Positions 1 to 64,000 of a DNA stretch of 64,000 nucleotides are shown here, piece after piece. The notes beneath the pieces were generated by a model. That model did no database searches, was not told where the DNA came from, and saw only the letters and a program-made list of their open reading frames with translations. Source of the stretch: Liquidambar formosana (lineage: Eukaryota; Streptophyta; Magnoliopsida; Saxifragales; Altingiaceae); the NCBI GenBank assembly GCA_039720395.1, contig CM077831.1:11423803-11487802 (forward strand), in the 5' to 3' direction. How positions within the stretch are numbered: position 1 is the first letter of the stretch; each line of letters opens with the position of its first letter. The position numbers and the translations under genes are program-made.

Positions 1-529
1 GAGGCAAAGGGTACTTGTTCTTAACAATTACCCGATTCAACTGTTGATAATCCACACACAGTATTAAAGAACCATCTTTCTTCTTCACAAATAAAACTGG
101 TGCTCCCTATGGGGAGACACTAGGCCGAATGAACCCCTTACTCTTAAGTTCATTTAATTGAGTCTTTAACTCTCTCAATTCCGCTGGTGCTATCCGATAG
201 GGAGTAATAGAAATAGGGGAAGTGCTAAGATAAACCTCAATAGCAAACTCAACCTCCCTCTTTGGAGGCAAACCTAATAGGTCATTTGGAAAGACGTCTG
301 GAAACTCTTATACTACTAGAATGAAGGTCAGATGCACTTTACTCCGTCCATCACCACAGATGCTTGCTAGAAAACTTACATATCCCTCAGACTTGACACG
401 GGGAATAGGTAAGTCCAAAACTGTATTCGTCAAGGAAATATATTTATCCCTATAAAAAGAAAATGAAATTCCCTCAAAAGAACAGAATGACACCTTCTTA
501 GAGCAACAATCCATCATGGCTTGATTGGA
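1..529 (-). pseudogene. Ty3/gypsy reverse transcriptase N-terminus and protease-RT linker (decayed)
   Basis: Read on the - strand, bases 1-115 encode a typical Ty3/gypsy RT start: [13 protein letters not shown], then a CVDYQQLN block, then KNKYPLP. These match the family motifs [24 protein letters not shown] and NKYPLPR. Bases 308-517 encode the linker that normally joins protease to RT (MDCCSKKVSF, equivalent to the family's IDCHxKxVxF). The linker is in the same frame as the protease at 533-823 but is separated from it by a TGA directly after GMDW. The RT runs off the left edge, so the catalytic YxDD motif is outside the window. The stops mean this copy cannot make polyprotein. Confidence 0.85.
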
Positions 530-532
530 TGA

Positions 533-823
533 TCACCAATCCATACCTAGGATTACATCATATCCTATCATTTCTAGGACAATCAAGTCTACAGACAACT
601 CTTGTCCCAAGATTACCAAGCAACAAGATTTACAAATGCTCGCCATGATACACGAGTTTTCGAAAGGTGTATCTACTTCTAGTATATACCCCAAAGGTTC
701 TGCCTTTAATCCCAAAGCTCTTGCAAAAGATTCAGAAATAAATAAATGCATAGAACCAGGATCAAATAAAGTCTTGGCACACGAATTATGCACTAGAAAT
801 ATACCTTCCACTACAGCATTCAA
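533..823 (-). pseudogene. Retropepsin-like aspartic protease domain of the Ty3/gypsy element
   Basis: The 96-residue reading has the layout of a plant gypsy protease: a hydrophobic strand followed by LFDPGSMHLFIS, where families have LFDSGATHSFIS, then a C-terminal VILGMDW box. The catalytic triplet D-S/T-G reads D-P-G here, a substitution at the second position that would be expected to disturb the active site. The domain lies between gag (844-2150) and the RT linker (308-517), in normal gag-PR-RT order on the - strand. An in-frame TGA follows GMDW. Confidence 0.85.
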
Positions 824-843
824 TGTTCCTTCTATTGGTCAAG

Positions 844-2150
844 TCATAGCATAGGCTCTTCCACGACCACGATCCCCTTGATTTTTGCCTCCACCTTGGC
901 GAGACTAACCTCGCTACGTAAATCCCTGTACAAGCTGCTGTCCATACCCTTGTAGCTATTGAATGGGTTGGTTATATTGTTATTGACCAAAGAATTATTG
1001 CGCTTGATATTGTTGGCACTGGGGATAAGGATAAGATGATTGAGCTCTTTGTCCAGTCTGGTACTATGGGTAGTGGTAAGAAGATTGAGAAGAACCATTA
1101 GTGTACTGTAGAGATTCAGATGGTTGGGATTGAACTCCGATCAGAAAGGGGTAATTAGGGTGAATATGGCCTTTCTATTTACATAGATAACAAACTCTGG
1201 GGTTTCTACTGCTTCCACTACTACTCCCACTACTTTGACTGCTAGATTGCTTGAATTGCTGGCCTCCAGGATGGAGATAGTTCGAACTACCACCTCCTTG
1301 TGGCTTCTTACCAGTTCCACTAGAACTCCCCTTTTGAGATTTCTAGTTATTCTTCTTCTATTCTTTGGCCTTATCCTTGGCTTTCCAGTGTTCCTCCGCA
1401 TGCCTCCCTATCAAAAGGGCTTTATCCACAATCAAGGAAAAATTATTGATTTGGTGAGGAACCACCATTCTACTATTGTAAGGATTTAATCCCATCTCAA
1501 ACTTCTGACAAAGTGCTAGTTGATATGCCATAAGGGATGGTATAAAAACGCACAATTCTTGGAACTTGTTGACATATTCATTAATGGTGAAGTTCCCTTA
1601 CTCCTGCTTCATAAACTCCTTCATCTATTTATTTATATATGATTGTGGGTAGAATTCGTTATTGAACAAATCCTCAAAATTTCCCCACAACATATATTCA
1701 TTCTCCCTAGTGGGCTTCACTCTTTCCCACTAGTTATCTACCATACCCTTCAGCAAGTACGTAGCGAACTCCACTTGTATTGTTCAAGAGTAGCCACAAT
1801 AGTTAAAGCCTTCTTGACTTGTTTCAACCACATTTTAGTAATTGCTAGATCCCTGTCCCCTTCATAGGTTGGGGATTTCATATGCATAAAGGCTTTATAT
1901 GCGTCAACCTTCATCACATGATCTCCCACAGGCAAGAGTGGTGCTTGGGGTTATGGCACTTGATTCTGAGCTATCATAACTATGAGTCCATATAATACAG
2001 CTACCAACTGATTCAATATATCAGATTGCCCTTAGTGCGGCGCATTTTCCTGTGCAAGTGGTGTCCCAAGTGGAACTTCATCTTCTGGTTCAGGTTGTGA
2101 AGGGATTACCACTCTACCCCGGCCTCGACTTTAACATCCACGTCACATTC
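844..2150 (-). pseudogene. Ty3/gypsy gag with degraded zinc knuckle
   Basis: The - strand reading starts near 2150 with an Arg/Gly-rich leader (SRGRGRVVIPSQPEPEDEVP), typical of Del/Tekay gag. It continues as FMHMKSPTYEGDRDLAITKM (about 1750-1935), the conserved gag entry usually read as F-x-x-x-PPxFxGxxDPxxAxxW. Capsid-like sequence follows in other frames to about 1360. A CCHC zinc knuckle is still visible at about 1141-1190 as C-Y-L-C-K-stop-K-G-H-I-H-P-N-Y: the last cysteine is Tyr and a stop lies between the second Cys and the His. Several frameshifts and stops make it non-coding. Confidence 0.8.
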
Positions 2151-2330
2151 TAAAATAAGGTAAGGGTCATATTCAAACCATAATACTTTCAACAACTTAG
2201 TCGTAAAAGACTCATTACTCGGGAATCTCTAATGCAATGCATGTATGTTCCCTTCCCATGCACGACCCAATACAAAAATCATGCATGCACACACAATATG
2301 ACGTAATAGCACCCATACAGATCTACTAGC

Positions 2331-2344
2331 TAGCTCTGATACCA
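2331..2344 (-). other. Primer binding site, tRNA-iMet type, of the left gypsy element
   Basis: Read on the - strand this is TGGTATCAGAGCTA, complementary to the 3' end of plant initiator methionine tRNA. It lies 7 nt inside the LTR end (TGTGACA, whose last base is 2352), which is normal spacing. It fixes the element's orientation as - and places its 5' LTR to the right. Confidence 0.85.
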
Positions 2345-2351
2345 ATAAAAC

Positions 2352-5300
2352 TGTCACAACCCGGAAAATAGGCCATGATGTGTTAATTGTACAAGTCTAA
2401 ATTATATGGAATTTTAAGGATGGTTTGAAATTAAAATCATAAATTAAGAAAATATTTTTAAGAAAATCCAGCATGATCCCGTCTATAAATAGGATATACC
2501 AAGTTCTCGATATTAAGATCCTGTACAAGTTTAAAATAGAATTCATAACCATTCATAGTTCAAAATATAAAATTTAAGTTGGCATTCAATCCTATATGGT
2601 TCTACCATCAATACACACATATAGAATACAAAACATCTGTTTAAATATTGTACATACTATAAATAATACATTCATTCATCATGAAATGCCCCTGTTAACC
2701 CCGATGCGATGCCTCCTCATATGAGTCATCATTAACTTGTTCATAATCTACGAAACATGTTCTAAAAATAGGCATGAGTATAAACTTAGTAGAATACATT
2801 TTTCAAAGTTGTATATCAAGGTTTTTAAAACCAATATGAGAAATTAAATAAAATGATATAACAATGGGTTGTATATCACAAATTTAAAAAAATAAGTACG
2901 AGAGAACATGAAATCATTTATAGCATAAATCCGCCATATTTGGCAATCTGTATTATCAGTCTTTTAAACTGAATAATCCTCCCTAGTTCATAAGGGGTTC
3001 TCGCGCATGGAAATAAGAGGAAACACGGCAAGACATCCCTATCTGAGACCGCAGTAACCTAAAGAGGAAACACGGCAAGGCATCCCTACTGTTAGGATTA
3101 TGCCCTAGAGCCAATCATGGAGATGATTGTTTAAGGATTAGGAACAATCATTTGATTTCATTTATGTATGTCACATTTATTATTGATTTAATAAAAGGGC
3201 TTATTCTATTATGTTTATATGCATCATTTATATCTACATAATATGTCTAAGGAGTTAGAGTTGAGAATATTGAATTACAAAGAGTTGTAATTATGAGACT
3301 GTAAATATATCTCTGTACTAAACTCCTAAATCATTCCTAGTTGAAGGTTCACTATGATGGACGGTAATAAACCATAGGACTAGTACTTGTTAGGTTGACT
3401 CTATAGGAGGATAGTCGGTCTCAAGCTATTTGCGTGGAGACACTACAACCAACAGGTGGGTGCCTATTAATAGAATAGGTACACTGAATGTGACCAAAGA
3501 TTTGAGATAAGCTGAATGGAGTTTTAACCTGCCTGTCAATCAGTTTCTCAATGTTATAGTGGTACAAGTAATCTTTAGACTTGAGACACCATAGTTGCCT
3601 TATGCATGTAGCTTTAGAAGTTTGACAACACTAAGTGCAGACCCTATTCAAGGGTCTATAAGGGTGTTCATTGGCCCTATTGCTATGTGTATGAAGACAT
3701 GTGAGTGATCAACAAGAAATCCATTACTCTCAGGAAAAAGAGAGAGAATGTCTTATATAGCATTCATAATATAACTCATTCAGTCCATGGCCATGGCAAT
3801 ATGAATATGGAAAGGAGTTTCCATAAGTTCATCATTGAGTTGATGTCTATGAATGAGTATAAGTAATTGAACTAGGGACTTGACAGACTTCCATGTCCTG
3901 TTGGTTCAATTGGAGACATTGTATAAATGGAAGGATGTAATTGTAACCTATAAACTATAACAGAAGGGTTCTTTAATGGATACTTATTCACCTCATTAAG
4001 GACAACACCATGAAACATATGCTAGGTGTTTTTCATGGTTAGTAGAAGCCCTAATTGATATAAGAGAGATATAATCAATTAGGGAATTGTAAGGAGTTCC
4101 AATTAGACCCTAAATGGAAAGAGTTCCATTGTGCACATCTTATGCTATTCCTACTACTTGATGATGTGAACCCAATGGGTCACACATTGATCATGCAAGA
4201 TGAGCTTTAAAGTCTATGAGAGAAAGGGTATGAGTGCATAAAGAATAGTTCTTTGAGGCCTTGTTTATATTTGATGTAAACAATAGGGGTTATTGTGCAA
4301 TTTAGAGAAATTGCACAAAACCCTAAAAGGGTTTCCCCCTAGGGCCGGCCTCATTAGTGTAGACTATTTAAGTCACACTATGATGTGTAACATCATCACT
4401 TTTTGAAGATACCAAGGGCTGGCCGAAATTTCTAGCACTCTCTCTCTCTCTCTCTCTCTTCTCTTCTCCTACTCTAGCAACAACAAGGGAAAAAGGAAAA
4501 AGACTTGAAACTCTAGCTAGGTGTGGATACCGTTTGAGGCAGCACACTTGGGCTGCTCATTCACCGCTGTCCGGAGTCGAAGCTTGGAGCAAAAAGGAGA
4601 AGGCCATTAAAACTGTAAGTATTCTAACCCTCTTCGTAGTTAGGGTTTGATTTTGTGTTATGCATAGTTAGATTCATGGGATTGGGAATCGTAGGAAAAA
4701 TTTTTATATTCCGCACTTCTATTTTTCCCTCTTGTTTGATTCCCAACACCTACATGGGACCGTAGTAACCTCTGTTCGGGCACTTAGCCCAAGACTGAAG
4801 GATAAAAAGACACGGCAAGATGTCCCTTTCCTTTAGGATCGTAGTAATCCTGTTTTCAGTGGCCTTCACACCACATCCATTTACATGTTAATCTCCCAAA
4901 ACCATTTTATTCATAATGGTAGAAAAACAGGTTTCTAACACTTATATAAAAGTGATCCCCAAATGTTCAATCACAATAATTTAACCCATAGGTTTTCAAT
5001 TTCAACCCATTTAATCAAAAATCATGTTAGGACTTGCAATACAACATAAATATAACTAAATAGGGTGGAAAATGAAACCCTAACTTTCCTAAATGTATGA
5101 ATTTTTAAGAAATTCAAACCCCAATCCCATATAAATATGTATCATATCATATAAACATGCAAAAACCCATGATAATGTCATAAATCATGCATTCAATAAT
5201 CTACAACCATGAAAAATGCACCTGCGTCTCAAATGGAAGCTAAAATCACAACCCAAAGGGTGTACACACGTAGGTCGACTACAAGTAAGGTGTAGTTGAC

Positions 5301-5523
5301 TACATGAGCACTTGTAGTCAACTACATGAAACTTGTAGTCAACTACATCATGTTTTAGTTGACTAAACTTTCAAATTTTAAGAAAAATGGAATCTCCTTC
5401 AATTCTAATCAACTATAACTTCCAAAATACTCAATACCAAACTCTAATAGCTCATCCATACATTCTTTAATCACAATATAGCTCCAATAACTTCATACAT
5501 TAAGTGTTGGATCCCCACAACAA
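2352..5523 (-). mobile_element. 5' LTR of the Del/Tekay-like gypsy element, split by a solo LTR
   Basis: The LTR occupies 2352-3089 and resumes at about 4749-5523. On the + strand it begins TGTCACAACCCGG, so its coding-strand 3' end is CCGGGTTGTGACA next to the primer site. Its outer end is placed tentatively at the CCCCACAACA near 5520. A roughly 50-60 bp motif recurs inside it (ACACGGCAAG followed by CATCCCT-like and GTAGTAACC-like blocks) at about 3020, 3070, 4757 and 4810. A second repeat, TAGTCAACTACA-like, occurs four or five times at 5275-5370. The partner 3' LTR is outside the window, so no target duplication can be checked. Confidence 0.7.
3090..4748 (+). mobile_element. Solo LTR, family A, copy 1 (TSD CCTAC)
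   Basis: A 1,659-bp unit runs from TGTTAGGATTATGCCC to GATTCCCAACA, with 5-bp target duplications CCTAC at 3085-3089 and 4749-4753. It has no internal coding region, primer site or purine tract, so it is a solo LTR left by LTR-LTR recombination. It carries a (CT)n tract near 4438-4465. Two other copies lie at 48759-50413 and at 29214-30691 plus 44099-44343, and a diverged relative at 5541-7145. The TGTT...AACA termini and 5-bp duplication fit a Ty1/copia LTR. The orientation is not independently proven. Confidence 0.85.
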
Positions 5524-5540
5524 CATTCTAGGTCATTCAA

Positions 5541-7145
5541 CTACACTCCTAAATCATTCCTAATTGAAGATTCATTGTGCAGGACAATAATGAACTATAA
5601 GACTAACAAATGTTATGTTGGCTCTTTAAGAGGATATCTAGTCTTAAGTTATTTGTGTGGAGATACATAAACTAAACATGTGGGTGCTTGTTAGAAGAAC
5701 AGGTGCACTGAATGTGATTATCTTACTTTGAGAATAATGAATGAAATTTTACTTGCTTGTCAATAAATATTTCATAATTATAGTGGTACAGGTAATTCTT
5801 GGACCTAAGACACTATGGTTGTTGTTGGCCTAGGCTTGTAGGGATACAAGTTGAGGGTCAGCATCATGCTAGTGGCGATCACTCGAGCTGTGGTGTTTGA
5901 CTGCTACGCTGCCCTTTAAAGATTTAAGGGGTGCCTTCCCTAACACCAATTGGTTTTAGGTGAAATGGTTAGCATTCGGTCCTATAGTTGTATTGTGCAT
6001 GGAACTTCAGAAGTTTAATAGCACAAACTATATACCCCATAGGGAACTTACAAAAGTGTTTTTAAATGACTCTATTGCTACATGTATGATGGCATACTTG
6101 TGATCAATTAGGAATCTATTACTCTTAGTAAAAGGGAGAAAATGTCTCAATTGACTTTTACTATATAACTCATGTAAGTCTATGGCCATAGTAGAATGAA
6201 TATGGAAATGAGTTTTCATAGTGCATCTACTTGAGTTGATATTTGTGAATATTTATAAAGTATTGTACTAGGGACTTGACAAACTTTCATGTCCTATTAG
6301 TTTATTTAGAGACATTATATTGACGGAAGGATGTAATTGTACCTTAACTATAATTGAAGGGTTTTTTGATTAATTATCTTAACTTCATTTAGGACTACAT
6401 CATGAGCCATTGCTAGATGTTATTCATAATTAGTAGAAGTTCTAATTGATATAAATGAGTTATCATCAATTAGGGAATCAGAAGAAGTTCTAATTAGACC
6501 CTTAATGGAAAGTGTTCCATTGGGTACTTGTTGTGCCATTATTTATTATTAGATGATGTGAACCCAATGGGTCACACACTCATAAACAATGTGAGACTTT
6601 AAGTTGTGAGCTAGAGAAAGGATATGAGTATAATTAGAATTGTTCATTTAGGCCACACTTGCATTAGATGTGAGTTATCAGGTTAATTTGTGCAATTTAT
6701 AGAGGATTGCATAATCCAACAAGGAGTGGAACTCCCCATGGCCGGCCCTATTGGTGTGGGTTATTTAAAGCATGCTAGCACTTGCTACATATAACACACT
6801 CTCTCTCTCCCTTGGTTTGTCCTAACTTGGTTTCTCTCTCTCTTTCTTTTCTTTTCTTTTCTTCTCCTTCTAGCAAATTGTAAGGAGTAAATGAAAAGCA
6901 ACTTGAAGGCTTTTACTTGGTGTGGATACCGTAGAGACAGGATACTTGTGCTGCTCAACTAGAATCAACAATCATTCGTCTTAGGGACTTCTTATAAGTT
7001 ATCACCCTCTTCATATAATTAAGGTTTAAGTTTTTGTAAGATTTAAGTTTTTGTAATGAACCACAATCAGATTCAAGGCTATAGGAAATTGAATCAAAAT
7101 TTTTGTTATTCAATGTATTCCGCAACATATTTTTTTATATCAATT
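5541..7145 (+). mobile_element. Diverged family-A-like LTR, 5'-incomplete
   Basis: From CACTCCTAAATCATTCC onward the segment can be aligned with family A from about 230 bp inside its left end (compare 3320 onward). The two stay alignable to the GTGTGGATACCG block (6921) and the GCTGCTCA block, then diverge. It lacks the first 230 bp or so of the LTR and has a different last 200 bp, ending near ATCAATTCCTTACA. The same alternative 3' end is present at 44344-44464 and 50944-51000. Substitutions and indels are many, so it is clearly older than copies 1 and 2. A CT-rich tract lies at 6780-6865. Confidence 0.7.
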
Positions 7146-8831
7146 CCTTACATTGACTTTATGCAATTACCTCACAAAGTGTGCCATTTTCACTAGAATT
7201 ATCTGTGGATTTTGTCCTCTCTAAATCCAACCTGGTGTACTTCACACCATTAATTTCCCTATTTTATTTTAATAAATGTTTAAGGAAGCGACAGTTTTAT
7301 GTTGGTCACTAAGGTAAGTTCCTTTATTTTTTTCAATTTTAAGAAAATAGGTAATTTAATGACAATTTTATCTGTTCCTAAATCAATTTTTTATATTTAA
7401 AAATTTAAAAATGTAACATAGCAATGGTTATATTTGTTCCTAAATCATCAAAAGGATGAAGTTGTAAATTAGTTACAAACAATAAGGATTTTGTGATTTG
7501 TTGCTAATTTTTTTTGTGATGTGAGTACTTAATTACATCAAATTAACAATAGTGACTAATCACTCGGGCACATACAACTCCTTGATCCATCCCACACGCA
7601 TTAGGTAATTACCAAGCCCTTCGGGCTACTGGTCCCCCGCAAAGGGAATAAAATGCCTTTTTGGGAATTTGAAAACTCAACCTATGCTTCTTGAAACGCT
7701 TGACCAGACTCAACTTGTTATAAAGCTAACCCCTAGCATTGGATTTTGAAGGATAGAATCTGTCTCTAAAAGTTACCCTCTTTTTTTTTTTTTTTTTTTT
7801 TTTTTGGGCAGTAATTTGTATTCACAAAGAGATTTGTGTCATGAAATTTGGGACTCACCAATAACAGACCTAATTAGCTCTTGAGTACAAATAGTGACAG
7901 GATGTTGATAGCATCCTATTTTTGAGGCGTGACAGTAGTGGACCTAATCCATTTTCTTGAACTTCCCTGTAGATGGCGTCCCATGAACCACGTGAGGACA
8001 ATTCTTTCGCCATTTTGAGAATATATACGGAGACGTGCCCCATCCAGCACTGTGTATCCACCAGTCAACGTTTCAACTTCTCAACTAACTTATCTTAGGG
8101 AATCTGAAATCAGCGTAAAGGTTGCTTCACCATATGAATATTTTGGACCACATAACAATTAGGAGCGGTTTTAAATATCCATCGATAGGTATTTGAAACG
8201 TGCAAGCAAATGAAGTGAAAAAGACAAACCTTAATTTCTTTTACAAGTAGAGAAAGTTCAAACTTTAATTCGCGTTTGTCTAGTGCAAAAGCTTGGTGCC
8301 CTAAAACCAATTGATAATTCCACTTCGAACTATGACAAATATGATCTACATAACGAATTCATGAGCAAGCTCACGGAGAAGATTCTAGATCAATTTTTAT
8401 ATATATATATATTTTTTCTAGTAAACGCGTGCATTTGGGTGTACGTGTTTTAATTGGGCCATATATGACAAGCTTTTGCGTGAGCTAGTGCACATTCGAG
8501 TCCAGATCTTCTGGTGTGCTCCTTTCGTGTCACCCCAATCCAATGATGCCATGTCGCAATAAATTAAAGTCCCACTATCTCGCAGAGTAATCCTCCGTTT
8601 AAGCTTATAATAATAAATAAATAAATAAAAATGAAGAAAAGCTCCTAGGAAGATCGAACTAGCCCTTGGGTCTTGGGAGCATTTGAATCTAGTTGTGTGG
8701 GCATATACTGCAATCGATGCTTCACCACAAACTTCAGCTTGTTTTTATATCGTAGATAAAATACACTATTTTGACTTCTCTTTCTCTACAAAATTTTTCT
8801 TTTCTTTTCTTTTCTGTATTGATCATAAAAT
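7146..8831. other. Unclassified AT-rich interval
   Basis: No convincing gene was found. A T tract lies at 7782-7805. Short open frames on the - strand at 7870-8061 and 8110-8310 have no recognisable domain. An (AT)n run lies at about 8398-8412. There is no tRNA, LTR terminus or transposase. Confidence 0.5.
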
Positions 8832-8832
8832 C

Positions 8833-8866
<34 letters not shown>
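8832..8866. repeat. Compound microsatellite (TA)n(CA)n
   Basis: A TA run (8832-8854) passes directly into a CA run (8855-8866). It is surrounded by low-complexity T/C-rich and A/G-rich DNA at 8780-8980. Confidence 0.9.
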
Positions 8867-8979
8867 TGAAGAACACCCAAAAGATTTCGATTTCGATTCC
8901 AGCTCCATATCCATCTCTCAACAGTACAAGAAAAAAAAAAAAAATGAAAGAAAGAAAGAAAGGACGGAAAAAGAAGAAA

Positions 8980-10158
8980 TCGTCAGATCGTGCACTTGCT
9001 ATTTGAGTGGGTTCCAACGAACTCAATGTCTTCCTCACTTTCTATGGTTATTACATGGGTTTTGATTTGTTTTGGGTATGTATTTGTTTTGATCTGCTAA
9101 GGGTGCATGTATATATATATATCCATATGTACGTGGGTTTTGAGGTTTTGAACTTTTGATTTGCTATGGCATAGATACATATATGCATCCTGCATTTTAA
9201 TTACCAGCAAGACCACCCCTGTTCCGTCATTTTTCCTGGTGAGAATGCGACCTTTTCCGACAAGGAGCGCCGGAGCTTTGCCTGAAGCGTGAACTGGTGG
9301 GGTTTTCATTAGGCGTGAACTATAGGCCTGCCTGGCCGCCAGTATATATATATATATACACACTTAAGAAAAAGAGAGATGCAAATTGATTATAGTGGAC
9401 CTCCACTGAGAGCGTTGAATGAGGAAGAAGAAACTGAATGGGTTTGAGCATGAGGGATATTACTGTGTATTTTCATTTGTGGATAATTACTCAGTATTGA
9501 CGCTGTGAGATAGTGGGGTTTTCATTAGATTGGGGTGACACTGAATGGGGCCATAAGGTCAATCAGTCCTGGTAGATAGGTGATGTGGCCGGTGCACCAA
9601 TTAGACCGATAGGTGCTGCCGCATAAAAGTCATGTGGGTGCAAATCTCCACTTATCACATGGCATGCATTTTCGGATGACTTTCCAATTAATGCGTGGCA
9701 GCAAACACTCCTCTTGTTTTTGTGGAAGTGTAGTGGTTCTGCTTCCTGATGATCCGATGTGGACTCCATTCAACACTTTCTTAATTTACGTGGTTACTTG
9801 TTACCCTTTTTTTTTTCTTTTTTTTTTTTTTTTGTATCAGGTGGTTATTTGTTACTTGGATCTTGGAAGTGTGACCCAATCCGCACTTTGCTTGTTTTTT
9901 TTTTTTTTTTTGCCTCTTTTTGATTGTGCATAAATATTTAGGTTAACTGCCAAATCACTTGTTTTGATTAGCCATCCACTCATGCATGCCATGACAAAAC
10001 GTTTTGATTAGCCACCCACTCATGCCATGACAAAACCCTCAATTCCAGTTCTATATTTCACCCGTGTTATACTGTCAATGACGACGCTAGCTACCAAATT
10101 CAAATTGTAGGTTGTTCTTTAAGTGATCGATGCCCATGAGTTGAATTAGTTGCCTAAA
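8980..10158. other. Unclassified interval with a 40-bp tandem duplication
   Basis: No supported gene. A block of about 40 bp (TTTTGATTAGCCA followed by CCACTCATG and CATGACAAAA) occurs twice in tandem at about 9960-10036; the second copy lacks 4 bp (GCAT). Long T tracts lie at 9808-9832 and 9896-9910. The string GGGGTTTTCATTAG recurs at about 9299 and 9512. The short open frames here have no recognised domain. Confidence 0.5.

Positions 10159-10202
<44 letters not shown>
10159..10202. repeat. (CT)n microsatellite
   Basis: About 44 bp of nearly uninterrupted CT dinucleotides. An (AT)n run follows at about 10347-10368 and a (GT)n run at 10408-10432, so this is a microsatellite cluster. Confidence 0.92.
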
Positions 10203-10346
10203 AAGTGGAAGAGCTCCGGCCAGTATATAGGAGTAACACAACTCCTGAAAGGATCCTAATTCTGAAAGGCATCTATAGCCAAGGTATGCTGTGCTTCTAT
10301 TCAATTAATTTTAATGTTCTAGCTGTCCAATATAATAATGGTATAT

Positions 10347-10432
10347 CTATATATATATATATATATAGTTAACGTAACCTAGCTGTTGTTCAACATATAT
10401 ATGTATATGTGTGTGTGTGTGTGTGTGTGTGA
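10347..10432. repeat. Paired (AT)n and (GT)n microsatellites
   Basis: The AT run spans about 10347-10368. After a 39-bp spacer a GT run spans 10408-10432. These would be length-polymorphic markers. Confidence 0.88.
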
Positions 10433-10814
10433 GTACTTCATATATGCCAACAGCAGGATCATGTAATGTTGTTGATCCTGCTACCCTAGCTTGCAATTCT
10501 AGTTTTATACTATTCTACTATTGTGAATGATATATATATGTTTTATGTCTAGAGGTGACTGACGTTCATGATCAATATCTACTCGATCTACTTTTTCAAA
10601 ATTAATAGCAGGAAGCTTTTAAAACCTCGTTTCAATCTATCAAAAAAAAGTTAAACTCAGACCTAGCCCAAGGCATGCCATCTTCAATTCATTAATTGGA
10701 TTCACTACCTTAATTCATTGGCTCATCTTAATTGTTTAATTTTCCAATTAATTATCACTAAATGTGCATGTAAGTATGTTCTAAGCACATACATACCTGG
10801 CCATTAATATATTT

Positions 10815-10975
10815 TATTTTTATTATTTTTTAATTTTGATGAGCAAACTGAAAATATTATTAAGAGAAAAGAATGAAGCAAAAGGTGCACGAGAAGAACA
10901 ACCCCAAAGACACAACAAGAACATTGAAAAGTACCCTTACATGCATGAAAAAAACATTATTCTAAATAGGGTTAT
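10815..10975 (-). mobile_element. Possible LINE 3' end fragment
   Basis: The + strand shows a T-rich start (TTTTTAATTTT), GATGAGCAAAC, then an A-rich tail of short words. This resembles the T-tract plus ATGAGCAAACCC end of the clear LINE at 18888. On that likeness it is a short 5'-truncated LINE on the - strand. No target duplication was found. Confidence 0.35.
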
Positions 10976-11064
10976 CGTCAATTTTTAATTTTTGATAAAA
11001 TGTTGTGTTGCATGCTCACAGCTAGTGGATCAATGTTTGTTTGCAACTACCGGGGCAGGGCTAT

Positions 11065-11072
<8 letters not shown>

Positions 11073-11101
<29 letters not shown>

Positions 11102-11235
11102 GTACTAAGGAAAGACAACACAGAAAAAGCTACAGCCTGATAACAGCAGGTAATCCTACTACATTAAAAAGGGGATTCCCCAATCCATTCGGAGGATTTT
11201 CAAGGAGAACAGGCCCATGATAATTGTGGCTACAG
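11073..11235 (-). mobile_element. Short retroposon (truncated LINE or SINE) with 15-bp target duplication
   Basis: A 163-bp insert consists of a T tract of about 30 nt on its left and about 130 nt of unique sequence. It is flanked by direct repeats GGGCTATCTAGCTTT at 11058-11072 and 11236-11250. The tract position makes it a - strand poly(A) retroposon. The long target duplication is the mark of target-primed reverse transcription. The body is too short to decide between a LINE tail and a SINE; I see no pol III A and B boxes I would trust. Confidence 0.8.
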
Positions 11236-11250
11236 GGGCTATCTAGCTTT

Positions 11251-12529
11251 GACAAACAGTCGAGTTTCCCGCAGCCAAAAAAGAAAGAAATAGAAAGGGA
11301 CAAACAGTTGATGCATGCAGTTCCATTATTAAGTTGTTCCGTCGGGCGGTCCCCGCCCCAACTCTCTTTCCTTTTTTGTGTACGAAATTCGCCAACTCAC
11401 AAACAAATTGAATGTCAAAATCGAAAGAGCATCATTGTACAGTCAAAGCAAGCATAGATTACCAACTGGTTCTGTGAACATTTCCGTCACGCAACTGCCT
11501 TTGAAGATTATTTTCTGTGCCACGTATATACGAGAGTTAAAGTTAAAATACAAGTGGCCAAGTGGGGCTACCTTGCATCGTCACAGTTTACAATAGGCTT
11601 TGTGCCATAATAGAATAAATAGGTAAATGGTCTTCATCATCAGCTAGTGGCTCCCCATTTTTTCATTTTTTTTTTTCTTAAAAGGTAAATCTCCAAAAAC
11701 TCTTTAAAAGTAAGATAAATTGCAAACAACTCTTCTGAAGTATAGGAGGTGAATAGAAATTTTCTTTGATATTCAAAATCAAGTAATGTCTGTTAGAGTA
11801 TTTTTAATAAAAATAATATATTTTAATATATTATTACTTTTGACCATTTGGTTTTGTAACTCATGTTGTGCCATTAGAATATTGTATTTACTCATTCTAA
11901 CCATTTCATGTACATGTTATTACAAGAGTTACAAATATACATTTAATCTATACTTTATTACATTAGTAATATACATATTCATTAGAGATAATGGCTACTG
12001 GCCTTTGAATAAATAACCGGATGGAATATTTACATATGGGTGTGTGTATAGTCTTCTTTATTTGAAAAGTTTCATTGATAGAGACATATACAATTTTATA
12101 CTATTTTTATAAGGGCGAAGAAATGGTGTATTTTGTTGGAGCTTTTACTCTTCGAATGGTGCAGATTCGTTGAATCTACAGTATAAGTGGCTAGGTTGTT
12201 GTATCTTGGGGACGACGTGCTAGTAAACCTACTATATCGGACTAGTTTCCGCAGAAGCACAAATCATCTTAAAGAAAGCGAGATACCTGTGCTTCAACCC
12301 ACCACTTCGTTTTTACTGGTAACATTGTTCTATTATTATTTTTATTGTAATTTATATTACTAATTTTTCTTATGAATCCCCAACAATGTCTTCACGAAGT
12401 CATTCCAAACATTGCTTGATTTTGAACATTTGGGGGCACATTGCTTGATTTTGAACATTAAGAGGATTTTCTGTTCACCTCCCATGCTTCAGGGAGTTAT
12501 CTAGTAGAGGGATCTTTTTACACCCGATA
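11251..12529. other. Unclassified interval
   Basis: AT-rich DNA with several short open frames lacking any recognised domain. No splice-linked gene model, LTR terminus or RNA gene was seen. Confidence 0.45.
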
Positions 12530-13240
12530 TAAAAATTAGGGAATTTCGGTCAAAACCCCAATGTATAAGACTCTTTAAAATAGACCCCAAAACAAAATAG
12601 GTTTTGTGCAACCCCTTTGACATTGTACGGACTAAAAAACCCCTAATCATAAGCTTCCATCTATTTACAAATGTGCCATTTTACTAGTCAAACCAGAAAA
12701 ATCAGGGAATACTATTCAAAAACCAAAAAACTAGGAATTTTGTTTACCATTGTTTTCGGCGATGATATAGAAGGAAAACCCAAAGCATTTACACCTCCTA
12801 ATGATGCAAAAACTCCTTCCAAACATTTGAAGAAACAATTCTAGGGTTCCATTCTCCCTTTTCGCGCATAACAAATTGTTGTTTGAAAGCCATTTGAAGA
12901 CGTTTGGATTCTATTTGAAGACCATTCCACCATTTGTGTCATTCGAGTTCCTTTGAAGACTATTCGATTTCGTTTCAAGAAACATAATTGCGAAGAGGAG
13001 GGAGTCTAATGCTTCCATTTAATTGCGATTCATGTTTTTTTTTTTTTGGTTGGGAAGAGTAAATCGTTTTGGGTTGTTTTTGTTTTTTTCCGTTTTTGAG
13101 ATTTTAGGAAGATTGAACTATTTTGTTCAAACCCAATTGTAAATCGGTACTCTTTGCGTTTTGTTTTTTTGTTTGGGCATTTGTTTTTAGAACTTTTGAT
13201 TTTGATTTACACTTTTTATGTTTGATAGTAACAAGATACT

Positions 13241-14446
13241 TGTAATACCCCGAATATTTATTAATTTATTTTACGTGTATATTCGATGGAATTGTACAGA
13301 GAGTGATAAATTTAAATATTTTATATAGAGAATGAAGATTTGGTCAGTTGGATGTTGGGAGACATTGCATTAAATTGCTTTGGGTGGAGAAGATAATTAG
13401 GTAGTGATATATATATATATATATAACCACCTATACGGTGGATGAAAGAAAAGTCAGAGAAGATAATAAAGGAAAGATGAAAGAAGGGAAGAAAAGTCAA
13501 AAGAAAATAAAGAAGAAAAAAAAGTGGCGTGAGAAGAGAAAAAAAGGAGGAAGAAAGAAAGAAAGAAAAATGGTGGGTAGGTGTAGAAGAAAGGAAGGAG
13601 AAATAAATGAAGAAAGAGAAAAAGGAGAAAGGGACGCGAGAAAGAAGAGAGAAAGAGAGAAGGAGAGAAGAAATAAATAGAGAAGAAAGGAGGAGAGAGA
13701 GAGAGAGGTAGGGAGGAAGCCGAAAGAGGCAAAGGTGGATGAATGCTTGCAAGAGATGTGAGCTCCAATCCCACATTTGCGAGTTGGGATTTTGTATTTC
13801 TTGAGTAGATCTATGTGCCTACAGTGGTTTTTCATTTTATTCACTTATTTTGAGGTAAGGGGTTTAATTCTTGTACAGTAAATGATGATTATTTTGAAGT
13901 ATATGTTAAGATTTGATTTATGCAAAGTGATAATTATTGATGGTGATATTATTTGATGTCATGGATTATGATGGTTGATTTTATTGAGGCCAATATATTT
14001 GGGAATTGAATTATTATTGATCAGTCGATTATATTTAAGGTTTATGATTTAGAGTTCATATTATTTGATTTATATATTATTTTGAATATATAAATGCTTA
14101 CATGTGATATTTGAAACATTATTTATTGTATAGGAATTGGATTTCCTACTGGACTGTTGTTTGCTCACCCCAATATATTTTAAAGTGATCACTGTTGGAG
14201 GCACGTAATAAAATTGAGGTCGATATTTGGAGAGACTATTGTGTATATTTTTTATTTAAAGTTGACGTAATTTTATTCATTTGGTTGGCCAATGTATATT
14301 GATGATAAGTTTTGGGTTAACCATCGCTACCCGTAACTGTGCAATACTCTGCATTTTCAAAGAGAATTTATTTTTGAAAAGGTTTATTTGTACGTAGCTC
14401 ATAAAAATTGTACGTGTTTACTATATATAAATTTTGGGGTGTTACA
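13241..14446 (+). mobile_element. Gypsy-type solo LTR (TSD ATACT)
   Basis: A 1,206-bp unit runs from TGTAATACCCCGAAT to GGGGTGTTACA, with target duplications ATACT at 13236-13240 and 14447-14451. Termini of this kind are usual in Del/Tekay-type gypsy LTRs. A TA-rich, TATA-like run is at 13408-13426, followed by a purine-only stretch (about 13440-13712) that opens spurious frames on both strands. The GCTCACCCC block at 14163 favours + orientation, by recall of related LTRs. No internal region is present. Confidence 0.82.
13440..13712. repeat. Polypurine (GA-rich) stretch inside the gypsy LTR
   Basis: About 270 nt are almost purely A and G on the + strand, with very few pyrimidines. The overlapping open frames on both strands (Lys/Arg/Glu-rich or Ser/Leu/Phe-rich) are products of this composition and not genes. 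Such tracts can form triplexes in vitro; nothing here shows a role. Confidence 0.8.
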
Positions 14447-14775
14447 ATACTAGTTGTGGATTTTGCATTGTAAAATAGTAAATCATTACTACTTCATTTT
14501 ATTTTGGGTATTTTATTTTTGGAATATTAGGATATTTTATTTCGATTTCTTGATGTTAAACAGTAAATTGATACTGATTGGGGTTTCTACTTACATGTTT
14601 TGGAAATTTTTGAATGGCCGATAGTAACACGATACTAACTCACTTGATTTCGAGTATTTTGTAGTTTTGGAATTTTCATTTTATTTTGGGTATTTGTTAC
14701 TTATCGTCATGTTTTTATTTTTAGGAATACATTTGATAACCTTGATTGGGTGTTAAAATGTGTAATTTGTTTGAC

Positions 14776-15110
14776 TATGATTACCTTGGGTACATTGTTA
14801 GTGTCCTGTTTTTTGTTTGCAACAGTTACTGTTGAACATAATTTTTGCATCAGTAAACTTTTGCTATCATGGTTTTTGCATCTGACAATATGTTATTATT
14901 GTTTCACATAATATTTTGCAGTGGTATGCTCCTGCTATTATGTTTTTGTTTCCCAATAGTATTCTGTTACCGTTGAGTACAATACTTTGCATCAGTATGC
15001 CTTTGCTATCATGTTTTTTTGTTTCCAACAGTATGTTATTATTGTCACATATTATATTTGCAACATTGTGCTTTTGCTATCATGTTTTTTGTTGGCAATT
15101 GTGAGGTTGA
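14776..15110 (+). repeat. Minisatellite with 71-bp period
   Basis: Equivalent positions (GCATCAGT-like, then GCTATCATG-like) recur at 14847, 14918, 14989 and 15060, exactly 71 bp apart, with a partial unit before the first. Units differ by point changes but keep length. Open frames here (14916-15211) follow the repeat and are not considered genes. Confidence 0.8.
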
Positions 15111-15580
15111 TATCAAGCTTGGAAATGGAACAAAGGCATATCAAAGAGCTCCAAAGAACATCATTTGTAAAAAACAAAATGAAAATATGCATCAAAACTC
15201 AAAATGATTGAATCTATTCATCAGGTTTGTACAAAAAATCAACTAAAAACACACATAAAAGAAGAAAATGAAAACAAAATATGGGGATATGATTCTACGA
15301 AATGAAAAAAAAAAAAATCTGGATACTAGTTGAAAACATACTAGAACAATGAAGTTTTCGGGAAAAAAGAAGAAGAAGAAGAAGTAGGAGTTGTGTGCAA
15401 TGACAAGGTCGACGACGAAGGTTGCGATCCAAGTAACATGGCTATCATTGGATCATTTCCATTCAACTTCTACCGTCGCTAGCTTCATCGGAGACAAAAA
15501 TACAAATTTAGGGGAAGGGGAAGGAGATGTGGAAGACAATAGGAAAGAGAAAATACAAATTTGAACTCGAATGCAACACA

Positions 15581-15798
15581 CCAATTAATGTTGAGTTGAA
15601 GAGAGAAAAAGACAATCTTCCTAAGATCCCTTTCCCATGAATGGAAACCAACCCCAAACCAATTAATGCTCTGTTGAAGAGAGAGAGATAATCTTCCTAA
15701 GATTCCTCTTCCACAAATGGAAACCTCCTCCCAACCAATTAATGCTAGGTTGAAGAGGGAGAAAGACAATCTTTCTAAGGAATCTCTCCCATGAATGG
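15581..15798 (+). repeat. Minisatellite with 76-78 bp period, about 2.8 units
   Basis: The word CCAATTAATG starts units at 15581, 15659 and 15735. Each unit continues with GTTGAAGAG, AATCTT, CTAAG and ATGAATGGA-like blocks. The last unit is cut by the C tract. Confidence 0.85.
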
Positions 15799-15799
15799 A

Positions 15800-15806
15800 C
15801 CCCCCC

Positions 15807-15856
<50 letters not shown>
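15800..15856 (+). repeat. Homopolymer junction C28-A29
   Basis: About 28 C residues (15800-15827) pass directly into about 29 A residues (15828-15856). Tract lengths should be treated as approximate because homopolymers are error-prone in sequencing. Confidence 0.85.
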
Positions 15857-15858
<2 letters not shown>

Positions 15859-16069
15859 GTTACATATCTTCCATGGAATCCACCCTTCCTAAAAATTTGG
15901 TATAAACAATATTGAAAATTCAAAAAAGGGTAAAATAGGTATACGAAAATTTTTACTTACCTTATCACAAAAAAACTATTAAAAAGGGATTATAGCAATA
16001 AGAAAAACTCTTATGGTGGGGTTTTGGTTAAAAGCAGTCCCCTAATAGAGGTTATTGCTAATTTCCCCT

Positions 16070-16395
16070 AAAAATTTTTACTCTTACAACCCTTAATATA
16101 TTTTTATAGGGATAATATTTCATTAATCTAATCGTTGGATCAGGTTCTCTATTCATGCACATCATGCATGCCAAATTTCAAGTAAATCAAATATTAGGAG
16201 TTATGTCATTTATGAAGTGCTTTAAATTATAGTTTTATTTTATATAAAAAAATGTGAGTTTACAATATCGGATTTTCTTGAAATTCGGCATGCATGACCT
16301 GCATGAATAAAGAACCTAATCCAATGGTTAGATTGACAAAATATTATTCCCACAAAAAGATATTGAAGGGTGTAAGAGTAAAAAGTTTTAAACCG
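16070..16395. mobile_element. Foldback MITE, family 1, copy 1
   Basis: The left arm (TTTTTACTCTTACAACCC, then TTAATATATTTTTATAGGGA) is matched by the reverse complement of the right arm (CTTTTTACTCTTACACCC, then TTCAATATCTTTTTGTGGGA). Complementarity continues through TCTAATCGTTGGATCAGGTT to the CATGCATGCC block in the middle. The whole unit of about 325 bp therefore forms one long imperfect hairpin. It has no coding capacity. Confidence 0.75.
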
Positions 16396-16426
16396 AATGT
16401 AAACAGATCCCTCCCTTATATGTAGG

Positions 16427-16603
16427 ATGATGATCAGGTGAGCACGTATTGATATAACTTATATCAATACTCGCATTGGGAGTTGTGTACCTTATACATT
16501 AGTGGGATGTGAAGTATATTGAACCAATGTAAAGGGTACAACCCCTAATGCATGGTGCTGATATAACTTATATCAACACATACTGATGGGAACATAATTG
16601 TGT
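16427..16603 (+). mobile_element. MITE, family 2, copy 1
   Basis: The unit starts near AGGATGATGATCAGG. It contains two near-palindromic ends (TTGATATAACTTATATCAA at the left and TGATATAACTTATATCA at the right) and a middle stretch with CATTGGGAG and CCCCTAATG as opposed arms. The reverse complement of 27550-27700 aligns along its length, which identifies a repeated short element. Confidence 0.7.
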
Positions 16604-16635
16604 GTATCTATCTATATATATATATATATATGGGG
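16604..16635. repeat. TATC/TA microsatellite
   Basis: TATCTATCTA followed by about 20 bp of TA separates the family-2 MITE from the next family-1 MITE. Confidence 0.7.
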
Positions 16636-16639
16636 ATTG

Positions 16640-17030
16640 AGGAACACCTTTGTAAGATTTTTACTCTTACACTCATTAATATATTTTTGTAGGAATAATA
16701 TTTCGCCAATCTAATTATTGAATTAGATATTTTCTTTATGCACGTCACATGTTGAATTTCAAGTTAATTAATAGGCGATTATGAGTTTTGTCATCCATAA
16801 AGTACCTTAAATTATAGTTTCATTTATATAAATAAATAAATAAATGTAAGTTTATATATCAATCAAACGCTTCCCAATATCTAGTTAATTTGAAATTCTG
16901 TATACATGACCTAATCTAACATATTTGTATGAATCGAGTATTTAATCCAACGGTTGGATTGACGCAATTTGATTTCTATATGCATAAAGATATTGACGAG
17001 TGTATGAATAAAAAATCTTACATGAGGTCT
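16640..17030. mobile_element. Foldback MITE, family 1, copy 2
   Basis: Begins TTTTTACTCTTACACTC and ends with the reverse-complement arm (AAAGATATTGACGAGTGTATG followed by AATAAAAAATCTTAC). The internal order of blocks matches 16070-16395 with many substitutions and a longer centre. Two copies within 600 bp suggest local reinsertion or segmental duplication. Confidence 0.7.
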
Positions 17031-17882
17031 CAATAAATCCCTCATATATTTATATAGAGGAGGGATCCATTTACGTACACCTAATGTAAGTCCACTTCAA
17101 CGATAGATTTTGGAAAAATTTTCTTCTACATATTTGTTCAGAATGATGTTTTCTAGTTTTCTAGTGGACAACGCGACTAGTTTTAATAGAAGCTTTTTAA
17201 ATTTTTCATAAAACCTTAAAACTTGTAAACTAAGTGGGAAGTTCAGAGGACTTTATGTGGCGACAAGGCCTTTCTCTTAAAAAATTTGAGTTAATGGTAT
17301 AAATATATATAAAAAAAATATAAAAATTCCAGGGGATCGAGATGACTCCCCCCATGGCCCCTTCCCCTCACAATTTCATATAGGGTAATGCTTCTTTGCC
17401 CCACACTTTGCCTTACTATATATGTACATTTGGGAGGATAAAGTTGTTGAACCATTGATATGATTAAAGCCTAAAAATTGAAACCCTCATAAATGCACAC
17501 AGTATGACAAAGTGTAGGACAAAGTAGCATTACCCTTTCATATAGCTTCATTTTTGTCTACTATGTCTAAGATGTGTAGACAATGATAGCACAATTTTTT
17601 TTCCCCCTTTTTAATCGAAGGGTGATGAATGATCTTTGGTGAATATCAAGAGAGAATTTTTTTTTTATTTTTTTTTAGGCCGCTTAATAAATAAGATTTC
17701 AAAGGTTTATACAAATGAATGGAGATGATTTTTTTTTTTTTTTTTTTTTTTTAAATGAACATCACAGTTGAAATACACATAAGCAAATGCAAATTCAATA
17801 ATGAGTAAAACTTTAACGCCGGGCCCAAATGAAATCATTTATCTTTGATTTTTCATGTTCTTACATAATCATGTGTAACAGC
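17031..17882. other. Region upstream of the MATE gene
   Basis: No gene was seen. The DNA is AT-rich with T tracts at 17660-17676 and 17730-17751. Promoter elements of the MATE gene probably lie here but I cannot mark a TATA box or start site with confidence. Confidence 0.45.
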
Positions 17883-20800
17883 ATGGAAGAGAGGCTTCTT
17901 GGATCAGAAAGAGAAGATGGAAGTGACCTGAAAGGGAGGATTTGGGCAGAATCAAGAAAACTATGGAGGGTTGCATTTCCATCAATGTTATCTAGAGTGA
18001 CTTCATTTGGAATTTTGGTGGTGACACAGTTATTTATGGGACATATTGGTGATGTAGATCTTGCTGCTTTTGCGCTCATACAAACCATTAATGTACTCTT
18101 TGTTAATGGGATATTGGTAAGCTTTAATTTTTGCATGTCTTAAATTTTTTTACTTGTAGGATAGCTCGCTAGCTAGCCCACACACAAGTTGTTTGCAAAT
18201 GCATTATATACTAATAATATAGAAAATATCACCCATAGGCCATAGACAATTTCTGGGTATACGCTAGGATTTTATGTCTTTCAATGTTATGATTTATGAA
18301 TAACTTGAGTACGAAATTATTTTCTAGCTAGTAGGGACTATATTTGAAATATATAGGTTCAGATGACATATATTGAAATATTCAGAAGCCATTCTTTGAA
18401 TTCACATTTAAATGGGCTTTTTATTTCACCTTTTATAGTGTCCCAGACTCCCACGATAATGACATTACATGTATATAGCAACGGGAGGCGAAATAATACT
18501 TCATTTAATAGTTTAAATTAAATGACAGTATATGAAACTTGATAAAGAACTTTCATATATTTCACTCAAATAATATGATTTATAGATTAAGACATTAATT
18601 AGCTTTGCTGAAACTAAATTAATGTGAGATTAGTACGTATAACAATATTATCTACTCCTTATTAAAATCCCCAATAATTTTTCAAATATATATATATATA
18701 TATATATATATAGTGTACTTTTCAAAAATTTATACAGCTGAAAAGAAGAAAAAAAGAAAAAAATCATTTATATCTAGGAGTGCTAAAAAATATTATATAT
18801 CCAAATGAATGACTTTTGACAAGAATTCTTCGATGATTGCTTGAACCCTTTCATATTGCCTTGAAATGTCTCTTCTTCTTTCTTTCTTCATTTTTTTTTT
18901 TTTTTAATTTTATTTATTATTATGAGCAAACCCATATTCTTGATTAACCAAAAAGAACAAAGGATACAAAAGACAACCCAGGAAGAACACCTGAAAAAGA
19001 CCCTACAATATGAACCAAAAAACCCCAAACCAAAACAAAGCCAAAACACCGTTAAATAGCAAACACCCAAATAGAATACTGCCAAACACCACAAGTAACT
19101 CGCTTGCCCACACCAATAATGGCAAGACAATACCCAAAAAGAATACAACACCCAAAAGCCTAACAAGATATCCAAATTACAGAGGAAAGAGGAACGCCCT
19201 GAGCAACTCTCCGATCAAACCACCAAGGGCCAAGCACAATCGAATAAAAAATTGGGATGGAGAATGCACCTCAGTCCAACAAGCCGTAGAACAGAAACAC
19301 CAACAAAATGCAGATCTACAATAGTGATTCTTTAAGCATCCTCCCATCTTTTTTGCTCTCAATCTTCTTTTTCTACTAGCAACAATTTTGCTATTCCTAT
19401 TGTGGCGGTGCTTTTCCTTGGCTATCTCGAGAATATCATCTTCTCTCATTCCTTCAAAAAACCTATCCCAATCAACAAGTGGCTTAGAATTTTTACTCTT
19501 CTGATCCTTGCCCTTTATACGCTGCCCATTTTCAGTAATAATACTATTCTCAGGAACTAGATCTCAACACCAATAGCAATAGTATCTCCCACACGATCCC
19601 CATCACCATTTCGACTCAGGTCACATGATAACCCACCTCCATTGAAGTAGCTGCCAGAACTTTATCATGTCCATCGAACAAACTATTCAAACCATCAACA
19701 ACCATGCCGACATCTGCTTCAGATTTTTCACAAAATGAAGTTCTCACCTGATCGGACTCATGAGTAGCTAGATAACCTCCATCTCTGCTAATGTTATCTG
19801 AAATAATAAGGCCTTTATTCATGTTATGCCCCAACCCATTCAGCCCATTATCAAGTGAAACATTATTAGCAGCCACTTCCCCATATTGGACCAAGAACTG
19901 AGGCCCAAACCCAACACCATCAAACTGACCTATATTTGCCTCCAACATATTCAGCCTAACATATGAAATTTAAACGTTATTCCCTTCCCCAGGCACCTCG
20001 AGACTACAATCAATCCCACGCTGATCACTGCAACTCCTCAGCTTCCCCACCATTATCAAAAGCAATCTCCTCTCGAACACGAATCCGAAAGCACTCAGCC
20101 CCAACTTGAAGAATAACATGATGATTGATCCAATTAGAATGATCTGTAGGGATCAAGATACAACCCCTATCAAATCGGCTCTTACTATACGTATCAACAT
20201 CAATAGATATAAATTCTCCCCACAATTCCCCTATCAATCTAAAAGTATTCAAACTCCAGCCATGTAAAGGAATGCCCTCACACCTAATACATACCAATCT
20301 CTGAAGTACTAACAAGTTTCGGAGACCACTCCTCAATGGAATCAAACCGGTTGGAAAGCCAAATCATTTAATCTGCTATCATAGCTTTAAGCTCTTCCAC
20401 TGTCTCAAAAGTCAAAAGAATCATTTTACCCCCCATGAATCGAATGTCAATATCCGAAATACAATCACTGCGAAAGCCCTCCTCAATGCCTGAGACCATT
20501 TTGATATCTTTCAATCTGCCCACTGCACAGCACTTAAACCCTTCCTCCTCTACGGCATCAACATTCACTTTATAACCCTCCACACCCACATCACCTTCAC
20601 CATCCCTCTCAACCTTATATTTATTACTAACACTTCCTCCCATTGTTGCCTCAACCTTTTCATCATTTCAATAGAAGCACCAGTAACTCCATTAATCTCC
20701 CTATCTTTTTTCTCAAGCTACACTACCCCCTGCTTATGCTAGCTACCTTTAACTACATCTACATAAGACATCCCATTACCGATATTCCCATTCTTGTGTA

Positions 20801-23800
20801 CCGTCCTCTCTTCCCCTGTTTCATTGACACTTCTTTTATCCCAACCAAACTCCGCTCTTCTCACCAACAATTTACAGTTTAAGCACCATGTTCCATTGAT
20901 TCATCTAACAACAAAATAGCATCCTCTTCATTCACAAACCGAACCTTGAGTTTGTAAATTTCCTCCTTTTGTCAGGTATGAAAACGTCGACAATCTCTCC
21001 AAACCACAGAAACATATTCTTAAGCCACACCCTATTCATCTTCTCTGGTAGGTTGTCAATGAAAGGAGTAGTACATTCCTCCAATTTGTTCATAGTGACA
21101 GATCCATATCTTCATGTAGACCTAACTTTGAACCCACCACCCTTATGAAAACTTCTGTTACCCAGACCAGAAACCATCAGGACTCCCTCTCCTTTCTCCC
21201 CTCATATAGCTAGAACAGTAGAAACGCCATATACTCTACAGATTTTTCCACCGAAATCAAGGGTTATTATTTGAAATGTCATACTCATACTCAGACTAAA
21301 TTATAGAAATGCAAACTCTATATATATTGTTTTTTTCCCCCATGTGCTTTTGTAGTTCTTAGCAAAACTTTGCAATTGCCATTGTTTTTAGATGTGTAGG
21401 CTCAGAAACCTCCACGTCAAATTTGTTTTCTGTTGTAATTGCCATCATCAACAGCAGTTTTAGATTGTACTTTTTTTATTTAGTTGCAATGGAAAATTGG
21501 AAGAAGAAGAAGAAGAAGAACCAGAATAATTTTGGCTTGATATGATTTTATCTTTTCCTTTCATTTTTTTTCCTCCTCATTATTTTTTCCTTCCTTTTTT
21601 TTTCCTTGGTAGAATCTATGAACCAAATAGAGGGTTAGTAAAAGAGTAGAAGCATCATAAAGAACCCTAGCTAGCCTCAACAACAGTTGACATGCATCAT
21701 TATTTGATTTGTAAATCTCGTTATATATTAATCAAAATAGGATTTCCTATAATTAGGTTTGGTAGTTCCTTATGATATAATAATAAACCAAAAAGAAACA
21801 GCATAAAAATGAAACGAAGAGTTCTAAAACCCTTTTAAATTTGTTCTAAAGTACTTTGATTGTAATGGCGTAATGATAAGTTGTTTATTGAAATTTTAAG
21901 TACTGGTTGCCAAGTTAGATCGAATATACTGAACTATTATTACTGTCCATGCTGCAGCTAGGCATGTCCAGTGCGACTGAAACTTTATGTGGACAAGCAT
22001 TTGGAGCAAAGCAATACCACATGATGGGTATCTACTTGCAACGATCATGGATTGTTAATATTGCAACGGCAACAATCTTGGTCCTTGTCTTCATCTTCAC
22101 AACACCCATCTTCACACTACTCGGTGAGGAAGAAGACATAGCAAGAGTAGCAGGAAATATAGCTCTATGGTTCATTCCCATTCTCTACTATTATGTCTTT
22201 AGCTTGACTATTCAAATGTACTTACAAGCACAACTCAAAAACATGATCATTGCATGGCTATCTACTTGCTCGTTTCTTCTTCATGTGTTGTTGTCCTGGA
22301 TCTTCGTCATTAAACTGAACTTGGGAATTCCTGGTGCAATGGGAGCAATGATCATATCTTGTTGGTTGCTGGTTTTTGGAGAGTTCGTGTACATTTTCGG
22401 GGGTTGGTGCCCTAATACATGGAAAGGATTCAACAAAGCTGCCTTCTATGATATACTGCCTGTAGTAAAGCTCTCAATATCCTCTGGTGTGATGCTTTGG
22501 TAACTCCACTCTCCGTCATCCAATAAGTGAGATATGGTCAAATTATTTTCAAGAAATCATGCATAGGGGAGGAGAGTCAACTACACGTACGCAAATGCAA
22601 TTCATGTGAAAAATAATAACAAGCAAAAGCAAGATTAAGAAGATCAAATATGTTTAGTGATTGGATATCATTTGCATAAAGAAAATCAATTAACTCAAAT
22701 AGAGATGAGACCTAATCTTATATAGCATAAAAATCATCAATTAACTTGGGTTTCATCAAAATGATGGAATTAATAAACTGTGTGATATTTAATTTAATAT
22801 CCAACGGCGTGCACCTTAAGTGTTTAATGTTGAAAATTTTCGAATCCATCTTTAGTGCTATTTTCTATCACATTTTATACAGTTTCATTGATGGTTGACT
22901 AATAATAGTCTAATTAGCAATTTTTATCTTGCAGTTTGGAATTGTGGTACAGTTCTATTCTAGTCTTATTGGCAGGATACATGAAAAATGCAGAGATTGC
23001 CATATCTGCCTTCTCCATTTGGTAAGCTTTTTATCCCATATCTCTATTCCATATCTGTATGAAATCTGAATTCACATTCCCAAGCAATTTGCACTTAAAT
23101 CAAATCAATTCTACAGCCTAAATATCAGTACATGGGAATTTATGTTATGCATTGGCTTCCTAGGCGCCGCATGGTATGGTTTTCTTTACTAAAAACTTAG
23201 CCAATCTTTTGTCACTCGTGATGGAATTACTCCTCTGTTTTCTTAAAAATTTGGTACCTCTGATGTCTTTCCTTTTTGCTCAGTGTGCGTGTTTCAAATG
23301 AACTGGGGAGAGGAAATGCTAAAGCTGCAAAATTTTCCATCAAAGTCATCTTAAGCACTTCAGTTTGTGTGGGGGCCTTCTTTTTTATTGTGTGCTTAAT
23401 TTTCAGTAAAAACATTTCACACTTTTTTACAAGCAATGAAGAAGTTGCAGAGACTGTGTCAAGCCTCTCTATCCTACTTTCTTTCTCAATGTTGCTCAAT
23501 AGTGTACAGCCAGTTTTTACAGGCAAGTGCTTCATTCCTTTTACGTATGAAAAAATACATGATTTTCCTATCATTTACATAATTCATAAAGCAATAAAAC
23601 TTCATATGTATTGCAATCATCTTTCAATAATTTTTTTTCCCACTCTTCTAAATCATTAAATTCATGGCAGCAGGGGTGGTTATAGGTGCTGGCAGGCAAG
23701 GTGTAGTTGCACTTATTAACATTGGTTGCTATTATTTGATTGGGCTTCCAATTGGGATTGTGCTTGGATATGTAGCTCATCTACAAGTCAAGGTAAGAAT

Positions 23801-24944
23801 CCATGCCTGTTTAAATATAAAATTTTAATTCTTATATAAAAATTTATAGAGTCATTTAAAAAAAAAAAAAAAAGGACGGGGGGGAGGGGGTTGAATTCTG
23901 ATTGTCATTAGTGGACCTAGCTTGATTGGTTAACCAAAACTGAGTTGACAATAAGTTAGAAACCTGTCAAACCAAATTTGACTCAACAACAGGCCAACAG
24001 GGTATCAAACTTCCAAACGTTCCTTCAAAACGTCTGAAACATTTAATGTAGTGTAAATGCCTTTGATTTCTTTTCTTTAAAGAATGTGTTGTTTTTTTAA
24101 AGTGGACTATTTTTATGAGACAGAGGCAGTATATGACTAATTTTAGTTTGTGATAATGTCTTCAATTTTAGTTCCATGCTAATTTCTGATTAAGATGTGG
24201 GCATATTTCATTTATCAGGGATATCATCGCAAATAATTAAGCCTTGTTATGCTTCCAAGTGTTTCCATATATGCACTTCTTAAATTCACAACACCTACTT
24301 TTGTTGCGCGCGTCTTCAAATTTATTTTTTTATTTTTCTTTACTCCACCAAGCAAAAGGGCCCTTGGAAAATAAATTTAAGTAGTTTGAGTACCAATGTC
24401 CAGGACCTGGAAGATACGATGAGTATGTAGTTTCAAAGCAAAAAATAAAATTCCTGACCATGTCATTCGGACATTGTAATTGAATGTCATTTGTCAAATG
24501 TGGTGGTGTTTTGTTCTTTTTATTTTTGTTTTATTTTATTTTTGCTGGGGTGCAGTATTTCGTTTAACTTGTGCATAATTTCTCTCTTTTTTTTTTTTTT
24601 TTTCCTTCTGTAGGGAGTATGGATTGGGATGATCTGTGGACTAGTAACACAGACACTGACGGTTATGTACATTACATGGAGAACTGACTGGGATGAGCAG
24701 GTAAATGAAATAAGACTATGGAGTTCAAAATTTATAAAGACAAGATGAGAGCCAAAGAATTAGCTCAAGAAAATCGTCATTAACCTTAATTATTTTAATT
24801 AAATATAGATTTCTTGTCTTTTTCTTTTTACCAATTCTAATTATTTAGGAGCTAAAGACAAAATGCCATTTTTCCTTATAGGTTAATAGGGCATCAGAAC
24901 GTCTCAATCGTTGGTCTTTAAAACCCTCGGTGGAAAATGATTAG
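17883..24944 (+). CDS. MATE (DETOXIFICATION-type) efflux transporter, eight exons
   Basis: Exons by consensus splice sites and unbroken phase: 17883-18116, 21958-22499, 22935-23021, 23117-23173, 23284-23522, 23674-23792, 24614-24700 and 24882-24944. They total 1,428 nt, or 475 residues. The ATG is chosen because it gives MEERLLGSE, the usual start of this plant clade; an upstream in-frame ATG at 17829 would add 18 atypical residues. Family blocks read in order: VAFPSMLSRVTSFG, VVTQLFMGHIGD, LGMSSATETLCGQAFGAKQY (residues 79-98), CLELWYSS (259 on), GYMKNAEIAISAFSICLN, GFLGAACVRVSNELGRGNA, and SVQPVFTGVVIGAGRQG. MATE proteins are membrane antiporters with about 12 helices that export organic cations, flavonoids or other metabolites in exchange for protons or sodium. 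They act at the plasma membrane or tonoplast; substrate and membrane cannot be read here. No internal stop is present, so it looks functional. Most introns are GT-AG; intron 5 starts with GC. The gene is slightly shorter than the usual 480-510 residues. Confidence 0.92.
18888..21290 (-). mobile_element. LINE (L1-type) with ORF1 and poly(A) but no ORF2, antisense in MATE intron 1
   Basis: The + strand T tract at 18891-18905 is the poly(A) tail of a - strand LINE. It is preceded on the - strand by a typical plant LINE tail (GGTTAATCAAGAATATGGG, then TTTGCTCATAATAATAAATA). ORF1-like sequence runs from 21282 to about 19330. The roughly 440 nt between ORF1 and the tail cannot hold endonuclease and reverse transcriptase, and no such motifs are present. 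The element is therefore deleted for ORF2. A clean target duplication was not found. Confidence 0.8.
19330..21282 (-). pseudogene. LINE ORF1 (RNA-binding, DUF4283-type) remnant
   Basis: The - strand reading starts MTFQIITLDFGGKICRVYG (ATG at 21282). An RRM-like block follows: FIDNLPEKMNRVWLKNMFLW then FGEIVDVFIPDK at about 20960-21080. The middle domain characteristic of plant LINE ORF1 (YVRCEGIPLHAW-type), read here as CIRCEGIPLHGWSLNTFRLIG with SIDVDTYSKSRFDRG, lies at about 20130-20300. An acidic tail and a basic end (RKRRLRAKK near 19350) close it. The open frame is broken into at least four pieces by stops and shifts. In intact LINEs this protein binds RNA and accompanies ORF2 protein during retrotransposition. 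Confidence 0.8.
23523..23673 (+). other. MATE intron 5, GC-AG type with tandem CAGCAG acceptor
   Basis: The conserved protein requires TTTACAG to join GGGTGGTTATAGG so as to read PVFTGVVIGAG. This puts the donor at GCAAGT (23523), a known minor GC-AG class. The acceptor is a NAGNAG site: cutting after the first CAG (23670) would add one alanine (T-A-G-V), and after the second (23673) gives T-G-V as in relatives. Confidence 0.8.
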
Positions 24945-25436
24945 AGCCCATCTCTTATCCTACTTAGAGGAACAAATGGTATTTCTACTTTCCCCCAATA
25001 GTTAGAGCAGGAAATATATGTAATATATGAGAAGAGATCAAATCAAACTTTTTGTTGAATTATCATTGATTATGTAAATCATAAGCATGATTAAGTTGCA
25101 TAATTTTGCTCCAAATTTGGTTATTTGACAACAACATTTGTTTTAACTAGTGATTAAAGTTTGGTTGACCCTCGTTAATGTTATTGGTATATATTGGAAG
25201 AAGTGTAACAGAGACTCTTTTCATCTCCTTTCATTCCCTTCATGCATATTATTGTACTACTTAGTGCACACGTGCGTTGCACATAGGTATTTTTATAGAC
25301 TAACCAACATAAAACCCAATATGTGAAGTGTTCTTCCTAAAATATTAAATAAAACAACTCATACTTCCATATTAAATTACCTAATTCCGCAAAAATGAAC
25401 AAAAGAAAATGAAAAGAATTTAAAATGAACAAATGT
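24945..25436. other. MATE 3' flank
   Basis: AT-rich sequence after the TAG at 24942-24944, presumably including the 3' UTR. The exact poly(A) site cannot be assigned. No other gene was seen. Confidence 0.5.
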
Positions 25437-26122
25437 TTTGGGGCATCATTTAGAATCGTGCTCTACAGTAAGCAAACAGATCTGGGTTCCTAAGAGCCTT
25501 TCTTCTGTGGCTAACAAATCCCCTATAGTGCAAGTTCAAGAGAACATTTCTACTGTGTCTACCAAAACCCATGTAATGCTAGTTCAAGAGAGTACTACTC
25601 CGGATTCCAATCAGTGGACTGCTGTGGTCAAAAGGAACAAAACTACTAAGGACAAGGAGACCACTTCAAGCTCTCCTTTAGTGCTGAACAAGACTGAGGT
25701 GCCAGATTCTCATCGTGGTAGTAAGGTGGATCACACACAATATGACTCAATTTGCCCGTCCCACCATTGTCAATACGGGTTTGGTAAGGCCTAGTGAGAA
25801 TAGGCCTCCAAAATCAAGTTTCTTGAATGCTGCTTTGGCTAGTTTAAAGCTCAAAGCTAGCAAGTCTTGCATTGAAACTCCATGCTTGCGTTTAACTCCT
25901 AATTCCCAACAGCACTCGCCTTTGAAATCTCCAAATGGGAAAGGTTCCAATGCTAACTTTTTAGAGCCAGGCTAGTCTGGTAGCTTTGTTTCCCCCCCTC
26001 GGGATGTGAGGGTCGTCTCTTTCGTTGTTTTTGTTGCCCTTTGAGGGCTTGTTTTGCGCTTCATGTATATCTTTTATTTTTGGGAATATAAACACTCACT
26101 TATCCAAAAAAAAAAAAAAAAA
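25437..26122 (+). mobile_element. LINE ORF1 C-terminal part with poly(A), no ORF2
   Basis: The first readable residues, GHHLESC then KQIWVPK, are the end of the CCHC knuckle plus the following block usual in plant LINE ORF1. The frame continues to 25794 (Ser/Thr-rich, NQWTAVVKRNK). It shifts to the frame that ends at 25975 with SSFLNAALASLKLKASK and a stop. A roughly 130-nt tail follows (GGGAATATAAACACTCACTT) and then poly(A) at 26105-26122. It is a second, 5'-truncated LINE derivative without ORF2, in sense orientation about 0.5 kb beyond the MATE stop. Confidence 0.78.
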
Positions 26123-26927
26123 AGGTTCACAGGAATCTAAAATCATACAAAAATCCCACTAAAATGAAAAATACATAGAACATATATGTTTTTTTTTTTC
26201 CGGGCCATTGAAGTTTAGCTCACTGGCTTTGGCCAAAAATTGAGAATGGTTAAGAACGAAGACCATTAAACATATCTTTTTTTAATATAAATAATGTAAG
26301 TTTTTCAATGCTCTTACTGCTCTTTCAATGTTCTTGAGCAAAACACTTCAAGAAATGAATGCTCATGCATCATATATCTCAAAGATTTTTTTTTTTTTTT
26401 TTTAAATTTTGATAATTATCTTAGGCAAAATATTAACACACAAAAAATAAATATAAATAAAAATAAAATTATACAAGCCCAAATACATCTGGTCACCTAT
26501 GATCATACTCTAAAAGCCACCCAACAGTAGTTATAGTTCTAAATGAATCAAAATCTCAACCAATAATTTTCTAGGCTTACTACTATTGCATCTATGTTGA
26601 TAAAAATAAAATAAAATAAAATAAAAATAAATTAGTTGCATCTAGAAGAGCATCAAATTTGATTCAAAATAATTTCTAAAATCTAAAAATCCTTAATCCT
26701 CCAATTGGATATCGAGAACACGTGAAATGCCACCAAATTAAAATATGGAAGTCGAAAAAAATGAGAATTCATGAACTTTCATTGAAAAGTGTAAAATTAT
26801 TTCTGGACAAAAAAATGAATTGGAAACTCAATTGTTGAGAAATGTCTACTTTAACTGATACTTAATCTTCTTTTTCTCCCCTTCCTGTTTTGCCCGTTAA
26901 TTTCTGATTTTTGCTTTGGTGGAACCT
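26123..26927. other. Unclassified AT-rich interval
   Basis: No coding or RNA gene seen. T tracts lie at 26190-26199 and 26386-26404, and AAATA-type simple sequence at 26440-26470 and 26600-26630. Confidence 0.5.
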
Positions 26928-26969
26928 ATATATATATATATATAGATAGATAGATAGATAGATAGATAG
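26928..26969. repeat. Compound microsatellite (TA)n(GATA)n
   Basis: TA repeats (26928-26944) followed by six or more GATA units. Confidence 0.9.
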
Positions 26970-27166
26970 TGTCCTTTTACTATCAAGTGCACCTGATGTA
27001 ACTTTACATCAAGTGCACACCAAAACTCTTAACCATGACTACAGTTTTTTGAAACCAACCGATGGATTAGATAGCCTTCTCATTTAGGCGATCCATGCCA
27101 AAAATCAAGTTGATTAGACACCGATTGCTATTTGATCCAAAACTTACATTTTTCAATCAATAACAA

Positions 27167-27488
27167 TCCTATCAGCACGTGCTGATATAGGCTTATATCA
27201 GCACAGTTACGAACCTACAATTGCTGATTACAAACCTACAATTAACTGATTACAAACTTACAATTGACTGACTACAAATGGACAGCTTTTAAATCTCTAC
27301 AAACATCCCACTTACTACAAACCTACAATTGATTGATTTCAAACTTACAATTGATTTACTACAATCGCTCGTGGCCAGATAATTGTCCAAATTGTAAGTT
27401 TGTAATCAGTCAATTGCAGGTTTGTAATCAGCAATTGTAGGTTTGTGTCATGCTGATATAAGCCTATATCAGCACGTGCTGATAGGAT
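27167..27488. mobile_element. MITE, family 3, with near-perfect terminal inverted repeats
   Basis: The left end (ATCCTATCAGCACGTGCTGA, then TATAGGCTTATATCAGCA) is matched by the reverse complement of the right end at 27451-27488, with a mismatch only in the centre (GGCTT against GGCTT-like). Each terminus is itself palindromic (CAGCACGTGCTG; TGATATAGGCTTATATCA). The core holds repeated, opposed ACAAACCTACAATTGATTGA-like blocks, giving a cruciform-like fold of 322 bp. It has no coding capacity. Similarity of the termini to family 2 suggests a related transposase. Confidence 0.8.
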
Positions 27489-27506
27489 CATATATATATA
27501 TATATA

Positions 27507-27698
27507 TGTTGTCCTAAGTGAACAACTCTAGAGGATATATATATATATATACAGAGGTGATCCCATCAGCACTATGCATTGGGGGTTGTACCCCTTGCAT
27601 TGATTCAATGCACCTCACATCTCACTAATGCACAAGGTACAACTCCCAATGCAGGTTTTGATATAAGTTATATCAGCACGTGCTTACCTAATCATCAT

Positions 27699-27746
<48 letters not shown>

Positions 27747-28470
27747 CCTAAGTGAACAACTCTAGAGGAGGGAGTAAATAGGGTTGTAGCTAAAAATGGA
27801 CTTTAAAGCAATCTCTAAAGACAAATATGACAATATAATTAAAATCTCTAAGCAATCAAGAATATATGCAAGAGATTAATAGAGAGATTGCAAACAATGA
27901 TTTTAATGACGTTCGGCCTTCCCGCCTATATTATTGCCTTAAGAGCTCACTTGAGGATTCCACAATCTACTATACCAATTTCCTTACGGGTGGAGATCAA
28001 ACCTTTACAATCCACAAGTGTTCTTCTCTAACAATTGCACAAAACTCTCTTCAAGAACTTCAAATCTAGGGTTCACAACACTCTTTTGAATACAAGATGA
28101 TTTGTAGTTGATTTCTGTACAAGGAACTCTCCTAAAGAGTAGAGAACATTGAATTGAAAGCTCACTCAATTATAATTGATTTCACAATAAATGCTCACTT
28201 AAATATTTCTAAGGCTTAAAAGTAAATGATTCTGATTTTGTTGTTTGATCTCAATAAATGCTCATCAACGAGCTCAACTAATGTATAAATAGCCTAAGGG
28301 TCCAATATGACAGTTTCTAAGCAATAAATGTCAGGAAAGCAAGTTTAGTAGACATTTAATGCTCAAAAGACCGTTTGAGGACTGGATTTAATTGATTAGG
28401 GTTGTATTGAGATTATATAATTTGGTTGGACCATGAGAGACAATTGCAAGTTTTTGGTGTTGTACTTGCC
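27507..28470 (-). mobile_element. SIRE/Maximus-type LTR fragment, reverse orientation, interrupted
   Basis: Its terminus reads on the - strand CCTCTAGAGTTGTTCACTTAGGACAACA. That is the diagnostic 3' end of this LTR class, comparable with CCCCTCTAGGGTTATTTACTTGGGACAACA at 61194-61223. Reverse-strand likeness to 60750-61100 (TGAGCATTCATTGTGAAATT region and the TATAAAT block) continues to about 28300. The terminus occurs twice (27507-27535 and 27741-27769) because a family-2 MITE with TA runs lies between. The other end of the LTR is not recognised. Confidence 0.65.
27550..27700 (-). mobile_element. MITE, family 2, copy 2
   Basis: The reverse complement (AGGATGATGATTAGG..., TTGGGAGTTGTACCTTGTGC) aligns with 16427-16603, but the TATAACTTATATCAACA block near one end is missing. 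The element sits between two long (TA)n runs, inside a reverse SIRE-type LTR piece. Confidence 0.7.
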
Positions 28471-28499
28471 TTTCTATATGCTTTTTAATCAATCAACTA

Positions 28500-29213
28500 T
28501 GTTCAAAATAGTTTATAACTTTATATTTATTTATTTTCTTTAAATTTGATTTGTCATTTATTATCTTTTCACTCCTTACTATATTTATACTATTTTTAAT
28601 TATTTTTGGACATTTTAAAAAAAATTTCAAAAGGCTTATGCCTCATACCTTAGGGATTACATATCTCCTCCAAAGCGTTGGGAGCTACGGGGATGCCCTA
28701 CCTTACACTTTCTCTTTTGAAAACATTGGTCAACAATTAGAAATAGCAACAATTGATGACAAGATAAGAGAGCTAAGATAGTTTGGCCTTGTGCAGCTAC
28801 ACTGATGGCTTCACTTTTATCCACGCAAAAAAATAATAATTATTATTATGATTGTTATTATAAATAAATAAAGTGAGGGCTTCACCAATAAAGAGTGAAA
28901 TATGGAGTACCAAAAAAGAAGAAAATGAGAGAAAGTGATTCACACTCAACTACAACAATCCTTGAAAACAGAAATAAGAAAAAAGATTGGCTCAGTTCTG
29001 ATTCAAGGCACTAAACAACAAGAGAAAGGTGTGCAGAAGATCATGGATTGGAATTATGACTAAAGACATGCTAGCCTATGAATTAATGGTAAATATATCC
29101 CTAGAAGGAGCAAAATGGCTACAAAAGTTCGATACACAATGATAAACTCAATCCAAAATAACAATAAAAGTTATTCCTTCAATTATAGTAGTAGTAGATG
29201 TAATAATAGTAGC
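28500..29213. other. Low-information interval with a possible LINE RT remnant
   Basis: Bases about 28740-28815 read IATIDDKIRELR-stop-FGLVQLH. This resembles the plant LINE reverse-transcriptase tail (DDKMRE-x-RLRWFGHV). No longer match is visible. The rest is AT-rich and unassigned, and a (TAG)n-like tract lies at 29188-29228. Confidence 0.25.
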
Positions 29214-29422
29214 TGTATTAGTAGTATGCCCTACAACCAATCATAGAGATGATGCTTTAGGGATAAAGAACAATCATAAGATTTCATTTATTGTATGTCA
29301 CATTTATTATTATTTAATAAAGGGTTTATTCTATCATGTTTATTTCATTCTTAATATTTACATAATATGTCCATGGAGTTAGAGTTGAGAATATGAAATT
29401 ACAATAAGTTGTGATTTTGAGA

Positions 29423-29424
<2 letters not shown>

Positions 29425-29480
<56 letters not shown>
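29425..29480. repeat. (TA)n microsatellite in family-A copy 3
   Basis: About 55 bp of TA at the place where other family copies have only TATATCTCTG, so it arose after insertion of this copy. Confidence 0.88.
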
Positions 29481-29483
<3 letters not shown>

Positions 29484-31399
29484 TTTGTACTAAACTCCTA
29501 AATCATTCCTAGTTGAAGGTTCATTGTGATGGACAATAATGAACCATAAGACTAACACATGTTAGGTTGGCTCTATAGGAGGATAGCTAGTCTCAAGCTT
29601 TTATATGTAGACACTGTAACCAACATGTGGGTGCCTATTTCATGAATAAGTACACTGAATGTGACGATAGAAAAAGAGATTAACTGAATGGAGTTTTAAC
29701 CATCTGTCAATCAGTTTCTCATAGTTGCAGTGGTACAAGTAATACTTAGAGCTGAGACACCATAGTTGTCTTATGCATATAACCTTAGAAGTTTGATAAC
29801 ACTAAGTGTAGATTCTTATGGGGTTTACAAAGATGTTCATCGGACCTATTGATATATGTGTGAAGGCATGTGAGTAATTAATAAGGAATCTACACTCTCA
29901 GTAAAAGAGAGATAATGTTCACATAGCATTCATAATATAACTCATAAAGTCCATAGCCATGGTAGGATGATTATGGAAAGGAGTTTTCATAAGTGCATCA
30001 ATAAGTTAATATTCATGAATGGGTATAAAGTATTAAACTAAGGACTTGACAGACTTCCATGTCCTATTAGTTTAATCAGAGACATTGTATAGATGGAAGG
30101 ATGTAATTGTAACCTTAAGCTATAATTGAAGGGTTCTTTGTTCGATATTTATTCACTTCATCAAGGACCACACCATGAGCCATTGCTAGATGCTACTCAT
30201 GATTAATAGAAACCCTAATTGATATAAATAAGTTATAATCAATTAGCGAACTGGAAGTTGTTCTAATTAGACCCTTAAAGAAAGTGTTCCATTGTGCACA
30301 CCTTGTGCTATTCCTACTACTCGATGATGTGAACCCAATGGGTCACACACTGATCATGCAAAGAGGGACTTTAAAGCTTTGAAAGAAAAGGCAAGATTGA
30401 ATAAGAAAAGTTCTAGAGGGAAACACTTGTATTAGATATAAAAAGAAGGGGTTAAACTACAATTTGGAGAAATTGCAAGTTAGAATCCATAAGGGATTCT
30501 CTCCCCATGGTCGGCCCTCATTAGTGGCTATATAGAGCCACACTAGCATGTGGCAAGTTACTTTAATTCACTATCTCTAAGCTCTAGCTGAGTTGGAGAA
30601 GCTCTCTTTTTCTCTCTCTCTTCCTCTCCTCTTCTAGCTTCAACAAAGATTAGTTAAGGGAAGCTTGAAGGCGTATGCTAGGTGTGGATACTGTCACACC
30701 CCATTTTTGCCACCTTAGCTAGGGTTTGTCATTTCATGTGTCTTTTTGTTTCCTTTTTGAGTCTAGTTTTTTGCATTGAGCTTCTAGAGCCTTGAGGATG
30801 GTGTGTATGAATTTTGGTTCAATTTGGAGATGATCTTGAGGGATAATAAGAGCTTTTGTGACTTGAGGGGCATAATCGTCTTTTAGGTCACAAACTTTTC
30901 ATTTAACCTTGAAATGATCTCCAAATTGTCAATTAGAGTTCATGAACATGCATTTGAGGTATTTATGGGTTCAATTTGATGAATTGATGGTTCGGGATTA
31001 AAATAGCTCAATATGGCTTAGGTTGGTTAAGAGACCTATCTCGGGTTAGCTCAAATCGGCTCATGATTTTCACTCAATTCCCACTCATTTGACTTTAATT
31101 AGTCTTAATTTCATTCCTAAAGATGTTTTGGAAGGTTGAATTTTGAATTGGAAAGCATTCGGTGCGACCTTATGTGCATACCTAAGCTTAGCGACTATGG
31201 TGCATAGCGGTTAGCCGCCTTTGTAAAACCCAAACATGCAGCCATGGCTAGGGATTTTTGTCCTAAAATGTCTTAAATTACATTCCTTATCGAAGCACGG
31301 TCGTTTTGGCTTTCGTTTCGTCAAAATCGGACTCTGTTTGACCCCCGAAACACATTTGGAAGCTGAAAGGGCTCAAATAAGGCAATTGCTGATGGTGCG

Positions 31400-31500
31400 C
31401 TCGGGTGACCACCTGGGGCTTGGCGGCTAACCGCCCAGCCCAGGTGGTCAGCCGCCCAAGGCCAGGTGGCTAGCCGCCCAGCCCTAGGTGGTCACCCGAG
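31400..31500. promoter_or_regulatory. GC-rich dyad in the LTR
   Basis: Outer arms CTCGGGTGACCACC (31400-31413) and GGTGGTCACCCGAG (31487-31500) are perfect reverse complements. Between them are GGCGGCTAACCGCC and similar GGCGG/CCGCC arms. It stands out as GC-rich in AT-rich DNA, about 190 bp upstream of the TATA box. The 3' LTR copy (41703-41780) and the solo LTR at 54161-56869 (56097-56176) have the same design. Confidence 0.75.
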
Positions 31501-31687
31501 CCAATTTCCTTTTTTGAGTGTTGACGCGGCTCCCTCCCTATTTCCTCGGATTTGCTCGCCTCCAACCGCCATTTAACCCTAGTTTCAACCCTATTTGACC
31601 TACTTGAGCCCCATGGGAACCTCTAAGAGCCCTTGGATCAATACCTAGGGTTTTAATCCCAACCATTGAGGGTTTTCCCTCAAACCC

Positions 31688-31695
31688 TATAAATA
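31688..31695 (+). promoter_or_regulatory. LTR TATA box
   Basis: TATAAATA in the context CCCTATAAATACCCCC. It is kept in the 3' LTR (about 41969) and, on the - strand, in the solo LTR near 55893. It probably positions element transcription start about 30 bp downstream. Confidence 0.7.
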
Positions 31696-33795
31696 CCCCC
31701 TTATACTTCAGCAATAGGGGAGGCAATTTCTGAAGTGTGAGGCATGTATGAGACTTGGAGGCTATGGCAGCTATCCTTAGGGTAGTTTAACCTAAATTTT
31801 GAGTGAGAGAGTGAGAGAGAAAGCTTGAAGGAAGGCTGAAGTTGGGCTTGAAGGCTTGAAGGAAGGAATTCCCAGCAGTGCATAAGAGGAGGAGGACTCT
31901 CTACAGCAGCCACCATAGGTATACCTCTCCCCCTTTCTCTCTTTCATTCAAATTAGGGTTTTCTGCATAGGATAGCATTATTTCGTGTGCAAGTTTATAT
32001 TTTTATCATGTGTTGATGCTTCTAATGCTTAGAATGCATGATTAGGATATTGTTTATGGCTAGTTTTGCATGATATAATGTCATTCCATGTGACTTTGCG
32101 AGTGTTTGTGTTTTTAGGGTTTCTAGAGTCTTTTCTAGGGTTTTGCATTGAATAGTCATTATTTCATGTTCAAGTTTATGTCTTTATCATGTCTTGTTGC
32201 TTCTATTAGCTAGTATGCATGTTTAGGATGATATTTATGGGCTGTTTAGTATGCTAGGATGCTATTCCATGTGATTTACTGCATGTTTGGGATTCTAGGG
32301 TTTCCTTAGTGCTGAAATTGAGTTTATGCTTAGAATAGCTTTATTTCATGTGAAAGTCTATGTCTTTAGCATGTGTGGATCATTCTATTGATTAATATGC
32401 ATGGTTAGAATGCTGTTCATATTCTGTTTTGCATGATTTAGGGTTGCTTCATGGGATTTTATGCACTAGTGTGATTCTAGGGTTTTTATCATCCTTGTGT
32501 TGGTTTAGTTGCATATAGCACGATAGCTTAGGGATTTTCTCTGTTTTTTCTTCATAGTTGCTGCATATGTGTTCCATATTAGGTAACTATGATATTTCTA
32601 GCATTTATATAGTTGATTTTAGGGTTTTTTGCATGTCATTGCATGTAGGGTTGAGTTAAGGTTTTAGTTAGCTTATGATTCATGTTGTTTACATGATTTA
32701 TGGTTGATTTTAAGCCCTATTTCAATTCTGTCCAGATCTGTTTAATGGCTTTAATGATGAGTTTTGAGCATGTGTTAGCCTATGTTTGAGCATGATAATT
32801 GCTTGAGTATTTTTGGTGTTTTTTGCATGCAAATTGCAGGTGCTTGACAGGTACAACAGGTGCAACTACCCCACCAATGTGGGGTGGTTATTTTGGCTAT
32901 TGCAAGATGAAATCTTGCGAATAAGATAATTACCTTATGCAATAGGGTGGTTATTTTGACAGGTTGCTTTTGCTTAAAGGTAAGTAGGGTATGAGGGTGC
33001 CCCAATTCACCCTTCTTTCCTTTCCTTGAAACTTTCCCTTTCTCCCCCCCTAGGGTTATTCCTTAATAGAGGGGTATGGTAGATTCCTATAGTATCCTTT
33101 CATAAAAAAAAATACCTTTTAAATCAAAGTTTCCATTTTTTTTTATCAAATTCCATATTTACCAAAAATCTTTTGAAAATCATTTATTTTGGAAACTTAC
33201 CATGTTTTTCTTGAAAGGAAACTTAGGGTTTACCATAGGCCTCTATTAGGTTATAACCCTATTCCCTTTCGAACTACGTGGACTTTGATCCATGTATTTC
33301 CATACATGGTACGTAGGCGCTCTTCGTGAGGTTCAAGTCCGCCCTAGGATACTAAGTATCCTAGGTTTTCTCCCCCTCTTTCTTTTTTCTGTTTTTCTTT
33401 GATTTAATTGCTTATATGGATGAATGAATGGATGATATGCATGCTGTCTTGTGATTATAATTGTTAATTGATGTGTGATTAAGACTTTAATTTGGCCCAA
33501 TTAAATTAAGAGACCGTTTAGGGCGATATGGATGCCTATAGGCTTTGCCTAGAACCTTCCCATATCGTAACTTAGCCTCCGAATCCCCGATTTCTTTGGT
33601 TTCCAAAAGATCTTTTGCCTTACCATTTTTAAACACGGAGTCATTCTTTTGTTTTCCTAAAACAAAACTGTTTTTTAGGGTTTTCCTTGTTTCCTTTAAA
33701 AAATAAGGTGGCGACTCCTTTCCTTTTCGTTTTCAAACCCACCATATTTCCTTTTCAACCCTCGTGGGCCTCACTTTTTTTTAGGGTTCACAGTT

Positions 33796-33813
33796 TGGCG
33801 ACTCCGCTGGGGA
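33796..33813 (+). other. Primer binding site, tRNA-Arg type
   Basis: TGGCGACTCCGCTGGGGA begins three bases after the LTR end. A TGGCGACTC-x-x-CTGGGGA primer site complementary to tRNA-Arg is usual for Ogre/Tat elements (by recall). The perfect placement supports the LTR boundary at 33792. Confidence 0.85.
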
Positions 33814-34903
33814 TTTGTGGGCTAGACTCTATACAATTTGATTGGGCTAAGTTAATTTCTTTTGTTTAATTAAAATCAATCACATTGCATTCGCTTGATT
33901 GTGTGCTTTCATTTATTGCATTGTGTGCGCAAACTCTTGCATGTTAGGATCGATGTCCCTTGCAACTGACGGGCCTAGCCTCAACCTTGGTTTTCCTGAT
34001 TCCATGTGTTGGGGCGAAAGCTCTCAACCTCTCTTGCCAAGTACCCTTGGGCTTGCCCTTGGGTATATTAAATGAGTTAATCACGTACTGCTGGACCCAC
34101 GCGGCGTTCCTGATTCCACATGTGGTTAGGTATAAAGATTGCTCAAGCAAGTGAAGGACCCCAGCCTACCCTTATCATTAGTCCATATAGACAGACTTGT
34201 AGGGCACTATGGTCTCACCTTTATGCACCCACACTTGATTGTAATGATATCATGCCGTGCTTGTGTTGTGTTGCTATGCTCATAAGTTGTGTTCTAGGCT
34301 TAGGTTTACTTTAACCATGTGTAGTGATTAACACTTGATATATGGTCTCACCTACGTACCCTTAGTAAGTACATCCACCCTTCACCCAAGGGGCTCCCAA
34401 AAGGAAGGATGGACTAATTAAAAGTATGTGAGCTAAGATCATTTAATCATGGGCTTTTAAGTAAACCAATAAGGGCTTGTTTGGAATGAAGTGTTTAATT
34501 AAGGGTTAAGAAGTTGGGGCTTATTCATCTTTATGTCCTTAGTATGTCACCTCACCTTCCATCTTAAGGACACTTTTGAGGATAAGGTGTCTAACTAGGG
34601 AGATATCCTGTTTAGACCTTGCTCATAGTTTGCCTACACTTGGGGGAAAGTGACTCTTGATGGTTTTGTGATGGTTAATAACCAGAACCTAAGGCTAAGT
34701 GACTCACCTTCATGTCCTTAGTACGTCACCTCACACTCCAAGGTATCCTTGAAGATGAGATGTCTAAGGGGATGCTTTATAAGATCACATTTATCAATTT
34801 AGCGCAGTCATGGAAATATTGTTAAAATGTTTTGGTCATAGCCTAAAAAGGGGATTTTGTTCTTGAAGGGGGGTTGGATTAAACCCGTGACAACTTATTA
34901 AGG
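33814..34903 (+). other. 5' untranslated leader of the Ogre/Tat-like element
   Basis: About 1.1 kb without a supported gene. A block with TATGTCCTTAGTATGTCACC (about 34531) recurs at 34711 as CATGTCCTTAGTACGTCACC. Short open frames (33944-34314) are considered chance. Confidence 0.6.
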
Positions 34904-35878
34904 TTGGACTCAAATTTTGAACCTGAGATGGCTAACAAAGGGACTAGTGAAAGGAACTTTGACCTTGAGGCTTGTTTGAAAGCCATCATGACTAAGCTTG
35001 ATTACACCACTGATGTATCTGAGAGAGCATTGAAAATGGCCCAAGATATCCAACATAAGATATCGGAACCCGAACAGAATAATGGCCGTACCCCGAGGGA
35101 TAACACCGAAGATGGGACTCAATCTGGAGAAGGCACTAAGACCAATGAAGGAGGAAGTACTAAACCTAAGGGGAGTGAACCACCTGAAATTTTTAACCTA
35201 GAAGGGGGAAGTAAGGGGAAGACCTCTGATACAGACTCTGTGTTGGCTAGCAAGGTAGAAGCATTGGAGAGAACTATAAAGGGAATCCGTAGGACGGATG
35301 ACATGGTAGATGTACATACCCTATCTTTATTTCCTCAAGCTCGTATTCCACTACAATTTAAGATGCCCGAATTAGAAAATTTTGATGGAACGGGTTGTCC
35401 TAAGACTCATTTGAAGATGTATGTGCGAGCTATGCACCCTCGAGGGGCCACTGACGAGCTTTTGGCTCAAATGTTCCATGAAATCTTGGCCACTTCCGCT
35501 TTGAAATGGTTTTTATCATTGGATGAGAAGAGGACTCGGACTTGGGAGGACATATGTAATGAATTCTCGGAGCACTACAAGTACAATACGGAGGTGGACG
35601 TTACTCGAAGAGACTTGGAGACTACAAAACAAGGGGCTAATGAAACCTTCTCTGGATTCATTACAAGGTGGAGACGAAAGGCTTCTCAAATGGTGAACCG
35701 ACCCAATAAAGAAGAGCAGATTCAGATGGTAGTTAAGAACCTCCTCCCTATCTACCATAAGCATCTATTTGCAAGCTATTTTCCGAACTTTAAGGCCTTG
35801 ATTGGGGCTAGAACTCAAGTAGAAGATGTCATTGGTGACGGTACAATTGAGGAAGATGAGACATTAGGGAACTCCTGA
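34904..35878 (+). CDS. Ogre/Tat-type gag, N-terminal and capsid part
   Basis: A 324-residue frame. Residues 1-130 are polar and low in structure. Residues 140-290 form a retrotransposon gag domain, recognisable by FKMPELENFDGTGCPKTHLK, YVRAM, ALKWFLSL, WEDICNEFSEHYKYN, and ETFSGFITRWRRKAS. These match Tat/Ogre gag (PKFxMPxFxKYDGxxxPxxHLxxY; AxxWYxxL; W-x-L-x-x-x-F-x-x-x-Y; F-x-x-Y-x-x-R-W-R). The product would form the particle shell that packages element RNA. It ends in TGA, but the same frame stays open beyond to 36190, so this stop splits an otherwise continuous gag. Confidence 0.88.
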   Translation: MDSNFEPEMANKGTSERNFDLEACLKAIMTKLDYTTDVSERALKMAQDIQHKISEPEQNNGRTPRDNTEDGTQSGEGTKTNEGGSTKPKGSEPPEIFNLEGGSKGKTSDTDSVLASKVEALERTIKGIRRTDDMVDVHTLSLFPQARIPLQFKMPELENFDGTGCPKTHLKMYVRAMHPRGATDELLAQMFHEILATSALKWFLSLDEKRTRTWEDICNEFSEHYKYNTEVDVTRRDLETTKQGANETFSGFITRWRRKASQMVNRPNKEEQIQMVVKNLLPIYHKHLFASYFPNFKALIGARTQVEDVIGDGTIEEDETLGNS

Positions 35879-36190
35879 ACTGGAAGTAATGGAAAGACAC
35901 ATAGGCATGTTAATGCCATATCTCCCCAACAGTCCCGCCAATTTACTGAACTCTACATGCCATTAAGCGATGTTTTTGAGAAGTTGAAGGTGAAAGGTTT
36001 GCTTCAACCCCTTGACCCAGCACCGCTGCCTAACCCATTACCTCGTCGCTTTAAAGAGAATGAGTATTGTGACTTCCACCAAGGCAAGGGGCATAGCACT
36101 GATCGATGCCCAAGGTTAAAACATGAAATCCAAGACCTCTTTGACAAGGGAATTGTCTCTCCACCTAAGGCACCCAATCATTCACTCTAA
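35879..36190 (+). CDS. Distal gag with CCHC-like knuckle, in frame after the TGA
   Basis: The reading in the same frame directly after the TGA gives 26 residues before the first Met (35957), then LYMPLSDVFEKLKVKGLL, PLPNPLPRRFKENEYCDFHQ, and a knuckle C-D-F-H-Q-G-K-G-H-S-T-D-R-C. This matches the Tat/Ogre block YCxxHxxxGHxTxxC-xxLKxxIQxLI, here followed by PRLKHEIQDLFDKG. Plain translation of the upstream frame would omit it; a start at 35957 or stop readthrough would be needed. It ends at TAA/36190. Confidence 0.8.
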   Translation, partial: TGSNGKTHRHVNAISPQQSRQFTELYMPLSDVFEKLKVKGLLQPLDPAPLPNPLPRRFKENEYCDFHQGKGHSTDRCPRLKHEIQDLFDKGIVSPPKAPNHSL

Positions 36191-36880
36191 AGGCAATCCA
36201 TTTAGTGCTTACTGTCGCACCAATTTTGTCATGATTGTTTGTGATAAAGAGTTTAGGTTGTTTGTCCTACAGAAGACTTAGGGTTTATTTCTTTGTTTTC
36301 TAGTTATTTGATTGTTTTCGTCTTTCAAGTCAAATTTCCTTTGAAGTTTTGAGTCTTTTGAGTCCTAGTCATTGTCAATGTATTCACCTTCATTCCCTCA
36401 ATAAAAAGTTTGATTTCAATAATTCCATTGTCTCTCTATTTCTCTTGTCCTCAATCAATTGACAATCAAAGTGGCATTAAAATATTTCCTAAGAAGCTTG
36501 AAAGCTCTTCCCACTAAAAGAACAAACATAATGAATGATGAATGAGCTGCAATTGATTAACTTGGAAACAATGAGAAGTCCAAAATGGTAAACATAGGGG
36601 CCACCCGCCCACTACACTACATGAAGACCTACGCCAAGCAACTTGAGAAGATCTTGAAACCCTTGCAAGAAGCAATTCAGAGATCAAAAGAAGAAATCAA
36701 TTAGCATGGTGAGCTTTTGGAGATATTTATTTCCCTCTCCCTCAAAAGACAAAAAAAAAAAAGACAAAAAAAAAAAATAAAGTCAAAAGAAAAAAATTGT
36801 GAAAAAAAAAAAGGAAAAAAGAAAGAAAAGAGCACAACAAAGAAAAAAAGTACAAAAAGAAAGGGAAGGGATTAACATAC
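36191..36880 (+). other. Junction region where pol is missing
   Basis: No protease, RT, RNase H or integrase core motif appears. The DNA includes an A-rich tract (36748-36858) whose Lys-rich frame (from 36799) is compositional. The breakpoints of the deletion lie somewhere here. Confidence 0.65.
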
Positions 36881-37017
36881 ATCCAAAAGCATTTAGAAGG
36901 AAAATTGATCAGAAGAAGGCCTTGTGTTCAAAGAGGACTACTACCTATGTTCATGACCCGCAGGAAAAGTTCAAGCCAAATGAGGGTGGTCCCTATGTGG
37001 TTATGTGTAGAGCCTAG
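36881..37017 (+). pseudogene. Integrase C-terminal tail remnant
   Basis: The end of the frame reads CSKRTTTYVHDPQEKFKPNE then GGPYVV. In complete Tat/Ogre elements the polyprotein ends with a similar block (DPRGKFxPNWxGPYVV). It is the only part of pol left and ends at TAG/37017. Confidence 0.7.
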
Positions 37018-37967
37018 GCCCGCTAGGTTGAAAACCTGAAAAGGCGACCTAGGCAAAAGTTAGGGCTTTTGAAAAAAAAAATGATGAAAAAAGAAAAGAG
37101 AATGCTTTGAACTACGAAGACCTGATTCTCCACCAAAAAAGAAATGTTTGTTTTGTAAATGTCTTGTGAAGATCAATGTGGAGATACGTAGGCAGCACAT
37201 AAAGTTACTTTGGGTGCGGTCCAATTCATTGAAAAAGAAAAAGAAAGAGGCTTTACATATAACCAACCATTGAAGGCAATTCTTTGTGACTAAGTTAAGA
37301 AGAAACAGTCTTATTCATTAAATTAGTGAGCTAAAATACTACATGTCATCGAGAAAGTTAATTTGATTATTCTTCTTGTTCTTGTTTGGTTTGAGTCCTT
37401 CGGATGTCCCTCCACTTTCTTCCTTTGCCTCTCTTGAGTCTTGTGTGTTTCTAGTGGTCATAGACCTCGTCCGTTGAAAGTATTCAGTCATAATGATTCA
37501 TCTGTGGGTTCCATCAAATTCTATATCTTCTTACCTTTTGACTTAGACTCTTGTCATGGATTTAATGATGGAAAAGGGGCAGCAGTAACCATTATGAAAC
37601 AATTTGCCTTAGCTGTAGGCATGTGATTTCGTGAGATTAGGGCTGATTTATTTTGCTCAATTGAAAAATGTGAATGTGCTATGAACCCAGGGGCTGATTA
37701 TGCTTGTTGAAGAAGAATTTGAATGAATGCTGGGGCTGGTTTATCTTGTTCAAGAGAACTTAAATGAATTGGTGAAGAGAATGGGCTAGGGCTTCATGAG
37801 TTGCATTTCTTTGCACTAGTGAGAAAGGAAAGAATGGAGAAAAGAAAAAAGCTAAAGAAGAAAAGCCCGCTAGGTTGAAAACCCGAAAGGGCAACCTAGG
37901 CAAAAATTAGGGCAACCCGCTAGGTTGAAAACCCGTAAGGGCAATCTAGGCAAAAGTTAGGGTTTTG
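37018..37967 (+). repeat. Three copies of a 3' untranslated motif
   Basis: The phrase CCCGCTAGGTTGAAAACC, then GAAAAGGCGACCTAGGCAAA-like sequence, occurs at about 37019, 37867 and 37917. The last two are tandem with a period of about 50 bp. Similar phrases follow pol in Tat-type elements (by recall). Arms CTAGG and CCTAG are opposed, so each can fold. Confidence 0.75.
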
Positions 37968-38424
37968 GAATAAAAGAGAAGTGCAGAAAGAAGAAGGAAA
38001 GAGGTGTTTCGACTTGATTCCTACACCTTGAAGAAGAATTCATGGGTTTGATCCAATCCTCTTGAAATGCATTGTTTCCTAAGAAGGCTCGACCACCATT
38101 TTATAAACAAAGAAAAAATGTTTTTGAAAATTCCATGATTGTGCTAAGTATGTAAAGAGGTCTTTAAGGAAAAAGAATGATAGGTTTGCAAAACCATTTC
38201 TAGATAATCTTTCTGTGCATGAACTTGTGCTCATAAATCTGTGTGGATCAATTTTACCTGAGTTAATTGATTAGTTGATGTGTGCATTAGTAATATGCAG
38301 TGTTCATTGAGTTTTGGAGGTCCATTTTCCCATGACCATATTTGCTTGAGTATTCGCCATTGGGTTACACCCAAGTAGCCATGTGAGTGATATTTTTTCT
38401 TTATGTGGTGTTGGCTTTGTCCTC

Positions 38425-40855
38425 ATACCAACCTTGTCTTATGAGTAGTGACTCCTACTTAACTAATGTTTTGTTAAGCTCCCCTATGAGTGTTTACCTA
38501 TATTCTTTTTTCTTGAGCACTGACCTTTGCTCGTTTGGAATATTGACTATTATTCATCTCGAGTGTTGACCTTCATTCATTTTGAGTATTCACTCATACT
38601 CCCCTCTCGAGCATTGATCCTTGTTCGTTCTATAATATTGATTCTTATCCATTATAGGTATTGATTCCAAACCCCTTCAGCATGTCTCCTCTGTTCATAT
38701 GTTTTTGTTTTAGGTATTGACTTCTACCTATGCAATCTCTCGGCATTCTTTGAGTATTGACCCTTACTCATCGCCAACAGTGACTTTTGCTCATATAATT
38801 TTCTTTGTGAGTATTGACTTTTACTCATTTTAAGCATTGACCTTTGCTTTTATCTTGAGCATTGACCCTTGCTCGTATGGTTTTCTCTATAAGTATTGAC
38901 TCCTACTCATTTCAAGCATTGACCTTTGCTTATATATGTTTTATCTTGAGCATTGACCCTTGCTCATATGATCTTCTTTGTGAGTATTGACTCCTACTCA
39001 TTCCAAGCATTGACCTTTGCTTATATACATTTTATCTTGAGTAATTGACCTTTGCTCGAATAATTTTCTCTGTGAGTATTGAATCCTACTCATATCAAGC
39101 ATTGACCTTTGCTTATATACATTTTATCTTGAGCATTGACCCTTGCTCGAATAATTTTCTCTTTGAGTATTGAATCCTACTCATTTCAAGCATTGATCTT
39201 TGCTTGTATACATGTTATCTTGAGCATTGACCTTTGCTCGTATGGTTTTCTCTATGAGTATTGACTCCTACTCATTTCAAGCATTGACCTTTGCTTATAT
39301 ACGTTTTATCTTGAGCATTGACCCTTGCTCATATGATCTTCTTTGTGAGTATTGACTCCTACTCATTCCAAGCATTGACCTTTGCTTATGTACATTTTAT
39401 CTTGAGCAATTGACCCTTGCTCGAATAATTTTCTCTGTGAGTATTGAATCCTACTCATATCAAGCATTGACCTTTGCTTATATACATTTTATCTTGAGCA
39501 TTGACCCTTGCTCGAATAATTTTCTCTTTGAGTATTGAATCCTACTCATTTCAAGCATTGATCTTTGCTTGTATACATGTTATCTTGAGCATTGACCCTT
39601 GCTCGTATGATTTTCTCTGTGAATATTGAATCCTACTCATTTCAAGCATTGACTTTTGCTTATATACATTTTATCTTGAGCATTAACCCTTGCTCGTATG
39701 ATTTTCTCTATGAGTAATGAATCCTACTCATTTCAAGCATTGACTTTTGCTTATATACATTTTATCTTGAGCATTGACCCTTGCTCGAATGATTTTCTCT
39801 GTGAGTATTGAATCCTACTCATATCAAGCATTGACCCTTGCTCGAATAATTTTCTCTTTGAGTATTGAATCCTACTCATTTCAAGCATTGATCTTTGCTT
39901 GTATACATGTTATCTTGAGCATTGACCCTTGCTCGTATGATTCTCTTTGTGAGTATTGAATCCTACTCATTTCAAGCATTGACTTTTGCTTATATACATT
40001 TTATCTTGAGCATTGACCCTTGCTCGTATGATTTTCTCTGTGAGTATTGAATCCTACTCATTTCAAGCATTGACTTTTGCTTATATACCTTTTATCTTGA
40101 GCATTGACCCTTGCTCGTATGATTTTCTCTGTGAGTATTTAATCCTACTCATTTCAAGCATTGACCATTGCTTATATACATTTTATCTTGAGCATTGACC
40201 CTTGCTCGTATGATTTTCTCTGCGAGTATTGAATCCTACTCATTTCAAGCAATGACCCTTGCCCATAAGCTTTTCTTTGTGAGTATTGATCTTTACTCAT
40301 AGCAAGCATTGACCCTTGCTTGTGTGTTTTTAAGTATTGACTTCTATTCAGTATGGATATTGAATTCTATCCATTATGGGTTCCCGTTTGAGTAATGACT
40401 CTTACCCATACGATATCTTATTGGCTCTCCTGAGTATTGACCTATACTCATTCTGAGTACTGATATATACTCATCCTAAGTATTGACCTATACTTACCCT
40501 GAATATTGTCGCATCTTGAGTGTTGGCCCATACTCATCCTATGTATTGACCCATACTCATTCTAATCATTAAAGCATATTTGTCCTGAGTATTGACTAGT
40601 ACTCACCCCAAGTGTTGACCTTCACTCTGATTCATTTTGAGTATTGACGGGTACTCACACCAAGTGTTGACCTCCACTCATATTCATCCCTACTCCTTTC
40701 GAGTATTGACTATTACTCACCCTGAGTATTGACCTTCACTCCCAATACCGATTCTCTTCGAGTATTGACTTGTACTCATCCTAGGTGTTGACCTTCACTT
40801 AGAGTTACCTCTACTTGTCCTGGGTATTGACCTTTACCCAGACATTGACTTCTAG
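38425..40855 (+). repeat. Tandem array of hairpin-forming units with a TTGAC loop
   Basis: About 80 units of roughly 30 bp. Three unit types alternate in the regular part: GAGTATTGACTCCTACTC, AAGCATTGACCTTTGCTT and GAGCATTGACCCTTGCTC, giving a 91-bp monomer. In each the 5-6 bp arms are complementary and enclose a loop beginning TTGAC. Irregular units at both ends keep complementary arms of different sequence. A 364-bp four-monomer period is clear at about 38980-39710. It lies in the 3' untranslated part, just before the purine tract and 3' LTR, the place where Ogre elements are known to carry variable tandem repeats. The open frames across it (39774-39959, 40013-40198) are by-products. Confidence 0.92.
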
Positions 40856-40982
40856 TTGCTTAAGATATGTGATGAATTCCACAAGATGATGGAGTTCTCC
40901 ATTTGAATTTGATGCAATTACTCTCCCAGACAAAAATGGGATGTTCTTTATCATTGGTTCGCAAGTGAAACTTGCTGCACCA

Positions 40983-40994
40983 ATGAGGGGCTTC
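40983..40994 (+). other. Polypurine-rich tract before the 3' LTR
   Basis: ATGAGGGGCTTC lies directly before TGTCACACC. It is a weak tract with a G run, in the correct place for plus-strand priming. Confidence 0.5.
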
Positions 40995-43900
40995 TGTCAC
41001 ACCCCATTTTTGCCACCTTAGCTAGGGTTTGTCATTTCATGTGTCTTTTTGTTTCCTTTTTGAGTCTAGTCTTTTGCATTGAGCTTCTAGAGCCTTGAGG
41101 ATGGTGTGTATGAATTTTGGTTCAATTTGGAGATGATCTTGAGGGATAATAAGAACTTTTGTGACTTGAGAGGCATAATCGTCTTTTAGGTCACAAACTT
41201 TTCACTTAACCATGAAATGATCTCCAAATTGTCAATTAGAGTTCATGAAGATGAATTTGAGGTATTTATGGGTTCAATTTAATGAATTGATGGTTCGGGA
41301 TTAAAATGGCTCAATATGGCTCAGGTTGGTTAAGAGACCTATTTCGGGTTAGCTCAAATCGGCTCATGATTTTCACTCAATTCCCACTCATTTGACTTTA
41401 ATTAGTCTTAATTTCATTCCTAAAGATGTTTTGGAAGGTTGAATTTTGAATTGGAAAGCATTCAGTGCGACCCTATGTGCATACCTAAGCTTAGCGACTA
41501 TGGTGCATAGCGGTTAGCCGCCTTTGTAAAACCCAACCATGTAGCCATGGCTAGGGATTTTTGCCCTAAAATGTCTTAAATTACATTCCTTATCGAAGCA
41601 CGGTCGTTTTGGCTTTCGTTTCGTCAAAATCGGACTCCGTTTGACCCCCGAAACACATTTGGAAGCTGAAAGGGCTCAAATAAGGCAATTGCTGATAGCG
41701 CGCTCGAGTGACCACCTGGGGCTTGGCAGCTAACCGCCCAGCCCAGGTGGTCAGCCGCCCAGCCCCAGGTGGTCACCTGAGCCAATTTCCTTTTTTGAGT
41801 GTTGACGCGGCTCCCTCCCTATTTCCTCGGATTTGCTCGCCTCCAGCCGCCATTTAACCCTAGTTTCAACCCTATTTGACCTACTTGAGCCCCATGGGAA
41901 CCTCTAAGAGCCTTTGGATCAATACCTAGGGTTTTAATCCCAACCATTGAGGGTTTTCCCTCAAACCCTATAAATACCCCCTTATACTTCAGCAATAGGG
42001 GAGGCAATTTCTGAAGTGTGAGGCATGTATGAGACTTGGAGGCTATGGCAACCATCCTTAGGGTAGTTTAACCTAAATTTTGAGTGAGAGAGTGAGAGAG
42101 AAAGCTTAAAGGAAGGCTGAAGTTGGGCTTGAAGGCTTGAAGGAAGGAATTCTCAGCAGTGCATAAGAGGAGGAGGACTCTCTACAGCAGCCACCATAGG
42201 TATACCTCTCCCCCTTTCTCTCTTTCATTCAAATTAGGGTTTTCTGCATAGGATAGCATTATTTCGTGTGCAAGTTTATATTTTTATCATGTGTTGATGC
42301 TTCTAATGCTTAGAATGCATGATTAGGATATTGTTTATGGCTAGTTTTGCATGATATAATGTCATTCCATGTGACTTTACGAGTGTTTGTGTTTTTAGGG
42401 TTTCTAGAGTCTTTTCTAGGGTTTTGCATTGAATAGTCATTATTTCATGTTCAAGTTTATGTCTTTATCATATCTTGTTGCTTCTATTAGCTAGTATGCA
42501 TGTTTAGAATGATATTTATGGGCTATTTAGTATGCTAGGATGCTATTCCATGTGATTTACTGCATGTTTGGGATTCTAGGGTTTCCTTAGTGCTGAAATT
42601 GAGTTTATGCTTAGAATAGCTTTATTTCATGTGAAAGTCTATGTCTTTAGCATGTGTGGATCATTCTATTGATTAATATGGATGGTTAGAATGCTGTTCA
42701 TATTCTGTTTTGCATGATTTAGGGTTACTTCATGGGATTTTATGCACTAGTGTGATTCTAGGGTTTTTATCATCCTTGTGCTGGTTTAGTTGCATATAGC
42801 ATGATAGCTTAGGGATTTTCTCTGTTTTTTCTTCATAGTTGCTGCATATGTGTTCCATATTAGGTAACTATGATATTTCTAGCATTCATATAGTTGATTT
42901 TAGGGTTTTTTGCATGTCATTGCATGTAGGGTTGAGTTAGGGTTTTAGTTAGCTTATGATTCATGTTGTTTACATTATTTATGGTTGATTTTAAGCTCTA
43001 TTTCAATTCTGTCCAGATCTGTTTAATGGCTTTAATGATGAGTTTTGAGCATGTGTTAGCCTATGTTTGAGCATGATAATTGCTTGATTGGAAACTAGCT
43101 TGGTTGGTTGGTATTTTTGGTGTTTTTTGCATGCAAATTGCAAGTGCTTGATAGGTACAACAGGTGCAACTACCCCACTAATGTGGGGTGGTTATTTTGG
43201 CTATTGCAAGATGAAATCTTACGAATAAGATAATTACCTTATGCAATAGGGTGGTTATTTTGACAAGTTGCTTTTGCTTAAAGGTAAGTAGGGTATGAGG
43301 GTGCCCCAATTCACCCTTCTTTCCTTTCCTTAAAACTTTCCCTTTCTCCCCCCCTAGGGTTATTCCTTAATAGAGGGGTATGGTAGATTCCTATAGTATC
43401 CTTTCATAAAAAAAAAATACCTTTTAAATCAAAGTTTCCATTTTTTTTTATCAAATTCCATATTTACCAAAAATCTTTTGAGAATCATTTATTTTGGAAA
43501 CTTACCATGTTTTTCTTGAAAGGAAACTTAAGGTTTACCATAGGCCTCTATTAGGTTATAACCCTATTCCCTTTCGAACTACGTGGACTTTGATCCATGT
43601 ATTTCCATACATGGTACGTAGGCGCTCTTCGTGAGGTTCAAGTCCGCCCTAGGATACTAAGTATCCTAGGTTTTCTCCCCCTTCTTTCTTTTTTTTGTTT
43701 TTCTTTGATTTAATTGCTTATATGGATGAATGAATAGATGATATGCATGCTGTCTTGTGATGATAATTGTTAATTGATGTGTGATTAAGACTTTAATTTG
43801 GCCCAATTAAATTAAGAGACCGTTTAGGGCGATATGGGTGCCCATAGGCTTTGCCTAGAACCTTCCCATATCGTAACTTAGCCTCCGAATCCCCGATTTC

Positions 43901-44098
43901 TTTGGTTTCCAAAAGATCTTTTGCCTTACCATTTTTAAACACGGAGTCATTCTTTTGTTTTCCTAAAACAAAACTGTTTTTTAGGGTTTTCCTTGTTTCC
44001 TTTAAAAAATAAGGTGGCAACTCCTTTCCTTTTCGTTTTCAAACCCACCATTTTCCTTTTCAACCCGTGTGGGCCCTAACTCCTTTTTAGGGTTCACA
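40995..44098 (+). repeat. 3' LTR of the Ogre/Tat-like element
   Basis: 3,104 bp, nearly identical to 30692-33792. Differences include substitutions in the first 800 bp (about 20 seen by hand), loss of a 22-bp segment in the GC-rich dyad block, and about 22-24 extra bp at about 43088-43111 (GGAAACTAGCTTGG, then TTGG repeats). The end is TTTTTAGGGTTCACA. Confidence 0.9.
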
Positions 44099-44464
44099 GA
44101 TACCATTAAAGGCAGAACACTTGGGTTGCTCAAACCATTGCTGTCCGGATTCAAAGTTTGAAGGAAAAAGAAGAAGATATAAAGAAATGTAAGTATTTAA
44201 ACCTTTCTTCTAGTTAGGGTTTATAGTTTTGTATTGAAACATAATCAGATTCATGGGCTGCCTGGAATTGATAGGAAATTTTTGTTATTCAAGTTATTCC
44301 ACATTCTTATTTCCCTTTAGTTCAATTCCTAAGATAACCAACAACCATAGACTTAAGGATCTCATGTAAATCATCACCCTTTTCATGTAATTAGGGTTTT
44401 AGTTTTGGTAATGAATTGCAATCAGATTCAAGGCTTTAAGGAATTGAATCAAAATTTTTGTTAT

Positions 44465-45812
44465 TGTTAGCCTCAATGTTTCATTCCATGAATATATTGT
44501 GATTTTGATGATAATAAAAAATTGATGATTATGAGCTAATGTTTATCATTGAGTTGATCATTATAAGTTAGGACTTTCCACACTCAAATGAGTTATCGAA
44601 AAGCAAACAAGAAGAAAGCAAGAGATCAAAGGCAAATCAAATGGCTTCACTAAGTGAAAGATCAAGAGAAGCATAGAGCTTCAAAGAAGAGAAGACTCCA
44701 ACTCTCAAGAACCCCAACAAAAGAGGACTCGAAGTTATTGAAGACTTGGATATTTGGGTGAGAGTTAGGACTTCATGTAAATAGTTGATTGGTAAAACTC
44801 AAGTGACCTAGATGGACCTTAGGACCCTTGAACCAATTGATTTTATAATTTGCATAAGGCCTAAGTTAAAGTGGTTGGACTTAATTAATCAAATTTCTTG
44901 GAAAATCACTTTTTACTAGTCTTTGCCCAAATCAGTCGACTCATTTGTCAAATCAGTCGACTTAATTGAATAGAGAATGATGAAAATGTGTCATACTGAT
45001 TCTGCCTGAATTAGGTGATTGAGTCACCAATTTAGTCGACTGAATTGGTGTTTCAGTCGACTGAATTTGCGATTCTGACGCTATAACGGCTAGTTTCTAA
45101 GCCCTAAAAAGTGCTTCAACGACTCTATTTTTTATTGGGCTCATTCCCAATGGTCATAAACCATTTCAGCCTATATTTATAGTGTTCCAAACACTTTGGG
45201 AGTATGGATTAACAAAAAGAAAATGATTATACTCTTCATATCCATTATCAAGCCCTAGATCCACATATATTTATAGTGTTCCAAACACTTTGGGAGTATG
45301 GATTAACAAAAAGAAAATGATTATACTCTTCATATCCATTATCAAGCCCTAGATCCACATACTTGAGCTTTCATTGTTCATATCATATTAGGTTGAGCTT
45401 AATTTTCTATTCACCCTATCAAGAAGGATTTGTTATTGTATCTCATTCACATCTATCTTTGAGAGATAGAGGGTTAGGAATAACCCTTGTTAAGCAAAAG
45501 GGATTTGCTTATTGTAAAGATTTGATCTACACCCATAAGTAGATTGGGTTTGATCTTCACCAACAAGGAGATTGGTTAGTGGATTTGGAACCCTTAAGCG
45601 GAGTTCTTGAGGTGAGGATGTAGGCGGGAGAGCCAAACCTCATTATATCTTGTGTTTGATTTCTCTAACTCTCTCTTATTTATTTGCTTTCATTAATTGT
45701 GCTAATTGCATCATTATTTAATTTACTATATTTGCAAAAGCTTTTTAAAGTTCCATATATTTTACATCAACCTAATTCACCCCCCCTCTAGGGTTGATTA
45801 TCTAGGCCAACA
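44465..45812 (+). repeat. 5' LTR of the SIRE-like element
   Basis: 1,348 bp. It contains four or so copies of an AGTCGACT-centred word at 44934-45065 and a perfect 94-bp tandem duplication at 45173-45360. The 3' end holds the conserved CCCCCCTCTAGGGTTGATTA then TCTAGGCCAACA. Confidence 0.88.
45173..45360 (+). repeat. Perfect 94-bp tandem duplication in the SIRE-like 5' LTR
   Basis: Unit 1 (45173-45266) and unit 2 (45267-45360) are identical by reading, from ATATTTATAGTGTTCC to CTAGATCCACAT. The 3' LTR has one unit only, so the duplication happened after insertion of the element. Confidence 0.92.
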
Positions 45813-45814
45813 AT

Positions 45815-45826
45815 TTGTATCAGAAC
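45815..45826 (+). other. Degenerate tRNA-Met primer site
   Basis: TTGTATCAGAAC just after the LTR corresponds to TGGTATCAGAGC with two changes. Its position confirms the LTR boundary. Confidence 0.65.
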
Positions 45827-45855
45827 AGGGCTCTAATTTTTTTTTAGTTAAGATC

Positions 45856-46990
45856 ATGTCAAAATATTTTGGAACTCTTTTTACCGAAGGTCAATTGACC
45901 CTAAGGCCACATTTGTTTAATGGCTTTCTATATAATTTATGGAAAATAAAAATGAAAATTTTTATTCAGGCCTCCAACTATGAAGTGTGGAAGGTCATTG
46001 AAAATGGACCCTATACACCCACTAAGACCCAAGAAGAATGGGATGGCAATGACAAGGGACTCATTGAAATCAATGCTAAAGCTATGAATCTTTTATATTG
46101 TGCACTTGCCCCAAATGAATTTAGTAAAATCTCTTGATGCACTAGCGCCATAGAGATATGAGATGCTCTAGAGGTTACCTATAAAGAACACCTCAAGTTA
46201 AAGAAGCTAAGATCAACATGCTTGTATGTGAATATGAATTATTTATGATGAAAAAGCATGAAACTATTTCTAAAATGTTTACTCGATTTAATACTATTAT
46301 TAATCCTTTGAGTTCTCTTGGAAAAGCTTATACTAATGATGAATTGGAGAGAAAAATACTTAGGTGTCTTCCTAAAGATTAGGATTCTTTGACCACCTCT
46401 ATTCTTCAAGGAAAGAATCTCAACAATATGAGCTTAAGTGACTTAAATGGCAACCTTACAACATATGAGCTCACTATGAAAGCTCGTGAAGATGTTGAAG
46501 AAGATAGTGACTCATTGAAAGCATCAAGCGATAAAGATGTTGTAGCTCATTTTTGCTTCATGGCAGAAGAAGAGGAGGTAAACTCTAATCTTGATGAATC
46601 CTCTAATTACAAAGAGCTTCAAATTGCTTTTGATGAGTTACTTAAAGAATGCAAAAAACTTGCTCATAAAAATATTTTTTTAAAAAAGAAAATCTCTTCT
46701 CTCTCAAATGTTATTGAAAATTTGAATAAACTTAATGAGGAGTTGAAGAGAGAAAATGAGCAAGCTATTTTGAAAAATCAATCTTTGTTGTGCCTTAGAA
46801 AAGAAAATATTTCTTTAAAAGAAAAGATTGATAACTTAACCCCTACCTTGACTAAGTTTTCAAATGGCAAGAAAATTTTGATAAAACTTTGGGGAGTCAA
46901 AGATATGTTTTTGACAAAGGCGATTTGGAAAAATCCTACAAAAACTCATTTGTCAAAACAAAAAGAATTTGGAAGCCTAAAGGGGCTATA
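45856..46990 (+). pseudogene. SIRE-type copia gag, disrupted
   Basis: The first frame (45856-46137) reads FNGFLYNLWKIKMKIFIQAS and WKVIENGPYTPTKTQEEW, the copia gag entry (F-x-G-x-N-Y-x-x-W). After a TGA it continues through changes of frame with KKHETISKMFTRFNTIINPL, LGKAYTNDEL and KILRCLPKD, then a TAG, then 46389-46991 (LNGNLTTYE, CFMAEEEEVNSNLDESSNYK). A coiled-coil-like tail rich in Lys, Glu and Leu follows (KKISSLSNVIENLNKLNEEL). The CCHC zinc knuckle expected before the CFMA block is missing. At least two stops and one frameshift separate the parts. The last piece (about 46990-47050) reads GPKMVWIPKKVA in another frame, the usual gag-pol border. Confidence 0.82.
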
Positions 46991-47051
46991 ATTCTAAGTG
47001 CTAACCCTCGTGGACCCAAAATGGTTTGGATACCAAAGAAAGTTGCATAGT

Positions 47052-48006
47052 CTTGTTTTGTAGGTATGCAACCTAAAGCATGAGCTTAATGAAAAATTAT
47101 GGGAGGTAAATTCAATTCATACTCATGAACTTCCAAGGAATGATGCTTAAGCCTCAAGAGGTAGAAATCTTATGATAAGGTGATATTGGTACGAATTCCC
47201 TCTTTATTTATAAAAAGTTTTATTTTTTGAAGAGTGTAGCATAAACTTGCCAAGAGTGCCATAATTATAAAAATCAAATCAATGCATGATGATAAGTTTT
47301 TGTATATTTATTCATTGATCTTGATACATACTCTTTTAATGAGATAGATGCTTGAAATGACTAATACTGCATATCTCTTTCTATAAGTCTTATGTGATTC
47401 AATACTTAAAATATGAAAAATTCATGCTAACCCAAGGTTTCATTTTTCAGTTGATATTTGAACAATTGATATCTATTCTTTTCAAAATCTTGGCTTATAT
47501 ACACATTATAGACTTGAAAGCATGATCCACATGATGATTTTGAAGCTATTCATTGCTAGACTTCTTGATATTTTGAATATCATGTGTGCTATGAAAACTT
47601 GTGAGCTTAAATATACATTTTCTCTTGCTATCATGACTATTTATGAACATCATTCTTTTTTATGATGTCAAAGGGGGAGAAAATGAGTAATTGATGTTAT
47701 ATTCTCTTTGTACATGATGAGTATATGATTTAGGGGGAGAATATAACAAAGGGGGAGAATATGAGCTTAATGTAAAATGCATGATGATCTTACTATTGAT
47801 ATTTTTGGTATCATGCACACATTAAATGGTGTAGATGCATATTGATGAAAAGCATTGATATTATTACATACCCTATTATTAGTATCACTATGCATATTGT
47901 TAGGAGGAGCATGATAATTGTATTTATTTATTATCCTCCAACAATTTTAATGCTTATTGTATTATGATCAACATCAATAGTTTGTCATCATCAAAAAGAA
48001 GGAGAT
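47052..48006 (+). other. SIRE-like 3' untranslated region and purine tracts
   Basis: No pol sequence. GGGGGAGA-type tracts occur at 47671, 47713, 47731 and 47751, and the final tract AAAAAGAAGGAGAT at 47993-48006 abuts the 3' LTR. Confidence 0.7.
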
Positions 48007-50943
48007 TGTTAGCCTCAATGTTTCATTCCATGAATATATTGTGATTTTGATGATAACAAAACATTGATAATTATGAGCTAATGTTTATCATTAAGTTGAT
48101 CATTATAAGTTAGGACTTTCTACACTCAAATGAGTTATCATAAGAAGAAAGCCAAGAGAACAAGGAAAGCAAACAAGAAGAAAGCAAGGGATCAAGGGCA
48201 AATCAAATGGCTTCACCAAGTGAAAGATCAAGAGAAGTATAAAGCTTCAAAGAAGAGAAGACTCCAACTCTCAAGAGCCCCATCAAAAAAAGACTTAAAG
48301 TTATTGAAGACTTGGGTATTTAGGTGAGAGTTAGGACTTCATGTAAATGGTTGATTGGTAAAGCTCAAGTGACCTAGATGGACCTTAGGACCCTTGAACC
48401 AATTGATTTTATAATTTGCATAAGGCCTAAGTTAAACTGGTTGGACTTAATTAATCAAATTTCTTAGAAAATCACTTTTTACTAGTTTCTGCCCAAATCA
48501 ATCGACTCATTTGTCAAATCAGTCGACTCAATTGAATAGAGAATGATGAAAATGTGTTATACTGATTCTTCCTGAATTAAGCGACTGAGTTACCAATTCA
48601 GTCGACTGAATTGGTGTTTCAGTCGACTGAATTTGCAATTCTGACGCTATAACGGCTAGTTTCTAAGCCCCAAAAAGTGCTTCAACGGCTCTATTTTTGA
48701 ATGGGCTCATTCCCAACAGTTATGAACCATTTTAACCTATATTTATAGTGTTCCAAACTGTTAGGATTATGCCCTAGAGCCAATCATAGAGATGATTGTT
48801 TAGGGATTAGGAACAATCATTTGATTTCATTTATGTATGTCGCATTTATTATTGATTTAATAAAAGGGCTTATTCTATTATGTTTATATGCATCATTTAT
48901 ATTTACATAATATGTCCATGAAGTTAGAGTTGAGAATATGGAATTACAAAGAGTTGTAATTTTGAGACTGTAGATATATCTCTGTACTAAACTCCTAACG
49001 CATTCCTAGTTGAAGGTTCACTATGATGGACAATAATGAACCATAGGACTAGCACTTGTTAGGTTGACTCTATAGGAGGATAGCTGGTCTCAAGCTATTT
49101 GTGTGGAGACACTATAACCAACAAGTGGGTGCCTATTACGAGAATAGGTACACTGAATGTGACCAAAGATATGAAATAAACTGAATGGAGTTTTATCCTG
49201 CCTGTCAATCAGTTTCTCATTGTTATAGTGGTACAAGTAATCCTTAGACCTGAGACACCATAGTTGTCTTATGCATGTAGCTTTAGAAGTTTGATAACAC
49301 TAAGTGCAAATCCTATTCAGGGGTTTGCAAAGGTGTTCATTGGCCCTACTGCTATGTGTATGAAGGCATGTGAGTGATCAACAAGGGATCCATCACTCTC
49401 AGGAAAAAAAAGAGAGAGAATGTCTCATATAGCATTCATAATATAACTCATTAAATCCATGGCCATGGTAGGATGAATATGAAAAGAGTTTCATGAGTTC
49501 ATCAATGAGTTGATATCTATGAATGAGTATAAAGTAATTGAACTAGGGACTTGACAGACTTCCATGTCCTATTAGTTCAATTGGAGACATTGTGTTGAAG
49601 GAAGGATGCAATTGTAACCTATAAACTATAACAGAAGGGTTCTTTGTAAATGACTATTCACCTCATTAAGGACCACACCATGAGCCATATGCTAGGTGTT
49701 ACTCATGGTTAGTAGAAGCCCTAATTGATATAAGTGAGTTATAATTAATTAGGGAATTGGAAGGAGTTCCAATTAGACCCTAAATGGAAAGAGTTCCATT
49801 GTGCACATCTCGTGCTATTCCTACTACTTAATGATGTGAACCCAATGGGTCACACACTAATCATGCAAGAAGAGCTTTAAGGTCTATGAGAGAAAGGGCA
49901 TAAGTGAATAAAAGAAAAGTTCTTAAAGGCTTAGTTTGTATTTAATATAAACTAGAAGGGTTATTGTGTAATTAAGAGTAATTACATAAAACCCTAATAG
50001 GGTTTCCCCCTGGGGCCGGCCCCCTTAGTGTGGACTATATAAGTCACACTATGATGTGTGACATCATCATAAGTGAGGCTCCCTAAGGGCTGGCCAGAAT
50101 TTCTAGCTTCCCTCTCTCTCTCTCCTCTCTTCTCCTACACTAGCAACAACAAGGAAAATGAGGAAAGGACTTGAAGCTCTAGCTAAGTGTGGATACCGTT
50201 GGAGGCAGCACACTTGGGCTGCTCATTCACCGCAGTCCGGAGTCGAAGCTTGGAGCAAAACGGAGAAGACAAAAATTCTATAAGTGTTCTAACCCTCTTC
50301 GTAGTTAGGGTTTGATTTTGTGTTATGCATAGTTAGATTCATGGGCTGTGGAATCGTAGGAAAAATTTTTATATTCCGCACTTCAATTTTTCCCTCTTGT
50401 TCGATTCCCAACACAAACACTTTGGGAGTATGGATTAACAAAAGGAAAATGATTATACTCTTCATATCCATTATTAAACCCTAGATCCACATACTTGAGC
50501 TTTCATTGTTCATATCATATTAGGTTGAACTTAATTTTCTATTCTCCCTATCAAGAGGGATTTGTTATTGTATCTCATTCACATCTATCTTTGAGAGATT
50601 GAGGGTTGGGAATAACCCTTGTTAAGTAAAGGGGATTTGCTTATTGTAAAGATTTGATCTACACCCACAAGTAGATTGGGTTTGATATTCACCCGCAAAG
50701 AGATTGGTTAATGGATTTAGAACCCTCAAGCGGAGTTCTTGAGGCAAGGACGTAGGCGGGAGAACCGAACCGCGTTATATCTTGTGTTTGATTTCTCTAA
50801 CTCTTTCTTATTTATTTGCTTTCATTAATTGTGCTAATTGCATCATTATTTAATTTACTATATTTGCAAAAGTTTTTTAAAGTTGCATATATTTTACATC
50901 AACCTAATTCACCCCCCTCTAGGGTTGATTATCTGGGCCAACA
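48007..50943 (+). repeat. 3' LTR of the SIRE-like element, split by a solo LTR
   Basis: The parts 48007-48758 and 50414-50943 rejoin at CCAAAC/ACTTTGGG exactly as in the uninterrupted 5' LTR (45187-45205). The open frame at 48130-48327 is LTR sequence and not a gene. Confidence 0.9.
48759..50413 (+). mobile_element. Solo LTR, family A, copy 2 (TSD CAAAC)
   Basis: 1,655 bp from TGTTAGGATTATGCCC to GATTCCCAACA. Target duplications CAAAC lie at 48754-48758 and 50414-50418. The empty site survives in the 5' LTR of the host element. It is close in sequence to copy 1 at 3090-4748, so both are relatively recent. No internal region remains. Confidence 0.92.
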
Positions 50944-51000
50944 GTTATTCATTGTATTCCGCTACATAGTTTTCCATATCAATTCCTTGCAGTGGTAATT

Positions 51001-52385
51001 ATAAATATAATGATACTTCTTCTAGTTAAATAAAATTACTTATTAAAAGTTATAGTGTGAATACATTTATTTTAAATAAAAAAAACTTCATAGTTTCATG
51101 TCATAAATGTAAAGATCAGATGAACTGAAGCAATGACCTTAGATTAACAAGAAGCCTAAAAGAGTGTAGAATAATCAAGATGGTATAAGTAATAGAAAGC
51201 TATCATACATAGCTTAGAGGGATATGCTTCCCGTTTAGAACAGTTCCATAACTATGGATCACACTCTCAGGTATTACTCTACCTGCAAAAATTAGGCATC
51301 TAAGTCAAATACACTGGAGAATGAATTTTTATAAATAAGCGCATAAGGAACTGACAATAGACACAAAAGAGAATTTTATACTTGACATTCTCGAGATACT
51401 ACAAGTTATCATAGTAGTCATAAAAACTTGTGAGTGCTAAATCATATGCTAAATATACATGCTAGACTTTGGCCACAGATCTTGGTTCAAACCCAACATG
51501 GACACAAGAACTTAGGTACAGTAGACAAATAACACCAGTAACCAATTTAATTTAAGCAGTTTAAGACATTTTTCCCACACTAAACCAAACATATAATAGT
51601 TGATTTATGTATATGTAAATCAAAGAGAAAAGCAATAGAAGAAGAAGAAAAAAATATTAAGTATGTAGGAGAAAGAACGAGAGAGACTCAACCGTAAGGT
51701 TCTCTCCCTTGTAATCTTCCTATTTATATCATCTTCTAAATAAAATTACAAATATACGCTTAAGCATAAGAATAATAATAAAGAAACAAAACGTATGCTA
51801 TTCAACTCTCCCCTCGCCCCTTAGTTGGTGCAACTAGTCTTTTAAAAGGCATGGGCATAAGGTGTGTCGTTTTTCCTCCCATGGGGTGAGATGTAAACCC
51901 CCAGGCGCCAGGCGTAAGCCCCAAGAGTTTTTAATTTATATATTAATTTATATATATATAAAGGAGGCCTTATGCTTTTTACAACAACTAGTTGAAACCT
52001 TAAGCGATGCTCAGGAAACTAAATAATAACTTTATCTAAACTCCTTATATAAACAATAAAAATGCCATTATCAATTGTTGGTCTTGTTTAGTAGGATACT
52101 TGTTCTATTAGAACAATGAGACTAATTGTCCAATAGTTCCCCAACATAGTAAAGTTATGTTTAGTCTTGCCAACTTATAAGACTGTAGCAAAATAATTGT
52201 GAAACAAAATATTCACATTTTGTAAATATGTACACAAAATGCTTGCTAAAATATGTCATTTGCCAAATTAAAAACCCCAGTACAATAAGTCCCGCTATCT
52301 AAACTCAATAATGTAAAACTTATTCAATTTTGATTAGCCCATAGCACAGTAGTAAGATATTCTACCATACATGTACCTGAAAAGC

Positions 52386-52429
<44 letters not shown>

Positions 52430-53400
52430 AGAAAAAAACATGTCAAATACAAAGGTAACACATTACCAACAAATTTAAAAAATCACATTGATTACCAGTG
52501 GCATGTCTAACAGTAGTTTCCTTTTGTTTCCATATAAGCTAATTAATCTCATCAAAGCATTTGTCAAAGAGCATATACTTAATTTATATTCAAGCAACAT
52601 AAATAGAATACTCTAATGATCCCATACCTATCAATAAATAATAAGCTTTAAAGATTATGTTAAAAAACTACAACCAACTATATTGAAGTAACATAAAGAA
52701 TAAAGATTCAAAGTTTTAATTTTTTTCATTCCTTTTTCCTACATGTTCTCATTAACACAATAATTCTAATTAGAGTTTAACAATTTGAACACATGGATTA
52801 AATGGTGACAAACTTTTATACGCTATGTTCTTTTAAAGAAACTAAGTTATCTGTTTCATGACAAAATAAAGGAGATGAAGTTTTTTTTTACTTTTATGGA
52901 GTCAAAAATTTTCTCCCTCACTAACCTGTCGAAGCAACATACTTTTTACTTTCAAATTCAAAGTGGAAAGAGCCATATCTTTTCTTAACTAAATTGCAAA
53001 AAAAAAAAAAAAACACTTAGCAAGGAGCATGTGGATCATGGGATGAAAAAAATAAAATCATATTTCTCAAATTGAAAGTGCAATCGACAACAACATTAAA
53101 GTTAGATACTTCAAAAGAAAAACACATATAATGCATAAGAAATATTGACATATCAAAATTGTGTTGATGTGTTGACAAATGTTGCATATGTAACACTTTA
53201 AATGATGGAAACACATACTCAAATCATGACCAAAAAGGGGGAAAATAAAAGGCAAACAAAGTGGAAGTGTAAATATTACTCCAACCTTCATCCATTCACC
53301 AAGTACACATAACCAAAAGCATTCCCTGCATTTCTAGCACAAATTGCAAAGACCTAAAGACATAAATGATTATGAGAAAGAAATAACAGCAATTGAAAAG
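51001..53400. other. Unclassified AT-rich interval
   Basis: No gene or element end recognised. An A tract lies at 52397-52427 and another at 52998-53012. A GC-richer patch with CCAGGCGCCAGGCG is at about 51900. Short open frames near 53017-53291 are not supported. Confidence 0.5.
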
Positions 53401-53503
53401 GTGTACTCCTTAATCAGCCATAACAGTCCAATTCCTCATCAACCAAAGTAACAAAAAGGCACTTGAGTAGGGGACAAAGCATTAAATGCTTCCACCTATC
53501 CAA

Positions 53504-53556
53504 ACTCGCACTATAGCAAATAGTGCGAGTAAGGGCAGGGGGCTATTCTATAAATA
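53504..53556 (+). promoter_or_regulatory. Inverted repeat followed by a TATA box
   Basis: ACTCGCACTAT (53504-53514) and ATAGTGCGAGT (53520-53530) are perfect 11-bp reverse complements around a 5-nt loop. TATAAATA starts at 53549, 18 bp beyond the second arm. The order suggests a core promoter with an adjoining dyad. Confidence 0.5.
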
Positions 53557-53723
53557 TAGCCATCTCCTCTTGCATTAGGATCCGTCTTCCAGCACTAGAT
53601 CCCTCCCCCAAGCTCTGAAATTCTGCCCATTTCTCTCTAGCTCCACTTTCTTATGTTCTAAGCTTACAAAATCCCCATCTTCCCCCACTAAACCAGGAAA
53701 ACCTCTCCCATTCCATCTTCCAA

Positions 53724-53900
53724 ATGTCTCCTAACTTGAAAAAGCCCTCTCATCTCAAGCTCAATGAGGAATCTCTTTTGCATCTCAACAAAGACGAAAA
53801 AGGAGGAAGGATATTCGCCAAGTTTCTACTAATCACGGTAAAACTTAATGGTGATCCTTTCGCCCAAACGTTATTTCTCATTTTTCCTTCTCAAGAGTAA
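53724..53900 (+). CDS. Possible small protein, 58 residues, unrecognised
   Basis: The ATG at 53724 is the first after the TATA box at 53549, about 145 nt downstream of the expected start site. The frame starts MSPNLKKPSHLKLNEESLL and then has a Lys/Glu/Asp-rich part and a hydrophobic end (IFAKFLLITV), closing at TAA/53900. A GTAAAA that could act as a donor lies after codon 38, so the coding region could be longer and spliced. No family was recognised. It is flanked by transposon-rich DNA and could be a chance frame or part of an unknown element. Confidence 0.3.
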   Translation: MSPNLKKPSHLKLNEESLLHLNKDEKGGRIFAKFLLITVKLNGDPFAQTLFLIFPSQE

Positions 53901-54160
53901 GGTACTTGAAAAGTTTGCATCTTTCTATCCCTAACTCATCTCCTTTATCAAGTTTCTTGTTTTCTTAGCATATCATGCATATTAGCTTCGATCTAAAAGA
54001 ATAGATATAGATTTACTCACTTTTATGTAGTATATGTAGGTGAATACTATCGTCACCCCTCCCTTGTATTGATCTTAAGTTCTATTTAATAAAGATGCAT
54101 TTTTTTATCATGATTGGTGTATGGTTTTCACTATTTTGAATTAAGGACTATTTTTGTAGA

Positions 54161-56869
54161 TGTGAACCCCGGAAATTGGGCCCACAAGGGTTGGGAAGAA
54201 AGAATGGGGGTTTGGTTTTGAAAGAGAAGAAAAGGAGTCACCACCTTATTTTTTAAAGGAAACGAGGAAAACCCTAAAAATAGTTTGTTTTAAGAAAACA
54301 ATTTGAATGACTCCATGTTTAAAAAGGAAAGGCAAAAACAGTCTTTTGGAAACCAAAGAAATCGGGGATTCGGAGGCTAAGTTATGACATGGGAAGGTTC
54401 TAGGCAAAGCCTATAGGCACCCATGTCACCCTTTCGGTCTCTCAGTTCATTTGGGCTAAATTAAGATCTTTCCATACAAAAATCAGCAAGTATATCATCA
54501 CAAGAATTGCATGCATATCATATATTCCATTCATCCATCCATGCATAATAAGCAAATAAAACAGAAAAGAAAGAAAAAAGAAAAGAAAGCAGAAATAAAT
54601 CTAGGATGCTTGGATCCTAGAACGGACTTGAGCCTCACGAAGAGCGCCTACGTACCATGCAACGAAATACATGGATCAAAGTCCACGTAGTTCGATTAGA
54701 AATAGGGTTAAGTCCTAATATAAACCTATGGTAAAAACCCTAGGTTTCCTTATTTGATCAAAAGAGTTGAATATGATAGATAAACCAAGTTTGAGTTTAA
54801 GAACACTTCCACAAGATGGAAACTTTAACAAAAACCAGAATTTTATTGGTTAAGGAAACCTTTGATTATACCATAAACTCATATTAGGAAATAACCCTAA
54901 AGAGGAAGAAGAGAAAGAATTAAGGAGAGAGGTGAATTGGGGCACCTTCACACCCACTTACCTGAGCGCAATAGCTCCAAGCATTAGCCATTTCAAGCAT
55001 TGGCAGCCCTATTTGCCATAGGACAAGTACCACACCTATTTGCACCCTTACACGTGCTCAAAACCATGCAAACACACTAACATGTAAATCTGGACAGAAT
55101 AGTATTATGACCTAAAATCATCCACTAAACATGCCAATAACAAAAACAGCAAACTTTCATAAGCCCTAACACAATCCTAGAACCATATTATGCATAAAAC
55201 CCTAGAAATCAACTAGCATGCATGCAAAAATATCATATTTACTCCATATGTAAAACATACACAGCAACTATGAAGAAAAAAACAATAGAAAGACCTACTT
55301 TAACATGCTATATAAAAACTAACATAAAACAAGGACACTAAAACCCTAAACTCACAAATATGCTTAAAAACACACAAAACATACTCCACACATATTAAAA
55401 CCAAACTAAACAGAACCTAAATCATGCATATTAACTAACTAAAACAATAAAACATGACAACAATCCTAATTCTAGCATGCGATAACACTATCCTAGCACA
55501 AGGACAACAGGAGCACAAGAATCACACCTATGCATTAAGACCCATGAACTAACTCTAAAGCATGCAAAACCCATCATGAACATCATTATTATCACATGTA
55601 TTAACTTATAGAAACCTCAATCCATGGTAGAAATCATAAGCATGGCATGCGATAGAGCTATCCTACATGATACCCTAGTTTAAGCTTGAATAGAAAGGAG
55701 AATACCTTAGGGGAAGCCTTCCTTGCTGCTGTATGGACTCCTTCTTGCTCTTATGGATGTCTTCAATCAATGCTCTCCAAGGCTACAGCAGGTCCTCTTA
55801 CTCTCCTTCAAGTCTCTCTCTCTTATTCTCTCTCAAACATTTAGGTTTTTAAGCATAAAGTGGCTCCCTTTGTGCTGAAGCATAGGAGGGTATTTATAGA
55901 CTTCAATTAGGATTAACCAATGGCTGGGATTAAAACCCTAAAAATTAATCCAAGGGCTATTAGAGACCCCCTTGGGGCTTAAGTAACTCAGGGGTTACCA
56001 AAAATTAGAAGGAAACCCGTCCAAAAGAGCCCAAATACGTCAAAATAGGCAAGAGTCCGCTTCAGCAAGGAATCATAGAGCAAATAGGAAAGTGCTCTCG
56101 GGTGACCACCAGGGCCTAAGCGGCTAGCCACCTGGGCCCAGGCGGCTAGCCGCCCGGGGCTGGGTGGTCACCCGAGCCCACTTCAGATTTTTCTTCTATT
56201 TTGCCTCCTAATTCTTCTAGAAGTGTTTTAGGGGGCAAATTAACTCCGATTTTGATGAAACAAAAGCCAAAACGACCGTGTTTCGATGAGGAATATGTTT
56301 TTGAACATTTTAGGGTGAAAACCACTAACCATGGGGGCATGGTTAGGTTTAAACAAGACAGTTAACCACTATGCTCTACCTTTGCTAAGCATAGGCATGC
56401 ACATAGGGTCAAACCAAATTGAACTTCATAAAATACTTTTGGGGGTAAAATGATGACTAATGAAAGTCAATTTGAAAAGATTTAGTTGGTGATTGTGAGT
56501 CAATTAGAGCTAACCCAAGGAAAGGTCAATTAACCAACTTGAACTACATCGAGCCATTTTAATCCCGAACCATTGATTCATCAAATTAAACCTAGAAATA
56601 CCTCCTATGCATCCATATGAACTCCAATTGAAAATTTGGAGATCATTTCAAGGTCAAATGAAAAGTTTGGGACTTAAAAGACGATTATGCCCCTCAAGTC
56701 ACAAAAGCTCTTATTATCCCTCAAGATCAACTCTGAATTGAACCAAAATTCATATCCATTGTCCTTGTAACTCTAGAAACCTAATGCAAGCGACTAGACT
56801 CAAAAGGAAAACAAAAACATGCATGAAATGATGAGCCCTAGTAAGGTGGTGCAAAAATGGGGTGTGACA
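54161..56869 (-). mobile_element. Solo LTR of an Ogre/Tat-like subfamily (TSD GTAGA)
   Basis: A 2,709-bp unit begins TGTGAACCCCGG and ends GGGGTGTGACA on the + strand, so it is in - orientation. Target duplications GTAGA lie at 54156-54160 and 56870-56874. Many blocks match the reverse complement of 30692-33792: AAATCGGGGATTCGGAGGCT, CACGAAGAGCGCCTACGTAC, TATTTATAGACTTC, the GC-rich dyad at 56097-56176, and AAAACGACCGTGTTTCGATG. It is about 400 bp shorter and more diverged than the two LTRs at 30692 and 40995. No internal sequence remains. Confidence 0.9.
56097..56176. promoter_or_regulatory. GC-rich dyad in the solo LTR
   Basis: Arms CTCGGGTGACCACC (56097-56110) and GGTGGTCACCCGAG (56163-56176) are perfect reverse complements. 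The inner CGGCTAGCC and GGCTAGCCG units are palindromic. The outer arms are the same as in the 5' LTR at 31400-31500, although intervening sequence and length differ. Confidence 0.75.
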
Positions 56870-57309
56870 GTAGAGACTTGTTAAACTTGGTAAGTCTTAA
56901 AGACCTTCTTCAATAAAACCCATAAACTTTTTACAACCTCTTTAAAAATGTAGACTTTTTCAAAACAAGGGTTCAGTTGAGCAAAGTAGTTTGATCTACA
57001 TTTTCCAACAAGTTGTCCATTTTTAAACTCGAGGCTAGGATTGATAAAGTAGAGGCTAGTCATGACTCGATAATGTGGTGTCCCGACAAAAAGGGATAGA
57101 GCTACCATGAAAAACCTTACTAAATGCAAGGTAAAAGTAAAATAAAATTAATCAGGAATCTTAAACTTTTATAAAAAGCCATGATTTTCTTGATTTTAAG
57201 GGGTTCATTAACAAGCTATGTTCTTTGAGAATCCTGAGGTGTCCTAATATGGTTGGATGGGGTTACCTTGAAGAAACCCATGATGTTTCTTTTCTTGTAG
57301 TTTCTTAAA

Positions 57310-57964
57310 GTTTCAATTTTTATTGTCTTTTATAAAAAAATGGTTCATTTATCTAAGAGATGATACCAAGTTTTCAAACTCTAGAATCTACCCGATCACT
57401 TAGATAAGTGTAAATAAGGCCTAAATAATGTCACAACCTAAGATGATATATTTGCTTTAGAACTTCTAGCCTCGAGTAAGGATTTCATTTTCAAGAATGG
57501 GTTTAATTAAATAAAGTTCATAATTTAAGGCAACTGTTCGTTAACGGATGTGGTAGGGTGCTAATATCTTCCCCACTCATAACATGTCCTCCTTACCTAG
57601 ATCTTTTGTTTGCAGACCACCATGTAGGAGTCATTCAATTTTGAAATAATAAGGACTAATCAGAGACCTTAGAGACGACCTTTCATGTCTTTAAATATAT
57701 AGTAGGTGGGGACTCCAAGTCTTTCTTTTTCGTAATTATGCTCACAAAGTTAAACAAAAGAAAGGCACCCCTAAAAGAGTTATCGAACCATTTTACTTTC
57801 ACTCACCATCCAATAAGAAACCCCACAATAATACATGCGCACCACACAGGGCACATCCAAGCACATTCCCAACGACCAAGTCATTACCCACACCATGGGA
57901 AAGACAAGGGAGAGAGATCCGCCCCAACAGGGTCTCCCTCCCGAGTTTTTGGGGGTAGCAACAA
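57310..57964 (+). mobile_element. Tat-type LTR fragment
   Basis: The order of phrases GTTCGTTAACGGATGTGGTA then GGGTGCTAATATCTTCCCC, GTAGGTGGGGACTCCA, and CTCCCGAGTTTTTGGGGGTA then GCAACA is that of the 3' part of Tat/Ogre LTRs as I recall them. No matching partner or target duplication is visible and no primer site follows, so it is a fragment. The open frame at 57738-58100 lies in it and is not considered a gene. Confidence 0.5.
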
Positions 57965-59340
57965 TGGGAATGCATTTTTATTTCCTACTTCATTTTCACG
58001 TATAATGTTGAAATTAACCCATCTTGTTACTCTCCTCTCTTGTTCCTATTCAATTCCACGAGCCAACATACAACATATTGGAATGGGCATTCATTACTAA
58101 GGTCCTTAAAAAATAACGAATTTCTTCATAACATTAGGTGTTGAAGACAATGAGTTGATTCAATCAACCCCTATATTGCAGAAATTCATGAAAACCTCCT
58201 GTATTTGTTTGTTTTTGTTTTGTTTTATTTTCTTTTTGGCCAGCACTATTCGCATTCCCCAAATGCCTTCTCCCACTCCCAACCAATAATTCATCCCCAA
58301 TAATGACATTTATACCCCACCCCACAGGGCTGATCTAGTGTCACAAGCCAATAGAAGAAGAGGACAGTAGGATTATCATAGTAATTTTTGGCCTACAATC
58401 CCACTTTCCTCCTCTCCTATTGGCCCATGATACTACATGGTCGTGTCACAGTTTGATGGAAGACCCCACTCCTCTTTGAGAATGTGTTTCTTCCTCATAG
58501 AGTCATAGGATAAAACATCAACTCTCGTCTTTCCTCGTATTACAAGGAGCAGAAGGTGTGGATCTAGACCTACCTCCCATTGCATAATAGTCAGTCCTCT
58601 TGTGGTCATAAAGAAAGAGCACCAAAAAAGAAAAGGAGAAAAAAAAAAACAATTAAAGGTCTATAGCCAACAATCGAACCCTTTTTTTTCAAACGCCAAA
58701 TGTTTTTATCACCATCCCTAATCGAGCTCTCTCTTAAAGTCCCCAAACTCTACTAACAGCATGCCAACATGTTTTGGCACCTCAAAAGCTCAAACCCATT
58801 TTGCGTTAACGAGAGCCAATCAAACCCAATTGGAAATTTTTCCCAGTGATCAAATGGAGACAAACCCAATTCAAATTTTCCAATGCAATTGCTCAAATTT
58901 GGTCTATATGCATCATCAAGAATATGGGCATTTTTGGAAGGGGTTTGTTGTGATCGTGATGGTGTGGTTTTATGTGGGGATTTCGACAGTGGTAATGGGG
59001 AATGGGTTTGTGTGGCCAAAAAATTTTGCCAGAGAAAAACTAGAATTTTTTTTTTTTTTTTGGGTTCTTTTTTGTTTTAATGGTGATGGTGATTTTTTTT
59101 TAATGGGAAGATTTTGCTGCCAGATTTAATGGAGGTTTTTCGGTGGCGAAATTGTCTATCCTCTCTGCATTTTTCTTTACTTCTCCTCTTCTGTTTTCAC
59201 GTATTGCAGTTTATCTGCTTTAATACCAACTTGTAAGATGCCAAAGAGATGAAGTTAAAAAAAATTTGTAACAAAAAAGGCTACTGGTTTTGGAGTTTGG
59301 TGCATGCCGTTACAAACTCCATTTGGGTTTGGTGTTAGAA
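57965..59340. other. Unclassified interval
   Basis: No supported gene. Overlapping open frames on both strands at 58753-59129 contain no recognised domain and end in poly-Phe from a T tract (59048-59061). Confidence 0.45.
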
Positions 59341-59349
59341 GCAGATAGA

Positions 59350-59550
59350 AGGTTTACACTGTGTTTGGTTGGAGGGATGGAAAGGAGGAAAGAAAGGAAA
59401 AGGGAAAGGAATGGAAAACCCATCCCTAGGGAAAGGAAATCTTCTTTCCTTCCTATTGTTTGGTAGGGAGGATGGAAAGGAGCTTTCTTTCCTCCCTCTT
59501 TGTTTGGTAAGAAGGAAGATGAAGAAGAAGGGATAAAAGTTCAAAGAGGT
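59350..59550 (+). repeat. Purine-rich repeat with GTTTGGT words
   Basis: Three segments start with (T)GTTTGGTTGGAGGG, TTGTTTGGTAGGGAGG and TTTGTTTGGTAAGAAGG. Each is followed by GGAAAGGA-type DNA and, in between, the reverse-complement TTTCCTTCC. The fold-back character suggests a MITE-like element, but ends were not fixed. Confidence 0.4.
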
Positions 59551-59862
59551 ATTTTACCATATTACCCTCATAAAGTAAATAAATTTTTTTTTGGCCAGTT
59601 GGTTTTTTAAATTATTTAACTCTCAAACAAATGAATGCAAATTTTTATAAACTTCAAATCTTACTTAAAGGCAAATCATAAGCAAACTCAAAACCCATCC
59701 AAGTATAGATGGACATATTTGTGCTGCTAGCTCTTATTTTCGTCTTCCTTTTTTTTCTTTTTTCTTTTTCTCTTTTTTTGATGCTACTGCTACTACGTAA
59801 ACTTGAATAGGGCCACCAACCCAACTATAGCATGGGATGAATGACTTGCATAAGAGGGCAAG

Positions 59863-61223
59863 TGTTGGACTTAAGGGTTCAATCCCATGTATTTTGATGA
59901 TAACAAAGCAAGAATGTTTTGCTAAGTTGCTAATGAAGTTGTAAGTTTGAGATTAATAGGCTGTATCATCTATACCCTTCATAAGTAGCAACAATGAAAG
60001 TTCATGGAGTTCAAAGAAGGCACATTACATCGAATGAATCATGGAATTCAAACTGAACGCAATTCAAGCTCTTTTAAGTGAGATTGTAAGAACTTAGGAT
60101 CTTATGTAAGGTTAATTTCAAAATCCTTGCTCACTTAGGACATATGGGCTTTTTACATATTAAATGGTTACAAACTAAACAAACTAAGTTTTTGTACCAA
60201 AATGGTACCATAAGCTTTTTGAGTTGTATCCCAAAGTGGTAGACTTGTTCCAAACATTTCTGCTTTTTATCACTGGGAAACTCAGACGATTCCTCAGACG
60301 TCCGAATTGAAACTCAGACGTCCGAGTGGACACTCAAACGTCCGAAAGTTCCATCAGACGTCCAAGTCTATGTCTCAGACGTCTAACTATTCCAGAGAAC
60401 TTGGCATTGCTTCTCCTTGGACACTGACTTTTTCAGATGATCCCTCAGACGTCCGAAATGAGACTCAGATGACCTAACTATTGATTTCACTGATAAGTCC
60501 TTTTTATTGAAAATTGCTACTGTGATTTTCAGACGTCCAAGTCACAACTCAGACGTCCGAAACCTTTGGATCTGACTTATAACGGCTAGTTTTCTAAGAG
60601 TTGTTTGAAGCATTTATTGCCCACCAAACCACTTTTCCCGGCATTAAATGTTACAGAACGGTCATTTTGGACCCTTGGACTATAAATACATCACCTATAC
60701 TCATTTATGGGTATTGATTGAGAAAAATACAAACAAATCACATTCCATTACTCTCAAGCCCTAGAAAATCAAGTGAGCATTCATTGTGAAATTAATCAAT
60801 AGCTGAGTGAGCTGTGTACAACTGTATCATCTACTCTTTGAAGAGAGTTCTTGTATTCAAATATCTCTACAAATCATCTTGTATTAAAGGGTTGTGAAAA
60901 TCCTTGGCTTTGAAGCCTTTGAAGAAGGCTGTGTATTAAGTGTTTGAGTAAAACACTTGCTGCTGTAAAGGTTTTATCTTCACCTTGGAAGAAGATTGTT
61001 AAGTGGATTTGAATCCTCAAGTGAGCTCTTGAGGCGAGGACGTAGGCGGGAAGCTGAACCTCGTTAAAATCGTTTGCATTCTCTTTCCTTACATCTTCTT
61101 ATTATAGCATACTTGTGTTATTTCTTGCTCTAGCAATAATCAGATTTTTTATTGTGCATTTAAATTTTTATTTGGCTAAAAACCCTATTCACCCCCCTCT
61201 AGGGTTATTTACTTGGGACAACA
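59863..61223 (+). mobile_element. Solo LTR, SIRE/Maximus type (TSD GCAAG)
   Basis: A 1,361-bp unit from TGTTGGACTTAAGGG to TTACTTGGGACAACA has target duplications GCAAG at 59858-59862 and 61224-61228. The 3' end CCCCCCTCTAGGGTTATTTA is the same type as in the SIRE-like element at 45781. A cluster of about eight CAGACGTCCGA-like words lies at 60283-60560. A TATAAATA-like box is at about 60681. No internal region remains. Confidence 0.9.
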
Positions 61224-61700
61224 GCAAGCACTTAAAATTGTCTGAACTATGGATATTATTATCAAGGTAACATGAACCTTTCTATGAAACCGATGAACAA
61301 AAAAGAAGGACAAGCAATGAAGCCAAGCTACAACATTCACCCAAAGTCTTGTAGAGAAGCACTTCAATTACATCTAAAGTTAAAGAGCCATTCAGGCAAA
61401 AAAAAAAAAAAAAGTCAATAATACCTTAGCAGCTGTACAATAATTGGTAGTCTTCTATGCATAATGTATGTGATTCAAACTAAGTAATTCTCCATATATA
61501 TTGCTTAACTAACCATGATGTTAAAGTCCCCAATACATGTAACCATATTCAAAAATAAACATATAGTAATTCCTCTAGACATGAGCACAAAATAAGGTTG
61601 AAAATACCTACATAGCATGCCTACTGCCAAACATGTAACATTTGTCTTGACATAGGCCTAAAAAGATGAATGCGATACCAATGTATAACATGCCCCACAT
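61224..61700. other. Short unclassified spacer
   Basis: About 470 bp with an A tract at 61399-61413. No feature was recognised. Confidence 0.5.
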
Positions 61701-64000
61701 TGTGAACCCCGGAAATTGGGCCCACAAGGGATTGAAAGAAAATGGGTTTGAAAAAGAAAAAGGAAAGGAGTCGCCACCTTATTTTTTAAAGGAAACAAGG
61801 AAAACCCTAAAAATAGTTTGTTTTAGGAAAACAATTTGAATGACTCCATAAAAAAAAGGAAAGGCAAAAACCAATCTTTTGAAAACCAAAGAAATCGGGG
61901 ATTCGGAGGCTAAGTTATGACATGGGAAGGTTCTAGGCAAAGCCTATAGGCACCCATGTCACCCTTTCGGTCTCTCAGTTCATTTGGGCTAAATCAAGAT
62001 CTTTCCATACAAAAATCAGCAAGTATATCATCACAAGAATTGCATGCATATCATATATTTCATTCATCCATCCATGCATAATAAGCACATAAAAACAGAA
62101 AAAGAAAAAGAAGAAAAGAAAACAAAAATAAACCTAGGATGCTTGGATCCTAGAACGGACTTGAGCCTCACGAAGAGCGCCTACGTACCATGCAACGAAA
62201 TACATGGATCAAAGTCCACGTAGTTTGATTAGAACTAAGGTTAAATCCTAATACAAACCTATGGTAAAAACCCTAGGTTTCCTTATTTGATCAAAAGAGA
62301 ATTGATAGAAAGTTTGATTTTAGGAAAGAAATCCACAAAATGGAAACCTTAATAAAAACCAGAATTTTGTTTATGAAGGAAACCTCTAATTAAACCATAG
62401 GATCATATTAAAAATTAACCCTAAATAGGGAGAAGAGAAGGGATAAGGAAGAAAGGTGAATTGGGGCACCTTCACACCCACTTACCTGAGCGCAATTACT
62501 CCAAACATTAGCTATTTCAGACATAAGCAGCCCTATTTGCCATAGGACAAATACCACACCTATTTGCACCCTTACAAGTGCTCAAAACCATGCGAAAACA
62601 CTAACATGCAAATCTGGACAGAATAGTATTATGACCTAAAATCATCCACTAAGCATGCCAATAGCAAAAACAGCGAACAATAATAAGTCCTAACATATTC
62701 CTAGAACCATATCATGCATAAAAACCCTAGAACATACTAATATGCATGCAAAACTATCATGTTTACTCCATATGAAAAACATATACAGCAAACACGAAGA
62801 AAAACCAATAAAAAAGTCTACTTTATCATGCTATATGAAAACAAACACGAAACAATGACTCTAAAACCCTAAACTCACAAATATGCTTAAAAACATACAA
62901 AACATACTTTAATCATGCTAAAACCAAACTAAACAGAAATTAAATCATGCATATTAACTAACTAAAGCAATATAACATGATGAAAATCCTAACTCTAACA
63001 TGCAATGACACTAATCCTAGCACAAGGACAAACAGGAGCACAAGAATCATAACTATGCATTAAAAACCTAAAGGACAGCCCTAAAGCATGCTAAACAGTA
63101 GATAAACAATAGATATTCCATGTATATTAACTAGCTAGAGTGTTAATACATGATAAAAAAGTTACCTTTAACATGCAATAAGCCTAACCCATATGAAAAC
63201 CTAGTTTAAGCTTGAATAGAGAAGGAGAATACCTTAGGAAGGGCCTTCCTTTGTGTTTGTAATTGTTTGTGGCTCCTCAGGTCTTTAGAGTGAATCAAAC
63301 CAACACGAATCCTCCTCTTTGTCAAAGTGGTATCACAGCAAAGAGATCAAAAATCACTCAACTTTGAAAAGAAATAGAAAACAAAAAGAGAACAAGAGAA
63401 AAGAAAAGTGATTTTCGTCACTGTGCAGCAGCAGCAACTTCAATCGCGTTTTTGGGTATGAAAACGTTAGATTTGGACAAAGCTTGTGAAATACAAAGTT
63501 GTAGAGAATTGAATTATCTTTCTAACAAGACCAATTTCATCAAATTCTGACTTCGGATGAAAAAGTTATGATTAAAATACGACTGCTGGTTTTCAGAAAA
63601 TCTGCTGCTGAATTATGACGAATTTCACTCCCTCCAAACCCTCTTCTCCTCTCCCTTGTTTAAAGACATTAAGAGAGTATTTATAGCTGAAATCTGGAGT
63701 TTCCCTTTCCTTCCTGGACTAGGTTTCCTTGGAGAATAATCAAAAGGTATTTTATAATGATAAAAGACTTCTAATCTGAATAGGAAAAGGAAATTGTCTT
63801 TTATAAAAATTGGGAGACTGACCGCTAACACGCATGCACATGTATCGTATGTGCGTACACACACTCATCACATATGTACACGTGTTAGTGTCATGATAAA
63901 AATGGCTAATTTAATAAAATAATTTTCTTTTCATTTTAACCAAAAATCTCATGCTGTGATTCGCACTAATTCTTCAAGGATAATCCGTAAATAACCACAC
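61701..64000 (-). mobile_element. Ogre/Tat-like LTR, reverse, running off the window, with a different upstream part
   Basis: Begins TGTGAACCCCGG on the + strand and follows the solo LTR at 54161 closely to about 63255 (GGAGAATACCTTAGG then GGCCTTCCT). Beyond that the sequence is unlike 54161-56869 and 30692-33792: it lacks the GC-rich dyad in the window and has its own - strand TATA-like box (CTATAAATACTC, near 63680). The outer LTR end (GGGGTGTGACA) is not reached, so neither target duplication nor internal region can be judged. Confidence 0.75.

Follow-up and report, generated by a model that had tools for sequence, protein, structure and literature searches.

Retrotransposons of the plant Tat lineage, such as Ogre, Retand and the soybean elements Gmr9/GmOgre, carry hypervariable tandem repeats in front of their 3' LTR (PMC3305785, PMC11963269, PMC7004042). 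The array of mini-hairpins that we report here from Liquidambar formosana resembles these repeats in its location, in units that measure tens of bases and in its variable copy number; neither 'hairpin' nor 'secondary structure' appears as a term in the main text of the three papers. The element that houses the array shares with Retand and other Tat members the tandem repeats between the coding region and the 3' LTR. According to one of these studies, 97% of the Retand clusters possess an antisense open reading frame with a TRP28 domain, and the LTRs of the selected elements range from 315 to 1194 bp (PMC11963269). Such a TRP28 frame was not found in our element, in which six of the 10 scanned open stretches are oriented antisense to gag, and its LTRs of about 3.1 kb lie outside this range.

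The closest working analogy for the array itself is packaging-signal-mediated assembly, a process in which many stem-loops vary around a common recognition motif (PMC6281560). A multitude of stem-loops with a common loop motif and variable stems is likewise what the array displays. In the systems concerned, MS2, the pregenomic RNA of hepatitis B and the picornaviruses, the signals are dispersed through the genome, whereas our array is contiguous and tandem and would belong to an RNA stretch that lacks a long reading frame. In gag-only, non-autonomous LTR elements of the TR-GAG type, a gag domain lies between a pair of LTRs flanked by target-site copies, and pol is absent; our element is similar to them in its LTRs, target-site copies and gag, with no pol found, and we know of no hairpin array in TR-GAG elements. 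Retrozymes are non-autonomous plant retroelements with a conserved RNA structure; they carry hammerhead ribozymes, whereas no such Rfam match was present between positions 30600 and 44200 of the DNA studied here. Searches of open-licence papers brought up no description of a covarying hairpin array for any LTR retrotransposon, in keeping with the first-pass annotation of this DNA, whose author knew of no described retrotransposon feature of this kind. Tandem repeats at this place are in themselves well described.

The window, i.e., the whole stretch of 64,000 nucleotides that was analysed, contains an LTR retrotransposon of 13.4 kb (30692-44098), the features of which are all given here for the + strand. 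Its 5' LTR (30692..33792; TG...CA) and its 3' LTR (40995..44098), each about 3.1 kb in length, were delineated by self-comparison and by their ends together with the target-site copy; the 5-bp target-site copies GATAC flank both LTRs at 30687-30691 and 44099-44103. The LTR pair is 96.5% identical (BLAST), and 55 of its 66 differences across 3087 aligned bases are transitions. Each LTR includes in its interior a 181-bp tandem repeat present in 2.5 copies (31964-32412 and 42245-42693). A gag reading frame (Retrotrans_gag, PF03732, E 2.9e-10) occupies 34883..35875, and in the window copy an in-frame stop (35876-35878) lies directly past it. Beyond this stop, a second open stretch in the gag frame (35879..36187) carries, as recognized by eye, a zinc-knuckle-like C-x2-H-x4-H-x4-C motif, which we take to resemble the zinc knuckles of Gag proteins; this second piece has no Pfam match. 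Elsewhere in the internal region, 10 of the 20 longest open stretches were scanned, again without a Pfam match; as far as scanned, the element is gag-only, with no pol found. Its gag relatives with plant names include those of oaks, chestnut, beech and stone oak; plant-like gag fragments are also filed under records of Solirubrobacter and Modestobacter and probably represent plant contamination. The stretch with the polypurine tract (ATGAGGGGC) is placed between the array and the 3' LTR (40860..40994).

The array occupies 38425..40855, with gag on one side and the 3' LTR on the other, and consists of 77-78 units built on the plan arm(5) - loop(8) - arm(5), i.e., a 5-bp stem closing an 8-base, TTGACNNN-like loop. 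The first-pass annotation had described about 80 mini-hairpins in this segment, and the seven units it quoted are all present in the sequence, with the four for which it gave positions sitting where it had placed them. A weight matrix free of any pairing term, whose training on TTGAC-bearing window units biases it toward typical bases, found 77 units in the array and none in 49 kb taken from other parts of the window. Since this matrix overlooks a few hairpins recovered by a stem search, e.g., those at 40354 and 40454, the figure of about 80 is correct. When stems of at least 5 bp and loops of 6-10 bases are counted in 25 equal chunks of the window, 23 of them clear of the array, one finds 62 non-overlapping hairpins in 2471 bases at the array and 6 to 24 per chunk elsewhere. 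Successive units are most often spaced at 23 or 34 (59 of 77), within a range from 18 to 103. Within the array, 38848..40262 is made up of a 91-bp higher-order repeat, each unit of which comprises three hairpins with the arm types GAGCA/TGCTC, GAGTA/TACTC and AAGCA/TGCTT; it is recent and covers more than half of the array, and the units can consequently not be taken as 80 independent witnesses. The loop measures 8 bases in 27 of the 31 units outside this repeat. It had been described as starting with a constant TTGAC, but it is not constant: TTGAC is found exactly in 51 of the 77 window units, with TTGAA, TTGAT and other starts in the rest, and conservation extends over most of the 5' half of the loop but not over its 3' half. 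A coding repeat is ruled out: a unit of 91 bp is not divisible by three, and none of the open stretches listed within the array is longer than 64 amino acids. A known RNA family is ruled out as the identity of the array by the lack of an Rfam match there; the six matches obtained up to E 1 for 30600-44200 are all situated in the LTRs and score below the gathering thresholds.

The arms of the units differ and pair nevertheless, as had been stated at the outset: 352 of the 385 inner cells of the 77 window units are paired. Pairing in comparison with duplication plus mutation had been named as a check in the first-pass annotation, and the observed value exceeds a tree-based drift null in which the same number of changes per column was placed at random on the unit tree (mean 202 and maximum 306 in 1000 runs). 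The 61 two-sided cells were reached by 7 of these 1000 runs, and the five pair types by 278 of them, so that the number of pair types is not informative. The 31 units that do not belong to the 91-bp repeat have 135 of their 155 cells paired, a number that none of 10000 shuffles of the 3' arms reached (maximum 123), and 17 of these units are perfect, against a shuffle maximum of 13. A larger tree null was built from 730 distinct 36-mers of 40 arrays and run 200 times. In this data set, the paired shares of the five pairs from k0 to the outermost k4 (0.963, 0.919, 0.875, 0.895, and 0.811) stand against null maxima of 0.956, 0.711, 0.882, 0.881, and 0.747, and pair k2 is the one that does not surpass its maximum. 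The next pair outward, k5, is Watson-Crick in a share of 0.512 (null mean 0.414) and stays inside the null; hence, the stem ends at five base pairs. Compared with the mean of the null, mutual information is far higher at k0, k1 and k4 and a little higher at k2 and k3, and it exceeds the null maximum at no pair of these 730 36-mers in the 200 runs; among 528 column pairs, k1 ranks first and k0 twelfth, with several column pairs that are unable to pair scoring as high as the true pairs, between k1 and k0. The drift comparison thus comes out divided: the paired cells and four of the five pairs rise above the null, but the pair types, k2 and the mutual information remain within it. Seven of 209 branch events at k0-k4 are two-sided and lead from one Watson-Crick pair to another. 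Among the 502 distinct units of the 40 arrays there are 12 perfectly paired arm types, and 54% of these units are perfect versus 19% (at most 23%) with shuffled arms.

Exact counts were also made on both strands of the 718-Mb genome (370 contigs). For the varying pair k1, the matched forms GAGTA-TTGACNNN-TACTC (T-A) and GAGCA-..-TGCTC (C-G) occur 1430 and 1036 times, and the mixed forms T.G and C.A occur 50 and 45 times; reversed-pattern controls for these four counts gave 1 match in total. The three forms counted for the outer pair are AAGCA..TGCTT (1254), AAGCA..TGCTC (83) and GAGCA..TGCTC (1036). One orthologous unit followed through 40 sequences reads AGGTA..TACCT in 19 and GGGTA..TACCC in 10 of them, and both of its half-changed forms are present, AGGTA..TACCC in five and GGGTA..TACCT in two sequences.

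Sibling elements, which had been named as a further check, were sought with a 165-base stretch around the polypurine tract (40840-41004) that has 1263 candidate matches; the 40 best of these were scored, all with at least 96% identity and the window included, and were used. All 39 fetched siblings carry a paired array with 34 to 75 units each, and the inner five pairs of these arrays are 89 to 96% Watson-Crick. The 40 arrays including that of the window comprise 2262 units, with 34 to 78 units per copy. As the siblings were chosen by a stretch adjoining the array, its frequency in the relatives as a whole cannot be read from them. A 23-base pattern across the junction of polypurine tract and LTR occurs at 3440 places in the genome (up to 2 mismatches; control 0). 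Of the first 100 junctions listed, which cover contig C1 as far as 33.5 Mb, six adjoin an array and 94 lack all of three exact unit types alongside, so that the array marks a minority subfamily. The three exact unit types, for which the listing of C1 is complete, reveal 10 arrays in this part of C1, four of them without a listed junction, and 14 arrays on the whole of this 56-Mb contig; extrapolated from C1, the genome-wide number would be roughly 180 arrays, which is an estimate only.

Rates of change were compared in orthologous alignments of both array edges (3' edge, 40 sequences and 19 units; 5' edge, 38 sequences and 12 units). At the 3' and 5' edge, respectively, the changes per column amount to 0.46 and 0.84 in the arms, 0.51 and 0.74 at the TTGAC positions, 0.81 and 1.88 at the last three loop positions, and 0.64 and 1.40 in the spacers. 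The upstream flank has 1.99 changes per column (5' edge, 1362 columns); the downstream flank from the array to the 3' LTR has a value of 0.15 (3' edge), below that of the arms, and was not used as a neutral yardstick, as the siblings had been chosen by similarity to it. With all branches considered, the arms change less than the spacers at both edges (permutation p 0.034 at the 3' edge, 0.0004 at the 5' edge), a difference that is weak on internal branches alone (p 0.18 and 0.06). The TTGAC positions change less than the spacers at the 5' edge (p 0.004, all branches) but not significantly so at the 3' edge (p 0.15, all branches). In a base-matched comparison with spacer rates, the arms have 88 changes where 126 are expected at the 3' edge and 71 where 121 are expected at the 5' edge, and the TTGAC positions have 48 versus 62 and 31 versus 59, respectively. 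On the 730-unit tree, the units of which were found with the matrix biased toward typical bases, the inner four stem columns per side have 8-27 changes each and the columns outside the hairpin 32-60; loop positions 1-5 have 19, 10, 45, 10, and 23 and loop positions 6-8 have 43, 56, and 43 changes, with no reduction relative to the outside level at loop position 3 (45) and in the two outermost stem columns (42 and 34). Eight distinct indels fall wholly inside hairpins (five at the 3' and three at the 5' edge; 561 columns), 25 fall in spacers only (14 and 11; 679 columns), and 14 (seven at each edge) cross hairpin edges or comprise whole hairpins. The lower change in the arms and in most of the 5' loop is compatible with selection.

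Folding of the transcript had been proposed as well, and in the predicted sense RNA, the array indeed forms hairpins: the mean pair probability is 0.65, 55 of 78 units are above 0.5, and the span-limited folding energy has a z-score of -13.9 relative to 40 dinucleotide shuffles. The corresponding predictions for the antisense strand are 0.51, 40 of 78 units and -9.8. Individual units (seven were folded) are predicted at -2.8 to -7.4 kcal/mol. A G.U wobble costs about 1.3 kcal/mol in RNA and an A.C mismatch about 3.5, with the two lying less far apart at the outermost pair (1.2 and 1.8 kcal/mol); as G.U is the cheaper departure, selection on RNA should leave more G.U than A.C. The departures in distinct units, 122 G.U and 110 A.C, are not clearly rich in G.U. 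They divide, in a split made after the data had been seen, into 98 to 52 at k0-k3 and 24 to 58 at the outermost k4; hybrids between units account for just 10 of 74 cases and were rejected as the source of the A.C excess at the outermost pair. The ratio is 66 to 59 among branch events and 50 to 45 genome-wide at k1. Taken together, the RNA-like wobble signature of the mini-hairpins is weak and mixed. For comparison, upstream of the array a nested hairpin of GNRA type is present, with copies in the window at 37023..37052 (inner stem CCT/AGG, loop GAAA), 37870..37899 (CCC/GGG, GAAA) and 37920..37949 (CCC/GGG, GTAA; one G.U in the outer stem), and with 105 copies, retrieved by overall similarity, in 36 of 40 loci. 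Its departures amount to 154 G.U and 4 A.C in 1155 cells when no anchor is used, and to 149 and 4 when an anchor fixes part of one arm; most of the G.U cells look inherited from a few changes and do thus not stand for 154 events. Its inner stems CCC/GGG and CCT/AGG compensate each other, and Rfam has no match at these hairpins. At least one motif of the element thus bears a signature of the kind expected for RNA.

The first-pass annotation had attributed the matched arms to selection or to a copying mechanism that preserves the hairpin in RNA or in single-stranded DNA. Neither outcome that it had specified as a refutation materialized. Selection fits the reduced change in the arms and in most of the 5' part of the loop, but the nearly 1:1 ratio of G.U to A.C does not divide RNA, single-stranded DNA and copying from one another. 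We tentatively favour the reading that the array is a row of binding sites in the RNA of the element, the loop of which would be held during packaging by Gag, the predicted partner. Several observations speak against such binding sites in RNA, namely the 122 to 110 ratio of G.U to A.C, the lack of the array beside 94 of the 100 listed junctions, which means that the wider family does without it, and the weak rate differences on internal branches along with a mutual information inside the null. The main rival is a strand-symmetric correction of palindromes by template switching, during which the polymerase snaps back in the course of reverse transcription or repair and copies one arm onto the other, so that the arms change together without serving a function. 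It predicts the near-equality of G.U and A.C, on which count it does better, and the seven two-sided branch events out of 209 agree with it; its account of loop conservation is worse, as it leaves unexplained why the 5' half of the loop is mostly conserved and the 3' half is not, and why the stem stops at 5 bp and the loop keeps 8 bases in 27 of 31 edge units. Both half-changed forms, moreover, coexist in one orthologous unit. We regard this copying process as doubtful.

Could the pairing merely be inherited? In a neutral minisatellite, a few founders that were palindromic by chance would have been amplified, with nothing keeping their arms matched. In favour of it, the 91-bp repeat in the middle of the array is recent and has three main arm types, arrays have anywhere between 34 and 78 units, 278 of 1000 null runs yield as many pair types as observed, and tandem repeats are common in the matching region of plant Ty3/gypsy elements (PMC3305785, PMC11963269, PMC7004042). 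Such a history is nevertheless unlikely given that the pairing of the 31 units outside the 91-bp repeat beats all 10000 shuffles, that 12 perfectly paired arm types exist, that the paired cells exceed the tree null, and that the arms change less at orthologous positions. A role in single-stranded cDNA, e.g., as pause or priming structures for reverse transcription, would render both wobbles equally harmful, as their nearly equal numbers suggest, and would suit an array located just upstream of the polypurine tract; with weak stems of 5 bp and a loop motif left without explanation, it strikes us as improbable. The sequence TTGAC[CT] is the W-box, the site of WRKY factors, and TTGACY is present in 1346 of 2316 units, so that the array might act as an enhancer formed by a W-box cluster in double-stranded DNA. 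Binding to double-stranded DNA, however, gives no cause for differing arms to change together, and the frequent TTGAA and TTGAT units would not be W-boxes, which makes an enhancer very improbable.

Returning to binding sites in RNA, we infer that selection keeps the hairpins, that RNA is their acting form, and that a protein, presumably Gag, reads the loop. A single-stranded site read by a protein is expected to combine a stem of fixed length and variable sequence with a loop whose length is fixed and whose 5' half is largely conserved, to have freer spacers, and to be present in many copies. Gag is the likeliest binder, given the gag frame of the element and the zinc-knuckle-like motif in the C-terminal piece of that frame. 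The RNA of the array would fold into about 80 hairpins whose stems would be kept by the co-changing arms, and Gag would hold each unit through its loop while the RNA is being packaged. On its own a unit would be weak, and avidity would come from the number of units, as has been proposed for the packaging-signal assembly of small RNA viruses. In its fullest form, a tandem packaging cassette bound by Gag, composed of about 80 loop-coded hairpins and growing and shrinking by unit duplication while its units are kept paired, this scenario appears quite unlikely. Large plant retrotransposons commonly bear tandem repeats in front of their 3' LTR; to our knowledge, no role has been settled for these, and a stem kept by co-change together with a half-kept loop would strongly signal that such repeats can be functional nucleic-acid sites. 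The way in which the RNA of plant elements, particularly of non-autonomous ones, enters particles would become open to direct tests with an RNA only a few hundred bases long.

Some observations on the array and its surroundings deserve mention. At the 3' edge of the array in one sibling (L052), there is a run of 24-base TGAGTATTGACCCATACTCACCCC-type units that is missing from most of 21 aligned sequences; single units consequently multiply as well. A candidate cluster on contig C1 (L005) was dropped because it has no hairpins of the array type. A two-unit pattern gave no match in collections of viral contigs and of genome contigs, neither of which consists of plant genomes as such. LTR-related fragments in reverse orientation, with 73-82% identity to the LTR of the element, are located at 54178-56870 and 61713-62892 of the window and are probably older relatives. 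A second repeat family is represented at 3088-4749, 29218-30552, 44099-44290 and 48757-50414, the main copies of which are 81-91% identical; with pieces of this family on both of its flanks, the element may have inserted into one of its members.
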